Part shown: piece after piece, positions 1-35,947 of the stretch
Position numbering within the stretch: the first letter of the stretch is position 1
Layout: each line of letters begins with the position of its first letter
DNA from: Anaerolineae bacterium
GTDB taxonomy: Bacteria; Chloroflexota; Anaerolineae; Aggregatilineales; Phototrophicaceae
Length of the DNA stretch: 35,947 nt
Assembly (NCBI GenBank): GCA_026645745.1
Contig: JAPKMU010000005.1
Location: 1 to 35,947 of the forward strand
Direction: 5' to 3'
Notes under the pieces: generated by a model
Databases searched by the model: none
What the model saw: only the letters and a program-made list of their open reading frames with translations
Told to the model about the DNA's origin: nothing
Made by a program: the position numbers and the translations under genes

Positions 1-151
1 AACAGAGAATGCAGGGCAAAAAACCCAGTACTTCGCTGAAGAACAGGCTGCCGATGGTGGCGACAAGTGCTTGTCCCCACGCCAGATAATGCAGATTTGA
101 CCGCAGGGTTGGTTTGTCTAAAGTTGCCTCTGTCTGCGTTACTTCAGTCAT
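1..151 (-). CDS. dsbB: DsbB/BdbC-type disulfide bond formation protein (5' part only)
   Basis: This reading frame is not closed within the window; only the first 50 codons are visible, starting at ATG 151 and running off the left edge. The visible N-terminus is a short cytoplasmic tail, then a hydrophobic segment with W-G-Q-A-L-V and, at residues 46-50, P-C-I-L-C. A C-x2-C placed just after the first membrane helix is the hallmark of DsbB/BdbC quinone-linked thiol oxidases, which reoxidise DsbA-like proteins outside the membrane. GAGGG lies 4 nt before the ATG. The 135-bp gap to the PCu(A)C gene upstream holds no gene and no clear promoter. The gene may still be transcribed with the copper genes, whose exported products could need disulfide chemistry. 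The call rests on the motif and its position; the rest of the protein cannot be seen. Confidence 0.72.
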
Positions 152-286
152 AATGCCCTCGTAAGTGTAGGAATACGACAATCTAGAAAGTTGGCGGGGT
201 TGAATATAAGACGTGTCTTCAAGGGACGAAGATGGTGTACCAGCGATTTTTGCTCAAGCATTCAGTCTTCTCGGAAACGGTGGCTA

Positions 287-850
287 TCATTCTTCAGGTG
301 CATAGTCGGCAACGACAGCAGAAACTTCAAACGTTCCGCCAGATGCAAATGTCAAGGACAGATTAATGCTTTGCCCGAGTTCCAAACTTTGCGTCATTCC
401 GGTCAGCATGAGATGGTAGCCACCCGGTTTCACCTCAACCGTTGTAAGTGCTGGGATTTCGATGCCATCTGGTTGTGGGCGCATTCGCATAATACCTGCC
501 TCATCAATCTGAGTTTGGTGCATTTCGATGGTTGTGGCAGCCTCAGAGGTTACACTTATCAATCGATCTGCCGTACCGCCGCGATTTTCAATCACCATAT
601 AGGCACCAGTAACACCATTGTTCGTGGACATACCCTCCATACCGCCCATCTGCCCATCGCTGGATGTTTCAATTAAAATGGGACGTACCCAAGCATTTGC
701 GATCACAATATCGCTCGCCTGAGGAATGGTTAGACGTTGAAGCAGTTCGGGCAGAAGAAGAGCGGCGAACGGTGATAAAACTGCAATCACGGCGAATACA
801 AGCGTCAGGCGCTCAAGTAGGCGCATCCACCTTGGTTTGTTCGATTTCAT
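287..850 (-). CDS. PCu(A)C-family periplasmic copper chaperone, membrane-anchored
   Basis: This 187-residue protein has a basic N-terminus and a hydrophobic segment at about residues 14-36, an uncleaved anchor or a signal peptide. A PCu(A)C (DUF461) domain follows. Its known Cu(I) motif is H/M-x10-M-x21-H-x-M. Here I see E-M-H-Q-T-Q, then M-R-M-R-P-Q, then G-G-Y-H-L-M-L, in the expected order and spacing. PCu(A)C proteins carry Cu(I) outside the cytoplasm, often for delivery to cytochrome oxidase CuA or other cuproproteins. The gene is the last of a tightly overlapping leftward set, its ATG sharing an ATGA with the methyltransferase stop. A Met-rich stretch (about residues 68-75, with M-G-G-M-E-G-M) may add copper ligands. 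Confidence in the family is high; the acceptor is unknown. Confidence 0.88.
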   Translation of the reverse strand: MKSNKPRWMRLLERLTLVFAVIAVLSPFAALLLPELLQRLTIPQASDIVIANAWVRPILIETSSDGQMGGMEGMSTNNGVTGAYMVIENRGGTADRLISVTSEAATTIEMHQTQIDEAGIMRMRPQPDGIEIPALTTVEVKPGGYHLMLTGMTQSLELGQSINLSLTFASGGTFEVSAVVADYAPEE

Positions 851-1476
851 TTACATTTCCTCAACACTGTTATTTTGAAGCCTAGTTGCGCGAAACGCGG
901 TGCTGATTCTTCGTAGCTGATAGACAGCCCCGCTTGGTCAACAATCGGACGAAGCTGTCGATTGACACTCGTGGCCGCGAATTGAATGACTGCGTTTGCC
1001 AGACGCCGCAACCGTGAGGGACTTTGATTCTCATTAAGAAACTTGTCGAAGACCACGATGCGCCCCTCTGGTTTCAGCACACGCCCTGCCTCGCGCATAC
1101 AGGCGTTGGGATCAGGAATCACAGCGATGATCAAATTCAGGACAACAGCATCGAATTGCTCATCGGCAAATGTCAGGGCTTGCCCATCCATCACTTCGGC
1201 TGTAATCGTCCGATTGAGGGAAATCGCTTTACGACGAATCTGCTCAACCATAGATGGTGTGATATCTATTGCGACAATCTCTACGCCTTCCGGAATGTAG
1301 CGTAAATCCTCACCTGTACCCGCGCCGAGCAGTAAGACCCGCTCTTGGGGTTGCAGCGCCAGAAGTTTGATCGCGGATTGGCGACAGGTGTCCAATGCAC
1401 GGATCACATGGTCATAGAAGGGTGTGTACAGCGTATAGCGCACTCGATTCCAAGAATTATTATTGACGATGCTCAT
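847..1476 (-). CDS. Class I SAM-dependent methyltransferase
   Basis: The 209-residue protein has the class I methyltransferase fold. Motif I reads V-L-L-L-G-A-G-T-G-E-D (residues about 47-57), motif II ends in V-A-I-D-I-T-P-S-M (the acidic residue that binds SAM ribose), then come D-G-Q-A-L-T-F and F-D-A-V-V-L-N-L, and a post-motif G-R-V-L-K-P-E-G. It resembles the UbiE/Methyltransf_11 group, whose substrates include phospholipid head groups, quinones and other small molecules. The substrate cannot be told from sequence. The start ATG overlaps the stop of the SRPBCC gene by ATGA, and the stop overlaps the start of the PCu(A)C gene in the same way, so the three are translationally coupled and probably share the metal-responsive promoter upstream of the ATPase. 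Confidence 0.85.
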   Translation of the reverse strand: MSIVNNNSWNRVRYTLYTPFYDHVIRALDTCRQSAIKLLALQPQERVLLLGAGTGEDLRYIPEGVEIVAIDITPSMVEQIRRKAISLNRTITAEVMDGQALTFADEQFDAVVLNLIIAVIPDPNACMREAGRVLKPEGRIVVFDKFLNENQSPSRLRRLANAVIQFAATSVNRQLRPIVDQAGLSISYEESAPRFAQLGFKITVLRKCK

Positions 1477-1946
1477 CGTGGTTGCTCCGAGAATGTGCCA
1501 AACTGTTGACGCAGATAGTGATGGCGATGGGTGAAGATGATACGGACAAGGGGCAGCAGCAGATAACCCAACGAAGATAGACGCGGTTCAAACTCAAGGG
1601 TGTCGCTGAGAACTGCCCCGCCGTTATCAGGGGTAATGATGCGCTCATGTCGCCAATAGCGATGGATGAGGGAAACGGAGTTTTCGTGAAATCCACCCTC
1701 CCAAACTTCATCCAATTGCAGTTGATGTCGATCAAAGGGCAGGATACCGAACAGCAGCAGCCAACTAGCGAAAAGAGGTTGTCGACATGCCGCGTGGGCG
1801 AACGGACGTTGGTAGCTATCCGCTGGTGCCGTCATGCGCAGCAGCGGTATCAGTTCGGCGTTGACACCTGCCATCGTATTGACCCTGTGCCACACTTCCA
1901 TCGGCGCTGCTGCCAATTTCGATTTGATGCTCAACGTAAAAGCCAC
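1473..1946 (-). CDS. SRPBCC (START/polyketide-cyclase-like) family protein
   Basis: This 157-residue protein begins A-F-T-L-S-I-K-S-K-L-A-A-A-P-M-E-V-W, the typical first strand and helix of SRPBCC domains. It ends with a long C-terminal helix (about residues 128-150) that packs in the ligand pocket of this fold. These proteins bind hydrophobic ligands, and no specific role is evident. A GTG start at 1946 is chosen because AAGGA lies 5 nt upstream, in sequence that also carries the stop codon of the ATPase gene. The stop overlaps the methyltransferase ATG. A pairing of an SRPBCC protein with a small-molecule methyltransferase may mean both act on one lipid or quinone-like compound; that is inference only. 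Confidence 0.7.
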   Translation of the reverse strand: MAFTLSIKSKLAAAPMEVWHRVNTMAGVNAELIPLLRMTAPADSYQRPFAHAACRQPLFASWLLLFGILPFDRHQLQLDEVWEGGFHENSVSLIHRYWRHERIITPDNGGAVLSDTLEFEPRLSSLGYLLLPLVRIIFTHRHHYLRQQFGTFSEQPR

Positions 1947-1955
1947 GATGGTCCT

Positions 1956-4412
1956 TTAGTTTTCCGTCTGATGTTTGTAGGCAAGTAATCGCAGCGCATT
2001 CCCAACCACAACCAGTGTGCTGCCCTCGTGTAAGACGACCGCGAAGCCAAGTTGGACGATCCCCAAGACTGAAGTGAGAATCAGCAAGGCGATTACACCC
2101 AGCGAAATCGTCAGATTCTGCTGAATAATCCTTCGACTGGCGCGGCTCAAGCCCACTGCGAACGGAAGTTTGCTCAAATCATCTGCCATCAGCGCCACAT
2201 CCGCCGTTTCGAGCGCGACTGCCGTCCCGGCTCCTCCCATCGCAATACCTACTGTCGCGCTTGCCAGCGCGGGTGCATCATTGACTCCATCACCGATCAT
2301 GGCGATGGCTTCATATTTCTCCTCCAGTTCCCTGATAATGTTGAGCTTATCTTCGGGCATGAGTTCTGCCTGCACTTCGGTTAGCCCCACTTCCGCCGCG
2401 ATGTTGCGCGCTACATCGTCGTTATCGCCGGTCAGCATCACTAGATGTCCGATGCCAAGTCCGCGCAGACTATTCATGATAGCTTTTACATTGGCGCGTG
2501 GAGTATCTGCCAGCCCAAGAATGCCTAATACGGTGCCATCCTTGCTCACCAGCATGGTCGTGCGTCCAGTTTTTTCCAGCTCGTCTACGCGCTGGATGAT
2601 TGAGTCGTCAACCGTCATCCCGGCAGTTTCTGTCAGCAATTTGGTTGATCCCACCAGAACCGCCGCGCCTTCCACGGTGCTGCGCACGCCGCGTCCGGGA
2701 ACATTCTCAAGATTCCCCGCTGGCGGAAGCTGAAGTCTCTTTTCCTGTGCCGCACGAACCACTGCCTGTGCCAGCGGGTGGTTCGACTGATGTTCAACCG
2801 CGCCCGCGATTCGTAGCAGGTCATCGGCCGTCCCGTTCAGGGGAACAACATCGGTCACGGTGAAAGTTCCGCTGGTGATGGTGCCCGTCTTGTCAAAGGC
2901 AATCGCTTGCAGTCTGCCGAGATTTTCCAGATGGACGCCGCCCTTGATCAGAACGCCGTTGCGTGCCGCCTGAGCGATACCCGCGAGGACGGAAGCCGGG
3001 GTGCCAATGGCAAGCGCACAGGGCGACGCGGCGACCAACAGCAGCATCCCGCGATAAAAGCTGTCTTGGAGGGTGAGCAGGTTGAACAGCGGTGGAATGA
3101 CGATCAGCAGCGCCGTTGCCACAAAGACGAGCGGCACAAGGCGGCTGGTGAAGCGATCCGCAAACTGCTGGGTCGGACTGCGCTGGCTCTGGGCTTCGGC
3201 AACCAACTTCATGACCCGACTCAAGGTGTTGTCCGCCGCTACGCGCGTCACCCGAATTTCAAGAGCATTATCCTTGTTGACCGTTCCCGCAAAGACTTCT
3301 TCGCCTTTGCCCTTCGTCACCGGAACACTTTCGCCCGTGATCGGACTCTGATCAATGGTGCTGCTGCCCTCAGCAATTTCGCCATCGACCGGTATACGAT
3401 CACCGGGGCGAGCGATCACCATATCGCCGATTTGCAGGTTTTCAACGGGTTCTTCAACGATCTGACCATCTCGCTTGACGCGCGCGGTCTTGGGCATAAG
3501 TTCACCAAGCGCGTTAATGGCGTTGCGTGCGCGATCCAGCGCGTAGTGTTCCCCGGCATGACCAATTGAGAACAGCAGAAGCAGAAACGCGCCTTCGCTC
3601 AGTTCGCCCAACGCTGCTGCCCCCGCTGCTGCCGCCAGCATGAGAATGTCGGTGTCGAGCTTGCCCTTGAAAAGTGCTGGGATTGCGTGAGTGGCAACAT
3701 CGTACCCGGCGGCAACATAGACGAGCGCGTACAAAGCATTGGCGACTGTTGGCGAAAATCCTAGAAAGCGCTCGCCTAACCAGCCGAGAAGAAAAAATAC
3801 AGCGGCGGCTCCCACCAAGATAAGCGTCCAGCGTTCTTGCATCCAATGCGGCAGGAACGCGGGTGCGCTGCCATGATCATGGTCGTGGTCTGATGCTGAG
3901 TCGTGATCGGCATCATGTGCGGCTTCATGCCCCGCAATGGACGCTTTGGGATCTCGCTTTTGAGCGGTTGACGTGATTACTCTTGCGCCCATCCCGCGAA
4001 TGGTTTGCTCGATTGTTTCTCTGCTTAAGACCTCTGTGTCGTAGGCGATGAACACCACTCCTGCCGCATAATTGACGTTGGAGTGCAGCACACCTTGTAG
4101 CCGCTCAAGCTGCCGACTCAAACTAAGTGCGGCATCCGCTGTGTCCAAGCCTGCGAAAGGAATTTGCTCGTGTCGGTAGCGCTGATGAATTTCTGCGCCG
4201 GCTTCTTTGGCAAGTCGCTGAACCGTTGCTAGGGAAACGAGGTTCGGATCATAGTGCAGACATAGTCGTGCAGTGCCGTTCTCACGAACGATGTGCGCTT
4301 TTTCCATCCCTCGCTGCTGCAATAAGCGGGTGGTCAGCATCGTGATGCACTCATCCGCGGCGTCAAGATCAGGCAGGATGACCGATAAATCCAGGCGCAC
4401 TTCTTGAGCCAT
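1956..4412 (-). CDS. P1B-4-type heavy-metal translocating ATPase
   Basis: This 818-residue metal-efflux ATPase has all P-type landmarks: T-G-E-S in the actuator domain, the phosphorylated Asp507 in D-K-T-G-T, H-P-L-A in the nucleotide domain and G-D-G-V-N-D-A-P. The membrane metal site reads S-P-C (463-465) with H-E-G-S-T in the last helices. That combination marks the P1B-4 group (CoaT/CtpD/PfeT), linked to Co(II), Fe(II) or Zn(II) export rather than Cu(I). The N-terminus has two ferredoxin-like segments resembling HMA domains but without C-x2-C, then a His/Asp-rich stretch (about residues 160-180) that may bind metal. ATG 4412 is preferred to an upstream ATG at 4508 because GAGGAG precedes it by 8 nt and the upstream ATG would lie inside the promoter. 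The gene heads the leftward operon under ArsR control. Confidence 0.92.
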   Translation of the reverse strand: MAQEVRLDLSVILPDLDAADECITMLTTRLLQQRGMEKAHIVRENGTARLCLHYDPNLVSLATVQRLAKEAGAEIHQRYRHEQIPFAGLDTADAALSLSRQLERLQGVLHSNVNYAAGVVFIAYDTEVLSRETIEQTIRGMGARVITSTAQKRDPKASIAGHEAAHDADHDSASDHDHDHGSAPAFLPHWMQERWTLILVGAAAVFFLLGWLGERFLGFSPTVANALYALVYVAAGYDVATHAIPALFKGKLDTDILMLAAAAGAAALGELSEGAFLLLLFSIGHAGEHYALDRARNAINALGELMPKTARVKRDGQIVEEPVENLQIGDMVIARPGDRIPVDGEIAEGSSTIDQSPITGESVPVTKGKGEEVFAGTVNKDNALEIRVTRVAADNTLSRVMKLVAEAQSQRSPTQQFADRFTSRLVPLVFVATALLIVIPPLFNLLTLQDSFYRGMLLLVAASPCALAIGTPASVLAGIAQAARNGVLIKGGVHLENLGRLQAIAFDKTGTITSGTFTVTDVVPLNGTADDLLRIAGAVEHQSNHPLAQAVVRAAQEKRLQLPPAGNLENVPGRGVRSTVEGAAVLVGSTKLLTETAGMTVDDSIIQRVDELEKTGRTTMLVSKDGTVLGILGLADTPRANVKAIMNSLRGLGIGHLVMLTGDNDDVARNIAAEVGLTEVQAELMPEDKLNIIRELEEKYEAIAMIGDGVNDAPALASATVGIAMGGAGTAVALETADVALMADDLSKLPFAVGLSRASRRIIQQNLTISLGVIALLILTSVLGIVQLGFAVVLHEGSTLVVVGNALRLLAYKHQTEN

Positions 4413-4456
4413 TAGGCTGCTCCTCAGGCAAATGCCTGCTAATTGCGACCTCGTAT

Positions 4457-4484
4457 CAATACATGAACACGTATTCATGTATTG
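4457..4484. promoter_or_regulatory. ArsR/SmtB-type operator (28-bp near-perfect palindrome)
   Basis: Two 11-bp arms, CAATACATGAA and TTCATGTATTG, are exact inverted repeats. The six bases between them (CACGTA) also pair around an ACGT centre except for one mismatch. The core TGAACACGTATTCA matches the 12-2-12 operator type known for SmtB, ZiaR, CzrA and relatives. It covers the -10 box and predicted start site of the ATPase promoter, so a bound apo-repressor would block polymerase. The regulator gene lies just upstream. Confidence 0.88.
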
Positions 4485-4508
4485 TAGCAAGAAAGAGAGA
4501 GTTGACAA
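4481..4508 (-). promoter_or_regulatory. Promoter of the metal-efflux operon
   Basis: On the minus strand a -35 box TTGTCA (4508-4503) and a -10 box TACAAT (4486-4481) are separated by 16 bp, each one mismatch from the sigma-70 consensus. The predicted start near 4474 falls inside the operator palindrome and gives a leader of about 60 nt before ATG 4412. The -35 box begins 4 bp after the ArsR stop codon, so the efflux operon has its own promoter. Confidence 0.75.
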
Positions 4509-4511
4509 CCC

Positions 4512-4880
4512 CTATCCGTGTTCTACGTGCAGCAATCCCTGCGCGAATATCGCGCGTACGTGATCGTCATCCAGTGCGTAAAAGACGTGGCGACCTTCTT
4601 TACGGTATCGAACTAAATTCAATTGGCGCAAAAACCGCAGTTGATGCGAAATCGCGGACTGCGTCATGCCGAGGGTTGTCTCTAGTGAATGCACGCAAAC
4701 CTCGTGGTCAAGCAGCAGCGAAATAATCCGCAAGCGTGTTGGGTCGCTGAGTGCCTTAAACAGCTCTGCCAGCCGGTTGGCAGTCGGTGTGTGTATTAGA
4801 TGTGCTTGGAGTTCGCTGACAATGCCTGCGTCTGTGTCATCCGCATCACAGAGCGTACCTATTTCGGGTGATTCCACCAC
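4512..4880 (-). CDS. ArsR/SmtB-family metal-sensing repressor
   Basis: This 122-residue winged-helix repressor has the conserved L-S-D-P-T-R-L-R-I core and the recognition-helix region M-T-Q-S-A-I-S-H-Q-L-R-F-L. The alpha-5 metal site of SmtB/CzrA/ZiaR (D-x-H-x10-H-x2-E/H) is fully present near the C-terminus: D-D-H, ten residues, then H-V-E-H. This predicts sensing of Zn(II) or Co(II)-like ions. A Cys (E-V-C-V-H) sits where CadC/ZiaR-type alpha-3 sites have thiols. The start is GTG 4880 (a second GTG follows directly), with AAGGG a few bases upstream; no in-frame ATG fits. The gene lies just upstream of the ATPase promoter and operator, and a second operator-like element in its own promoter suggests autorepression. 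Confidence 0.92.
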   Translation of the reverse strand: MVESPEIGTLCDADDTDAGIVSELQAHLIHTPTANRLAELFKALSDPTRLRIISLLLDHEVCVHSLETTLGMTQSAISHQLRFLRQLNLVRYRKEGRHVFYALDDDHVRAIFAQGLLHVEHG

Positions 4881-4890
4881 ATTACCCTTT

Positions 4891-4938
4891 ATACATGAAC
4901 ATGGATCGTATTTTAGTTGGGGAGGGTAGATGTGTCAA
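4891..4938 (-). promoter_or_regulatory. arsR promoter with second operator-like site
   Basis: On the minus strand TTGACA (4938-4933), a 17-bp spacer and TAAAAT (4915-4910) form a strong sigma-70 promoter pointing at the ArsR gene. Positions 4891-4906, just downstream of the -10 box, read ATACATGAACATGGAT. The first 11 bases are identical to a half-site of the main operator, and the element is itself a near-palindrome around CATG-AA-CATG. Weaker symmetry than the main site fits milder autorepression; that is inference. Confidence 0.68.
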
Positions 4939-4968
4939 ACCGACTCTACCAGCAAATTTAGCAAATGC

Positions 4969-4997
4969 TTGACATTATTTTTAGCCACATCTAAACT
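4969..4997 (+). promoter_or_regulatory. Promoter of the multicopper oxidase operon
   Basis: TTGACA at 4969-4974, a 17-bp spacer and TAAACT at 4992-4997 give a good sigma-70 promoter with a predicted start near 5004. It is back to back with the arsR promoter. Because it lies downstream of ATG 4930, it argues against that upstream start and for ATG 5041. No ArsR-type operator was seen over this promoter. Confidence 0.65.
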
Positions 4998-5040
4998 AAA
5001 CACAATCTTCTGCCAAAATTTCAGATTGAAAGACACCTGG

Positions 5041-6216
5041 ATGGACGACTCGTACCGCCACAAGATATCACGACGCCAAGCTCTAGGCGTAGGAATTGGT
5101 GGCAGTCTCAGCCTGCTGAGCGCTGCCCTACTTTCCCGTACTGCACAAGGGCAAGGCGATACCCCTAGTCCTACCCCGACCCATACGATGGAAGGGATGG
5201 AAACGTCGATGCCCAGCATGACACACGCCGGAATGAGTGCGATGCTCGTTGGTGCAGTTGATCACCAACGCAATGGTTTTGACCCCATGCAGATGCTCGT
5301 CGATTGGGATCACGGCACGTTGGCGGGCACAACCGAGGATGGTCGCCCGATCCGCGAGTACAGCGTATCAGCCGGAGACATCGAGATCGAGATTGCGCCG
5401 GGAATCTTCTTCCCTGCATGGGCATACAATGGTCGTGTCCCCGGACCAAGCATCCGTTGCAACGAGAATGATCATCTGCGCATCGACTTCGCCAACTTCG
5501 GTACGCATCCTCATACGATGCACTTTCACGGGTTTCATCGCGCAGAAATGGATGGCGTGGAAGGTGAATATCGCGGAGCGATCAATCCGGGTGAGCAGTT
5601 CACCTACGAATTCGATGCCGATCCGTTTGGCTGCCATCTCTATCACTGCCACGCCGCGCCGCTCAAACGGCACATTCACAAAGGGATGTACGGCGCGTTC
5701 ATCGTCGATCCGCTGGCAGGTCGTCCGCCTGCCCGTGAATTCATGATGATCATGAATGCTTTCGATACTAATTTCGACGGTGGTAACGAGGTTTACGCGG
5801 TCAATACAGTGGGGCATGAATTTATGCGCCGACCTATTCCGATTAAAGTCGGGGAAGTCGTCCGCATATACCTGATCAATATCGTCGAGTTCGACCTGAT
5901 CAACTCGTTCCACCTGCACGCCCATTTTTTCAATTACTATGACACCGGCACAACACTTGAACCGACACTCCGCACGGTCGATACCATTATGCAGGCACAA
6001 GGGCAGCGTGGCATTCTCGAATTTCGACCACGCTATCCGGGACGGTATATGTTCCATGCCCATGTTAGCGAGTTTGCCGAACTCGGGTGGATGGGCTTTT
6101 TCAACGCCGTCAACGAAGCAGATTATCCGGCGGCGCTGAGGGAAGTCGGCTTGGATGAAGAATGGGACTTCAAATCACTGAACGGCACCGCCGCAAGTCA
6201 AACGGAGGGAAGCTAA
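5041..6216 (+). CDS. Tat-exported two-domain multicopper oxidase
   Basis: The 391-residue protein starts with a Tat-type signal (S-R-R-Q-A-L-G at residues 10-16, then a hydrophobic stretch), followed by a linker rich in Met and His (about 48-68) that may bind copper. Two cupredoxin domains follow. Domain 1 has H-P-H-T-M-H-F-H (156-163) and Y-H-C-H (201-204), then H211 and M216. By alignment with NirK, the type 1 copper would be held by H158, C203, H211 and M216. Domain 2 has H-L-H-A-H (291-295) and F-H-A-H (338-341) but no Cys, so it offers trinuclear-cluster ligands only. One type 1 site, in domain 1, fits the type C two-domain oxidases. Likely activities are Cu(I), Mn(II) or phenol oxidation; a nitrite reductase is less likely because of the extra domain 2 histidines. 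It leads an operon with the ZIP gene. Confidence 0.88.
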   Translation: MDDSYRHKISRRQALGVGIGGSLSLLSAALLSRTAQGQGDTPSPTPTHTMEGMETSMPSMTHAGMSAMLVGAVDHQRNGFDPMQMLVDWDHGTLAGTTEDGRPIREYSVSAGDIEIEIAPGIFFPAWAYNGRVPGPSIRCNENDHLRIDFANFGTHPHTMHFHGFHRAEMDGVEGEYRGAINPGEQFTYEFDADPFGCHLYHCHAAPLKRHIHKGMYGAFIVDPLAGRPPAREFMMIMNAFDTNFDGGNEVYAVNTVGHEFMRRPIPIKVGEVVRIYLINIVEFDLINSFHLHAHFFNYYDTGTTLEPTLRTVDTIMQAQGQRGILEFRPRYPGRYMFHAHVSEFAELGWMGFFNAVNEADYPAALREVGLDEEWDFKSLNGTAASQTEGS

Positions 6217-6217
6217 C

Positions 6218-7417
6218 ATGATCCCGCAAACAACATCCCCAGAAACCACGGGGCGACTCTCCGGGACGGTCTGGCTGCTGGCACTCATCCCCTTCATCTT
6301 GCTCGGTGTCGTGCTCGCATACATCGTCGCAACAGGCGGCGGATTAACGGAATTGGCAGGGCCACCTGTTGAACACGTGAGCATCACCCGTATCACACTG
6401 CCGCAGCCCGGACTGATCCAAGTAGAGGTCATCAATGACGGGCCGCAGGATGTTACCATACCGCAGGTGCAAATTGATGATGCCTACTATTACTTCACGG
6501 CTGAACCCTCAACCACACTGTCACGTTTAGGGCGGGCAACCTTTACTATTCCCTATCCCTGGGTCGAGGAAGAACTACATCGTGTGGTCTTGCTGACTTC
6601 CATCGGAACAACGTTCGAGGGCGAGATCGGAGCGGCCGTTGAAACCCCCGCGCCATCGTTTAACCTGTTCGCGCAATTTGGGTTGATCGGGCTGTATGTG
6701 GGGATCGTGCCGATTGGTTTGGGGATGCTTTGGTATCCTTTCTTGCAGCGCATCGGCGCGCGGGCGATGATGTTCATCCTCGCGCTGACCGTTGGACTGC
6801 TCGTCTACTTGGCAATTGGGACATGGCTGGACGCGAACGAATTCGCGCTCGAACTACCTGCATTCTGGCAAGGCGTGCCGCTGGTCATCTTCATCGCGCT
6901 GCTTTCGCTCGGCGTACTGCTCGCAGTAGGCAGCGTGCGCAAAGGACAAGAGACCACGCCGCTCGGTATCGCCTATCGAATTGCGATGGGGATCGGATTG
7001 CACAATCTTGGTGAAGGACTGGCAATTGGTGCTGCCTTTGCACTCGGTGAGGCGGCGCTCGGCACCTTCCTGATTTTGGGCTTCACCCTGCACAACATTA
7101 CCGAAGGCATCGGCATTGTTTCGCCTATCGTTCGGAAAAATCCGGGGCTGCGCCATTTCTTGCTGCTCGCGTTGATTTCCGGGGGTCCTGCCATTCTCGG
7201 CACATGGATTGGTGGCTTCGCCTTCAGCCCCGTTTTAGCGACGATCTTCCTCGCTATCGGCGTGGGAGCGATTTTGCAGGTGGTTTGGGAAGTTGGCAAA
7301 TTGGTCGCACGCGACAGCAGCAAGCTGGGGCTGCCGCTCATCAATTGGGTTAATCTCAGCGGGGTGGTCGTCGGCATTGCGCTGATGTACTTCACCGCGT
7401 TTTTCGTGAAGTTCTAA
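6218..7417 (+). CDS. ZIP-family metal transporter with N-terminal extracytoplasmic domain
   Basis: The C-terminal two thirds (about residues 145-399) is a ZIP permease. The binuclear metal-site helices are clear: G-L-H-N-L-G-E-G-L-A-I-G followed by T-L-H-N-I-T-E-G-I-G. ZIP proteins usually import Zn(II), Mn(II) or Fe(II). Unusually, a first membrane segment (about 15-38) is followed by about 100 residues of predicted beta-rich extracytoplasmic sequence before the permease begins, making the protein longer than common bacterial ZIPs (about 220-310 residues). The ATG lies 1 bp after the oxidase stop, with GGAGGGA inside the oxidase end, so translation is coupled. Pairing with a metal oxidase suggests the substrate is presented outside and then imported; that is inference. 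Confidence 0.85.
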   Translation: MIPQTTSPETTGRLSGTVWLLALIPFILLGVVLAYIVATGGGLTELAGPPVEHVSITRITLPQPGLIQVEVINDGPQDVTIPQVQIDDAYYYFTAEPSTTLSRLGRATFTIPYPWVEEELHRVVLLTSIGTTFEGEIGAAVETPAPSFNLFAQFGLIGLYVGIVPIGLGMLWYPFLQRIGARAMMFILALTVGLLVYLAIGTWLDANEFALELPAFWQGVPLVIFIALLSLGVLLAVGSVRKGQETTPLGIAYRIAMGIGLHNLGEGLAIGAAFALGEAALGTFLILGFTLHNITEGIGIVSPIVRKNPGLRHFLLLALISGGPAILGTWIGGFAFSPVLATIFLAIGVGAILQVVWEVGKLVARDSSKLGLPLINWVNLSGVVVGIALMYFTAFFVKF

Positions 7418-7436
7418 CGGTATAAAGGGCAAGCTC

Positions 7437-8210
7437 ATGCAGCATATCGAAAGACGTGAATCGGGGGTGGCGGCACCCATCAACACCGCCAATAGCACGA
7501 ACGTGGATCGGTCAGGTGCGCTTCGAGTCATGGCAATCATCGGTGTAGTGATCCTTGTGGTGATCCTCGCGGGCGCAGCGTATCTCTGGTTCTCTGGAGG
7601 TAATGGACAGGCAAGCGCTGCGATCACCGCGCCTTCGCTAGAACTCCAACCGGGTGATACACGCAGTCTGTTTAGCCTTGAGTCGGGCGCTTCGGAGGCG
7701 CGCTTCATCGTCGATGAAATTTTGTTGGGCGAACCCAAGACCGTCGTCGGCGTGACGAATGAGGTTGCAGGCGAAATGCTCATCGACCTAGACAACCCGG
7801 CAAACTCCGTACTGGGTGTAATTCGGGTCAATGTTCGCACGCTGCAAACGGACAACGAGTTTCGTAATCACGCGCTGCGTGGACAGATTTTGCAATCGGA
7901 TCGCCCCGAATATGAGTTTGCGACCTTTACGCCTGTCACGTTGAATGGCTTGCCGGAAGCCGTGAACGTCGGTGAGGCCTTCACCTTTCAGATCGTGGGC
8001 AGCTTGAACCTGCATGGGGTGAGCCAAACCATTACGTTCGATGCAACTGTCACGCCCATCAGCGCAACAGAAGTTCAAGGAACGGCCAGCACCGTCGTCC
8101 TGTATCGTGATTTCGGCATGAGCATCCCCGAAGCGGCAGGCGTTGCCGGGATATCTGATGAGGTTCGGTTGGAGATCGACTTTATTGCCCAAACTAATCC
8201 ACAAAGTTGA
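7437..8210 (+). CDS. YceI-family lipocalin-like protein, membrane-anchored
   Basis: The protein has 257 residues. A single hydrophobic anchor (about residues 31-53) follows a 30-residue cytoplasmic tail, and the rest is an extracytoplasmic YceI beta-barrel. Typical YceI signatures are present: S-E-A-R-F-I-V-D-E near the start, D-N-E-F-R-N-H-A-L-R-G in the middle, then Y-E-F-A-T-F and L-N-L-H-G-V-S-Q-T-I-T-F near the end. YceI proteins bind isoprenoid or other amphipathic ligands; in this operon it might carry a quinone-like electron acceptor for the oxidase, which is speculative. AAAGGG lies 7 nt before ATG 7437, and the gap from the ZIP gene is 19 bp, so the genes are probably cotranscribed. 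Confidence 0.88.
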   Translation: MQHIERRESGVAAPINTANSTNVDRSGALRVMAIIGVVILVVILAGAAYLWFSGGNGQASAAITAPSLELQPGDTRSLFSLESGASEARFIVDEILLGEPKTVVGVTNEVAGEMLIDLDNPANSVLGVIRVNVRTLQTDNEFRNHALRGQILQSDRPEYEFATFTPVTLNGLPEAVNVGEAFTFQIVGSLNLHGVSQTITFDATVTPISATEVQGTASTVVLYRDFGMSIPEAAGVAGISDEVRLEIDFIAQTNPQS

Positions 8211-8215
8211 TGCTC

Positions 8216-8229
8216 AAGGAGGCATACTG
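8216..8229 (+). promoter_or_regulatory. Strong Shine-Dalgarno that places the MntR start at CTG
   Basis: AAGGAGG (8216-8222) is a full-strength ribosome site placed just after the YceI stop. The only in-frame codons at a usable distance are ATA 8224 and CTG 8227. No ATG, GTG or TTG lies nearby in this frame, while the conserved MntR N-terminus begins a few codons later. This supports initiation at CTG 8227. Confidence 0.65.
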
Positions 8230-8658
8230 TCTCAAGCCAAGTCGCTCGAGACGAGAGCAGTGCAGGACTTCCTGAAAACCGTCTATATGCTGCAAAGTCA
8301 AATGGATCGCGTTTCAACACATTGTTTAGCCGCGGTGCTGTCTATTTCAGCACCTTCGGTATCGGATATGGCAGCACGCCTGAGCGCGGATGGATTAATC
8401 GATTATCGAAAGTATCATGGGGTCAGGCTTACAGAAAATGGGGCATACATCGCTCAGGCAGTAGTGCGTCGCCATGAACGAATTGAACAATTCTTGGTAC
8501 TTGATCTGGGTTACACGGCGGATGAAGCACACTGCGAAGCTGAAAGGATGGAACATGCTGTTTCGAACCGCCTTGTTGATGCTTTGGAGCATAAATTGTT
8601 GACTCAACCCAAAACTTGTGCCGAGGAGAAAAGCGATATAATGCCGGAAACAGACTGA
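8227..8658 (+). CDS. mntR: MntR/DtxR-family metal-dependent repressor (probable CTG start)
   Basis: With the CTG start the protein has 143 residues, the usual MntR size. The N-terminus A-V-Q-D-F-L-K-T-V-Y-M-L matches the first helix of the family, then comes a winged helix with S-A-P-S-V-S-D-M and the wing Y-H-G-V-R-L-T-E-N-G. Metal ligands align with B. subtilis MntR: D14, H83 (R-R-H-E-R-I-E-Q-F-L), E106, E109 and H110 (E-R-M-E-H). The residue equivalent to E11 is Lys17, as in some DtxR-like proteins, so metal preference may differ. Known members repress Mn or Fe uptake genes when metal is plentiful. Being last in the operon with a ZIP importer fits feedback control of that transporter. A TTG start at 8143 is possible on paper but would overlap YceI by 68 bp. 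Confidence 0.85.
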   Translation: MSQAKSLETRAVQDFLKTVYMLQSQMDRVSTHCLAAVLSISAPSVSDMAARLSADGLIDYRKYHGVRLTENGAYIAQAVVRRHERIEQFLVLDLGYTADEAHCEAERMEHAVSNRLVDALEHKLLTQPKTCAEEKSDIMPETD

Positions 8659-8683
8659 AAAAATGACTTTTGGAGGTGATGTT

Positions 8684-9559
8684 TTGTCTGATTCAATACT
8701 CCCAACCCGAGAACCGTCACAAACTCCTTTTGAGCGTATCCGCCAAGTCGATGACGACGGCATCGAATTCTGGTCGGCACGCGACCTGATGCCAGTTCTC
8801 GAATATACCAAGTGGCAAAACTTCAAAACGGTTCTGATCAGGGCACAAATCGCTTGTGAAAACAGCGGTCACGATCCGGCTAACCATTTTACCGGAGCCA
8901 GTAAAATGGTCGCCCTTGGTTCGGATGCCAAACGTGAAGTCGAAGATATGCACCTCTCACGCTACGCCTGCTATCTGATCGTCCAGAATGCCGACCCTGC
9001 CAAAGAAGTCGTCGCGCTTGGTCAAACCTATTTTGCAGTGCAAACCCGCCGTCAAGAGATTTCCGATGCAGCAGCACTGGCTGAACTGACCGAGGAGCAG
9101 CGGCGACTGCTGCTGCGCCAGCGTATCAAGTTGCAGAACACGGATCTCGCGTCCGCTGCGAAAAATGCAGGCGTGATCACCGGACAAGACTTTGCGGTGT
9201 TCCAGAATCACGGCTATCGAGGTCTCTACAACGGTTTGACGGCAGAAGCCATTCACAAGCGCAAAAAGCTGAAGAAAAGTCAGCATATCCTCGATCACAT
9301 GGGGACAACCGAGTTGGCAGCAAACCTGTTTCGCAGCACACAGGCGGAAGAGAAGCTGCGTCGTGACCAAGTTCAGGGCAAGGATGCGGCGAACGCCGTA
9401 CATTATGAGGCAGGTGTCGTTGTTCGCCGCGCGATTGCTGAACTCGGCGGCACTATGCCGGAAGACCTGCCTACAGCGGAGAGTATTAAGAAACTGGAGC
9501 GTGCGGAGAAGAAGCGACTTGCTCCTCCTAAGAAAATGAAGAAAGATGGCGAAACATAG
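8684..9559 (+). CDS. dinD: DinD-like DNA-damage-inducible protein
   Basis: The 291-residue protein resembles E. coli DinD along its length. The N-terminal BRO/DinD-type region has I-E-F-W-S-A-R-D-L-M-P-V-L-E-Y and W-Q-N-F, then H-L-S-R-Y-A-C-Y-L-I-V-Q-N, A-L-G-Q-T-Y-F-A-V-Q-T-R and F-Q-N-H-G-Y-R-G-L-Y-N-G-L. The C-terminus is Lys-rich. In E. coli DinD is LexA-controlled and affects RecA filaments. TTG 8684 is chosen over ATG 8663 because GGAGGTGA (8672-8679) ends at a proper distance from the TTG, while the ATG has no ribosome site and would contain the Shine-Dalgarno in its own codons. No SOS box could be identified with confidence. Homologues are often carried on mobile DNA, and it borders the replication block. 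Confidence 0.85.
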   Translation: MSDSILPTREPSQTPFERIRQVDDDGIEFWSARDLMPVLEYTKWQNFKTVLIRAQIACENSGHDPANHFTGASKMVALGSDAKREVEDMHLSRYACYLIVQNADPAKEVVALGQTYFAVQTRRQEISDAAALAELTEEQRRLLLRQRIKLQNTDLASAAKNAGVITGQDFAVFQNHGYRGLYNGLTAEAIHKRKKLKKSQHILDHMGTTELAANLFRSTQAEEKLRRDQVQGKDAANAVHYEAGVVVRRAIAELGGTMPEDLPTAESIKKLERAEKKRLAPPKKMKKDGET

Positions 9560-9565
9560 AATTAT

Positions 9566-9590
9566 CGAAGCCCCACACACGGGGACTTCG
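9566..9590. terminator. Possible hairpin terminator between convergent genes
   Basis: CGAAG-CCCC, a 6-nt loop (ACACAC), then GGGG and CTTCG form a 9-bp stem with one bulged A. It starts 7 bp after the dinD stop and lies between convergent genes. No T-run follows on either strand, so it may be a weak or factor-assisted terminator. Confidence 0.42.
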
Positions 9591-9615
9591 AGGTTCAGTC
9601 ACCAGCACGGCTGAC

Positions 9616-10083
9616 TTATCGACTCAACTCGACTGCAACGGGAATCCCTTCTGCATGAAAGAACAGCGTGAGCCGTTCAATCTCCGCTTTCCCGATGACA
9701 CTTTTCGAGACTCGTATCCCCCGTTCATCGACGTACTCGAAGCTGAGCCGTTTGACCCCGCCCTGCGGTCCGACGACTTTCACCACCTGCGTGGCGCTTT
9801 TCAAGGGTGCTAATGCTGCCTCTGCGGAGGTGCGGTACTGCCCAACGGTGAATTGAAAAAAGTCACTGCGCATTGTCCCGCGCCACTGCCCCATCACCGG
9901 CGTGTCGTCCGGGAACGAGAGCAGTTCGTGAGCATGATCGAGCAAGCGGATCTGTACGGTATCCTCGGTTGCGATGAACACCAGCCGCGGCGTATGATTG
10001 AGCCGTTCCGCCGTGAACACATCGCTCAGGTTGAAAAACTCGTCTACGTCCTTGCGTCCGGCGGTCACGATTTGAGTTGTCAT
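9616..10083 (-). CDS. Protein of unknown function in replication block
   Basis: I do not recognise this 155-residue protein. It has no signal peptide or membrane segment and looks soluble. A central part (W-R-G-T-M-R-S-D-F-F-Q-F and T-S-A-E-A-A-L-A) is followed by a predicted beta-rich C-terminal half, with V-K-V-V-G-P-Q-G-G-V-K-R-L-S-F-E-Y near its start. The ATG overlaps the primase stop by ATGA, and GGAG lies 7 nt upstream inside the primase end, so it should be translated together with the primase. Tight coupling suggests an accessory role in replication, such as a primase partner or single-strand binding; this is inference from position only. Confidence 0.7.
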   Translation of the reverse strand: MTTQIVTAGRKDVDEFFNLSDVFTAERLNHTPRLVFIATEDTVQIRLLDHAHELLSFPDDTPVMGQWRGTMRSDFFQFTVGQYRTSAEAALAPLKSATQVVKVVGPQGGVKRLSFEYVDERGIRVSKSVIGKAEIERLTLFFHAEGIPVAVELSR

Positions 10084-11087
10084 GATCTCACTCCTTCACT
10101 GATCACGTTTTGAAGCCATTCCTTCACTGTGTTTTCGCCTGCCTGCTGATAGAACTCGCTCAGGTCTTTGCCGCTCGGCACTTGCACGCACTTGACGGCC
10201 CTAGATAACGCCGCGATCTGTGCCGCCGCGCCTGCACCAGCTTCATCGGCATCCATACAGGCGATCACGCGCGGAACACCCAGCAGCGTCCCATACCAGC
10301 GGCGGTCAATACGGGCATAGCTGGCACTGCCGATTGCCGCTGCTCGCGCGAAGTCGCCGCTAATCTGCCAGGCGATCAGCGCGTCGAACTCGCCTTCGGT
10401 GATAATGAGCGGCGTTCGCGGCAGAACGTGATCCGCCAGATACAGGCAGCCGCGAATATTGCCACCGCTCACCTGCTGGTAACGCTGCTCGCCCGCCGCA
10501 CGGCGAACCTTGATCCCCCAGACCTCATCATCGACGATCCAAGGGATGAGAATGCCGCACGGCACATTCAAGCCGTCGATCTCCCGCCATGCTGTTGGCG
10601 CGCCCGGGAGGTATCCCAGTTGAGTGAGTTCGATGATCTTCTCGCTCAAGCCGCGCTCCCAGACCAGATAACCCCACGCGCGCTGCCCTTCTGGCGACCA
10701 TAAGCGTTCACGCGCCTCGTCGATGACGCGCCGCGCTTTCGCCTGCCACTCAGCATCCGGAGGTTGCGCGATAGGTTCGGGCGCACGGCGCGTAACGTTC
10801 AGAGTTTCGATCTGCGGCAGATCGCCGTTTGCCAGTCGTTCGCACGCCTCCTGAAACGTTAGTTGGTGGTAGTGCTGCACCCACGCGATGGCATCGCCAC
10901 CAGTGTGACACTTGCCGAAACAGCGCCAGTGCTGGGCGTAGACCACAAGTGAAAAGCCTTTGTGTTCGCTGTGCAGCGGGCACTTAAAAGCGGCATAGTC
11001 CCGCCCCCGAAAGCGCGGTTTGCCGAGATCGCGCTCAACGAGCTGGCGCAGGTCGAGCTGCGCTTTGAGTTTCTCTACATCAATCAT
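10080..11087 (-). CDS. Plasmid/phage-type DNA primase (CHC2 zinc finger plus Toprim)
   Basis: The 335-residue protein begins with a DnaG-like CHC2 zinc finger: C36, H39, C56 and C60 (C-x2-H-x16-C-x3-C), followed by G-G-D-A-I-A-W-V. A central region (about 100-220) leads to a Toprim domain with I-I-T-E-G-E-F-D-A (catalytic Glu232) and M-D-A-D-E-A-G (D279, D281). There is no helicase domain, and it is much shorter than chromosomal DnaG (about 600 residues), which points to a mobile-element primase. ATG 11087 is preferred to TTG 11105 because GGGAGGT lies 7 nt before it. The stop overlaps the next gene by ATGA. Upstream lies a cluster of 9-bp repeats that may control it or act in replication. 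Confidence 0.9.
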   Translation of the reverse strand: MIDVEKLKAQLDLRQLVERDLGKPRFRGRDYAAFKCPLHSEHKGFSLVVYAQHWRCFGKCHTGGDAIAWVQHYHQLTFQEACERLANGDLPQIETLNVTRRAPEPIAQPPDAEWQAKARRVIDEARERLWSPEGQRAWGYLVWERGLSEKIIELTQLGYLPGAPTAWREIDGLNVPCGILIPWIVDDEVWGIKVRRAAGEQRYQQVSGGNIRGCLYLADHVLPRTPLIITEGEFDALIAWQISGDFARAAAIGSASYARIDRRWYGTLLGVPRVIACMDADEAGAGAAAQIAALSRAVKCVQVPSGKDLSEFYQQAGENTVKEWLQNVISEGVRS

Positions 11088-11108
11088 GCTGCCGACCTCC
11101 CCCAAAGA

Positions 11109-11305
11109 ATTTCGTCAGTGCTGTGACGAAATGCCAAAATTCGGTATTCTGTCATTTCGTCATTTCGTCATCGCGGTGTCGAAATTGTCGTGCTGGGCGG
11201 TTTTCCCCTCAGCATAGCGGCTAGATTTCGTCACGCGCCCTCGAAATCCCTGTCATCATCCCCGTTTTGAGGCGGGGAATTATGGCAAAGCCGCTATGAC
11301 GAAAT
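11109..11305. repeat. Six copies of the 9-bp repeat ATTTCGTCA (iteron-like cluster)
   Basis: Exact copies of ATTTCGTCA lie at 11109-11117, 11154-11162, 11162-11170 and 11225-11233 on the plus strand, and at 11124-11132 and 11297-11305 on the minus strand. The first two form an inverted repeat with a 6-bp spacer, and the middle two are direct repeats sharing one base. The last sits in the final codons of the DUF3987 gene. A 10-bp inverted repeat, CATAGCGGCT (11213-11222) and AGCCGCTATG (11289-11298), frames the right half. By chance fewer than 0.01 copies would be expected in 200 bp. Iterons of a replication origin or operators of a repressor upstream of the primase are both possible. Confidence 0.85.
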
Positions 11306-12922
11306 GATCGGGGTCGGTCGATAGCCTTTTGACGGACGACCCGCGCCTGTACCTTTTCGCTCGATGACCTCAATCACGCCATCCTCGACCAGTGCCGCCA
11401 GTGTCGCATCGATTTCTTTGCGCGACTTCACCCCGGCACCGCGCAGGATGTCCCGCGCTGACGGGGGTCGCTCCCCATGGCGCGCGATGAAGTCCAGCAC
11501 CTTCTTCTCGTTCTTCACATCTACACCGATGCTCAGCTCGTCGAGCAGGCGATGCACCGATGCGCGATACTCCTCAGCGAGCATCTCTCCGCGCGCCCAA
11601 TGCGCTGTCGTAATGCGCGGTGCGTTGTGCATCCCCTCATCTGTCCAATCCATAATTGCCAGAATCAGCGCCAGCTTGAGCGCCATCGTCGAGAAGCGTC
11701 CGTAGTTCCCACGCAAACGGTCATCGAGGTTGCGGCGGGGGTCGGTCATGTCGTGCAGCGCGGCGTAGTAGGCGTTGAACAGGTCAAAGACCGCTGGTTC
11801 CATCGTCGCGCCGATAGCGGGATGCTTGACCGGTTCATCGAGATCGTGGAGCGCGAACTCGTCAGGTGGCATCGGGAAGGCGTTGTACACGCGCAACAGC
11901 CGCGTTTTCAGGTCGGGCGGAAACTCGTGTGTATCGAGGTTGTGTCCGTTCAGCACGCACTTGATTTCGCGCTCGGTCGGAGTCAGGCACAAAAAACGCG
12001 CCATCAAGCCATCCTCCCACTCGCCGTCAGTGATGTAACGCCCCAAGCGAGCGGGCGTGGTCGCGCCGATCATCGCCAGCGCTGGGTTGTAGACGATCAG
12101 TTTGCCATCGCCGCGCAGCTCACGTTCCAAACGACGGGGTGCATCGAACATTTCCATCATCGTTTCGGTGTGTCCCTCCATGTACTTCTTCGGGATCAGC
12201 ATCTTGCTCGCCTCGTCTATGAGGATGCCACGCTGACCGGCGAAACGGGCGGCGAGGTCTTCGTTCCGCTGCTCGAACGGCAGCAGTTTTTCATAGTTGG
12301 ACGGTTTTTCACCTGCGAGCTTGGCGACCAGCATTTCGGGCGAAGTGGTGGCGGGCAGTAGGAGATGAGGCATCGTGTCCCGCACCATGTCGGTGATCGC
12401 GTTCAGCCCAGTCGATTTGTGATAGTAGGTCGTCGGCGCGACCCACAGGTAGTACAGGTTCGGGTAAATATCCCCGAACCCCAAGCGCAGCACGCAGCGC
12501 CGTGCGACTGCCAGCCCGACTGCCCACAGCGGTCCTGACTCCAAGAAGATGCGCGGCGTCATCGGTGAGCGCTGGCTCAACCACGCGAGGCAGTCACGGT
12601 GAAACGCGCCGACAGTTTCCGCCGATGCCATGAGTTTGTCGGTCAACTGCGCCGCCTTGGGGAGCGGCGGCACATAGGCTTCTTCTGACGATTGACTCGA
12701 CGTCGGCACCGGGGCGTTGGGATCGATGCGCAAGACCTGTGCGCTCAACTCAGGATCACGGGTCAAAATCTGCTGCAAGATCGACCAGTGCGTGCGATCA
12801 TGTCGCCAATCGAGCGATGCCAGCAGTGACTCAACCAGTGGGCTGAGGGTCAATCCGGCGGGAATATCCAGCATCGATACGGCGCGCCGCAGCGCATACG
12901 CATCGTGTTCGTTCAGGTTCAT
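11294..12922 (-). CDS. DUF3987-like replication ATPase with C-terminal winged helix
   Basis: This 542-residue protein resembles the DUF3987 family of phage and plasmid replication ATPases. A P-loop-like segment at about 161-172 reads V-A-P-T-T-Y-Y-H-K-S-T-G (Gly of the usual GKS replaced by His) and a Walker B-like I-L-I-D-E-A-S-K-M-L follows at about 235-244. A later part contains A-M-I-G-A-T-T-P-A-R-L and L-M-A-R-F-L-C-L, typical of the family. The last 80 residues predict a winged-helix DNA-binding domain (K-K-V-L-D-F-I-A-R-H to E-R-K-G-T-G). ATG 12922 is preferred to the upstream 12964 start because GGGAG lies 9 nt before it. The family is usually encoded beside Toprim primases, as here. 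The exact reaction (helicase, loader or initiator) is not known. Confidence 0.75.
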   Translation of the reverse strand: MNLNEHDAYALRRAVSMLDIPAGLTLSPLVESLLASLDWRHDRTHWSILQQILTRDPELSAQVLRIDPNAPVPTSSQSSEEAYVPPLPKAAQLTDKLMASAETVGAFHRDCLAWLSQRSPMTPRIFLESGPLWAVGLAVARRCVLRLGFGDIYPNLYYLWVAPTTYYHKSTGLNAITDMVRDTMPHLLLPATTSPEMLVAKLAGEKPSNYEKLLPFEQRNEDLAARFAGQRGILIDEASKMLIPKKYMEGHTETMMEMFDAPRRLERELRGDGKLIVYNPALAMIGATTPARLGRYITDGEWEDGLMARFLCLTPTEREIKCVLNGHNLDTHEFPPDLKTRLLRVYNAFPMPPDEFALHDLDEPVKHPAIGATMEPAVFDLFNAYYAALHDMTDPRRNLDDRLRGNYGRFSTMALKLALILAIMDWTDEGMHNAPRITTAHWARGEMLAEEYRASVHRLLDELSIGVDVKNEKKVLDFIARHGERPPSARDILRGAGVKSRKEIDATLAALVEDGVIEVIERKGTGAGRPSKGYRPTPIISS

Positions 12923-12964
12923 GGTGACAAGCTCCCAAGCAAGACTGAATAGAACTCGTGTCAA

Positions 12965-13132
12965 AAAACACGGTTTGATGTGGGGAATTCAGTTGCACAT
13001 GGGGGTAGGCTGTGATACATTGTGAGTGTCCAGTTCACCATGTATCCCATGCCGCCGCCCACGCGCCTCATCAGCAGTGGGCATTTTCTTTTCTAGGGCG
13101 GAGAGCGTGATTGTGTTTTCATGTTAGTCCTC
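12965..13132. other. Structured intergenic region with two hairpins
   Basis: The gap between the DUF3987 and ParB genes holds a 12-bp inverted repeat with one mismatch (13014-13025 against 13035-13046; core ATACAT and ATGTAT) and a second 6-bp hairpin GCCCAC/GTGGGC (13057-13062 and 13077-13082) followed on the plus strand by ATTTTCTTTT. Read rightward this looks like a small structured transcript ending in a terminator; read leftward it would be a structured leader of the DUF3987 gene. A weak plus-strand promoter (TTGCAC 12993-12998, 17 bp, TACATT) overlaps the first arm. No convincing protein gene was found. Confidence 0.4.
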
Positions 13133-13158
13133 AAAAGGTTCGCCCGGGCGAACCTTTT
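13133..13158. terminator. Perfect 26-bp palindrome at end of par operon, probable terminator
   Basis: AAAAGGTTCGCCC followed by its exact reverse complement forms a perfect palindrome whose edge is part of the ParB stop codon. On the minus strand the stem ends in four T residues, so it can act as an intrinsic terminator of parAB. Because the symmetry is perfect through the centre, a protein-binding site such as a centromere-like element is a second possibility. It does not match the chromosomal parS consensus. Confidence 0.65.
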
Positions 13159-14359
13159 ATTCATCGGTGAGATAGCGCTCAGTGTCAGTGATGAATTTCC
13201 GCATTGCCTGCAAACGGGCGCGAGCAATATTCGCATCCCCTTCTTGGAGCATAAGCGCGCGCGCTAACTCTTGTGGTGAGGTCGCGGTGATAGTTTGAGC
13301 GACTTTCGCCACTTTGAGTGCAGCAGGCGACAGTCTTTCGATAGGGTCTTCATCGGCATCCGTCACAGGGTCCCCCTCGCATAATTCCTTGACCTGCTTA
13401 CTCGTCAAGTTGAAGTCCACGATCTGACGGACAATTTCAGCATGGTATTCGGAAGAAACTGTGGTGATATAGCGCAGTTTCTTTTCTTCGATATCGTAGC
13501 GATCTGCAAGCTCAAGTGCTTCATCTGACAGGCGCAACAGCCCTTTTATCGTGCTGAAATGACCTTTCTTGATACCGCCCATCGCACTCAGAATTGCTTC
13601 GGTATACTCACGCTTGGCGCGTAGGTCGAGATTGAGCGCTTGACGATAGAAATCATTTCCGACCGCGTAGGCGGGGATCTCGTAACCATGAACGGTAAGC
13701 AATAGCAATGCTGCCTGCCGTGCTAGCGCAACAGCCGTCAACCCAGAGCGCACGGTGTTCTCTTTCGCCTGACGAAAAACGGATGAGCGGTTTGCCGGGA
13801 TGATGATGCACGGGATCATGCCATCGCCCGTATAGCTGGGGATGAAGTCGCGCAGCAGCCATGTCGCCCAGTAACGGCGCTCGCCCGTCTCAATCCGAAA
13901 GAGACGAGTTACGCCCTGACTGACGTCCACGACTGTAAGCGGGTTGACCTGTCCGTCATCGCGGATGGTGATCGCCAGATTGACCAGATCGCGCAGCAGT
14001 GTTTCTTCTGGCGACAGATTGACCGCTGGTTCATCCTCGCGCTCATCGTCGCCATTCGGCAGCAGTTCGAGGACATTGTTGAACGGTCGTCCGCGCTGTC
14101 GCGCTGCGATTTGCACGATCTGCACCAGTTCGCGCAGTGCTTGCGTCGGTGTCACGCGGTTGTTGTGAAAATTCAGATGAATGCTCTCTGGCAGCACCCG
14201 GCGCGGCTGCACCGGATCAGGGCGCACCATCTCCAGCAAGATACGTTCGACACGGATTGAATTGTCCGTGAATGCCTGCGGCAGATCACCGAGCAGATCG
14301 CCAGTGACGGACGCGAGTAGATCATCCACCCGACTGGTATTGCCGTTCGCCCGCGCCAT
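13157..14359 (-). CDS. parB: ParB/Spo0J-family partition protein
   Basis: This 400-residue protein has a ParB N-terminal domain split by extra sequence. V-R-P-D-P-V-Q-P-R-R-V-L-P (about 45-57) is the first conserved box; after about 75 residues come D-D-G-Q-V-N-P-L-T-V-V and the R-I-E-T-G-E-R-R-Y-W-A box, then A-K-E-N-T-V-R-S-G-L-T-A-V-A-L-A-R-Q, the expected run into the helix-turn-helix. The G-E-R-R box takes part in CTP binding in studied ParB proteins. The C-terminal part (about 260-400) is helical and acidic. The ATG overlaps the ParA stop by one base (TAATG). The insertion, rich in acidic and polar residues around position 100, is not found in chromosomal ParB and suggests a plasmid or element type. 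The DNA target is unknown. Confidence 0.88.
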   Translation of the reverse strand: MARANGNTSRVDDLLASVTGDLLGDLPQAFTDNSIRVERILLEMVRPDPVQPRRVLPESIHLNFHNNRVTPTQALRELVQIVQIAARQRGRPFNNVLELLPNGDDEREDEPAVNLSPEETLLRDLVNLAITIRDDGQVNPLTVVDVSQGVTRLFRIETGERRYWATWLLRDFIPSYTGDGMIPCIIIPANRSSVFRQAKENTVRSGLTAVALARQAALLLLTVHGYEIPAYAVGNDFYRQALNLDLRAKREYTEAILSAMGGIKKGHFSTIKGLLRLSDEALELADRYDIEEKKLRYITTVSSEYHAEIVRQIVDFNLTSKQVKELCEGDPVTDADEDPIERLSPAALKVAKVAQTITATSPQELARALMLQEGDANIARARLQAMRKFITDTERYLTDE

Positions 14360-15183
14360 TATTCGATGCCCTTCGACAAATAACGTACGAGTGAAGCGAC
14401 GACTTGAGCATAGGCTTTGCTCGCTGAGGCACGCGGATCGTAGCTGAATAAGCTTTGATGGTTTCGATGGGCATACGACACCGCTTCATTGGCGGGAATC
14501 ACACCAAGTAAAAGTTTGCCCAACACCGGATGCGACTTGAGTTCTGCCAGTAAATGACTGTGACCCCGAATGCGGTTATCCATCTTGGTGACGATCAGCC
14601 CGCTGACGCGCAGGTTCGGATGTCGCCAGCCATCACGGATGTCGTTGATCTTCTGAATGACGCTCGTTAGACCAACCGTTTCCAAGTAGCGTGGTTCGAC
14701 AGGGACAATCGCATCTGATCCGGCGAGCAGTCCCATTTCTGTCATCAGCGAAAAAGAAGGACGAGTGTCGATGATGACCGCCGCATACTGGTTCGCGATC
14801 TTGCTGAGGGGATCGGCGAGACGATAGGGTGCGCCTGCCACGCCCATCAATTCCCGCTCAGCACCTTCGAGCATGGGGGAGGCAGGGAGAACATGCAGGT
14901 TTTCATCCCATGTCGAGGGCACAATGCAATTCATGAGTGTCTGCGGCGCGTTTTGCCGATCTGCCATCAGCACGGTGTACAGGCTGTCATCGGTGCCGTA
15001 GTCCTTGCGACCGGTCGTCACCAGCGACGCATGTCCCTGTGAGTCGGTGTCGATGAGCAGCACGCGGCAGTTCGACGCATTGGCACGGCGGAGCATTCCG
15101 GTGATGCCAAACGCGATGTTGGTGGCGGATGTCGATTTGCCGACACCCCCTTTGTGGTTGGTGAAAACGAAAACGCGAGTCAT
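14359..15183 (-). CDS. parA: ParA-family partition ATPase
   Basis: The 274-residue protein is a Walker-type ParA/MinD ATPase. The deviant Walker A motif N-H-K-G-G-V-G-K-S-T is at about residues 9-18, with the signature Lys. Walker A' follows as V-L-L-I-D-T-D-S-Q-G-H-A (about 42-53), then Y-A-A-V-I-I-D-T-R-P-S-F, and V-S-G-L-I-V-T-K-M-D-N-R in the C-terminal half. It lacks an N-terminal DNA-binding extension, so it is the short (type Ib or chromosomal-like) form. ATG 15183 is chosen over ATG 15189 because AAAGGG sits at a normal distance from it. With parB it should segregate the replicon or element that carries the DUF3987-primase block. No gidA, rnpA or dnaA neighbours are seen, so this is not the usual oriC par locus. 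Confidence 0.92.
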   Translation of the reverse strand: MTRVFVFTNHKGGVGKSTSATNIAFGITGMLRRANASNCRVLLIDTDSQGHASLVTTGRKDYGTDDSLYTVLMADRQNAPQTLMNCIVPSTWDENLHVLPASPMLEGAERELMGVAGAPYRLADPLSKIANQYAAVIIDTRPSFSLMTEMGLLAGSDAIVPVEPRYLETVGLTSVIQKINDIRDGWRHPNLRVSGLIVTKMDNRIRGHSHLLAELKSHPVLGKLLLGVIPANEAVSYAHRNHQSLFSYDPRASASKAYAQVVASLVRYLSKGIE

Positions 15184-15469
15184 TGCCATTCCCTTTCAAA
15201 ATCCAACGAACCGTCGATTTCGCTGTGGCTGGCAAAGACTTCTCAAAGGTGGTGTAAACTCTCTGAGGGAGCTTTGCTGGCACGGGCAGCGAGCTTCAAG
15301 GTGACTGGGGGAGGGTTCAGGCTCTCCCTTTCACCGCAAAAGCCGAATGTCGTCAGATCAGACAGGAAAGCGGTTGTATACGCTTAGGATAGGCGATTGA
15401 AGAAAGAAATTGAGCGAGGCTCAGTTGTGCGTGGTGTTCGGATTGAGTGCAATCAGTGGAGACAGAAAG
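15184..15469. other. Region upstream of parA, no gene seen; hairpin at 15300-15335
   Basis: No convincing coding region is present. The clearest structure is an interrupted hairpin at 15300-15335: outer arms GGTGA and TCACC, inner arms GGGAG and CTCCC as read on the minus strand. A weak 12-bp palindrome (GTCAGATCAGAC) follows near 15353. Such elements upstream of parAB could be partition or regulatory sites, but nothing matches a known family. No clear parA promoter was recognised. Confidence 0.35.
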
Positions 15470-15504
15470 AAAAAGCCCTTGAGATAGTTCTCAAGGGCTT
15501 TTTT
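15470..15504. terminator. Strong bidirectional intrinsic terminator
   Basis: A 15-bp stem, AAAAAGCCCTTGAGA against TCTCAAGGGCTTTTT, encloses a 4-nt loop (TAGT), and the plus strand continues with a run of T. The minus strand also ends in T5 before CTTTC. It can stop the leftward kinase transcript before it reaches parAB, and any rightward transcript from upstream of parA. Positions 15505-15662 hold no recognisable gene. Confidence 0.9.
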
Positions 15505-15662
15505 CTTGCATGGCTGACGACTAGAGGCTGTTCTCCAAGTGTGCCGCAAACGCGCGCCAGCACTCCAAAAGCGTATTGTCACGGAGAATAACCGACGGGT
15601 CGCGTTAAGCTGCCTTGCGGAGTGCATCCGTGATACAGTCGATGTGCGCGGGTCAGTGAGTA

Positions 15663-16643
15663 TCAGTCATCAGGCAGGGTATAGCTTAATGTTGCCCATC
15701 CCGCATGAATGCGCGCCAAAGTAGCATGCCACGATTGAACACCACTTGCTGCGTCGGCAGATTCGACATTGAATGCGCCGACTGCACAGGTAAAACGAAG
15801 CGCTTCTTCAGGTGAAAGTCCGCGCAGCAGTGCCGCCAAAAACCCAGCATAGGCACAATCACCCGCGCCGATCGTACCGACAACATTGACTTGAAACGCG
15901 GGATGCCAGAGTTCAAGATTCTGCCACTGATCAGCCGATAATCCGAGCGGTGCTAAACGTGCAAAAGCACGTCGATCCATGTGCGTTTTTAGATAAAAGC
16001 CGTATTCGCCTAATTTGAAGCCCGCAATGACTACGCCCATCGTCAACAATTCATCTGCCAATGTTCGTAGGTACGCCCGACTCAGATGTGCCAGCACATC
16101 CCCGTGCCAGCGATTATAATCGTCGCGGCGCAGCATAAACACGATTTCTTCCACACTGGGCAGAAATATATCGACATAAGGCAGTACCTGTCTAAGCACA
16201 TGAACCCAATTGACTTGACCGCTGGCACCGCCGGGATCAGGATGGGTCATGTCAAGCGAAGTAACCACGCCGGACTCATGCACGCGACGGAAAATCGCCG
16301 TCAGGGATGCGCCGTTATTGGCGTATAACCTCGGTAGAAGCGGCGGGTAGCCCAAATGAAACAGTTTTGCCTGCTGCACCACTTCAAAATCTACGTCTGC
16401 GAGATCAAAGTGTGTGTTATTGCCGGAACAGTGCAGGATGATTCGATCCGCATTGTTGGGGGTCAAAATGACGGAGTAGGAGCTTGATTCGCCGGGGCGA
16501 AGTTTGATCAATTCGCTCAGTTTAGGGTCGCAGTCTTTCAGTTTGGCAATAATCACCCGTCCGAGCAGGTCATCGCCCACGCTGGTCATCAAGCCGACCT
16601 GAGCGCCGAGGCGGTGCAGTGCTGTTCCGGTATTTGAGACAGC
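15663..16643 (-). pseudogene. PfkB-family carbohydrate kinase, 5' end missing
   Basis: The frame encodes a PfkB (ribokinase) sugar kinase from A-V-S-N-T-G-T-A-L-H-R-L-G onward. The catalytic and anion-hole motif G-T-I-G-A-G-D-C-A-Y-A-G-F is intact near the C-terminus (Asp as base). About 40 N-terminal residues normally containing the first strand and the G-G motif are absent. Upstream of 16643 the frame runs on only as antisense of the ABC transporter fragment and has no native start; TTG 16592 and the ATG after it lie inside the conserved domain. The remaining part shows no internal stop or frameshift over 326 codons, so the loss is recent or an assembly artefact. The substrate is unknown. 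If functional it would need a start within the domain, which is unlikely. Confidence 0.75.
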
Positions 16644-16647
16644 ACTG

Positions 16648-17058
16648 AACGCGACCGACGACGAAGTGATGGCGGCGGCGCAAGCGGTCGGCGCGCATGA
16701 TTTTATCGTGCGGCTGGAAAAAGGTTATCATACGGAAATCCGCGAAGGTGGTTCGCTGCTGTCACAAGGTCAAAAACAGCTTCTCGCGTTCGCGCGTGCC
16801 CTGCTTGCTGATCCGCGTATCCTGATCTTGGATGAGGCGACGAGCAACATCGACACGCAAACCGAGAAGGTGATTCAAACGGCATTGGGGCGACTGCTGA
16901 AAGGACGTACCAGTTTCGTGATCGCGCACCGTTTGAGCACAATCGTCAACTCGGATTTGATCGTGGTCATGGATCACGGCGAAATCATCGAACACGGGAC
17001 GCATCAGGAATTGTTGGCGCAAAACGGTGCCTATTCGCGGCTGTACACGCTGGCGTAA
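16648..17058 (+). pseudogene. ABC transporter ATP-binding domain, C-terminal fragment
   Basis: The fragment covers the last 136 residues of an MsbA/MdlB-type exporter half. It begins within the nucleotide-binding domain at N-A-T-D-D-E-V-M-A-A-A and includes the signature L-S-Q-G-Q-K-Q-L, Walker B I-L-I-L-D-E-A-T, D-loop S-N-I-D and switch His in I-A-H-R-L-S-T-I. The membrane domain, Walker A and Q-loop (roughly 450 residues) are missing. In-frame sequence to the left ends at a stop at 16600 and is antisense of the kinase. A GTG at 16666 could be read as a start but would give a non-functional piece. The last homologous codon lies within 5 bp of the kinase break, so both were cut by the same event. 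Confidence 0.82.
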
Positions 17059-17070
17059 CGAACATTTTCA

Positions 17071-17115
17071 CCACCGAGAACACAAAGAGGAAACGTTGCT
17101 TTGTGTTCTTTGTGG
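17071..17115. repeat. Palindromic element with CACAAAG/CTTTGTG arms
   Basis: GAACACAAAG (17078-17087) and CTTTGTGTTC (17099-17108) are perfect inverted repeats around an 11-bp centre, flanked by a second pair CCAC (17071-17074) and GTGG (17112-17115). It lies between the ABC fragment and the oxidoreductase. The right arm resembles TTCTCTCTTTGTGGTTC near 29087-29103, so it may be a dispersed repeat. It could also act as a weak terminator. Confidence 0.5.
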
Positions 17116-17146
17116 CTCAACAATTTAGCGGAGAGGACAAACAAAA

Positions 17147-18130
17147 ATGGCAAATAAAATCCGGTGGGGAATTCTTGGGGCGGCGAACATCGGGCGAAAA
17201 GTCATCCCCGCGATTCATCAGGCGAAGAACAGCATCGTATCGGCGGTCGCCAGCCGCGATCAGGCGAAGGCGCGAGCCTATGCCGACGAACTGAACATCC
17301 CAACCGCTTACGGCTCGTATGAAGCACTCTTGAACGATCCGAACATCGACGCGATCTACATCCCCATCCCCAACGGACTGCACTACGAATGGTCGCTCAA
17401 ATGCGCGGCAGCGGGAAAACCTACATTATGTGAGAAACCGCTCACAGCGAACGCTGCCGAAGCACGCGAACTCGTTGAGACATTCGAACAGGCAGGATTG
17501 ACATTTGCGGAAGCATTTATGTACCGGCATCACCCGATGACCCGCCGCGTGGTTCAGATGGTGCGCGAAGGTGTGATCGGCAAGGTGTCAATCATCGCGG
17601 CATCGTTCACATTTCCGATCCGGCGCGAGGATGATGTCCGCTTGAATAACGATCTCGCGGGCGGCGCACTGATGGATGTTGGCTGCTATCCCGTCAGCTT
17701 GATGCGCATGGTCACGGGCGAGGAACCGGACGAAGCCTTGGCAATCGCCAATTTCGGCAGCGGGTCACAGGTTGATGAAACATTGAGCGGCGTTTTGCAC
17801 TTCCCGTCCGGAATCGTTGGGCATTTCGACTGCGGCTTCCGCACCTTCTTGACCAACAGCTATGAAATACGCGGATCAACCGGCAAGATCAATGTTGAAC
17901 CGAGTTTTACCATGCCCGCCGATCAGCCGTCTGTGATTCGCTTGACAACGCAGCAAGACGGAAAATCCCGAATTGAGGAAATTGAGATCGCCCCCGCCAA
18001 TTCTTATCAGTTGATGGCGGAAGATTTCGCGGCAGCGATACAAGAAAAACGTCCGCCGCTGTACGACGGACGTGATGCGATTTCGCAGATGCACACAATT
18101 GACATGTTATATCGTTCAGCGCGGGCTTAG
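17147..18130 (+). CDS. Gfo/Idh/MocA-family NAD(P)-dependent oxidoreductase
   Basis: This 327-residue protein has the family layout. An N-terminal Rossmann fold opens with I-R-W-G-I-L-G-A-A-N-I-G (residues 5-16), and the signature C-E-K-P-L lies at about 95-99. The C-terminal alpha/beta domain includes A-F-M-Y-R-H-H-P and G-G-A-L-M-D-V-G-C-Y-P-V, which carries the conserved Asp and acts with the Lys of E-K-P in catalysis. It is closest in look to the D-xylose dehydrogenase/dihydrodiol dehydrogenase group, so a sugar or sugar derivative is the likely substrate. GGAGAGG lies about 11 nt before ATG 17147. It ends 2 bp from the convergent methyltransferase gene. It might belong with the neighbouring sugar kinase, though the break at 16645 makes that link unsafe. 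Confidence 0.9.
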   Translation: MANKIRWGILGAANIGRKVIPAIHQAKNSIVSAVASRDQAKARAYADELNIPTAYGSYEALLNDPNIDAIYIPIPNGLHYEWSLKCAAAGKPTLCEKPLTANAAEARELVETFEQAGLTFAEAFMYRHHPMTRRVVQMVREGVIGKVSIIAASFTFPIRREDDVRLNNDLAGGALMDVGCYPVSLMRMVTGEEPDEALAIANFGSGSQVDETLSGVLHFPSGIVGHFDCGFRTFLTNSYEIRGSTGKINVEPSFTMPADQPSVIRLTTQQDGKSRIEEIEIAPANSYQLMAEDFAAAIQEKRPPLYDGRDAISQMHTIDMLYRSARA

Positions 18131-18132
18131 GT

Positions 18133-18702
18133 TCACCACAAGCCGGGAATCAGCTTAAAGCGCGTGCGCTTTTGATAGCCCGCATAACCGGAAAGATTTT
18201 CGCCAAGATAGCGATCTTCAAGCGCGGTCTTGGCGAAATGCCCCGCGACATTCAGCACCGTCACGATCAACCCGATTCCTGTGCTAAACACCAGCCCCAA
18301 GCCGATCAACGTCAGAATTGCAGCGGTGTAGATCGGGTGACGTACAACGCCGTACACAGACGTATCCACCACTTGATGATCGGCACGCAGAACTGTCTCC
18401 GCAGTCCAGAATTTCCCCAGAACGGAACGACTGTAGAACATGCCCGCAATACCGATGATCTCCAGCACAATGCCGAAAATCCAAAACGGAAGCGGCAGCA
18501 GCACGTCCGCTGAGGTGATTAAGACGACCGCCCCATGAATGATGGTCAAAATCATCAGAAGTGTGAGGAAAATCAGCACCACACGATCTGGTGCGGAGCC
18601 TGATTCGCGGAGCGATTTCAAGACGGATGTCCCGCCGCGCCAATAGATGACGATATAGAAGATGAACAAAAAGAACGCCAGAATGGGCAGGAAATCTTCC
18701 AC
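18133..18702 (-). CDS. ICMT/PEMT-like integral membrane methyltransferase
   Basis: The 189-residue protein has about five hydrophobic segments and the C-terminal signature of isoprenylcysteine/phospholipid methyltransferases: G-K-F-W-T-A-E-T, V-Y-G-V-V-R-H-P-I-Y-T-A, then an E-D-R-Y-L region and Y-Q-K-R-T-R-F-K-L-I-P-G. The R-H-P and following E/R residues bind SAM in this family. Bacterial members act on lipids or are of unknown use. GTG 18702 is chosen because GAGGG lies 6 nt upstream; a longer frame from 18750 would begin within the terminator hairpin of the preceding gene. The gene is convergent with the oxidoreductase and follows the large ATPase gene on the same strand, separated by that hairpin. 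Confidence 0.85.
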   Translation of the reverse strand: MEDFLPILAFFLFIFYIVIYWRGGTSVLKSLRESGSAPDRVVLIFLTLLMILTIIHGAVVLITSADVLLPLPFWIFGIVLEIIGIAGMFYSRSVLGKFWTAETVLRADHQVVDTSVYGVVRHPIYTAAILTLIGLGLVFSTGIGLIVTVLNVAGHFAKTALEDRYLGENLSGYAGYQKRTRFKLIPGLW

Positions 18703-18750
18703 AATGTGCCCTCGCAGGTAGAGTCCGGTGCACGCTTGATTCGACCGCAA

Positions 18751-18779
18751 AGGGCTGAAGTGCGCAAGCCTTCAGCCCT
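18751..18779 (-). terminator. Hairpin terminator after the large ATPase gene
   Basis: AGGGCTGAAG and CTTCAGCCCT are perfect 10-bp arms around a 9-nt loop, 11 bp downstream of the ATPase stop. On the minus strand the stem runs into TTTGCGG, a short T tract. It probably ends the large transcript, perhaps incompletely. Confidence 0.6.
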
Positions 18780-18789
18780 CTGGTTCTGT

Positions 18790-21700
18790 TTAGAACTGCG
18801 CGCGAATCTCGCGTTCGATCTGCGCGATATCTGTACCGTAACGCTCACGGCTCATCTGGCGGATCATCTCACCGATCAACGGGTTGGGCGTTTGCGACGG
18901 GAGCAGCGTTCGCATCGTAAACGCCCGCGCGCCGATCCCGTTGACCAGCAGCTTGACCGACGCAGTGAACTGCCCCAACTCGATCAAGTCCTCCGCGCTG
19001 AATACCGGATGATATTCCGGCGCAAGCGCGGGTGCATCCTGCACGCCGATTCGGAAGGTGATCAGGCTGCCGACGTTGCCAAACACTGCCTCGCGGATTC
19101 CGTGATCCAATTGGTGTAGGAATTGGTTCGCCAGCACGAGCGACACACCGAACTTGCGCCCCTCGCTGATCATCGTACCGAGAAGCGGGGTACTGTAATT
19201 CTGCACTTCGTCAATGTAGATATAGAAATCGCGGCGCTGTGCGGGCGCAAGTTTGCTGCGCTGGAAGGCGGCTTGAAGCAAGTCACCAAGGATCAGCAAG
19301 CCGAGAAATTGGCTCGTCTCTGTGCCGATCTTGCCCTTCGCCAGATTGCACAACACAATCTTGCCGTCGCTCATCACATCGCGCCAAGGAACGCTGCTGC
19401 GCGGCTGACCGAGAATCCGTCGCAAGATCGAGTCTTCGACAAAGCGGCTGAATTTGCTCAACAGGTAGGGCAGCAGTTCGGCACGCCACTGCGCGCTCGC
19501 ATTTTCGGTCTTGCTGGCGATGTCTTCCCAGAAGTTTTTGACAATCGGATCGCCAATGCGGGGCAGAATCCGCCGCACGTAATTCTGATCTGACAGAATG
19601 CGATACACATCGATCAGTGTCCCGCCTTCGATCCACATCGCGGCAAGCATCGCGTTGCGGACGAACTGCTGAAAGATCGGACCGACAATCCCTTGATTGT
19701 ACGGATCGTACATGCGGATCAGCATACCGATAAAGTCGTTCGTGATGCGGTGGCGATCCGCTTCGCTCTGCGGATTCAGAATATTCAACCCGATGGGGCG
19801 ATCCTCGTCCGATGGATCGATCAAAATCACATCCTCGGCGCGGTGCTGCGGAATACGCATCAGCACATCTTCCACAAGGTCGCCGTGCGGATCGAGCAGG
19901 AATACCCCATATCCGGCTTCAATATCTTGCAGCACCATCGATGCGATCAGCGTGGATTTGCCCATGCCCGTTTTGCCGACGATGTACGAATGGCGGCGGC
20001 GGTCATCGCGCGATTGGCGAATCAGCGCGGGAATGCTCGTGCCCGTGCGCGCCGTGCTCACGCCTAAAACCGTTCCGTTGTCCGGCATCCCAACCGGGGG
20101 CGCGATTGGCTTTCCATCCAACAAACGCATCCCCGGCACGCCCGTAAAGTGCGGGATCGGCAGGCGAAAGACGTGTGTCGCTTCGGCTTCACCGACCAAA
20201 TAGCGTAGGCGGCGCATCCCGTCAGGCGCATGGGTGTATCCCCACGCTTCGACATCAATTTGATGCAGATTGCGGCGCGCGGTTTCAAATTCCTGTCCGC
20301 GCAGTGCGCGCATAATCTCATACCCGCCGTTTTCGCCGTTGTCGCGCATCGGACCCAAAAATGCCGATGCGATCATTTCGGGGAGCAGTTTGCTTGTTCC
20401 AGTGTGACCGGCGACATTCAAGCGCACCAAGAACGCCGAGCGCAGATAGCTTAAGCGGATAAAATGTTCGCGCGAACGCTCCATCTGACTAATCTGATTC
20501 AGGCGAGACATCATAGCGGGAGCGTTAAAACCTTCCGGCGTGACGGGCTGTTCGCCTTCCCAAATTTGTACCTGCTTCGCGTATGATGTCGCATCGGACG
20601 CTGTATCGGTGTACATCGCGGCACTGCGCTCCCAACTGTAGAGTTGGGTCGGCTTCAGGTGAATACTCAGCATGGACGGCTTTTCCTGCCGCAGCATCAC
20701 CCAGAGCATGTTGTGTAAGTCCATCGAACCGGGCATGAACGAAGCGACGGTATACATGCCGCTGCTTTCCGGCGCGGTTTCGCGGCGCACGATTTCCGCC
20801 GCGTGATCGATCTCGAACGGTTCAAGCAGGGATACGAGTTCCGACTGATCCGCGACGGCTTCAAAGATGTACACCCCATCTTGAGTCAGCGGCAGCGCGG
20901 CGCGAAGATCATGCCAAAGTTCGGCAGCTTGCGCGTGGCACTGTTCGGCGGTCTCCGCACCGACGCGCACCAAGAAGGCAATTTTGATCTGCCCGCGTTC
21001 GGCGATCTGGGGATGCGGAATGGCGATGAAGCGAAGCGCAAAGGTCACATCGTACAAGAGTTCGCGGAATGCGCCTAACACCTGCACAAACTCGAATGCT
21101 GCCATCAGCAGCCGGTTCGACCATGCCTCCGGGTGCATGTGCGGTCGCCCGACTTCGCGCACAACAATTGCGAACGAGGCGTGATAATACGCGGATACGC
21201 CCTTGCGCATCAGCGTATCTTCGATCACGCGTGCGTCCACCTGCTCAACGTTCAAATACGGCTGCCCGCGCTTGCGGCGCTCCACCCGTTCGAGTGCGGC
21301 GCGCACTTCCGCGTCATCGTGGGCGGCTTCGAGCACGCTGCGCGCCCCGGTTAAGTCCCAGCGCTTTTCGAGCAGCGCGGCAATCCCCTTGCGCGCCGCC
21401 TGAACCGTCTCCCGATCCGCGTTCGTGGCGACAAGGCGATAAAAGTCATCGAGCGCGGGTGCATCGTGTCCCGCCAGCATACGCGCTTTGGCGCGAAGCA
21501 GGATCAACGCGTCGGACGGCTCCAGCTCCATTGCGCCGGAAATCGTACCAATTGCGCCTTCCGCGTCGTTGGAGTCCAACTGCGCGTGAGCCGTTGCAAT
21601 CGCATCATCGACAACAGCGCGCACAGCGGTTTCGAGATCAAGCGACAGCTTTTTCGCCGCGCGCGGCAGCGTTCCATCGGCGAACGAAGCCTTCATCACC

Positions 21701-23151
21701 AGCTTCGCGGCTTTTACGGCTTTCGCCGCCAGCAAACGACGGAGTACCATCAAGCGGCTGGCAGTGGGGAGCGCTGCCCATGCGTCTGGCGTGCGTTCGG
21801 TCAAGCGCAGCACATGATAAAGCACCGCCGGAGTGATGCCTTCGCCGCGAATCGTCTCGACCACTTTTTCAAGCGGGTTCTCGTCCATGCGGGTTTCTGC
21901 CGGAACAGCAGTACGCAGTTCGTTAAGCGCCGGAACAGCGCGGTGCTCTGAACCGAGCGCATCAATCGCCGCCTGAAGATACTCATCGGCAGCGGCGGGA
22001 TCGTCCGCACGTACCAATTCAACCAACGCGACGCGCGCTAATACCGAACTCTGCGATGATTCGATTGGATAGCGATCCTCGGTCAGCTTGCGCGTGTTCA
22101 AATCGCTACCGCACAAAGAGCATGTCGATTCTGGGAGATTGGTCACACGTCCACAGTGGCGGCATGTTGCCTTGACGGAACCGATCACTTTCATGATCCG
22201 CTGCGAAGTCGCAAGCGCGGTGCGAGCCTTGATTTTGAGCGGAATCGGGGAAAGCGCACACATAAACGCTGCGACCGCTTCCCCTTTGTTTTCCTTGATC
22301 AGCGCGTATTCGCCCTGCTTCACGGAGACGGCTGGTACACTGGCGGCATACGGCTTACACACTGCGATCAAGCGCTCTGCTTCGGCATCCTCTCCGGTGC
22401 GGAGCAGCCGCGCGATCACACTTGCCGCGTGTTCGATCACTTTGACCAGCGCTTGACGGGTAAGCTGAGCAACCTCACCATTCGCCTGATCGGGGTCGTT
22501 CAGCAGTGCAAACAAGTCCGGGTGGACTTCCTGCTGCGATAACCAGAAATGGATCAGCCGCTCGGTTGCTCTCTGGTGTACCGCATCGCCGGATGCGCTC
22601 CGCTCGCGGGTCAACCGTAAATACTTCTCTAGGTGCTTTGACCATGTTTGCAGAAACACACGGCGGCGGTTTTCAGGGACAGGATTCATTGACCCGAAGA
22701 TACCCGGCGCGAGTTCGTCCCGGCGCTCGTCTTTCCATTTGATCAGCGCCAGCGCGGCTGCAAACGGCACACTCGGATCAGAAGGCTCAAGGATGACCGC
22801 GCTTTCAAAATGCGGCACGCCGTCATTGATCTTGCGCATAATCTGATTGCGCCCTTCCGAGACCAATTCTTCAACCAGCCCGCGCCGCCGCTGCTGTAGT
22901 TCTTCGATGCGCGCTGCATACACCGAATCATGCTCCAGCGCATTGAGGGTATCGACAATGAAGCCATATTCACGGCGAGCTTCAAAACAAACCTCGACCT
23001 TGAGCAGTTTTGCTTCAACGTCGTCGGGATGGTCGGTTAAATAGGCGTTGATCTGCGTCAGCGCCTCGTCGTTGTCTTCGCTTTCCAGTAAACGGCGAAT
23101 ATCTGCCAGCACAGGCGTTGGGCGGCTGTCATCATTCGGTGACGTCGTCAT
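18790..23151 (-). CDS. 1453-residue TPR / zinc-ribbon / HerA-VirD4-type ATPase
   Basis: This is a very large soluble protein of mixed design. Residues 1-325 are alpha-helical, TPR-like. A zinc ribbon follows (C330, C333, C344, C347), then a second helical repeat region (about 360-640, e.g. A-M-E-L-E-P-S-D-A-L). Residues about 650-1020 resemble the accessory part of VirB4/HerA-like proteins. The C-terminus is a DNA-translocating RecA-type ATPase: Walker A G-K-T-G-M-G-K-S-T (1059-1067), L-L-D-P-H-G-D-L, Walker B Y-I-D-E-V-Q-N-Y (D1314, E1315) and a late L-A-N-Q-F motif. GGAGG lies 8 nt before ATG 23151. Such ATPases act as hexameric pumps in conjugation (VirD4/VirB4), repair (HerA) or antiviral systems. 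No relaxase or other type IV secretion gene is nearby, and divergent TIR and sigma-like genes hint at defence or a stress role. The domain limits are estimates. Confidence 0.85.
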   Translation of the reverse strand: MTTSPNDDSRPTPVLADIRRLLESEDNDEALTQINAYLTDHPDDVEAKLLKVEVCFEARREYGFIVDTLNALEHDSVYAARIEELQQRRRGLVEELVSEGRNQIMRKINDGVPHFESAVILEPSDPSVPFAAALALIKWKDERRDELAPGIFGSMNPVPENRRRVFLQTWSKHLEKYLRLTRERSASGDAVHQRATERLIHFWLSQQEVHPDLFALLNDPDQANGEVAQLTRQALVKVIEHAASVIARLLRTGEDAEAERLIAVCKPYAASVPAVSVKQGEYALIKENKGEAVAAFMCALSPIPLKIKARTALATSQRIMKVIGSVKATCRHCGRVTNLPESTCSLCGSDLNTRKLTEDRYPIESSQSSVLARVALVELVRADDPAAADEYLQAAIDALGSEHRAVPALNELRTAVPAETRMDENPLEKVVETIRGEGITPAVLYHVLRLTERTPDAWAALPTASRLMVLRRLLAAKAVKAAKLVMKASFADGTLPRAAKKLSLDLETAVRAVVDDAIATAHAQLDSNDAEGAIGTISGAMELEPSDALILLRAKARMLAGHDAPALDDFYRLVATNADRETVQAARKGIAALLEKRWDLTGARSVLEAAHDDAEVRAALERVERRKRGQPYLNVEQVDARVIEDTLMRKGVSAYYHASFAIVVREVGRPHMHPEAWSNRLLMAAFEFVQVLGAFRELLYDVTFALRFIAIPHPQIAERGQIKIAFLVRVGAETAEQCHAQAAELWHDLRAALPLTQDGVYIFEAVADQSELVSLLEPFEIDHAAEIVRRETAPESSGMYTVASFMPGSMDLHNMLWVMLRQEKPSMLSIHLKPTQLYSWERSAAMYTDTASDATSYAKQVQIWEGEQPVTPEGFNAPAMMSRLNQISQMERSREHFIRLSYLRSAFLVRLNVAGHTGTSKLLPEMIASAFLGPMRDNGENGGYEIMRALRGQEFETARRNLHQIDVEAWGYTHAPDGMRRLRYLVGEAEATHVFRLPIPHFTGVPGMRLLDGKPIAPPVGMPDNGTVLGVSTARTGTSIPALIRQSRDDRRRHSYIVGKTGMGKSTLIASMVLQDIEAGYGVFLLDPHGDLVEDVLMRIPQHRAEDVILIDPSDEDRPIGLNILNPQSEADRHRITNDFIGMLIRMYDPYNQGIVGPIFQQFVRNAMLAAMWIEGGTLIDVYRILSDQNYVRRILPRIGDPIVKNFWEDIASKTENASAQWRAELLPYLLSKFSRFVEDSILRRILGQPRSSVPWRDVMSDGKIVLCNLAKGKIGTETSQFLGLLILGDLLQAAFQRSKLAPAQRRDFYIYIDEVQNYSTPLLGTMISEGRKFGVSLVLANQFLHQLDHGIREAVFGNVGSLITFRIGVQDAPALAPEYHPVFSAEDLIELGQFTASVKLLVNGIGARAFTMRTLLPSQTPNPLIGEMIRQMSRERYGTDIAQIEREIRAQF

Positions 23152-23237
23152 CTCCGCTTCCTCCTTCAGTATGGGTGAGCGCGCCTTGATTACTGCTACA
23201 CATACTATGGCACTTCATTCCCTGTTGTAGACCAAAA

Positions 23238-23264
23238 ATGAGTGGTTTATGAGAAACCATTCAT
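23238..23264. promoter_or_regulatory. Operator-like inverted repeat between divergent genes
   Basis: ATGAGTGGTTT (23238-23248) and AAACCATTCAT (23254-23264) form an 11-bp inverted repeat with one mismatch and a 5-bp spacer. It lies in the 194-bp gap between the large ATPase and the sigma-like gene, nearer the latter. It could bind the HTH part of the TIR protein or a repressor. No strong sigma-70 promoter was seen for either gene in this gap. Confidence 0.5.
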
Positions 23265-23345
23265 CATGGGGCTACGTCGCGCAGATAATGACCTATAGAG
23301 TCAAGGTTACACCGGGGTGAGCTTCACTGGAGCGAGAGGAACAGC

Positions 23346-24221
23346 GTGAGAGACCGTTTCTTTCCCGGCGCATGTTTTGACGATGAAGATGGTTTCGCCC
23401 AACTTCGCAGTCCAGACTTAGAGATGCGCAATCAAGCTTGGGAAAAAATGATGAATCATTACCAAGCACCTCTGCGGGAGGAAACGCGGACGCTGTTGGC
23501 GCGTCATGGTCAGGCGACGGACGATTACCAAATCGATGAAAAAGTTGCTTACGCATGGGGTCGCCTATGGGAGCAGTTCCCCACCATCCAAACCACAACC
23601 GAAGCCGCGCTTTATGACTGGATGCTAAACGTTATCGAAAAGCGCATTGATGCGGAACGCCGCCGCTATGACAACCGGCGCATACAGCCCATTCGTGATC
23701 TCATGAATGCGCCGACGCTGGAGAATATGACCGAAGAAGAACTTCTCGATCTGCTCCAGCAGCATGTCACCCGCCCGTCTGTTGAAGACGAGTATTTATC
23801 GTACGAAAAATGCGTGCAGTTTTCGCGCATCCTCGCATCCGTCCTCGATTACGACTTGACCTATTGGCATCGTCAGCTTGCTGCCCACTGGTTCCTGTAC
23901 CGCCGCTCCGCGAAACAGATCGCCCGCTCATATCACAGAACCAAACTCAACAACACGCTTGCCCGCGCCAAGCTCAGTTTCGTGTTCGGACTGACGACGC
24001 GGCTGAAACATGCGCTCGATCTCACGCCCGACGATCAGGATCTTCGTGAATTCGCTTTGATGGTCGATGCATTCCGGTTTGCCGATAAAGACGGCGACCT
24101 GAACCAATCGCATCCGTTCCTTAGTTATGTGCAGCATGTTCTGCCCCACCCGCTCCCTGAGCCTACCGAGCTGCGATGGATGCAAAAACTCCTCGCGGCA
24201 CTCAGAAGCGACCATCGGTAA
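23346..24221 (+). CDS. Divergent sigma-70-like (ECF-type) regulator
   Basis: The 291-residue protein has an arrangement like ECF sigma factors. A helical region-2-like part (about 22-110) includes L-R-S-P-D-L-E-M-R-N-Q-A-W and L-Y-D-W-M-L-N-V-I-E-K-R-I-D-A-E-R-R-R. A region-4-like helix-turn-helix (about 178-220) includes W-F-L-Y-R-R-S-A-K-Q-I-A-R-S-Y and ends with L-A-R-A-K-L-S-F. About 70 further residues follow, which is longer than simple ECF factors (about 180). Similarity is weak, so a non-sigma DNA-binding role is possible. The start is GTG 23346 with GAGAGGA upstream. It is 21 bp from the TIR gene and should be cotranscribed with it, divergent from the large ATPase. Confidence 0.55.
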   Translation: MRDRFFPGACFDDEDGFAQLRSPDLEMRNQAWEKMMNHYQAPLREETRTLLARHGQATDDYQIDEKVAYAWGRLWEQFPTIQTTTEAALYDWMLNVIEKRIDAERRRYDNRRIQPIRDLMNAPTLENMTEEELLDLLQQHVTRPSVEDEYLSYEKCVQFSRILASVLDYDLTYWHRQLAAHWFLYRRSAKQIARSYHRTKLNNTLARAKLSFVFGLTTRLKHALDLTPDDQDLREFALMVDAFRFADKDGDLNQSHPFLSYVQHVLPHPLPEPTELRWMQKLLAALRSDHR

Positions 24222-24242
24222 GATGCCCGAGGGTTTCATTCC

Positions 24243-24992
24243 ATGACGATCAAAGTTTTCCTCAGCTATAGTCATTCCGATACGGAGTTCGCGCACATAC
24301 TGGGCGAAGCCCTGCGCCGCGCCGACTATGCCGTGTTCCAGCCTGATGATGGCGACATGGCGTCACTCTGGTATCCCGACGAGAGGCGACTATGTATCGA
24401 ACAATCAGACGTCATGGTATGCATACTCAGTACACAGATTTATCATGCGGATTCGGCATGGCTGCGCGAAGAACTGCGCGAAGCTGAACATCTCCAAAAG
24501 CCGATCATTCCTGTCTTGATAGAACCGATTGAGTATCCGCGTGATGTGATAAGGTGCTGGCGTTCGATTAACTTTGTCCAAGAAGACTTTCGACAAGCCT
24601 TTCGTGCGCTCAAAGAACAAATCTATGCGGTTGCCAGCCCTCATGCGATAGCCATGCGAAGGATGATGCGCACACGCATAAAATCGCTTGAGATTGAAAC
24701 CTTCACAGACCCGCGACCGATTCGATTAGGTGCGCATATTCGAGAATGTCTTGTCAAACTGAGGATACCGCCGGATCGTTTTGCTTCTGTGCTTGCTGAA
24801 TTACTCAATATCAGTGAACGATTCGCGCAAGGGCTTCTAAAAGGGACATTTCCGATCACGGAACTGGATGAGGACTTTTTAGCTGCGTTGGCGGAAGCCG
24901 TTGGTGCCGACCCCGACGACCTGCGCGCGATCGTCAATGCCGATGTTGTCTATATTCCACCAGATTCGGGGCGCATTCAGCGCCCTGAATGA
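24243..24992 (+). CDS. TIR-domain protein with C-terminal helix-turn-helix
   Basis: The first 130 of 249 residues form a TIR domain. K-V-F-L-S-Y-S-H-S-D (4-13) is the box 1 motif, and S-T-Q-I-Y-H-A-D-S-A-W-L-R-E-E-L (63-78) holds the W-x2-E with Glu76, the position of the catalytic Glu of NAD-cleaving TIRs; P-I-I-P-V-L-I follows. The C-terminal part (about 165-240) reads like a lambda-repressor/XRE-type fold: F-A-S-V-L-A-E-L-L-N-I-S, F-A-Q-G-L-L-K-G and F-L-A-A-L-A-E-A-V-G-A-D-P-D-D-L. TIR proteins in bacteria often serve as NAD-depleting effectors or signal generators in antiviral defence. An HTH fusion suggests DNA binding or self-regulation. The gene follows the sigma-like gene by 21 bp. 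Whether it partners with the divergent ATPase is untested. Confidence 0.82.
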   Translation: MTIKVFLSYSHSDTEFAHILGEALRRADYAVFQPDDGDMASLWYPDERRLCIEQSDVMVCILSTQIYHADSAWLREELREAEHLQKPIIPVLIEPIEYPRDVIRCWRSINFVQEDFRQAFRALKEQIYAVASPHAIAMRRMMRTRIKSLEIETFTDPRPIRLGAHIRECLVKLRIPPDRFASVLAELLNISERFAQGLLKGTFPITELDEDFLAALAEAVGADPDDLRAIVNADVVYIPPDSGRIQRPE

Positions 24993-25063
24993 TCAGATGC
25001 GCGGCGGCTTAGATACGGCTACAATACGCTTGTTTCCGTAGTCATTGTCGAGCATCCGTCCGT

Positions 25064-26341
25064 ATGTCTTTATATCGTCGTCCGATTCGGCTTGCAGCCC
25101 TGCTGCTGTGCTTATTGATCGCTGTTCCGCTGCAAGCCCAGACCCCTTCGCCAACCCCTGTGATTCACATTGTTGCGCCGGGGGAAAGTCTCGTCCGCAT
25201 TGCACAGCAGTACGGTGTCCGCTGGCAGGCAATCGCTGAAGCGAATGCGCTGACCGATATTAACCGTTTACTTGTTGGGCAGCGGTTGATCATCCCCCCG
25301 CCGTCTGATGCCACGCTGACCAGCACCTATACAGCATCTCCAACGCCTTCATTGACTGCGACCGGAACATCAGCGCCGCCAACCCTTACCCCGATCCCGG
25401 CACTCACCGAAACGCCGGTCGCGGCAAGCGGCGCGCTCGATATCGCAGCCACGATTCCACCGCCGCCGCCAATGCTCATCCCGGTTGGGACGATTGTGCT
25501 GAACACGCCCGTTACGCCGAGCCTGACGCCAACAATCACACCCACTTATACCGCGTCCCCGACGACGACACCGCCGCCGCCCTCCACCGTCAACGGATTG
25601 AACTTCGATCAATTCATCGTGATGGATGACGCGACTCGCGCGAATATCCGTGACATCTTCGTGCGCGGCATTGAACTTGCCCGCAATCCGCACGCCTTTT
25701 CAAAAGTGGGCGACAGCACCATCGAAAACCCATTTTTTATGACACGCTTCGACGGGACGGATTACAATCTCGGCGCGTATGCTTATCTTCAGCGGGTGAT
25801 CAACTTCTACGATGGCTCGTTCGAGCGGGACAGCGTAGCGGTATCGGTCGGACTGCATTCGTGGTCAGCGATTGATCCGATGTGGGGCGATCCGTATCAA
25901 TGCCCGTCGGGCGATTCACCGGTCGCGTGTGAAATCCGCTTGCACAACCCTAGTCTGATGTTCATCCGGCTGGGATCGAATGATCGCGGCGTGCCGGAGC
26001 TTTTCGAGCGGAGTCTGCGCTCCCTCGTTGAGTTGTGCATCCTCAATGGTGTGATCCCGATCATCGGTACGAAAGCGGATCGATTTGATGGTGCGCAAAA
26101 CACCAACAATGAGATCATGCGGCGGTTAGCGGCGGAATATCATGTGCCGCTGTGGGATTTTGATGTCCTCGCCGGAACAATTCCCGGACGCGGGTTACTC
26201 AGCGATGGCGTGCATATGACAACATTTTACCCCCATGACTGGCGCGATCCGGCAGCGCTGATGACAGGTCACGGCGTTCACAGCTTGACCGGCTTAATGA
26301 TGCTCGATGCAGTTCTGAACACACTGGGAATCACCCCATGA
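25064..26341 (+). CDS. Secreted LysM-SGNH hydrolase/acyltransferase-like protein
   Basis: The 425-residue protein has an N-terminal signal peptide (basic start, hydrophobic 8-24, ending around A-Q-A) and a LysM domain at about 34-77 (H-I-V-A-P-G-E-S-L to V-G-Q-R-L-I-I-P) that should bind peptidoglycan or a related glycan. A low-complexity Ser/Thr/Pro linker (about 80-185) leads to an SGNH/GDSL domain with Ser218 in V-G-D-S, L-G-S-N-D in the middle and the D-x2-H pair D381/H384. So it is a cell-wall-associated esterase or acyltransferase candidate. A close paralogue lies at 29129. The stop overlaps the next ORF by ATGA, which makes it part of the acylation operon. No good Shine-Dalgarno precedes ATG 25064; a -10-like TACAAT is at 25020-25025. 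Confidence 0.88.
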   Translation: MSLYRRPIRLAALLLCLLIAVPLQAQTPSPTPVIHIVAPGESLVRIAQQYGVRWQAIAEANALTDINRLLVGQRLIIPPPSDATLTSTYTASPTPSLTATGTSAPPTLTPIPALTETPVAASGALDIAATIPPPPPMLIPVGTIVLNTPVTPSLTPTITPTYTASPTTTPPPPSTVNGLNFDQFIVMDDATRANIRDIFVRGIELARNPHAFSKVGDSTIENPFFMTRFDGTDYNLGAYAYLQRVINFYDGSFERDSVAVSVGLHSWSAIDPMWGDPYQCPSGDSPVACEIRLHNPSLMFIRLGSNDRGVPELFERSLRSLVELCILNGVIPIIGTKADRFDGAQNTNNEIMRRLAAEYHVPLWDFDVLAGTIPGRGLLSDGVHMTTFYPHDWRDPAALMTGHGVHSLTGLMMLDAVLNTLGITP

Positions 26342-26454
26342 AGAAGTTGATCACCCGTGAAAATGTGTTTGCAGTGGCGCTCTGTTTCATCGTGATCGTC
26401 CTGATCATCGTGACGACGAGCAGCGCCCCACAGTGGATTTACGCCAACTTTTAG
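26338..26454 (+). CDS. DltX-like 38-residue membrane microprotein
   Basis: This short gene starts at an ATG overlapping the stop of the LysM-SGNH gene (ATGA) and ends 12 bp before the MBOAT start. Its product has a basic N-terminus, one strongly hydrophobic helix (about residues 10-26) and a short tail ending in A-P-Q-W-I-Y-A-N-F. The last six residues match the pattern of DltX, which ends in F-I-Y-N-E-F. In the Dlt pathway the tail Tyr of DltX has been reported to carry the acyl group from the MBOAT protein DltB to the SGNH protein DltD. The same gene order (microprotein beside MBOAT and SGNH genes) argues for the same role here, with Tyr35 as acyl acceptor. Size makes the call less certain, but coupling, helix and motif agree. 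Confidence 0.75.
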   Translation: MKKLITRENVFAVALCFIVIVLIIVTTSSAPQWIYANF

Positions 26455-26466
26455 GATTCATCGTCG

Positions 26467-27900
26467 ATGGAACTCTCGCATATCGCCGTATTTTGCGCGG
26501 CGGCGATCCCGTTCGCGTTCTTACCGCCGCGTGCGCGCGGTTGGTTGATCTTCATCCTCAGCGCACTGGCGATTTACTGGCTTCAGCCAACGTTGGATAT
26601 TCGCTGGCTCGATTACAGCCTGCCGACTGCTACGCTGGTTGTCACCGTGATCTGCTGGTGGATCACACGTGCGCCGGATCAAGCGCCAGCACCGCGCCAA
26701 AACACAGTCGCGCTCGTCGTGCTGATCGCGGTTGCACTGGTGCTCACCCTGCCCCGCTACATCGAAATTCCACCTGAACTCGAAATCACGTCGCGCCCGC
26801 CGCCTGTTGAGCAGGTCGCACTAGTGCTGGTGATCGCGTTGATCGCGGGCTTGGGGTTCGGGCGGCTGCCGCGCACCGTATCAATCCCGTTCGGCTTGAT
26901 CGGGCTGGTGATCGCGCTCGTCGTCCTCAAAACAGATGTCCTCGCGGCAGGTGTGGCAGGACTGCTCCGCACAGGAAGCGGACAAGACGTGACGTTAGCA
27001 AAAGCGCTTGACCTCGGTTGGCTCGGTTTTAGCTATGTCGCCTTCCGCTTGATTAGCACACTGCGCGACCGTCAAATGGGGATACTTCCTGCGCTTACGC
27101 TGCGCGAATACGTCACGTATGTGATCTTCTTCCCTGCATACACAGCGGGACCCATCGACCGCCCGGAAAAATTCATGCCGCAGTATCGCGGCGTCGAGAC
27201 GATCAATCCGCGTGACCCTCAGCGGATCACCGTCGCGGTCACGCGCATCGTAATTGGCATGATCAAGAAGTTTGCCATCGCGGACACGCTGGCATTGATC
27301 AGCTTGAGCGCAGTCAGCGCCGATCAAGCGGGATCGTCGCTGGCGCTGTGGGGAATGCTGTATGCGTATGCCTTCCGCATCTTCTTCGACTTCAGCGGCT
27401 ACACCGATATTGCGATTGGGATCGGCATTTTGTTCGGGATCACGCTGCCCGAAAACTTCGACCGCCCATATTCCAAGTCGAATATCGCGCAATTCTGGCA
27501 AAGCTGGCACGCCACCTTGAGCGCATGGGCGCGTAGTTATGTGTATTCCCCACTTTCGCGGCGGCTGATCAGCGGAAAGAAGCTCTCAAACGACGCGACG
27601 ATCCTTGTGTGTAACCTCGCTACCATGATCGTGATCGGCTTGTGGCATGGTGTGACGATTCCGTTCTTCGTGTGGGGCGTGTGGCACGCGCTTGGGCTAA
27701 CCGCTCATAAGCTGTGGAGTGATCGCACGCGCACATGGTATCGGGGGCTGCAAGAAAAACCGGAGCGGGCGCGTGTGTGGAAATTCGCGGGCATTCTGCT
27801 GACATTTCATTTTGTGGTGATCGGGTGGGTGTGGTTTGCCCTGCCAACAGCGGGGTTGGCGGCGCAGGTGATCGGGCGGCTTGTGGGGATCGGGTGGTAG
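26467..27900 (+). CDS. MBOAT-family membrane-bound O-acyltransferase (DltB/AlgI-like)
   Basis: The 477-residue protein is hydrophobic throughout, with about ten or more membrane segments. The MBOAT core is clear: F-F-D-F-S-G-Y-T-D-I-A-I-G, L-P-E-N-F-D-R-P-Y, F-W-Q-S-W-H-A-T-L-S-A-W and the catalytic-His motif I-G-L-W-H-G with His394. These enzymes pass an acyl group from a cytoplasmic donor through a membrane tunnel to an acceptor at the outer face; DltB uses D-alanyl-DltC and AlgI an acetyl donor. The donor here is unknown, and no DltA or DltC gene is nearby. It sits between a microprotein and an SGNH gene, 2 bp from the latter. The ribosome site is weak, so translation probably depends on the preceding gene. 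Confidence 0.92.
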   Translation: MELSHIAVFCAAAIPFAFLPPRARGWLIFILSALAIYWLQPTLDIRWLDYSLPTATLVVTVICWWITRAPDQAPAPRQNTVALVVLIAVALVLTLPRYIEIPPELEITSRPPPVEQVALVLVIALIAGLGFGRLPRTVSIPFGLIGLVIALVVLKTDVLAAGVAGLLRTGSGQDVTLAKALDLGWLGFSYVAFRLISTLRDRQMGILPALTLREYVTYVIFFPAYTAGPIDRPEKFMPQYRGVETINPRDPQRITVAVTRIVIGMIKKFAIADTLALISLSAVSADQAGSSLALWGMLYAYAFRIFFDFSGYTDIAIGIGILFGITLPENFDRPYSKSNIAQFWQSWHATLSAWARSYVYSPLSRRLISGKKLSNDATILVCNLATMIVIGLWHGVTIPFFVWGVWHALGLTAHKLWSDRTRTWYRGLQEKPERARVWKFAGILLTFHFVVIGWVWFALPTAGLAAQVIGRLVGIGW

Positions 27901-27902
27901 GC

Positions 27903-29054
27903 ATGTTTGCGACGATGAAAAGCTGGAAATGGCTGACGGGCGGCGCGTACACATGGGGTTTTATCGCCCGTGTGATCGTCAAGGCGGCGGTGCTGTTCGC
28001 TGTGATCAATGTCGTGTACGCCTTGCTTGACCCAATTCCGTTCTTGGGACGTTTGAGCCTATATAACCTCCTCGTACCGGGCAGGGAACGCTTACCCTAT
28101 GGTGAGTCCGCCGCGAGTAACAACCTGAGCCTGAGCAGCATCGAAGCGATGTTCGGTTCGCATGAGATTTCGCAGCCTAAGCCAGCGGACGAGTTCCGCT
28201 TGATCGTGATCGGTGATTCGTCCGTGTGGGGGATTCTGCTCGAAAATGCGGATACGCTCGCCGGACAAATTGACGCCCTCAACTTGACAATTGATGGGCG
28301 GCGCGTGAACGCCTACAACCTCGGACATCCGATTTTGTCCGTCACCAAAGACTTGATGATCCTCGATCAAGCCATGCACTACCAACCCGACGCGATCCTA
28401 TGGTCGGTCACGCTTGAAAGCCTCCCTTACCGCGATCAACTCACGCCGCCGCTGGTAGCGAACAACGCTCCCCGCGTGCGTGACCTAATCGCCCGGTTTG
28501 ATTTGCCCATCGACCCGAACGATCCGGCATTAATCGAGCGCACCTTCTGGGATCGAACCTTGATCGGGGATCGGCGCGCATTGGCAGATTGGTTTCGTCT
28601 GCAAATGCTCGGTTTCGCGTGGAGCGCCAGCGGGATCGATCAGGTCATCGGAGACTATACACCGCGCTCGAATGATTTCAGCACCGATCCATCTTGGAAT
28701 GCCTTCCCGGATGAAACGAACATTCCGGCTGACGCACTTGCATTTGATGTGATCGCGGCGGGGCATACACTCGCCGGGGATGTGCCAGTGCTGCTCGTCA
28801 ACGAACCGATCTATATCGCCGACGGCGAAAACAGCGACATCCGCTATAACGCATGGTATCCGCGTTGGGCATATGACCAATACCGAACGCTGCTCACGGA
28901 CGAAGCCGCCGCGAACGGCTGGCAGTGGATCGATTTATGGGATGCCATCGCGCCGGAGGAATTCACCGATAGTCCTGTCCATCTCACACCGTCGGGATCG
29001 CGTCAGTTAACCGAACGGATCGCGGCGGCGCTGCTTGAGCGTATCACGCGCTAA
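27903..29054 (+). CDS. Membrane-anchored SGNH protein (DltD/PatB-like partner of MBOAT)
   Basis: The 383-residue protein has an N-terminal anchor (about residues 17-41) and a large extracytoplasmic SGNH-like domain. L-I-V-I-G-D-S-S-V-W-G holds the nucleophile Ser106. Toward the C-terminus D356-S-P-V-H360 supplies the Asp/His, with three residues between them instead of the usual two. N-L-G-H-P and L-L-V-N-E-P may form the oxyanion blocks. In Dlt and alginate/peptidoglycan O-acetylation, such proteins receive the acyl group from the MBOAT side and place it on the polymer. ATG 27903 is used because it lies 2 bp after the MBOAT stop and starts the basic segment and anchor; the open frame further upstream overlaps the MBOAT gene and is not supported. 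Confidence 0.85.
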   Translation: MFATMKSWKWLTGGAYTWGFIARVIVKAAVLFAVINVVYALLDPIPFLGRLSLYNLLVPGRERLPYGESAASNNLSLSSIEAMFGSHEISQPKPADEFRLIVIGDSSVWGILLENADTLAGQIDALNLTIDGRRVNAYNLGHPILSVTKDLMILDQAMHYQPDAILWSVTLESLPYRDQLTPPLVANNAPRVRDLIARFDLPIDPNDPALIERTFWDRTLIGDRRALADWFRLQMLGFAWSASGIDQVIGDYTPRSNDFSTDPSWNAFPDETNIPADALAFDVIAAGHTLAGDVPVLLVNEPIYIADGENSDIRYNAWYPRWAYDQYRTLLTDEAAANGWQWIDLWDAIAPEEFTDSPVHLTPSGSRQLTERIAAALLERITR

Positions 29055-29128
29055 ACTTATCGAACCATCAAGGCATCGGTTCTTCTCTCTTTGTGGTTCA
29101 AAGGTTTTAAGGCTCTACGCGATTTTGG

Positions 29129-29998
29129 ATGATCAACAGAATGACTGCATTCACTCGTCTCTTGATTCTGCTGCCGATTATGCTGTCTTTGCATTTTCAG
29201 GGGATTCCGCTGCCGCAACCTGAAATCCGCCTACCCGATAACGTCCTCGAACATATCCGCGTAATCTATTGGGTTGGGAGGGGACTTGGCAACCGTGATG
29301 ATGTGTTCTCCAAAGTGGGCGACAGCATCACCGTTTCATACGACTTCATGGTGCCGTTCGGCGTCGGTGAGTATCAATTAGGGGCGCACTCCTACCTTGA
29401 TTGGATGATTGATGTTTTCGCCGCGACCAATGCCCGTGATGGCAATTCGTTCATTAATCGCTCGCTGGCGGCGGGGGTGGGCTGGACGGCATTCGGCGCA
29501 CTTGATCCTGAACGCGCCGACCCAGAATTCTGTAATGCGGGCGAACTGCCGCTGTTATGCGAGTATCGCTTAACCCGCCCCGCGTATGCGATCATCATGT
29601 TCGGGACGAACGACTCCGGTTTTGCCGATCTATCCGCCTTTGAATACAACCTTGAACGCATTGTCGCGCTCAGCATCCGCAGCGGGGTGATCCCGATTCT
29701 GAGCACCATCCCAAATCGCCCGCCCATCGCGGATCGGGTCGCACAATTCAACGATTCGATCCGCCAGATTGCAGATGAAGAAGCTGTCCCGCTGATCGAG
29801 TATGCCGCCGCTCTTGCCGACCTGCCGAATGAAGGCTTAAGCGATGATCTGGTGCACCCATCGCAGCCGCCGCGTGACGAAGCGACAGCCGGGAATCTGC
29901 GAACGCCGTATCTGCAATACGGCTACAACATGCGCAATCTAACCACGCTCGAAATGCTGTACGCGGTGCGATTTTACTTGACCACGCCCGACCAGTAA
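29129..29998 (+). CDS. Secreted SGNH/GDSL protein, paralogue of the LysM-SGNH protein
   Basis: The 289-residue protein has a signal peptide (hydrophobic about 8-22) and an SGNH domain: Ser66 in F-S-K-V-G-D-S-I, F-G-T-N-D-S-G in the middle and D240-L-V-H243. It aligns over its whole mature length with the C-terminal domain of the protein encoded at 25064 (shared F-S-K-V-G-D-S, Y-x-L-G-A-x-x-Y-L, G-T/S-N-D and I-R/N-x-G-V-I-P-I), but lacks the LysM and linker. So the cluster carries two related free hydrolase/transferase domains besides the anchored one. They might add or remove the acyl group on different glycans. The start could be ATG 29129 or 29141; neither has a strong ribosome site. A 74-bp gap separates it from the anchored SGNH gene. 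Confidence 0.85.
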   Translation: MINRMTAFTRLLILLPIMLSLHFQGIPLPQPEIRLPDNVLEHIRVIYWVGRGLGNRDDVFSKVGDSITVSYDFMVPFGVGEYQLGAHSYLDWMIDVFAATNARDGNSFINRSLAAGVGWTAFGALDPERADPEFCNAGELPLLCEYRLTRPAYAIIMFGTNDSGFADLSAFEYNLERIVALSIRSGVIPILSTIPNRPPIADRVAQFNDSIRQIADEEAVPLIEYAAALADLPNEGLSDDLVHPSQPPRDEATAGNLRTPYLQYGYNMRNLTTLEMLYAVRFYLTTPDQ

Positions 29999-30045
29999 GC
30001 TAAACTCATTCAACATTTTTGTGAACACATACCCTTTCTTTGGCG

Positions 30046-30068
30046 GAGGCAGGCAAATATCCTGCCTC
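30046..30068 (+). terminator. Possible terminator of the acylation operon
   Basis: GAGGCAGG and CCTGCCTC form a perfect 8-bp stem with a 7-nt loop, 48 bp after the SGNH stop. The following sequence TTGCATTTC is only moderately T-rich. It lies between the acylation cluster and the lipoprotein gene. Confidence 0.48.
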
Positions 30069-30107
30069 TTGCATTTCATCTGGATAACCTAACAGGGAGA
30101 CATGCCC

Positions 30108-30506
30108 ATGATTCGACGTATCGTTGCGTTGAGCGCTTTCGCCTTCCTCCTCGCATCGTGTAGCTCTGACACAAACATGCCTTCCACAGGTGGCGATCCC
30201 GCCGCTGCGCAAGCCGTATTACGCTATCTTGAAGCCAAAGCCGCCGCAGATCGTGACGGTGTGCGCGCAGTGTTATGCAGCAGCATGGAGAGCCAACTTG
30301 ATATTGAGGCGCTTTCCTTAAGTGGGTTGAATGCACACCTTGAAGGCGCATCTTGCACCACCGACGCAGGCAGCACTACCGTTACGTGCACAGGCGTAAT
30401 CGTGGCGGAATACGGGACAGAAACGCGCGAACTGCCGCTTTCGCAGTACAACGTCGTTCAGGAAGATGGGGAGTGGCGCTGGTGCGGCGAAACCACCGCT
30501 CCTTAG
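30108..30506 (+). CDS. Small lipoprotein of unknown function
   Basis: This 132-residue protein starts with a lipoprotein signal: basic M-I-R-R, a hydrophobic stretch and the lipobox L-L-A-S-C, with the modified Cys at residue 18. The mature part is about 115 residues, with an A-A-A-Q-A-V-L-R-Y-L-E-A-K helix near the start and a beta-rich end containing E-D-G-E-W-R-W-C, a pattern seen in SnoaL/DUF4878-like lipoproteins. Several Cys (C-S-S-M, A-S-C-T-T, V-T-C-T-G, R-W-C-G) could form disulfides outside the cell. ATG 30108 is preferred to ATG 30102 because GGGAG sits 8 nt upstream. It lies 19 bp before mrpA and may share its transcript. No defined function. Confidence 0.75.
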   Translation: MIRRIVALSAFAFLLASCSSDTNMPSTGGDPAAAQAVLRYLEAKAAADRDGVRAVLCSSMESQLDIEALSLSGLNAHLEGASCTTDAGSTTVTCTGVIVAEYGTETRELPLSQYNVVQEDGEWRWCGETTAP

Positions 30507-30525
30507 GTCATGTAAGGAGGTTGTT

Positions 30526-32901
30526 GTGCTGCTCCTACTCTTGGTGATAATCCCGACGGCAGCGGCATTCCTTGTCGTGCTGCTGCCGCGCAATACACTC
30601 AGCCGCTGGGTGATCGCAGTTCCGGCGGTGCTGTTTCTCCTCGTACTCAACAGCGGCGAAATTCCGCCTCAGGTAGTCTCGTGGGTGCCATCGCTTGGCG
30701 TTGACCTTTCCCTGATGATGGATGGGTTAGGCAGTTGGTTCGCGCTGATCATCACGGGTGTGGGCACTCTCGTCCTGCTGTATGCCGCTGGCTACTTTGA
30801 AGACCCGGCGAAATATGTCCGCTTCGCCTCGTATACGCTCCTGTTTATGGCGGCGATGCTCGGTGTCGTCCTCAGTGCCAACCTGCTGCTGTTGTTCGTA
30901 TTCTGGGAACTGACCAGCGTCACCTCGTATCTGCTGATCGGCTTCTACCATGAACGCGAAGCCGCGCGCGAAGGTGCGCGCCGCGCTTTGATCGTCACAG
31001 GCGGCGGCGGCTTGGCGTTGCTGGCGGGGGTACTTTTAATCGGCAGCGTGGTCGGCTCTTTCGATCTGGAAACGATTCTCGCCAGCGGCGAGCAGATCAA
31101 ATCATCAGCGCTCTACGCCCCCGCCGTCATCTTGATTCTGCTCGGCGCGTTCGCCAAAAGCGCGCAGTATCCACTGCATTTCTGGCTTCCCGGGGCAATG
31201 GAAGCCCCCACCCCGGCGAGCGCGTATCTTCACAGCGCAACGATGGTCAAGGCGGGCATTTTCTTGATGGCGCGCTTGTATCCTGCGCTCGGAGATACAC
31301 CGCTGTTTAACGGCATCGTCACGGCAGTCGGGTTGTTTACGGCGGTCTATGCAAGCATTTATGCCTTGCGCCAGCGTGATCTCAAAGCGATCCTCGCCTA
31401 TTCCACTGTAAGTTGGCTCGGTACGCTCACCTTTTTGATCGGCTTAGGGACAAAAGAGTCGATTAAAGCGGCGGTCGTCGGCGTTTTGGCGCACGCGCTC
31501 TACAAAGGTGCGCTGTTCTTGACCGCTGGCAGCATCGATCATGCGACTGGTACGCGCGACATCGACCGCATCGGCGGGTTGGGGCGGGTGATGCGCTTCA
31601 CGCTGATCGGCGCGGTAATCGCAGGCATCAGCATGGCAGGAATTCCACCGCTGTTCGGGTTCGTCGCCAAAGAGACGCTGCTGATCGGTGTGCTCGAATT
31701 TCACCCGATCATCACCGCGTTGGTGATCGTAAGCGCGGTCTTTACGACGGTCGCTGCACTTCGCATTTTGTGGGATTCGTTCGCGGGCAAAACCCCGGAA
31801 GATTTGCCGCATAAGCCGCATGAAGTGAACCCGATTATGTGGGGCGCGCCGCTGATCATGGGCATAGTCACCTTGATTTTGCCGTTCACGCTGCCTGCGC
31901 TCGATCATCCGGTCAGCGCCGCCATCGAGTCCGTCCGGCGAGCACCAAGCGAAATCCATTTGCACTTGTTTGAGGGAATCAACACGCCGTTTATCCTCAG
32001 CATGATCGCCATTGCCGCCGGAATCGCCTTGTTTGCGCTGCGTCGACCCGTGATCGATCTGCTGCGCCGTGTGCCGGGGCTGAATACCAACGCCGTCTAT
32101 GAAACGCTGATCGGGCGGATGCTGCCGAACGGCGCACAGATGCTCACGAATAACGTTCAGAATGGCAAGCTGAGAAATTACATCTCGATCATCGCGGCAT
32201 CCTTCGTCGGATTGATGCTTACCCTACTGATCGTGATTGACAACGAAATCCTTGGTCCGATTGACTTCGCAGGTGCGGACGTCGAAACCGCATTGATCTG
32301 CGTCCTGCTCATCGTCGCAGCGCTGTCCACTGTGATCGCGCCGACGCGACTGGCGGCAATTGCCGCTTTAGGCATCGAAGGTGCGCTCGTTTCGCTGCTG
32401 TTTGCTTTGTTTGGTGCGCCTGATCTCGCGTTCACACAGTTGATGATCGAAGTCGTTTCGCTGGTGCTGTTCGTGCTGGCGTTTCACTTCCTACCGGACA
32501 CATTCTCGACCCGCGCAACCCGTATTCGTCAACTGCGCGATTTGACCCTCGCCTCACTCGTCGGCGTCGTGATGGCGACGCTCGTGCTCACGGCAAACAG
32601 CAACCGCCTGTTTCCATCGATCAGCCCTTGGTATGTCGAAAACTCGGTACCCGTGGGTCAAGGCGCAAACATCGTCAATGTGATCGTCGTCGATTTCCGC
32701 GGAATGGATACACAGGGCGAAATTCTTGTGTTGGTGATCGCGGCGATGGGCGTAGTCGGGTTGCTTCGTCTGCGACCGGGTGATCAGCCGCGTGGTCAGT
32801 ATCTCGAAGTTGATACGGTCGCCAATCAAGTTGATGACAACGAGCCGTCTCTGCCAGTGGAACAGTTAGAAAATCCGCGCGAGGAGGGCAGCACAACATG
32901 A
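30526..32901 (+). CDS. mrpA: Mrp Na+/H+ antiporter subunit A
   Basis: The 791-residue integral membrane subunit is related to complex I subunit NuoL. Conserved charged helices are visible: F-W-E-L-T-S-V-T-S-Y-L-L-I-G-F with its Glu, then L-P-G-A-M-E-A-P-T-P-A-S-A-Y-L-H-S-A-T and M-V-K-A-G with its Lys. The C-terminal part has the DUF4040 segment F-G-A-P-D-L-A-F-T-Q-L-M-I-E and an MrpB-like end, as in full-length MrpA. It works with subunits B-G to export Na+ in exchange for H+. GTG 30526 is chosen because the strong AAGGAGG (30514-30520) lies 5 nt upstream; a longer frame would overlap the lipoprotein gene. Its stop overlaps mrpB by ATGA. Confidence 0.95.
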   Translation: MLLLLLVIIPTAAAFLVVLLPRNTLSRWVIAVPAVLFLLVLNSGEIPPQVVSWVPSLGVDLSLMMDGLGSWFALIITGVGTLVLLYAAGYFEDPAKYVRFASYTLLFMAAMLGVVLSANLLLLFVFWELTSVTSYLLIGFYHEREAAREGARRALIVTGGGGLALLAGVLLIGSVVGSFDLETILASGEQIKSSALYAPAVILILLGAFAKSAQYPLHFWLPGAMEAPTPASAYLHSATMVKAGIFLMARLYPALGDTPLFNGIVTAVGLFTAVYASIYALRQRDLKAILAYSTVSWLGTLTFLIGLGTKESIKAAVVGVLAHALYKGALFLTAGSIDHATGTRDIDRIGGLGRVMRFTLIGAVIAGISMAGIPPLFGFVAKETLLIGVLEFHPIITALVIVSAVFTTVAALRILWDSFAGKTPEDLPHKPHEVNPIMWGAPLIMGIVTLILPFTLPALDHPVSAAIESVRRAPSEIHLHLFEGINTPFILSMIAIAAGIALFALRRPVIDLLRRVPGLNTNAVYETLIGRMLPNGAQMLTNNVQNGKLRNYISIIAASFVGLMLTLLIVIDNEILGPIDFAGADVETALICVLLIVAALSTVIAPTRLAAIAALGIEGALVSLLFALFGAPDLAFTQLMIEVVSLVLFVLAFHFLPDTFSTRATRIRQLRDLTLASLVGVVMATLVLTANSNRLFPSISPWYVENSVPVGQGANIVNVIVVDFRGMDTQGEILVLVIAAMGVVGLLRLRPGDQPRGQYLEVDTVANQVDDNEPSLPVEQLENPREEGSTT

Positions 32902-33332
32902 CCCGATCTCCGTTTTTCAAGTTTCTTGCACGCGCCATGATGCCCATCTTGATCCTGTTCTCGATCTTCTTCTTGCTGCGCGGGCATAACCAACCCGGCG
33001 GCGGCTTCGTAGGGGGTCTGGTAGGCGCATCAAGTATTGTCCTGATGACGCTCGCCTACGGAGCGGAGGAAGTCGCACGTCAAATGAGGTTCGACTTTCG
33101 GCGCGTGATGCTTTGGGGGGTAATCGTTGCGGTGATCGCCGGAATGCTCGGTCTTATCTTTCAGTCCAGCTTTCTTGGATCGATCTGGTTCAAGCCTTAC
33201 CTCGACGGGATCGGCAGATTAGAACTTGGAACCCCTGCCCTGTTTGATGCCGGGGTGTATATCGTCGTGTTTGGCGCTACGGTAGCGATCGTCATGGCAA
33301 TGGCGGAAGAAAGTGATCGGGAGGTGGAATGA
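32898..33332 (+). CDS. mrpB: Mrp Na+/H+ antiporter subunit B
   Basis: The 144-residue protein has four hydrophobic segments and the MnhB signature R-G-H-N-Q-P-G-G-G-F-V-G-G-L (about residues 28-41), followed by A-L-F-D-A-G-V-Y near the last helix. It is a core subunit of the Mrp complex. The start overlaps the mrpA stop and the stop overlaps the mrpC start (ATGA each), so expression is coupled. Confidence 0.95.
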   Translation: MTRSPFFKFLARAMMPILILFSIFFLLRGHNQPGGGFVGGLVGASSIVLMTLAYGAEEVARQMRFDFRRVMLWGVIVAVIAGMLGLIFQSSFLGSIWFKPYLDGIGRLELGTPALFDAGVYIVVFGATVAIVMAMAEESDREVE

Positions 33333-33679
33333 CGATCTTGTATGCGGTCACAATCGGCGTGCTGTTTGCGTGTGGAACCTATTTGGTTTTGCGCCGCAGT
33401 CTCGTCCGTTTGATTATTGGTTTATCCCTGCTCACATATGCCGCCAACCTAATGATCTTCACCTCTGGTAATCTTCAGCAGCGCGGCACACCGATTGCGG
33501 GCGAAACGCAGCCAGAAGCGATGGCAGACCCGCTCCCACAAGCACTGATCCTCACGGCAATTGTGATCAGCTTCGGCGTGACGGCGTTCACACTCGCGCT
33601 CGGCTACCGCGCCAGCCAAGCAGTTGGCGGGGATGATCTCGACGCGATGCAGACCACCGATCAGGAGGAACTGACGTGA
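33329..33679 (+). CDS. mrpC: Mrp Na+/H+ antiporter subunit C
   Basis: The 116-residue protein has three hydrophobic helices and resembles NuoK. The helix with L-I-I-G-L-S-L-L-T-Y-A-A-N-L and the P-L-P-Q-A-L-I-L-T-A-I-V-I motif are typical of MnhC. It overlaps mrpB upstream by ATGA and mrpD downstream by GTGA. A polar C-terminal tail of about 15 residues extends into the cytoplasm. Confidence 0.95.
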   Translation: MTILYAVTIGVLFACGTYLVLRRSLVRLIIGLSLLTYAANLMIFTSGNLQQRGTPIAGETQPEAMADPLPQALILTAIVISFGVTAFTLALGYRASQAVGGDDLDAMQTTDQEELT

Positions 33680-35208
33680 GTCCGCTGATCATCGCTCCAA
33701 TCTTGATTCCGTTGATTACCGGATTTTCGGCGCTCCTCAAGCGGCGCGGGCGAAGACGCGTCGCGTTCGCGCTCGGTATGAGCGCAAACTTGATCGCCGC
33801 AGTTCTGATGATGGCATCCACGTTTGACGGGACAATTCTGGTCTCGCAAATGGGTAATCATCCAATGCCATTTGGGATTTCGCTCGTCGTCGATCCGTTG
33901 AGCGCGATCATGCTGCTCCTAACAGCAGTGATGGCATTCCTCGTCGGTATCTTCGCGCTGGCGACGATTGACGCCAATCGTGAAAGGTTCGCGTTTTTTC
34001 CACTGTTCGCATTTTTGATCGTCGGGCTGAATTTCGCCTTTCTCACCGGAGACTTGTTCAGCTTGTATGTCGCGTTCGAAATCATGCTGATGTCGTCTTT
34101 CGTGATGGTCACATTAGGCGGCGAACGGGGACAGCTTGAAGGCGGCATCAAATACGTCACGATCAACCTGATCAGCAGCACGATTTTTGTGGTCGCCGCC
34201 GGACTCACCTATACGGTTGCGGGCACGCTAAATATCGCACATCTGGCGATCCGCTTTTCAGAACTAGCCGATCCCGGCGTCACGCTTGTTTTGGCGGGGA
34301 TGTTCTTGATCGCGTTTGGCATTAAGGCGGCGATTTTCCCGCTGTTCTTCTGGCTGCCCGCCTCGTACCACACACCGCCCATCGCCGTGACCGCGCTTTT
34401 CGGCGGACTGCTGACGAAAGTCGGCGTGTATGCCATGTGGCGCATGTTGATCCTCGTGCTGCCCGCCGCAACCGCCGTGCTTCAACCGCTCTTGATCGTG
34501 ATCTCGATCCTCACGATGATCGTCGGCGTATTGGGCGCGGTCGCTCAAATGGATGTGCGGCGGCTGCTGTCGTTCCATGTAATCAGCCAGATCGGGTATC
34601 TGCTGATGAGTCTCGCCATCGGTACAAGCGAAGCCTTGAGCGCTGGAATCTTTTTCATGGTGCATGTGATCTTGGCGAAAACCGCGCTGTTCTTGATCAG
34701 TGGTGTGGTTCACGAATTCGAGGGCAGTTATCACCTGAAATATCTGGGCGGTGTGACGAAACGTCACCCCGGCGCAGCGCTGATGTTTTTTGTGGCGGCG
34801 CTGGCGCTTGCGGGGATTCCGCCGTTCAGCGGTTTCTGGGCGAAACTTCTCTTACTGCGCGCAGGCATCGCGGCGGAACAGTATTTACTCGTCGGGGTAG
34901 GGTTCGCCGTGAGTTTGCTCACGCTGTATTCGATGATCAAGATTTGGAACGAAGTTTATTGGAAACCGAACGGCAAAGCATCCAACGGTGCACACGCCAG
35001 CCCGCTCACAAAAATCGAGCGGAGAGCGATGATCGGTGCGGCGGCGGTGATGGTCGCGCTCGTGTTTGCGCTTGGGATCGCACCCGAACCCGTGATCGAG
35101 CTGTCCAATCGCGCCGCCGCTGATCTATTCCCAACAGGCACACAGCAGAGCGGATACGTAGAAGCTGTTGTCGCCGCCTCTGCGGACATCGGAGGATTAA
35201 GCGAATGA
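33676..35208 (+). CDS. mrpD: Mrp Na+/H+ antiporter subunit D
   Basis: The 510-residue subunit is related to NuoN/NuoM. Key ion-path residues are visible: L-F-S-L-Y-V-A-F-E-I-M-L-M (Glu), F-F-W-L-P-A-S-Y-H-T-P-P and L-L-T-K-V-G-V-Y-A-M (Lys), plus P-P-F-S-G-F-W-A-K in the later part. The start is GTG 33676 overlapping the mrpC stop; no upstream ATG fits. The C-terminus ends in an extracytoplasmic Ala-rich tail. The stop overlaps mrpE by ATGA. Confidence 0.95.
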   Translation: MSPLIIAPILIPLITGFSALLKRRGRRRVAFALGMSANLIAAVLMMASTFDGTILVSQMGNHPMPFGISLVVDPLSAIMLLLTAVMAFLVGIFALATIDANRERFAFFPLFAFLIVGLNFAFLTGDLFSLYVAFEIMLMSSFVMVTLGGERGQLEGGIKYVTINLISSTIFVVAAGLTYTVAGTLNIAHLAIRFSELADPGVTLVLAGMFLIAFGIKAAIFPLFFWLPASYHTPPIAVTALFGGLLTKVGVYAMWRMLILVLPAATAVLQPLLIVISILTMIVGVLGAVAQMDVRRLLSFHVISQIGYLLMSLAIGTSEALSAGIFFMVHVILAKTALFLISGVVHEFEGSYHLKYLGGVTKRHPGAALMFFVAALALAGIPPFSGFWAKLLLLRAGIAAEQYLLVGVGFAVSLLTLYSMIKIWNEVYWKPNGKASNGAHASPLTKIERRAMIGAAAVMVALVFALGIAPEPVIELSNRAAADLFPTGTQQSGYVEAVVAASADIGGLSE

Positions 35209-35681
35209 GCTATTATCTGATCAATGTCCTTCTGTCGCTGCTGTGGGCGTCACTTCAGCAGTTCCGCCCGGTGGATGTCGTTGGCGGATTTGTGCTTGGT
35301 TATGGGGTGATCGCCATCCTCAGCACATGGCTCGGCGAACAAGCGACCCATTACGTCCGGCGTATGCCAACGTTCTTGCTTTTCGTCGTGTACTACATCT
35401 GGGAGCTGATCAAATCCAACTGGTTCGTGATCCGCGCACTGCTCCGCGATCCTGAATCGCTCAAGCCGGGGATCATCGCGCTGGAGCTGACCGCCAAAAC
35501 CGATCTCGAAATCGTGCTGCTCAACAACTTGATCACCTTTACGCCGGGGACGCTTGGGGTTGACCTCAGCGACGACCGTCGGTTCATGTTCGTTCATGTG
35601 TTGGATGTCCCCGATCCGGATGCACTCAAAGCAAGCCTGAAATCCGGGTTGGAGCGGCGTCTGTTGGAGATAATGCGATGA
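35205..35681 (+). CDS. mrpE: Mrp Na+/H+ antiporter subunit E
   Basis: The 158-residue protein has two N-terminal hydrophobic segments followed by a cytoplasmic domain, as in MnhE. I-W-E-L-I-K-S-N and L-N-N-L-I-T-F-T-P-G-T-L are family signatures, and V-H-V-L-D-V-P-D-P near the end is typical. It is needed for assembly or full activity in known Mrp complexes. Both ends overlap neighbours by ATGA. Confidence 0.95.
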   Translation: MSYYLINVLLSLLWASLQQFRPVDVVGGFVLGYGVIAILSTWLGEQATHYVRRMPTFLLFVVYYIWELIKSNWFVIRALLRDPESLKPGIIALELTAKTDLEIVLLNNLITFTPGTLGVDLSDDRRFMFVHVLDVPDPDALKASLKSGLERRLLEIMR

Positions 35682-35947
35682 ATCCTGTGCTTGTATTCGT
35701 GTGCGATGCGGCGACGTTGGGGCTGCTCTTATCGCTGGCGCTCGTCACTTTTCGTCTGGTGCGCGGTCCGACCATCCCCGACCGTGCCGTTGCCTCGGAT
35801 CAGGTGGCAATACATGTCGTCGCGCTGATCGTCGTCTACAGTATTCGCGTGCAGCAGTCCGGGCTGCTTGATCTGGTCATCATCACGGCGATTGTCGGCT
35901 TTATGACCGTCACCGTGATCGGTATTTACATGGAACGCGCCGTACAC
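35678..35947 (+). CDS. mrpF: Mrp Na+/H+ antiporter subunit F (3' end outside window)
   Basis: Ninety codons are visible with no stop before the right edge. Three hydrophobic helices are present, with F-R-L-V-R-G-P-T-I-P-D-R-A-V-A-S-D between the first two and L-L-D-L-V-I-I-T-A-I-V-G-F in the third, the MnhF pattern. MrpF is usually about 90 residues, so the gene should end within a few codons. An mrpG gene would be expected next. Confidence 0.92.
   Translation, partial: MNPVLVFVCDAATLGLLLSLALVTFRLVRGPTIPDRAVASDQVAIHVVALIVVYSIRVQQSGLLDLVIITAIVGFMTVTVIGIYMERAVH

Follow-up and report, generated by a model that had tools for sequence, protein, structure and literature searches.

A probable iteron-type replication origin downstream of a DUF3987 gene in a Chloroflexota genome

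We find that a dense cluster of short repeats in an Anaerolineae-type Chloroflexota genome is probably an iteron-type replication origin, read by the winged helix that ends the protein of the adjoining DUF3987 gene, a putative initiator helicase. The window, that is the whole 35,947-nucleotide stretch analysed here, holds a module of about 5.8 kb composed of parA, a parB-like gene, the gene for a DUF3987 ATPase with a predicted C-terminal winged helix, the repeat array and a CHC2/Toprim primase gene. The module lies on the minus strand throughout and its order of transcription is ParA, ParB-like protein, DUF3987 protein, array, primase and a 155-aa protein (Table 1).

The scheme we infer, in which origin activity, binding, helicase activity, opening and priming would all have a part, is that of a self-replicating, partitioned, plasmid-like or integrative replicon. 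The initiator would be the DUF3987 protein encoded directly upstream, whose C-terminal winged helix would bind the ATTTCGTCA boxes; several monomers on close direct and inverted boxes might nucleate a helicase oligomer, which would open the AT-rich core and then load. The CHC2/Toprim primase encoded beside the array would prime the opened strands, and the ParA and ParB-like proteins would segregate the replicon copies. An iteron origin is ordinary in principle; unusual are a DUF3987 initiator, a DnaG-like primase, a Chloroflexota host and a visible code between wing and word.

Table 1. Features of the module in the window (positions in the window; a dot marks a feature without strand)
Feature	Position	Strand	Basis or remark
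Iteron box 1, inverted copy closest to the ribosome-binding site of the primase	11109..11117	+	Kept in 6/6 close loci
Iteron box 2	11124..11132	-	Exact copy; close-locus comparison
Iteron box 3, tandem with box 4, 8-bp spacing	11154..11162	+	Exact copy; close-locus comparison
Iteron box 4	11162..11170	+	Exact copy; close-locus comparison
Iteron box 5	11225..11233	+	Only box varying among close relatives; changed in L082, L086
Iteron box 6, inside last DUF3987 codons	11297..11305	-	Exact copy
Candidate origin core: boxes 1-4 and degenerate GGCA/GTCA boxes between them	11109..11170	.	GC 0.403
Predicted C-terminal winged helix, residues 482-550 (wing 531-550 = 11315-11374)	11315..11521	-	AF2; structure alignment
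ParA partition ATPase	14359..15189	-	Pfam AAA_31 E 6.9e-32; PHROG ParA-like
ParB-like protein, 400 aa	13157..14359	-	Order after ParA; ParB-type sequence motifs
DUF3987 ATPase/putative initiator helicase	11294..12964	-	Pfam DUF3987 E 4.7e-12; PHROG primase/helicase matches; alignments
CHC2/Toprim (DnaG-like) primase	10080..11105	-	Domain scan; synteny
155-aa protein after primase, no assigned function, inside conserved module	9616..10083	-	ORF; conserved module
Module extent common with relative L082, flanks unrelated	9563..15346	.	One alignment, 84%
Palindrome, 26 bp, perfect, at parB end; candidate ParB site or terminator	13133..13158	.	Sequence
Leader mini-ORF MKTQSRSPP-stop, 9 codons; candidate ribosome-arrest leader upstream of initiator gene	13093..13122	-	Sequence
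Hairpin P1 (GCCCAC/GTGGGC), 13 nt after leader Pro-Pro codons	13057..13082	-	Fold
Second leader hairpin (GATACAT/ATGTATC)	13014..13046	-	Sequence; formed in several relatives

The array and the module in the window

Against the six exact copies of ATTTCGTCA, chance would place 0.39 in the window, and 100 dinucleotide shuffles never produced six. Boxes 1 and 2 form an inverted pair, boxes 3 and 4 overlap by one base, and the farthest copy lies within the 3' end of the DUF3987 gene (stop codon 11294-11296), the other five falling in the gap between that gene and the primase. The original prediction, made from the letters of the window, thus described the cluster accurately in its copy number within 200 bp, its arrangement, its reach into coding sequence and its excess over chance. 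Genome-wide, a count which that prediction had proposed, the 9-mer occurs 115 times in 5.66 Mb (about once per 49 kb), as compared to 29 for a reversed control pattern; among the matches listed (100 of 115) the two tightest pairs are separated by 242 and 339 bp, and no second cluster was seen. The tandem double box TGACGAAATGACGAAAT, at up to two mismatches, has no further copy anywhere in the genome. The mild over-representation of the 9-mer is what a chance or low-complexity cluster, or the residue of an unrelated repeat, would have in its favour; we give this reading a negligible probability, and the shuffles, the conservation of the box columns in relatives and the repeats at related loci described below rule out a chance cluster.

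Multiple short direct and inverted repeats beside the putative initiator gene are accompanied by an AT-rich region of a type that may unwind: the GC content of the core is 0.403 versus 0.576 for the module, the minimum GC for any 50-mer in the module is shared by the one beginning at 11108, and in 40 of 41 loci the gap is lower in GC than its locus. No DnaA box with at most one mismatch was found between 8.5 and 16.5 kb, and an Rfam search of 9500-15700 at a lax threshold returned only two matches, far below the gathering score. GC skew, another check put forward with the original prediction, was tabulated and makes no sharp switch at 11.2 kb.

The DUF3987 match (PF13148) scores 46.2 bits versus a cut-off of 27, above the gathering score, and a Pfam scan of the protein found this domain and LexA_DNA_bind only. 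An initiator of the Rep_3 type, as in classical iteron plasmids (Rep_3/RepA-pi), was considered and rejected, no such domain appearing in that scan. Residues K183, D250 and E251 are conserved in 22/22 aligned rows and fit an ATPase. The AF2 model of the whole protein has a mean pLDDT of 41.8 and only its winged helix is usable; because the ATPase body is not confidently modelled, the helicase fold rests on the Pfam and PHROG matches and on the published prediction, in the excerpt used here, that DUF3987 is a helicase of mobile elements (PMC5862659). The winged-helix block reaches pLDDT 67-85 and aligns to winged-helix DNA-binding proteins with a VIA-align Z of about 10, while a profile search of the PDB gave weak winged-helix matches only. 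On this model the C-terminal domain is a winged helix, and it is predicted to bind DNA.

The protein likely starts at the ATG at 12922 (MNLNEHD), and the primase likely at the ATG at 11087 (MIDVEK). The 400-aa protein has no Pfam match; we take it to be ParB-like, partly from sequence motifs of the ParB type. At the module edges, L080 aligns in pieces with differing flanks, and the junctions inspected show no terminal inverted repeats. Roughly 150 bp ahead of parA (15190-15348) are conserved in paralogs, with homology ending near 15346-15348 in several; candidate readings of this stretch are a module edge, a leader RNA or a centromere. The flanking genes in the window are metal-handling, sugar and Mrp-antiporter genes, and the 30 ORFs scanned there include no recombinase.

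Arrays in related loci and the wing

That related loci might have no repeats in this gap had been named as an outcome that would count against the prediction, and it did not arise. Immediately past the DUF3987 stop codon, 45 of 53 loci have significant short repeats (p<0.05; p<0.01 in 42 of them), the remaining eight being L078, L085, L075, L090, L102, L134, L138 and L149. In control regions the counts were 2/27 after primase genes, 0/7 after recombinases, 0/2 after prim-pol, 3/17 after parA and 14/19 after parB, the last because a separate palindrome is located there. By eye, most arrays have in common a core of some three boxes in tandem, spaced 7-8 bp apart, together with a short spacer and a single inverted box just ahead of the ribosome-binding site of the next gene. 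Their boxes have GTCA or GGCA as the last letters; those in front differ by lineage, giving the words ATTTCGTCA, ACTTTCGTCA, ACTTTCGGCA, AATTGTCA, TTTTGTCA, AACCTGTCA, GTCGG and others; for instance, the paralog on contig C354 of the same genome has six ACTTTCGTC in the corresponding gap. Distant homologs from other classes of the phylum have repeats there too, such as the GTGTCA boxes in L028 and L030-L032. Exceptions are L090 (no array), L088 (no GTCA-type array) and L011 (a different word).

Box columns are also the better conserved part of the gap. In the ATTTCG group of six loci, 2 of 44 noncoding box columns vary versus 46 of 167 others (p=4e-4), and in the ACTTTCG group of three loci 2 of 52 versus 59 of 163 (p=7e-7); the columns were set on one reference sequence, a slight bias in their favour.

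Alternatively, the array might be an operator only, through which the DUF3987 protein or another regulator controls transcription of the primase or downstream genes, with no origin present. It does lie just upstream of the primase ribosome-binding site, and autoregulation is common among initiators, which often act as both initiator and regulator. The array is kept, however, where the downstream gene differs (L079, L105-L107, L109-L111, L113, L114, L116), six to nine boxes running back into the upstream gene exceed what an operator needs, the core is AT-rich and, weak evidence in itself, a sigma-70 scan found no promoter-like site in the gap between the DUF3987 gene and the primase. We regard an operator without an origin as unlikely. 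The original prediction had offered a replication origin or an operator array; the first of these is well supported by where the array lies, by its conservation, by its recurrence in relatives and by the way its word covaries with the initiator's winged helix (below), and the second, for the downstream gene, may hold as well.

A further alternative is a centromere (parS) bound by the ParB-like protein, given that a parAB-like pair belongs to the same module and that tandem repeats of 7-8 bp, like those seen here, are typical of some centromere-binding proteins. Arrays are nevertheless present at loci with no parAB in the fetched stretch (e.g., L087, L089, L092-L094, L096, L099), L012 and L013, which pair parAB with another replication gene, show no dense 8-mer array, and the conserved palindrome that follows parB makes a better centromere candidate, so that we consider this reading quite improbable. 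It is the persistence of the array with the DUF3987 gene despite changed neighbours, together with the AT-rich core and a layout like that of SaPI and SCC elements, that commits us to an iteron origin served by an initiator helicase as the probable reading.

If the winged helix reads the boxes, wing and word would be expected to covary. L077 (winged helix lost to a frameshift), L097 (read in the wrong frame), L108, L112, L117 and L118 (truncated, partial or frameshifted) and same-locus duplicates were dropped from the DUF3987 comparisons; L088 and L090, having no GTCA-type array, were left out of the covariation tests and kept among the 53 repeat loci. The protein in the window has a wing of the GAGRPSKGY type and that of C354 one of the TGGRSA type. 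In an initial set of 27 loci, the TGGRSA wing always goes with the word ACTTTYG and the KPG.SE wing with AATTGKC, and phylogenetically independent pairs on the 27-row tree were concordant in 3/3 and 2/2 cases, which is below significance. Applied unsupervised to the full set of 40 loci, a partial Mantel test did not set the wing apart (0.31, with many windows at 0.25-0.39 and the primase at 0.22-0.38). A test on close pairs, chosen after that result, took pairs with body divergence below 15% (97 pairs of 31 loci); winged-helix windows here gave a partial r of 0.79-0.83 with box distance, versus a median of 0.04 for DUF3987 windows, with a within-clade permutation p of 0.0005-0.001. On the identical 92 pairs for all windows, the wing stood at 0.81 and the primase N-terminus at 0.24 at most.

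The primase start is equally near the array, so simple linkage is insufficient to account for the correlation of wing and word, though some linkage remains because the 3' end of the DUF3987 gene takes in the outermost box. The wing, besides, changes faster than any other window. Among close relatives, then, the box word appears to track only the winged helix, which points to binding only indirectly. That the partner of the array is probably this winged helix and not the primase goes beyond the original prediction, as do a lineage-specific box word, a putative origin downstream of its initiator gene and a recurring module of mobile-replicon type. We speculate that wing and downstream iteron word form a swappable code: since they change together, each element would keep its own origin in genomes holding several. 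Pairs of wing and box would then offer a ready-made natural experiment on what decides the word that a winged helix picks and what keeps sister replicons from cross-talk.

A short RxPP leader ahead of the replication gene

Three elements stand between parB and the replication gene: a palindrome, which measures 26 bp in the window, a ribosome-binding site and a mini-ORF. Palindromes of other sequence occupy the same place in relatives, and the core of the palindrome in the window is unique in the genome. We collected 38 distinct regions in which parB aligned to residue 380 or beyond, and R-x-P-P was present in all 38, 37 of them by an automatic pattern and L171 (RGPP), missed by the pattern owing to its longer ORF, by eye. 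L090, not among the 38, has a distant parB-like neighbour without an RxPP leader. The x residue is S in 18, A in 11, G in 4, D in 4 and P in 1, and the codon after the motif is a stop in 23 of the 38. Arg, x and Pro are encoded by many synonymous codons, serine by those of both its families, a pattern that speaks for selection on the peptide. The gene that follows could be assigned in 36 of the 38 cases and is a CHC2 primase of an 863-aa type in 19, DUF3987 in 14 and prim-pol in 3.

The GCCCAC/GTGGGC hairpin, sought by one search pattern, begins 12-16 nt after the Pro-Pro codons in 26 leaders and was not found in the other 12. Leader folds were inspected sequence by sequence; the stretch in the window itself folds with a pairing other than GATACAT/ATGTATC, and an RNAalifold consensus for the 38 aligned leaders has only three base pairs and no usable score.

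In the excerpts used here, arrest is established for the motifs RAPP and RGPP, and RSPP and RDPP are permissive for it (PMC12992588; related arrest-peptide papers are PMC10987492 and PMC10951233). The S, A, G and D found at x thus include the published stalling or arrest-permissive residues, and the single P (L177) is outside that set. As in the RAPP-type arrest peptides (ApdA, ApdP, ApcA, SecM-like), a short upstream ORF has R-x-P-P near its end; unlike them, the leaders here are mostly 6-12 codons long, too short to contain an export signal, and stand upstream of replication genes. On these grounds we propose the RxPP leader as a candidate ribosome-arrest leader, with stalling predicted from its sequence. 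Such a minimal leader might gate initiation, and it stands before three unrelated kinds of replication gene.

A literature search listed no report of an RxPP-type leader before replication genes of mobile elements, and the leader peptide is potentially more novel than the iteron origin. If true, it would extend ribosome-arrest control to mobile-element replication and tie the start of that replication to a ribosome-stalling sensor. For the two proposals jointly, an integrative replicon family with a swappable wing/iteron code whose initiation is gated by a minimal RxPP arrest leader, we judge the chances to be evenly balanced. At L012 and L013 the same parAB and leader are joined to prim-pol instead, an instance of module swapping within one genome.

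Distribution and resemblance to known replicons

Homologs of the DUF3987 protein turned up in 26 of 98 family genomes, in 45 of 154 from the order (profile search) and in 10 of 301 drawn across the phylum, and the named relatives are Aggregatilineales/Anaerolineae MAGs. The genome of the window has a second full set, split between contig C354 and contig C378, a DUF3987-primase pair on C649 that is more distant, and two parAB sets (C410, C420) in which a 732-aa gene, read from its sequence as a probable prim-pol, replaces DUF3987. A single 5.63-Mb contig (G357) carries four DUF3987 copies in one closed chromosome. Large serine recombinases adjoin the module in several relatives (Pfam for three representatives; ten cluster members), which makes integrative elements the likely carriers; SCC elements have serine recombinases as well, and these relatives resemble them in this respect. 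The phage and plasmid records and IMG/VR yielded no relatives of the DUF3987 protein, so that the autonomy of the element is something we infer and do not see directly.

Satellite phage P4 fuses all functions and in RSF1010 iteron binding sits in a separate protein; here, by contrast, helicase and iteron reader are apparently fused and the primase is separate. The following comparisons draw on excerpts of the cited papers. With P4 alpha and RSF1010 RepA/RepB'/RepC the module shares an element-encoded helicase, a primase and, putatively, iteron recognition (partly PMC4234260). In SaPI and SCC elements the C-terminal domain of the helicase binds iterons downstream of its own gene (PMC7581432), and the module is like SaPI Rep and SCCmec Cch2 in having an initiator helicase with a C-terminal dsDNA-binding domain (predicted here), a primase encoded nearby, and boxes directly downstream of the putative initiator-helicase gene. 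It differs from them in that the helicase domain is DUF3987 and not DUF927 or D5/Primase_Cterm, the primase is of the CHC2/Toprim type and neither AEP (SaPI) nor CCPol-MP, parAB is present, and the host is a member of the Chloroflexota. pRN1 ORF904 is likewise a replication protein with a C-terminal winged helix, and a region downstream of its gene is required (PMC4234260); unlike the module here, pRN1 has a stem-loop without iterons and a fused prim-pol. Fusions of DUF3987 to archaeo-eukaryotic primases (AEP) share the predicted helicase of mobile elements, whereas here a stand-alone DUF3987-winged-helix protein lies beside a DnaG-like primase; the excerpt of PMC5862659 on DUF3987 describes no origin or DNA word.

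Among the papers searched we found none joining DUF3987 with an iteron, or Anaerolineae with iterons. If our reading is right, DUF3987 proteins, until now no more than predicted helicases in the excerpts used, would be origin-binding initiators with a readable DNA code, and the arrays would bring to light a class of replicons, partitioned and often linked to recombinases, that is widespread in the Chloroflexota.

Several minor observations concern individual copies. At L077 (G357, 4.29 Mb) DUF3987 is frameshifted before the wing and the array is still present; this is a decaying replicon. L040 (JAHHHY010000010.1), the same as L080, is on a contig labelled Pleurocapsa minor whose sequence matches a genome in the genus of the window, likely a mislabelled record. 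Near the module in the window are genes for a copper-type P-type ATPase (1956-4508), a copper chaperone (287-850) and a multicopper oxidase (4930-6216), and next to the C378 copy, too, lies a P-type ATPase belonging to that cluster (L010 1430-3550). At 18790-24992 the window encodes a TIR protein and a HerA/TrwB-like ATPase of 1453 aa, and beside the C649 copy (L011 9614-13816) is a 1400-aa protein with, by eye, a TIR and an FtsK-like part; these are possible defence genes.

What the first reader, a model, noticed from the sequence alone, without database searches (positions are those of the whole stretch)
25064..29998. Dlt-like surface acylation system with a DltX-type microprotein
Seen: an unannotated-size ORF of 38 codons sits between an SGNH gene and an MBOAT gene, overlaps the former by ATGA, has one membrane helix and ends W-I-Y-A-N-F. 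Known: DltX ends F-I-Y-N-E-F and its Tyr is reported to relay the D-alanyl group from DltB (MBOAT) to DltD (SGNH). Inferred: this operon is a four-part acyl-relay machine (MBOAT, microprotein, anchored SGNH, wall-bound SGNH) in a bacterium that has no teichoic-acid dlt genes nearby, so donor and polymer are probably new.
Basis: partly seen in the sequence, partly recalled or inferred. Interest (0 to 1): 0.8.

Follow-up and report, generated by a model that had tools for sequence, protein, structure and literature searches.

The report
DltX-like acyl-shuttle microprotein in Anaerolineae
A 38-residue membrane peptide in a Chloroflexota (Anaerolineae) genome is a real, conserved gene that appears to hand acyl groups from a membrane enzyme to a surface transferase, as DltX does in teichoic-acid D-alanylation, but in a pathway that probably uses a fatty-acid ligase and its carrier protein instead of the D-alanine loading genes.

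Summary
The 38-codon ORF (26338-26454) overlaps the upstream SGNH gene by ATGA, has one hydrophobic helix, and ends WIYANF. It is a real gene: 31 copies found near homologous MBOAT genes show pS 0.64 against pN 0.19, and P-x-W-I-Y-x-x-F is invariant among them. In 101 related genomes it co-occurs with the core MBOAT in 62 of 63.
In relatives, an acyl carrier protein (ACP) and a fatty-acyl-AMP-ligase-like enzyme (FAAL) follow MBOAT and the anchored SGNH. Microprotein and ACP co-occur in 33 of 400 phylum-wide genomes, each alone in one. The window's genome has both genes on another contig.
The core is thus ligase, carrier, MBOAT, microprotein and SGNH, a parallel of DltA/C/B/X/D. It is not Dlt by family models. 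A 2025 paper states that MBOAT/SGNH pathways other than Dlt lack such a microprotein (PMC12148441). Acyl identity, acceptor and chemistry are inferred. The predicted structure did not place the tail confidently. I rate it a new variant of a known kind.

The parts
25064..26341 (+). secreted LysM-SGNH/GDSL protein (425 aa), accessory esterase or transferase
   Evidence: Pfam LysM 1.1e-12, Lipase_GDSL_2 5e-5; related SGNH genes in 41 of 75 microprotein loci
26338..26454 (+). microprotein (38 aa), DltX-type: one TM helix and C-terminal acyl-shuttle motif P-Q-W-I-Y-A-N-F with Tyr35
26467..27900 (+). DltB-like MBOAT (477 aa), His348 and His394 conserved, no C-terminal fused motif
   Evidence: Pfam MBOAT 8.5e-28; TIGR04091 DltB 221 bits, cut-off 375; PDB DltB 6bug 5.8e-48; invariant His in A5; model nearest DltB, Z 28.5
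27903..29054 (+). membrane-anchored SGNH transferase (383 aa), DltD-like role; GDS nucleophile Ser106, His360
   Evidence: TM at about residues 16-49; invariant G104 D105 S106, D344, H360 in 57 sequences; SGNH fold, with DltD among the longest alignments
29129..29998 (+). second secreted SGNH/GDSL protein (289 aa), accessory
   Evidence: Pfam Lipase_GDSL_2 1.5e-15; family recurs beside the system
30102..30506 (+). small lipoprotein (134 aa) of a family that is often the gene directly upstream of the microprotein elsewhere
   Evidence: upstream neighbour in 41 of the 75 de-duplicated loci; no Pfam hit

Best explanation
This is a complete Dlt-like acyl-relay machine that is not Dlt. In the cytoplasm an FAAL-type ligase (own genome G000:C255, L059:5625-7325, minus strand) adenylates a carboxylic acid, probably a fatty or hydroxy-fatty acid, and loads it on the phosphopantetheine of a dedicated ACP (L059:7322-7561, Ser in GGWVDSF). 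The MBOAT takes the acyl group from acyl-ACP, moves it across the membrane at His348/His394, and places it on Tyr35 of the microprotein's extracytoplasmic WIYxxF tail. The tail swings to the anchored SGNH protein and gives the acyl group to its Ser106, which transfers it to an unknown surface polymer. The LysM-SGNH and the other secreted SGNH are accessory esterases or second transferases. Shown here: gene conservation, motif invariance, co-occurrence, operon order and family assignments. Inferred: every chemical step, the acyl identity and the acceptor.
For: Microprotein under purifying selection. Micro/core MBOAT co-occurrence 62 both, 4 and 1 alone, 34 neither, in 101 genomes; micro/ACP 62, 4, 6, 29; phylum-wide micro/ACP 33, 1, 1, 365. 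Of 75 de-duplicated loci with at least 5 kb downstream, 69 have MBOAT, 59 aSGNH, 47 ACP, 46 FAAL, 39 all. FAAL and microprotein remain adjacent in several genomes where MBOAT is elsewhere. Core MBOATs lack the terminal motif, while other MBOATs in the same genomes end in DFIYFQF, DFIYVQF or VLYAKF. A sister arrangement has MBOAT with fused APFVYQGF or TPFIYQGF directly followed by the same ACP, and by FAAL in L200: the motif is found either fused or separate in ACP-linked systems. FAAL assignment. MBOAT nearest to DltB. Acyl-Tyr shuttle established for DltX and PatA: PMC12148441.
Against: In the window's own genome the ACP-FAAL pair is on another contig, so the link is by orthology only. Many loci show no ACP/FAAL within 5-8 kb. 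No NCBIfam model passes its cut-off for the ligase (355 bits against 572) or the ACP (41 bits against 130), so the acyl specificity is open. The aSGNH has Ser rather than Asp three residues before His360, so the third catalytic residue is uncertain. The tail is unplaced in the model. Co-occurrence counts are not corrected for phylogeny.
Confidence: 0.72

Rival explanations
1. The system is acyl-CoA-dependent (PatAB/AlgI-like, probably O-acetylation), simply with its C-terminal motif split off as a separate peptide; ACP-FAAL is a neighbour serving other lipid chemistry.
For: WIYANF nearly equals the NgPatA peptide FIYANF (PMC12148441); many loci have no ACP/FAAL nearby; the best ACP model is an ornithine-lipid ACP.
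Against: ACP tracks the microprotein 33/1/1/365 across the phylum; the usual order is MBOAT>aSGNH(>SGNH)>ACP>FAAL; FAAL-micro pairs persist without MBOAT; fused-motif MBOATs also sit next to this ACP.
Confidence: 0.13
2. It is a true Dlt system that D-alanylates a teichoic-acid-like polymer, too diverged for the models.
For: Same five roles; DltB is the closest MBOAT of known function.
Against: The ligase gets only 33 bits from the DltA model (cut-off 560) and its best PDB hits are FAALs (run on the L036 homologue). DltC, DltX and TagF-type (PF04464) models find nothing over cut-off; the assembly is 87% complete.
Confidence: 0.06
3. The acyl-ACP relay is right but the acyl group is not a fatty acid (for example a short hydroxy acid or another carboxylic acid).
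For: The adenylating enzyme matches FAAL models only below their cut-offs, so specificity is not fixed.
Against: The best matches, sequence models and solved structures, are mostly fatty acyl-AMP ligases or their relatives.
Confidence: 0.2
4. The microprotein is a structural subunit of the MBOAT with no acyl shuttle role, or the ORF is not translated.
For: The tail is unplaced in the predicted model; no proteomic evidence.
Against: Strong purifying selection with an invariant Tyr; the motif is shared with fused MBOATs in the same genomes.
Confidence: 0.05

Closest known systems
Dlt pathway (DltA, DltB, DltC, DltD, DltX), teichoic-acid D-alanylation in Firmicutes
   Same: Adenylating ligase, carrier protein, DltB-like MBOAT without terminal motif, separate one-helix microprotein ending (F/W)xYxxF, anchored SGNH protein
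   Different: The ligase is FAAL-type, not DltA; ACP and microprotein fail the DltC and DltX models; found in Anaerolineae; no TagF-type gene found; extra secreted SGNHs and a small lipoprotein
PatA-PatB peptidoglycan O-acetylation, AlgI-type MBOAT/SGNH pairs
   Same: MBOAT plus SGNH with acyl-Tyr hexapeptide; NgPatA peptide FIYANF (PMC12148441)
   Different: There the motif is fused to the MBOAT on two extra TM helices and the donor is acyl-CoA; here it is a separate gene linked to ACP and FAAL
ACP-linked MBOAT with fused FVYQGF/FIYQGF tail in related Chloroflexota (L198-L201)
   Same: Same ACP family directly downstream, FAAL in L200, same motif
   Different: The motif is at the MBOAT C-terminus, and these MBOATs form a separate clade; seen here, no published description found

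Membership tests
Dlt D-alanylation system | DltA D-alanine carrier ligase (TIGR01734 cut-off 560 bits) | tested here: not met
   No match over cut-off in the own genome; the C255 FAAL scores 33.5 bits
Dlt D-alanylation system | DltC carrier (TIGR01688 cut-off 52 bits) | tested here: not met
   No match in the own genome; the ACP scores 17.3 bits
Dlt D-alanylation system | DltB MBOAT (TIGR04091 cut-off 375 bits) | tested here: not met
   221 bits, E 2.6e-65, clearly homologous but below cut-off
DltX | Match to Pfam PF12459 | tested here: not met
   PF12459 search of the own genome does not list the microprotein; best hit 12.2 bits elsewhere
DltX | About 40-50 aa, one TM helix, extracytoplasmic C-terminal FxYxxF-type motif with invariant Tyr | tested here: met
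   Helix by hydropathy; WIYxxF with invariant Tyr in all 31 MBOAT-anchored copies (the copies were collected with a pattern allowing W or F before IY); FIYxGF in diverged copies; topology inferred from the N-terminal basic residues
MBOAT-SGNH acyl-Tyr shuttle systems | MBOAT with conserved catalytic His | tested here: met
   Fused-numbering H391 and H437, i.e. MBOAT His348 and His394, invariant in 64 sequences; they align with the WH residues of DltB
MBOAT-SGNH acyl-Tyr shuttle systems | Partner SGNH transferase with catalytic Ser and His | tested here: met
   Ser106 and His360 invariant in 57 sequences; the usual Asp at -3 is not present
MBOAT-SGNH acyl-Tyr shuttle systems | Covalent acyl-Tyr intermediate | not testable with these tools
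   Needs biochemistry
MBOAT-SGNH acyl-Tyr shuttle systems | Motif placed at the MBOAT lumenal tunnel | tested here: inconclusive
   Joined model has tail residues 35-41 at pLDDT < 50
Fatty acyl-AMP ligase | Closest relatives are FAALs in family models and solved structures | tested here: met
   PRK07768/PRK09192 best at 355/352 bits for the own-genome enzyme, below cut-offs 572/600; for the L036 homologue the best PDB hits include FAALs 3pbk and 5hm3

The most novel reading that the evidence does not exclude
A second, independent use of the DltX strategy: Anaerolineae export fatty acyl groups from an FAAL-loaded ACP through a DltB-like MBOAT onto a microprotein tyrosine and then onto a surface polymer, with the shuttle motif found either as a separate gene or fused to an ACP-linked MBOAT.
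Probability: 0.6. Interest if true: 0.8.

Novelty: new variant of a known kind. Interest (0 to 1): 0.7.

Why it matters
The 2025 paper PMC12148441 states that MBOAT/SGNH acylation pathways other than Dlt lack both a carrier protein and a DltX-like microprotein. This system appears to have both, with a different ligase, across the class Anaerolineae. If true, it shows that the separate shuttle peptide is not tied to D-alanine or teichoic acid, predicts ACP-dependent acylation of an unknown Chloroflexota envelope polymer, and gives natural split and fused versions of the same shuttle for comparison. It also marks a roughly 39-codon gene that size cut-offs can miss.

Tried and rejected
The first ACP regular expression missed the carrier; reading the gap between aSGNH and ligase found it. 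The TIGR01688 search alone would have led to 'no carrier protein'. Alignment A4 put microprotein rows in the wrong columns and was discarded. Translation read-through of micro into MBOAT was considered because in 67 records (with duplicates) the two are in frame with one stop between; rejected because the stops are mixed (TAA, TAG, TGA), other loci are out of frame, and the motif must be terminal. The 98 of 99 WIYQGF count is mostly circular (80 loci were retrieved with that pattern), so conservation is argued from MBOAT-anchored loci only. DltD is not singled out by fold search (Z 13.3-13.7, tied with many SGNH esterases). Literature: no paper in the library joins FAAL with MBOAT, and none of the searches found a Chloroflexota dlt-like system; the 2023 paper that defined the shuttle (Schultz et al., known to me from memory and cited in PMC12148441) was not read, so a mention there cannot be excluded.

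Full report
OBSERVATION. The ORF is exactly as described: 26338-26454, 38 aa, ATG overlapping the TGA of the LysM-SGNH gene, one hydrophobic helix, tail WIYANF. Neighbours are the LysM-SGNH (25064-26341), MBOAT (26467-27900), anchored SGNH (27903-29054) and a second secreted SGNH (29129-29998); families. The following gene, a 134-aa lipoprotein (30102-30506), belongs to the same neighbourhood elsewhere.

IS IT A GENE? Homologues of the MBOAT were fetched from related genomes without reference to the microprotein. Most of the best 30 loci hold a 35-45 aa ORF just upstream with the same tail. Thirty-one distinct copies have mean pS 0.64 and pN 0.19 (last eight codons 0.82 and 0.08), with pN below pS in every pair; the alternative frames are broken by stops. 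An alignment of 30 copies has invariant Glu8, Asn9, Ala12, Pro31, Trp33, Ile34, Tyr35 and Phe38 in window numbering. A profile search of 400 genomes of the phylum finds 34 strong hits, all in one class, and one at E 9.7e-4 outside it. The scan of 84,980 species genomes found 150 relatives; the best 80 are almost all named Chloroflexota or Anaerolineae, two are 'uncultured bacterium' and one is labelled Bacteroidetes.

THE DONOR SIDE. Between the anchored SGNH and a ligase gene in relatives lies a 79-83 aa carrier protein with a GG/GLxDSF phosphopantetheine site. The ligase is FAAL-like: best NCBIfam models are PRK07768/PRK09192 (below cut-off), and the L036 homologue's best PDB hits include FAALs. 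The window's genome has the ACP (79 aa) overlapping its ligase gene on contig C255. Across 101 relatives: micro with core MBOAT 62 both, 4 micro only, 1 MBOAT only, 34 neither; micro with ACP 62, 4, 6, 29. Across 400 phylum genomes: micro with ACP 33, 1, 1, 365. In 75 de-duplicated loci with room downstream, 69 have MBOAT, 59 aSGNH, 47 ACP, 46 FAAL, 39 all; 41 have the lipoprotein directly upstream and 41 have an accessory SGNH. In several genomes the microprotein follows the ligase gene with MBOAT elsewhere.

SPLIT AND FUSED FORMS. Core MBOATs have no terminal motif (one spurious match in 88), whereas other MBOATs in the same genomes end in it. A third arrangement has the motif fused (APFVYQGF, TPFIYQGF, APFVYGGF) to an MBOAT that is directly followed by the same ACP. 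In a tree of the conserved region, microprotein-type MBOATs and DltB fall on one side and fused ones on the other (support 0.969; the DltB placement itself is weak, 0.216).

STRUCTURE. Microprotein and MBOAT were folded as one chain by reading the single TAG between them as Gly; mean pLDDT 92, but the tail 35-41 is under 50, so its position is undetermined. The MBOAT part matches DltB best (Z 28.5, next family 22.4). The anchored SGNH folds with confidence (pLDDT 92) and matches many SGNH proteins; DltD gives some of the longest alignments (276-281 residues, Z 13.3-13.7) but is tied in Z. Its Ser106 and His360 are invariant; the residue three before His360 is Ser, so the acid of the triad may be Asp344 (invariant) or absent.

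MECHANISM. By analogy to DltX and PatA, for which the acyl-Tyr intermediate is described (PMC12148441; DltX in PMC5541007; DltB in PMC11035591), I propose ligase to ACP to MBOAT to Tyr35 to Ser106 to polymer. The acyl group is probably fatty; the acceptor is unknown.

MEMBERSHIP. It works like Dlt but is not filed as Dlt: DltA, DltC, DltB and DltX models are not met at their cut-offs, and no TagF-type gene was found (assembly 87% complete). It belongs to the wider MBOAT-SGNH acyl-shuttle class as a new variant.

Noticed in passing
window 26338-27900; 67 records: Microprotein and MBOAT are often in the same reading frame separated by a single stop codon; probably spacing, not read-through.
   Followed up: partly
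L125, L136, L139, L142, L151: FAAL-microprotein pairs sit directly before genes that look like HypA, HypB and HypF (hydrogenase maturation), without the MBOAT nearby.
   Followed up: no
window 30102-30506 and relatives: Conserved about 134-aa lipoprotein family with no Pfam hit, often directly upstream of the microprotein.
   Followed up: partly
L098:519-4367, L108:2482-3924: Further MBOATs with fused DFIYFQF/DFIYVQF tails lie within a few kb of the microprotein system.
   Followed up: partly
window 24243-24992: TIR-domain protein (Pfam TIR_2 9.9e-15) directly upstream of the operon, preceded by a 291-aa protein of no Pfam family.
   Followed up: no
window 10080-23151: Genes resembling a primase, ParA/ParB and a large conjugation-type ATPase by eye, suggesting a mobile element next to the operon.
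   Followed up: no
G023:C41:13995-14051: A second, partial microprotein copy with an internal TAG stop next to an intact one.
   Followed up: no
L190: Record labelled Bacteroidetes carries a very Chloroflexota-like copy; probably a misbinned contig.
   Followed up: no
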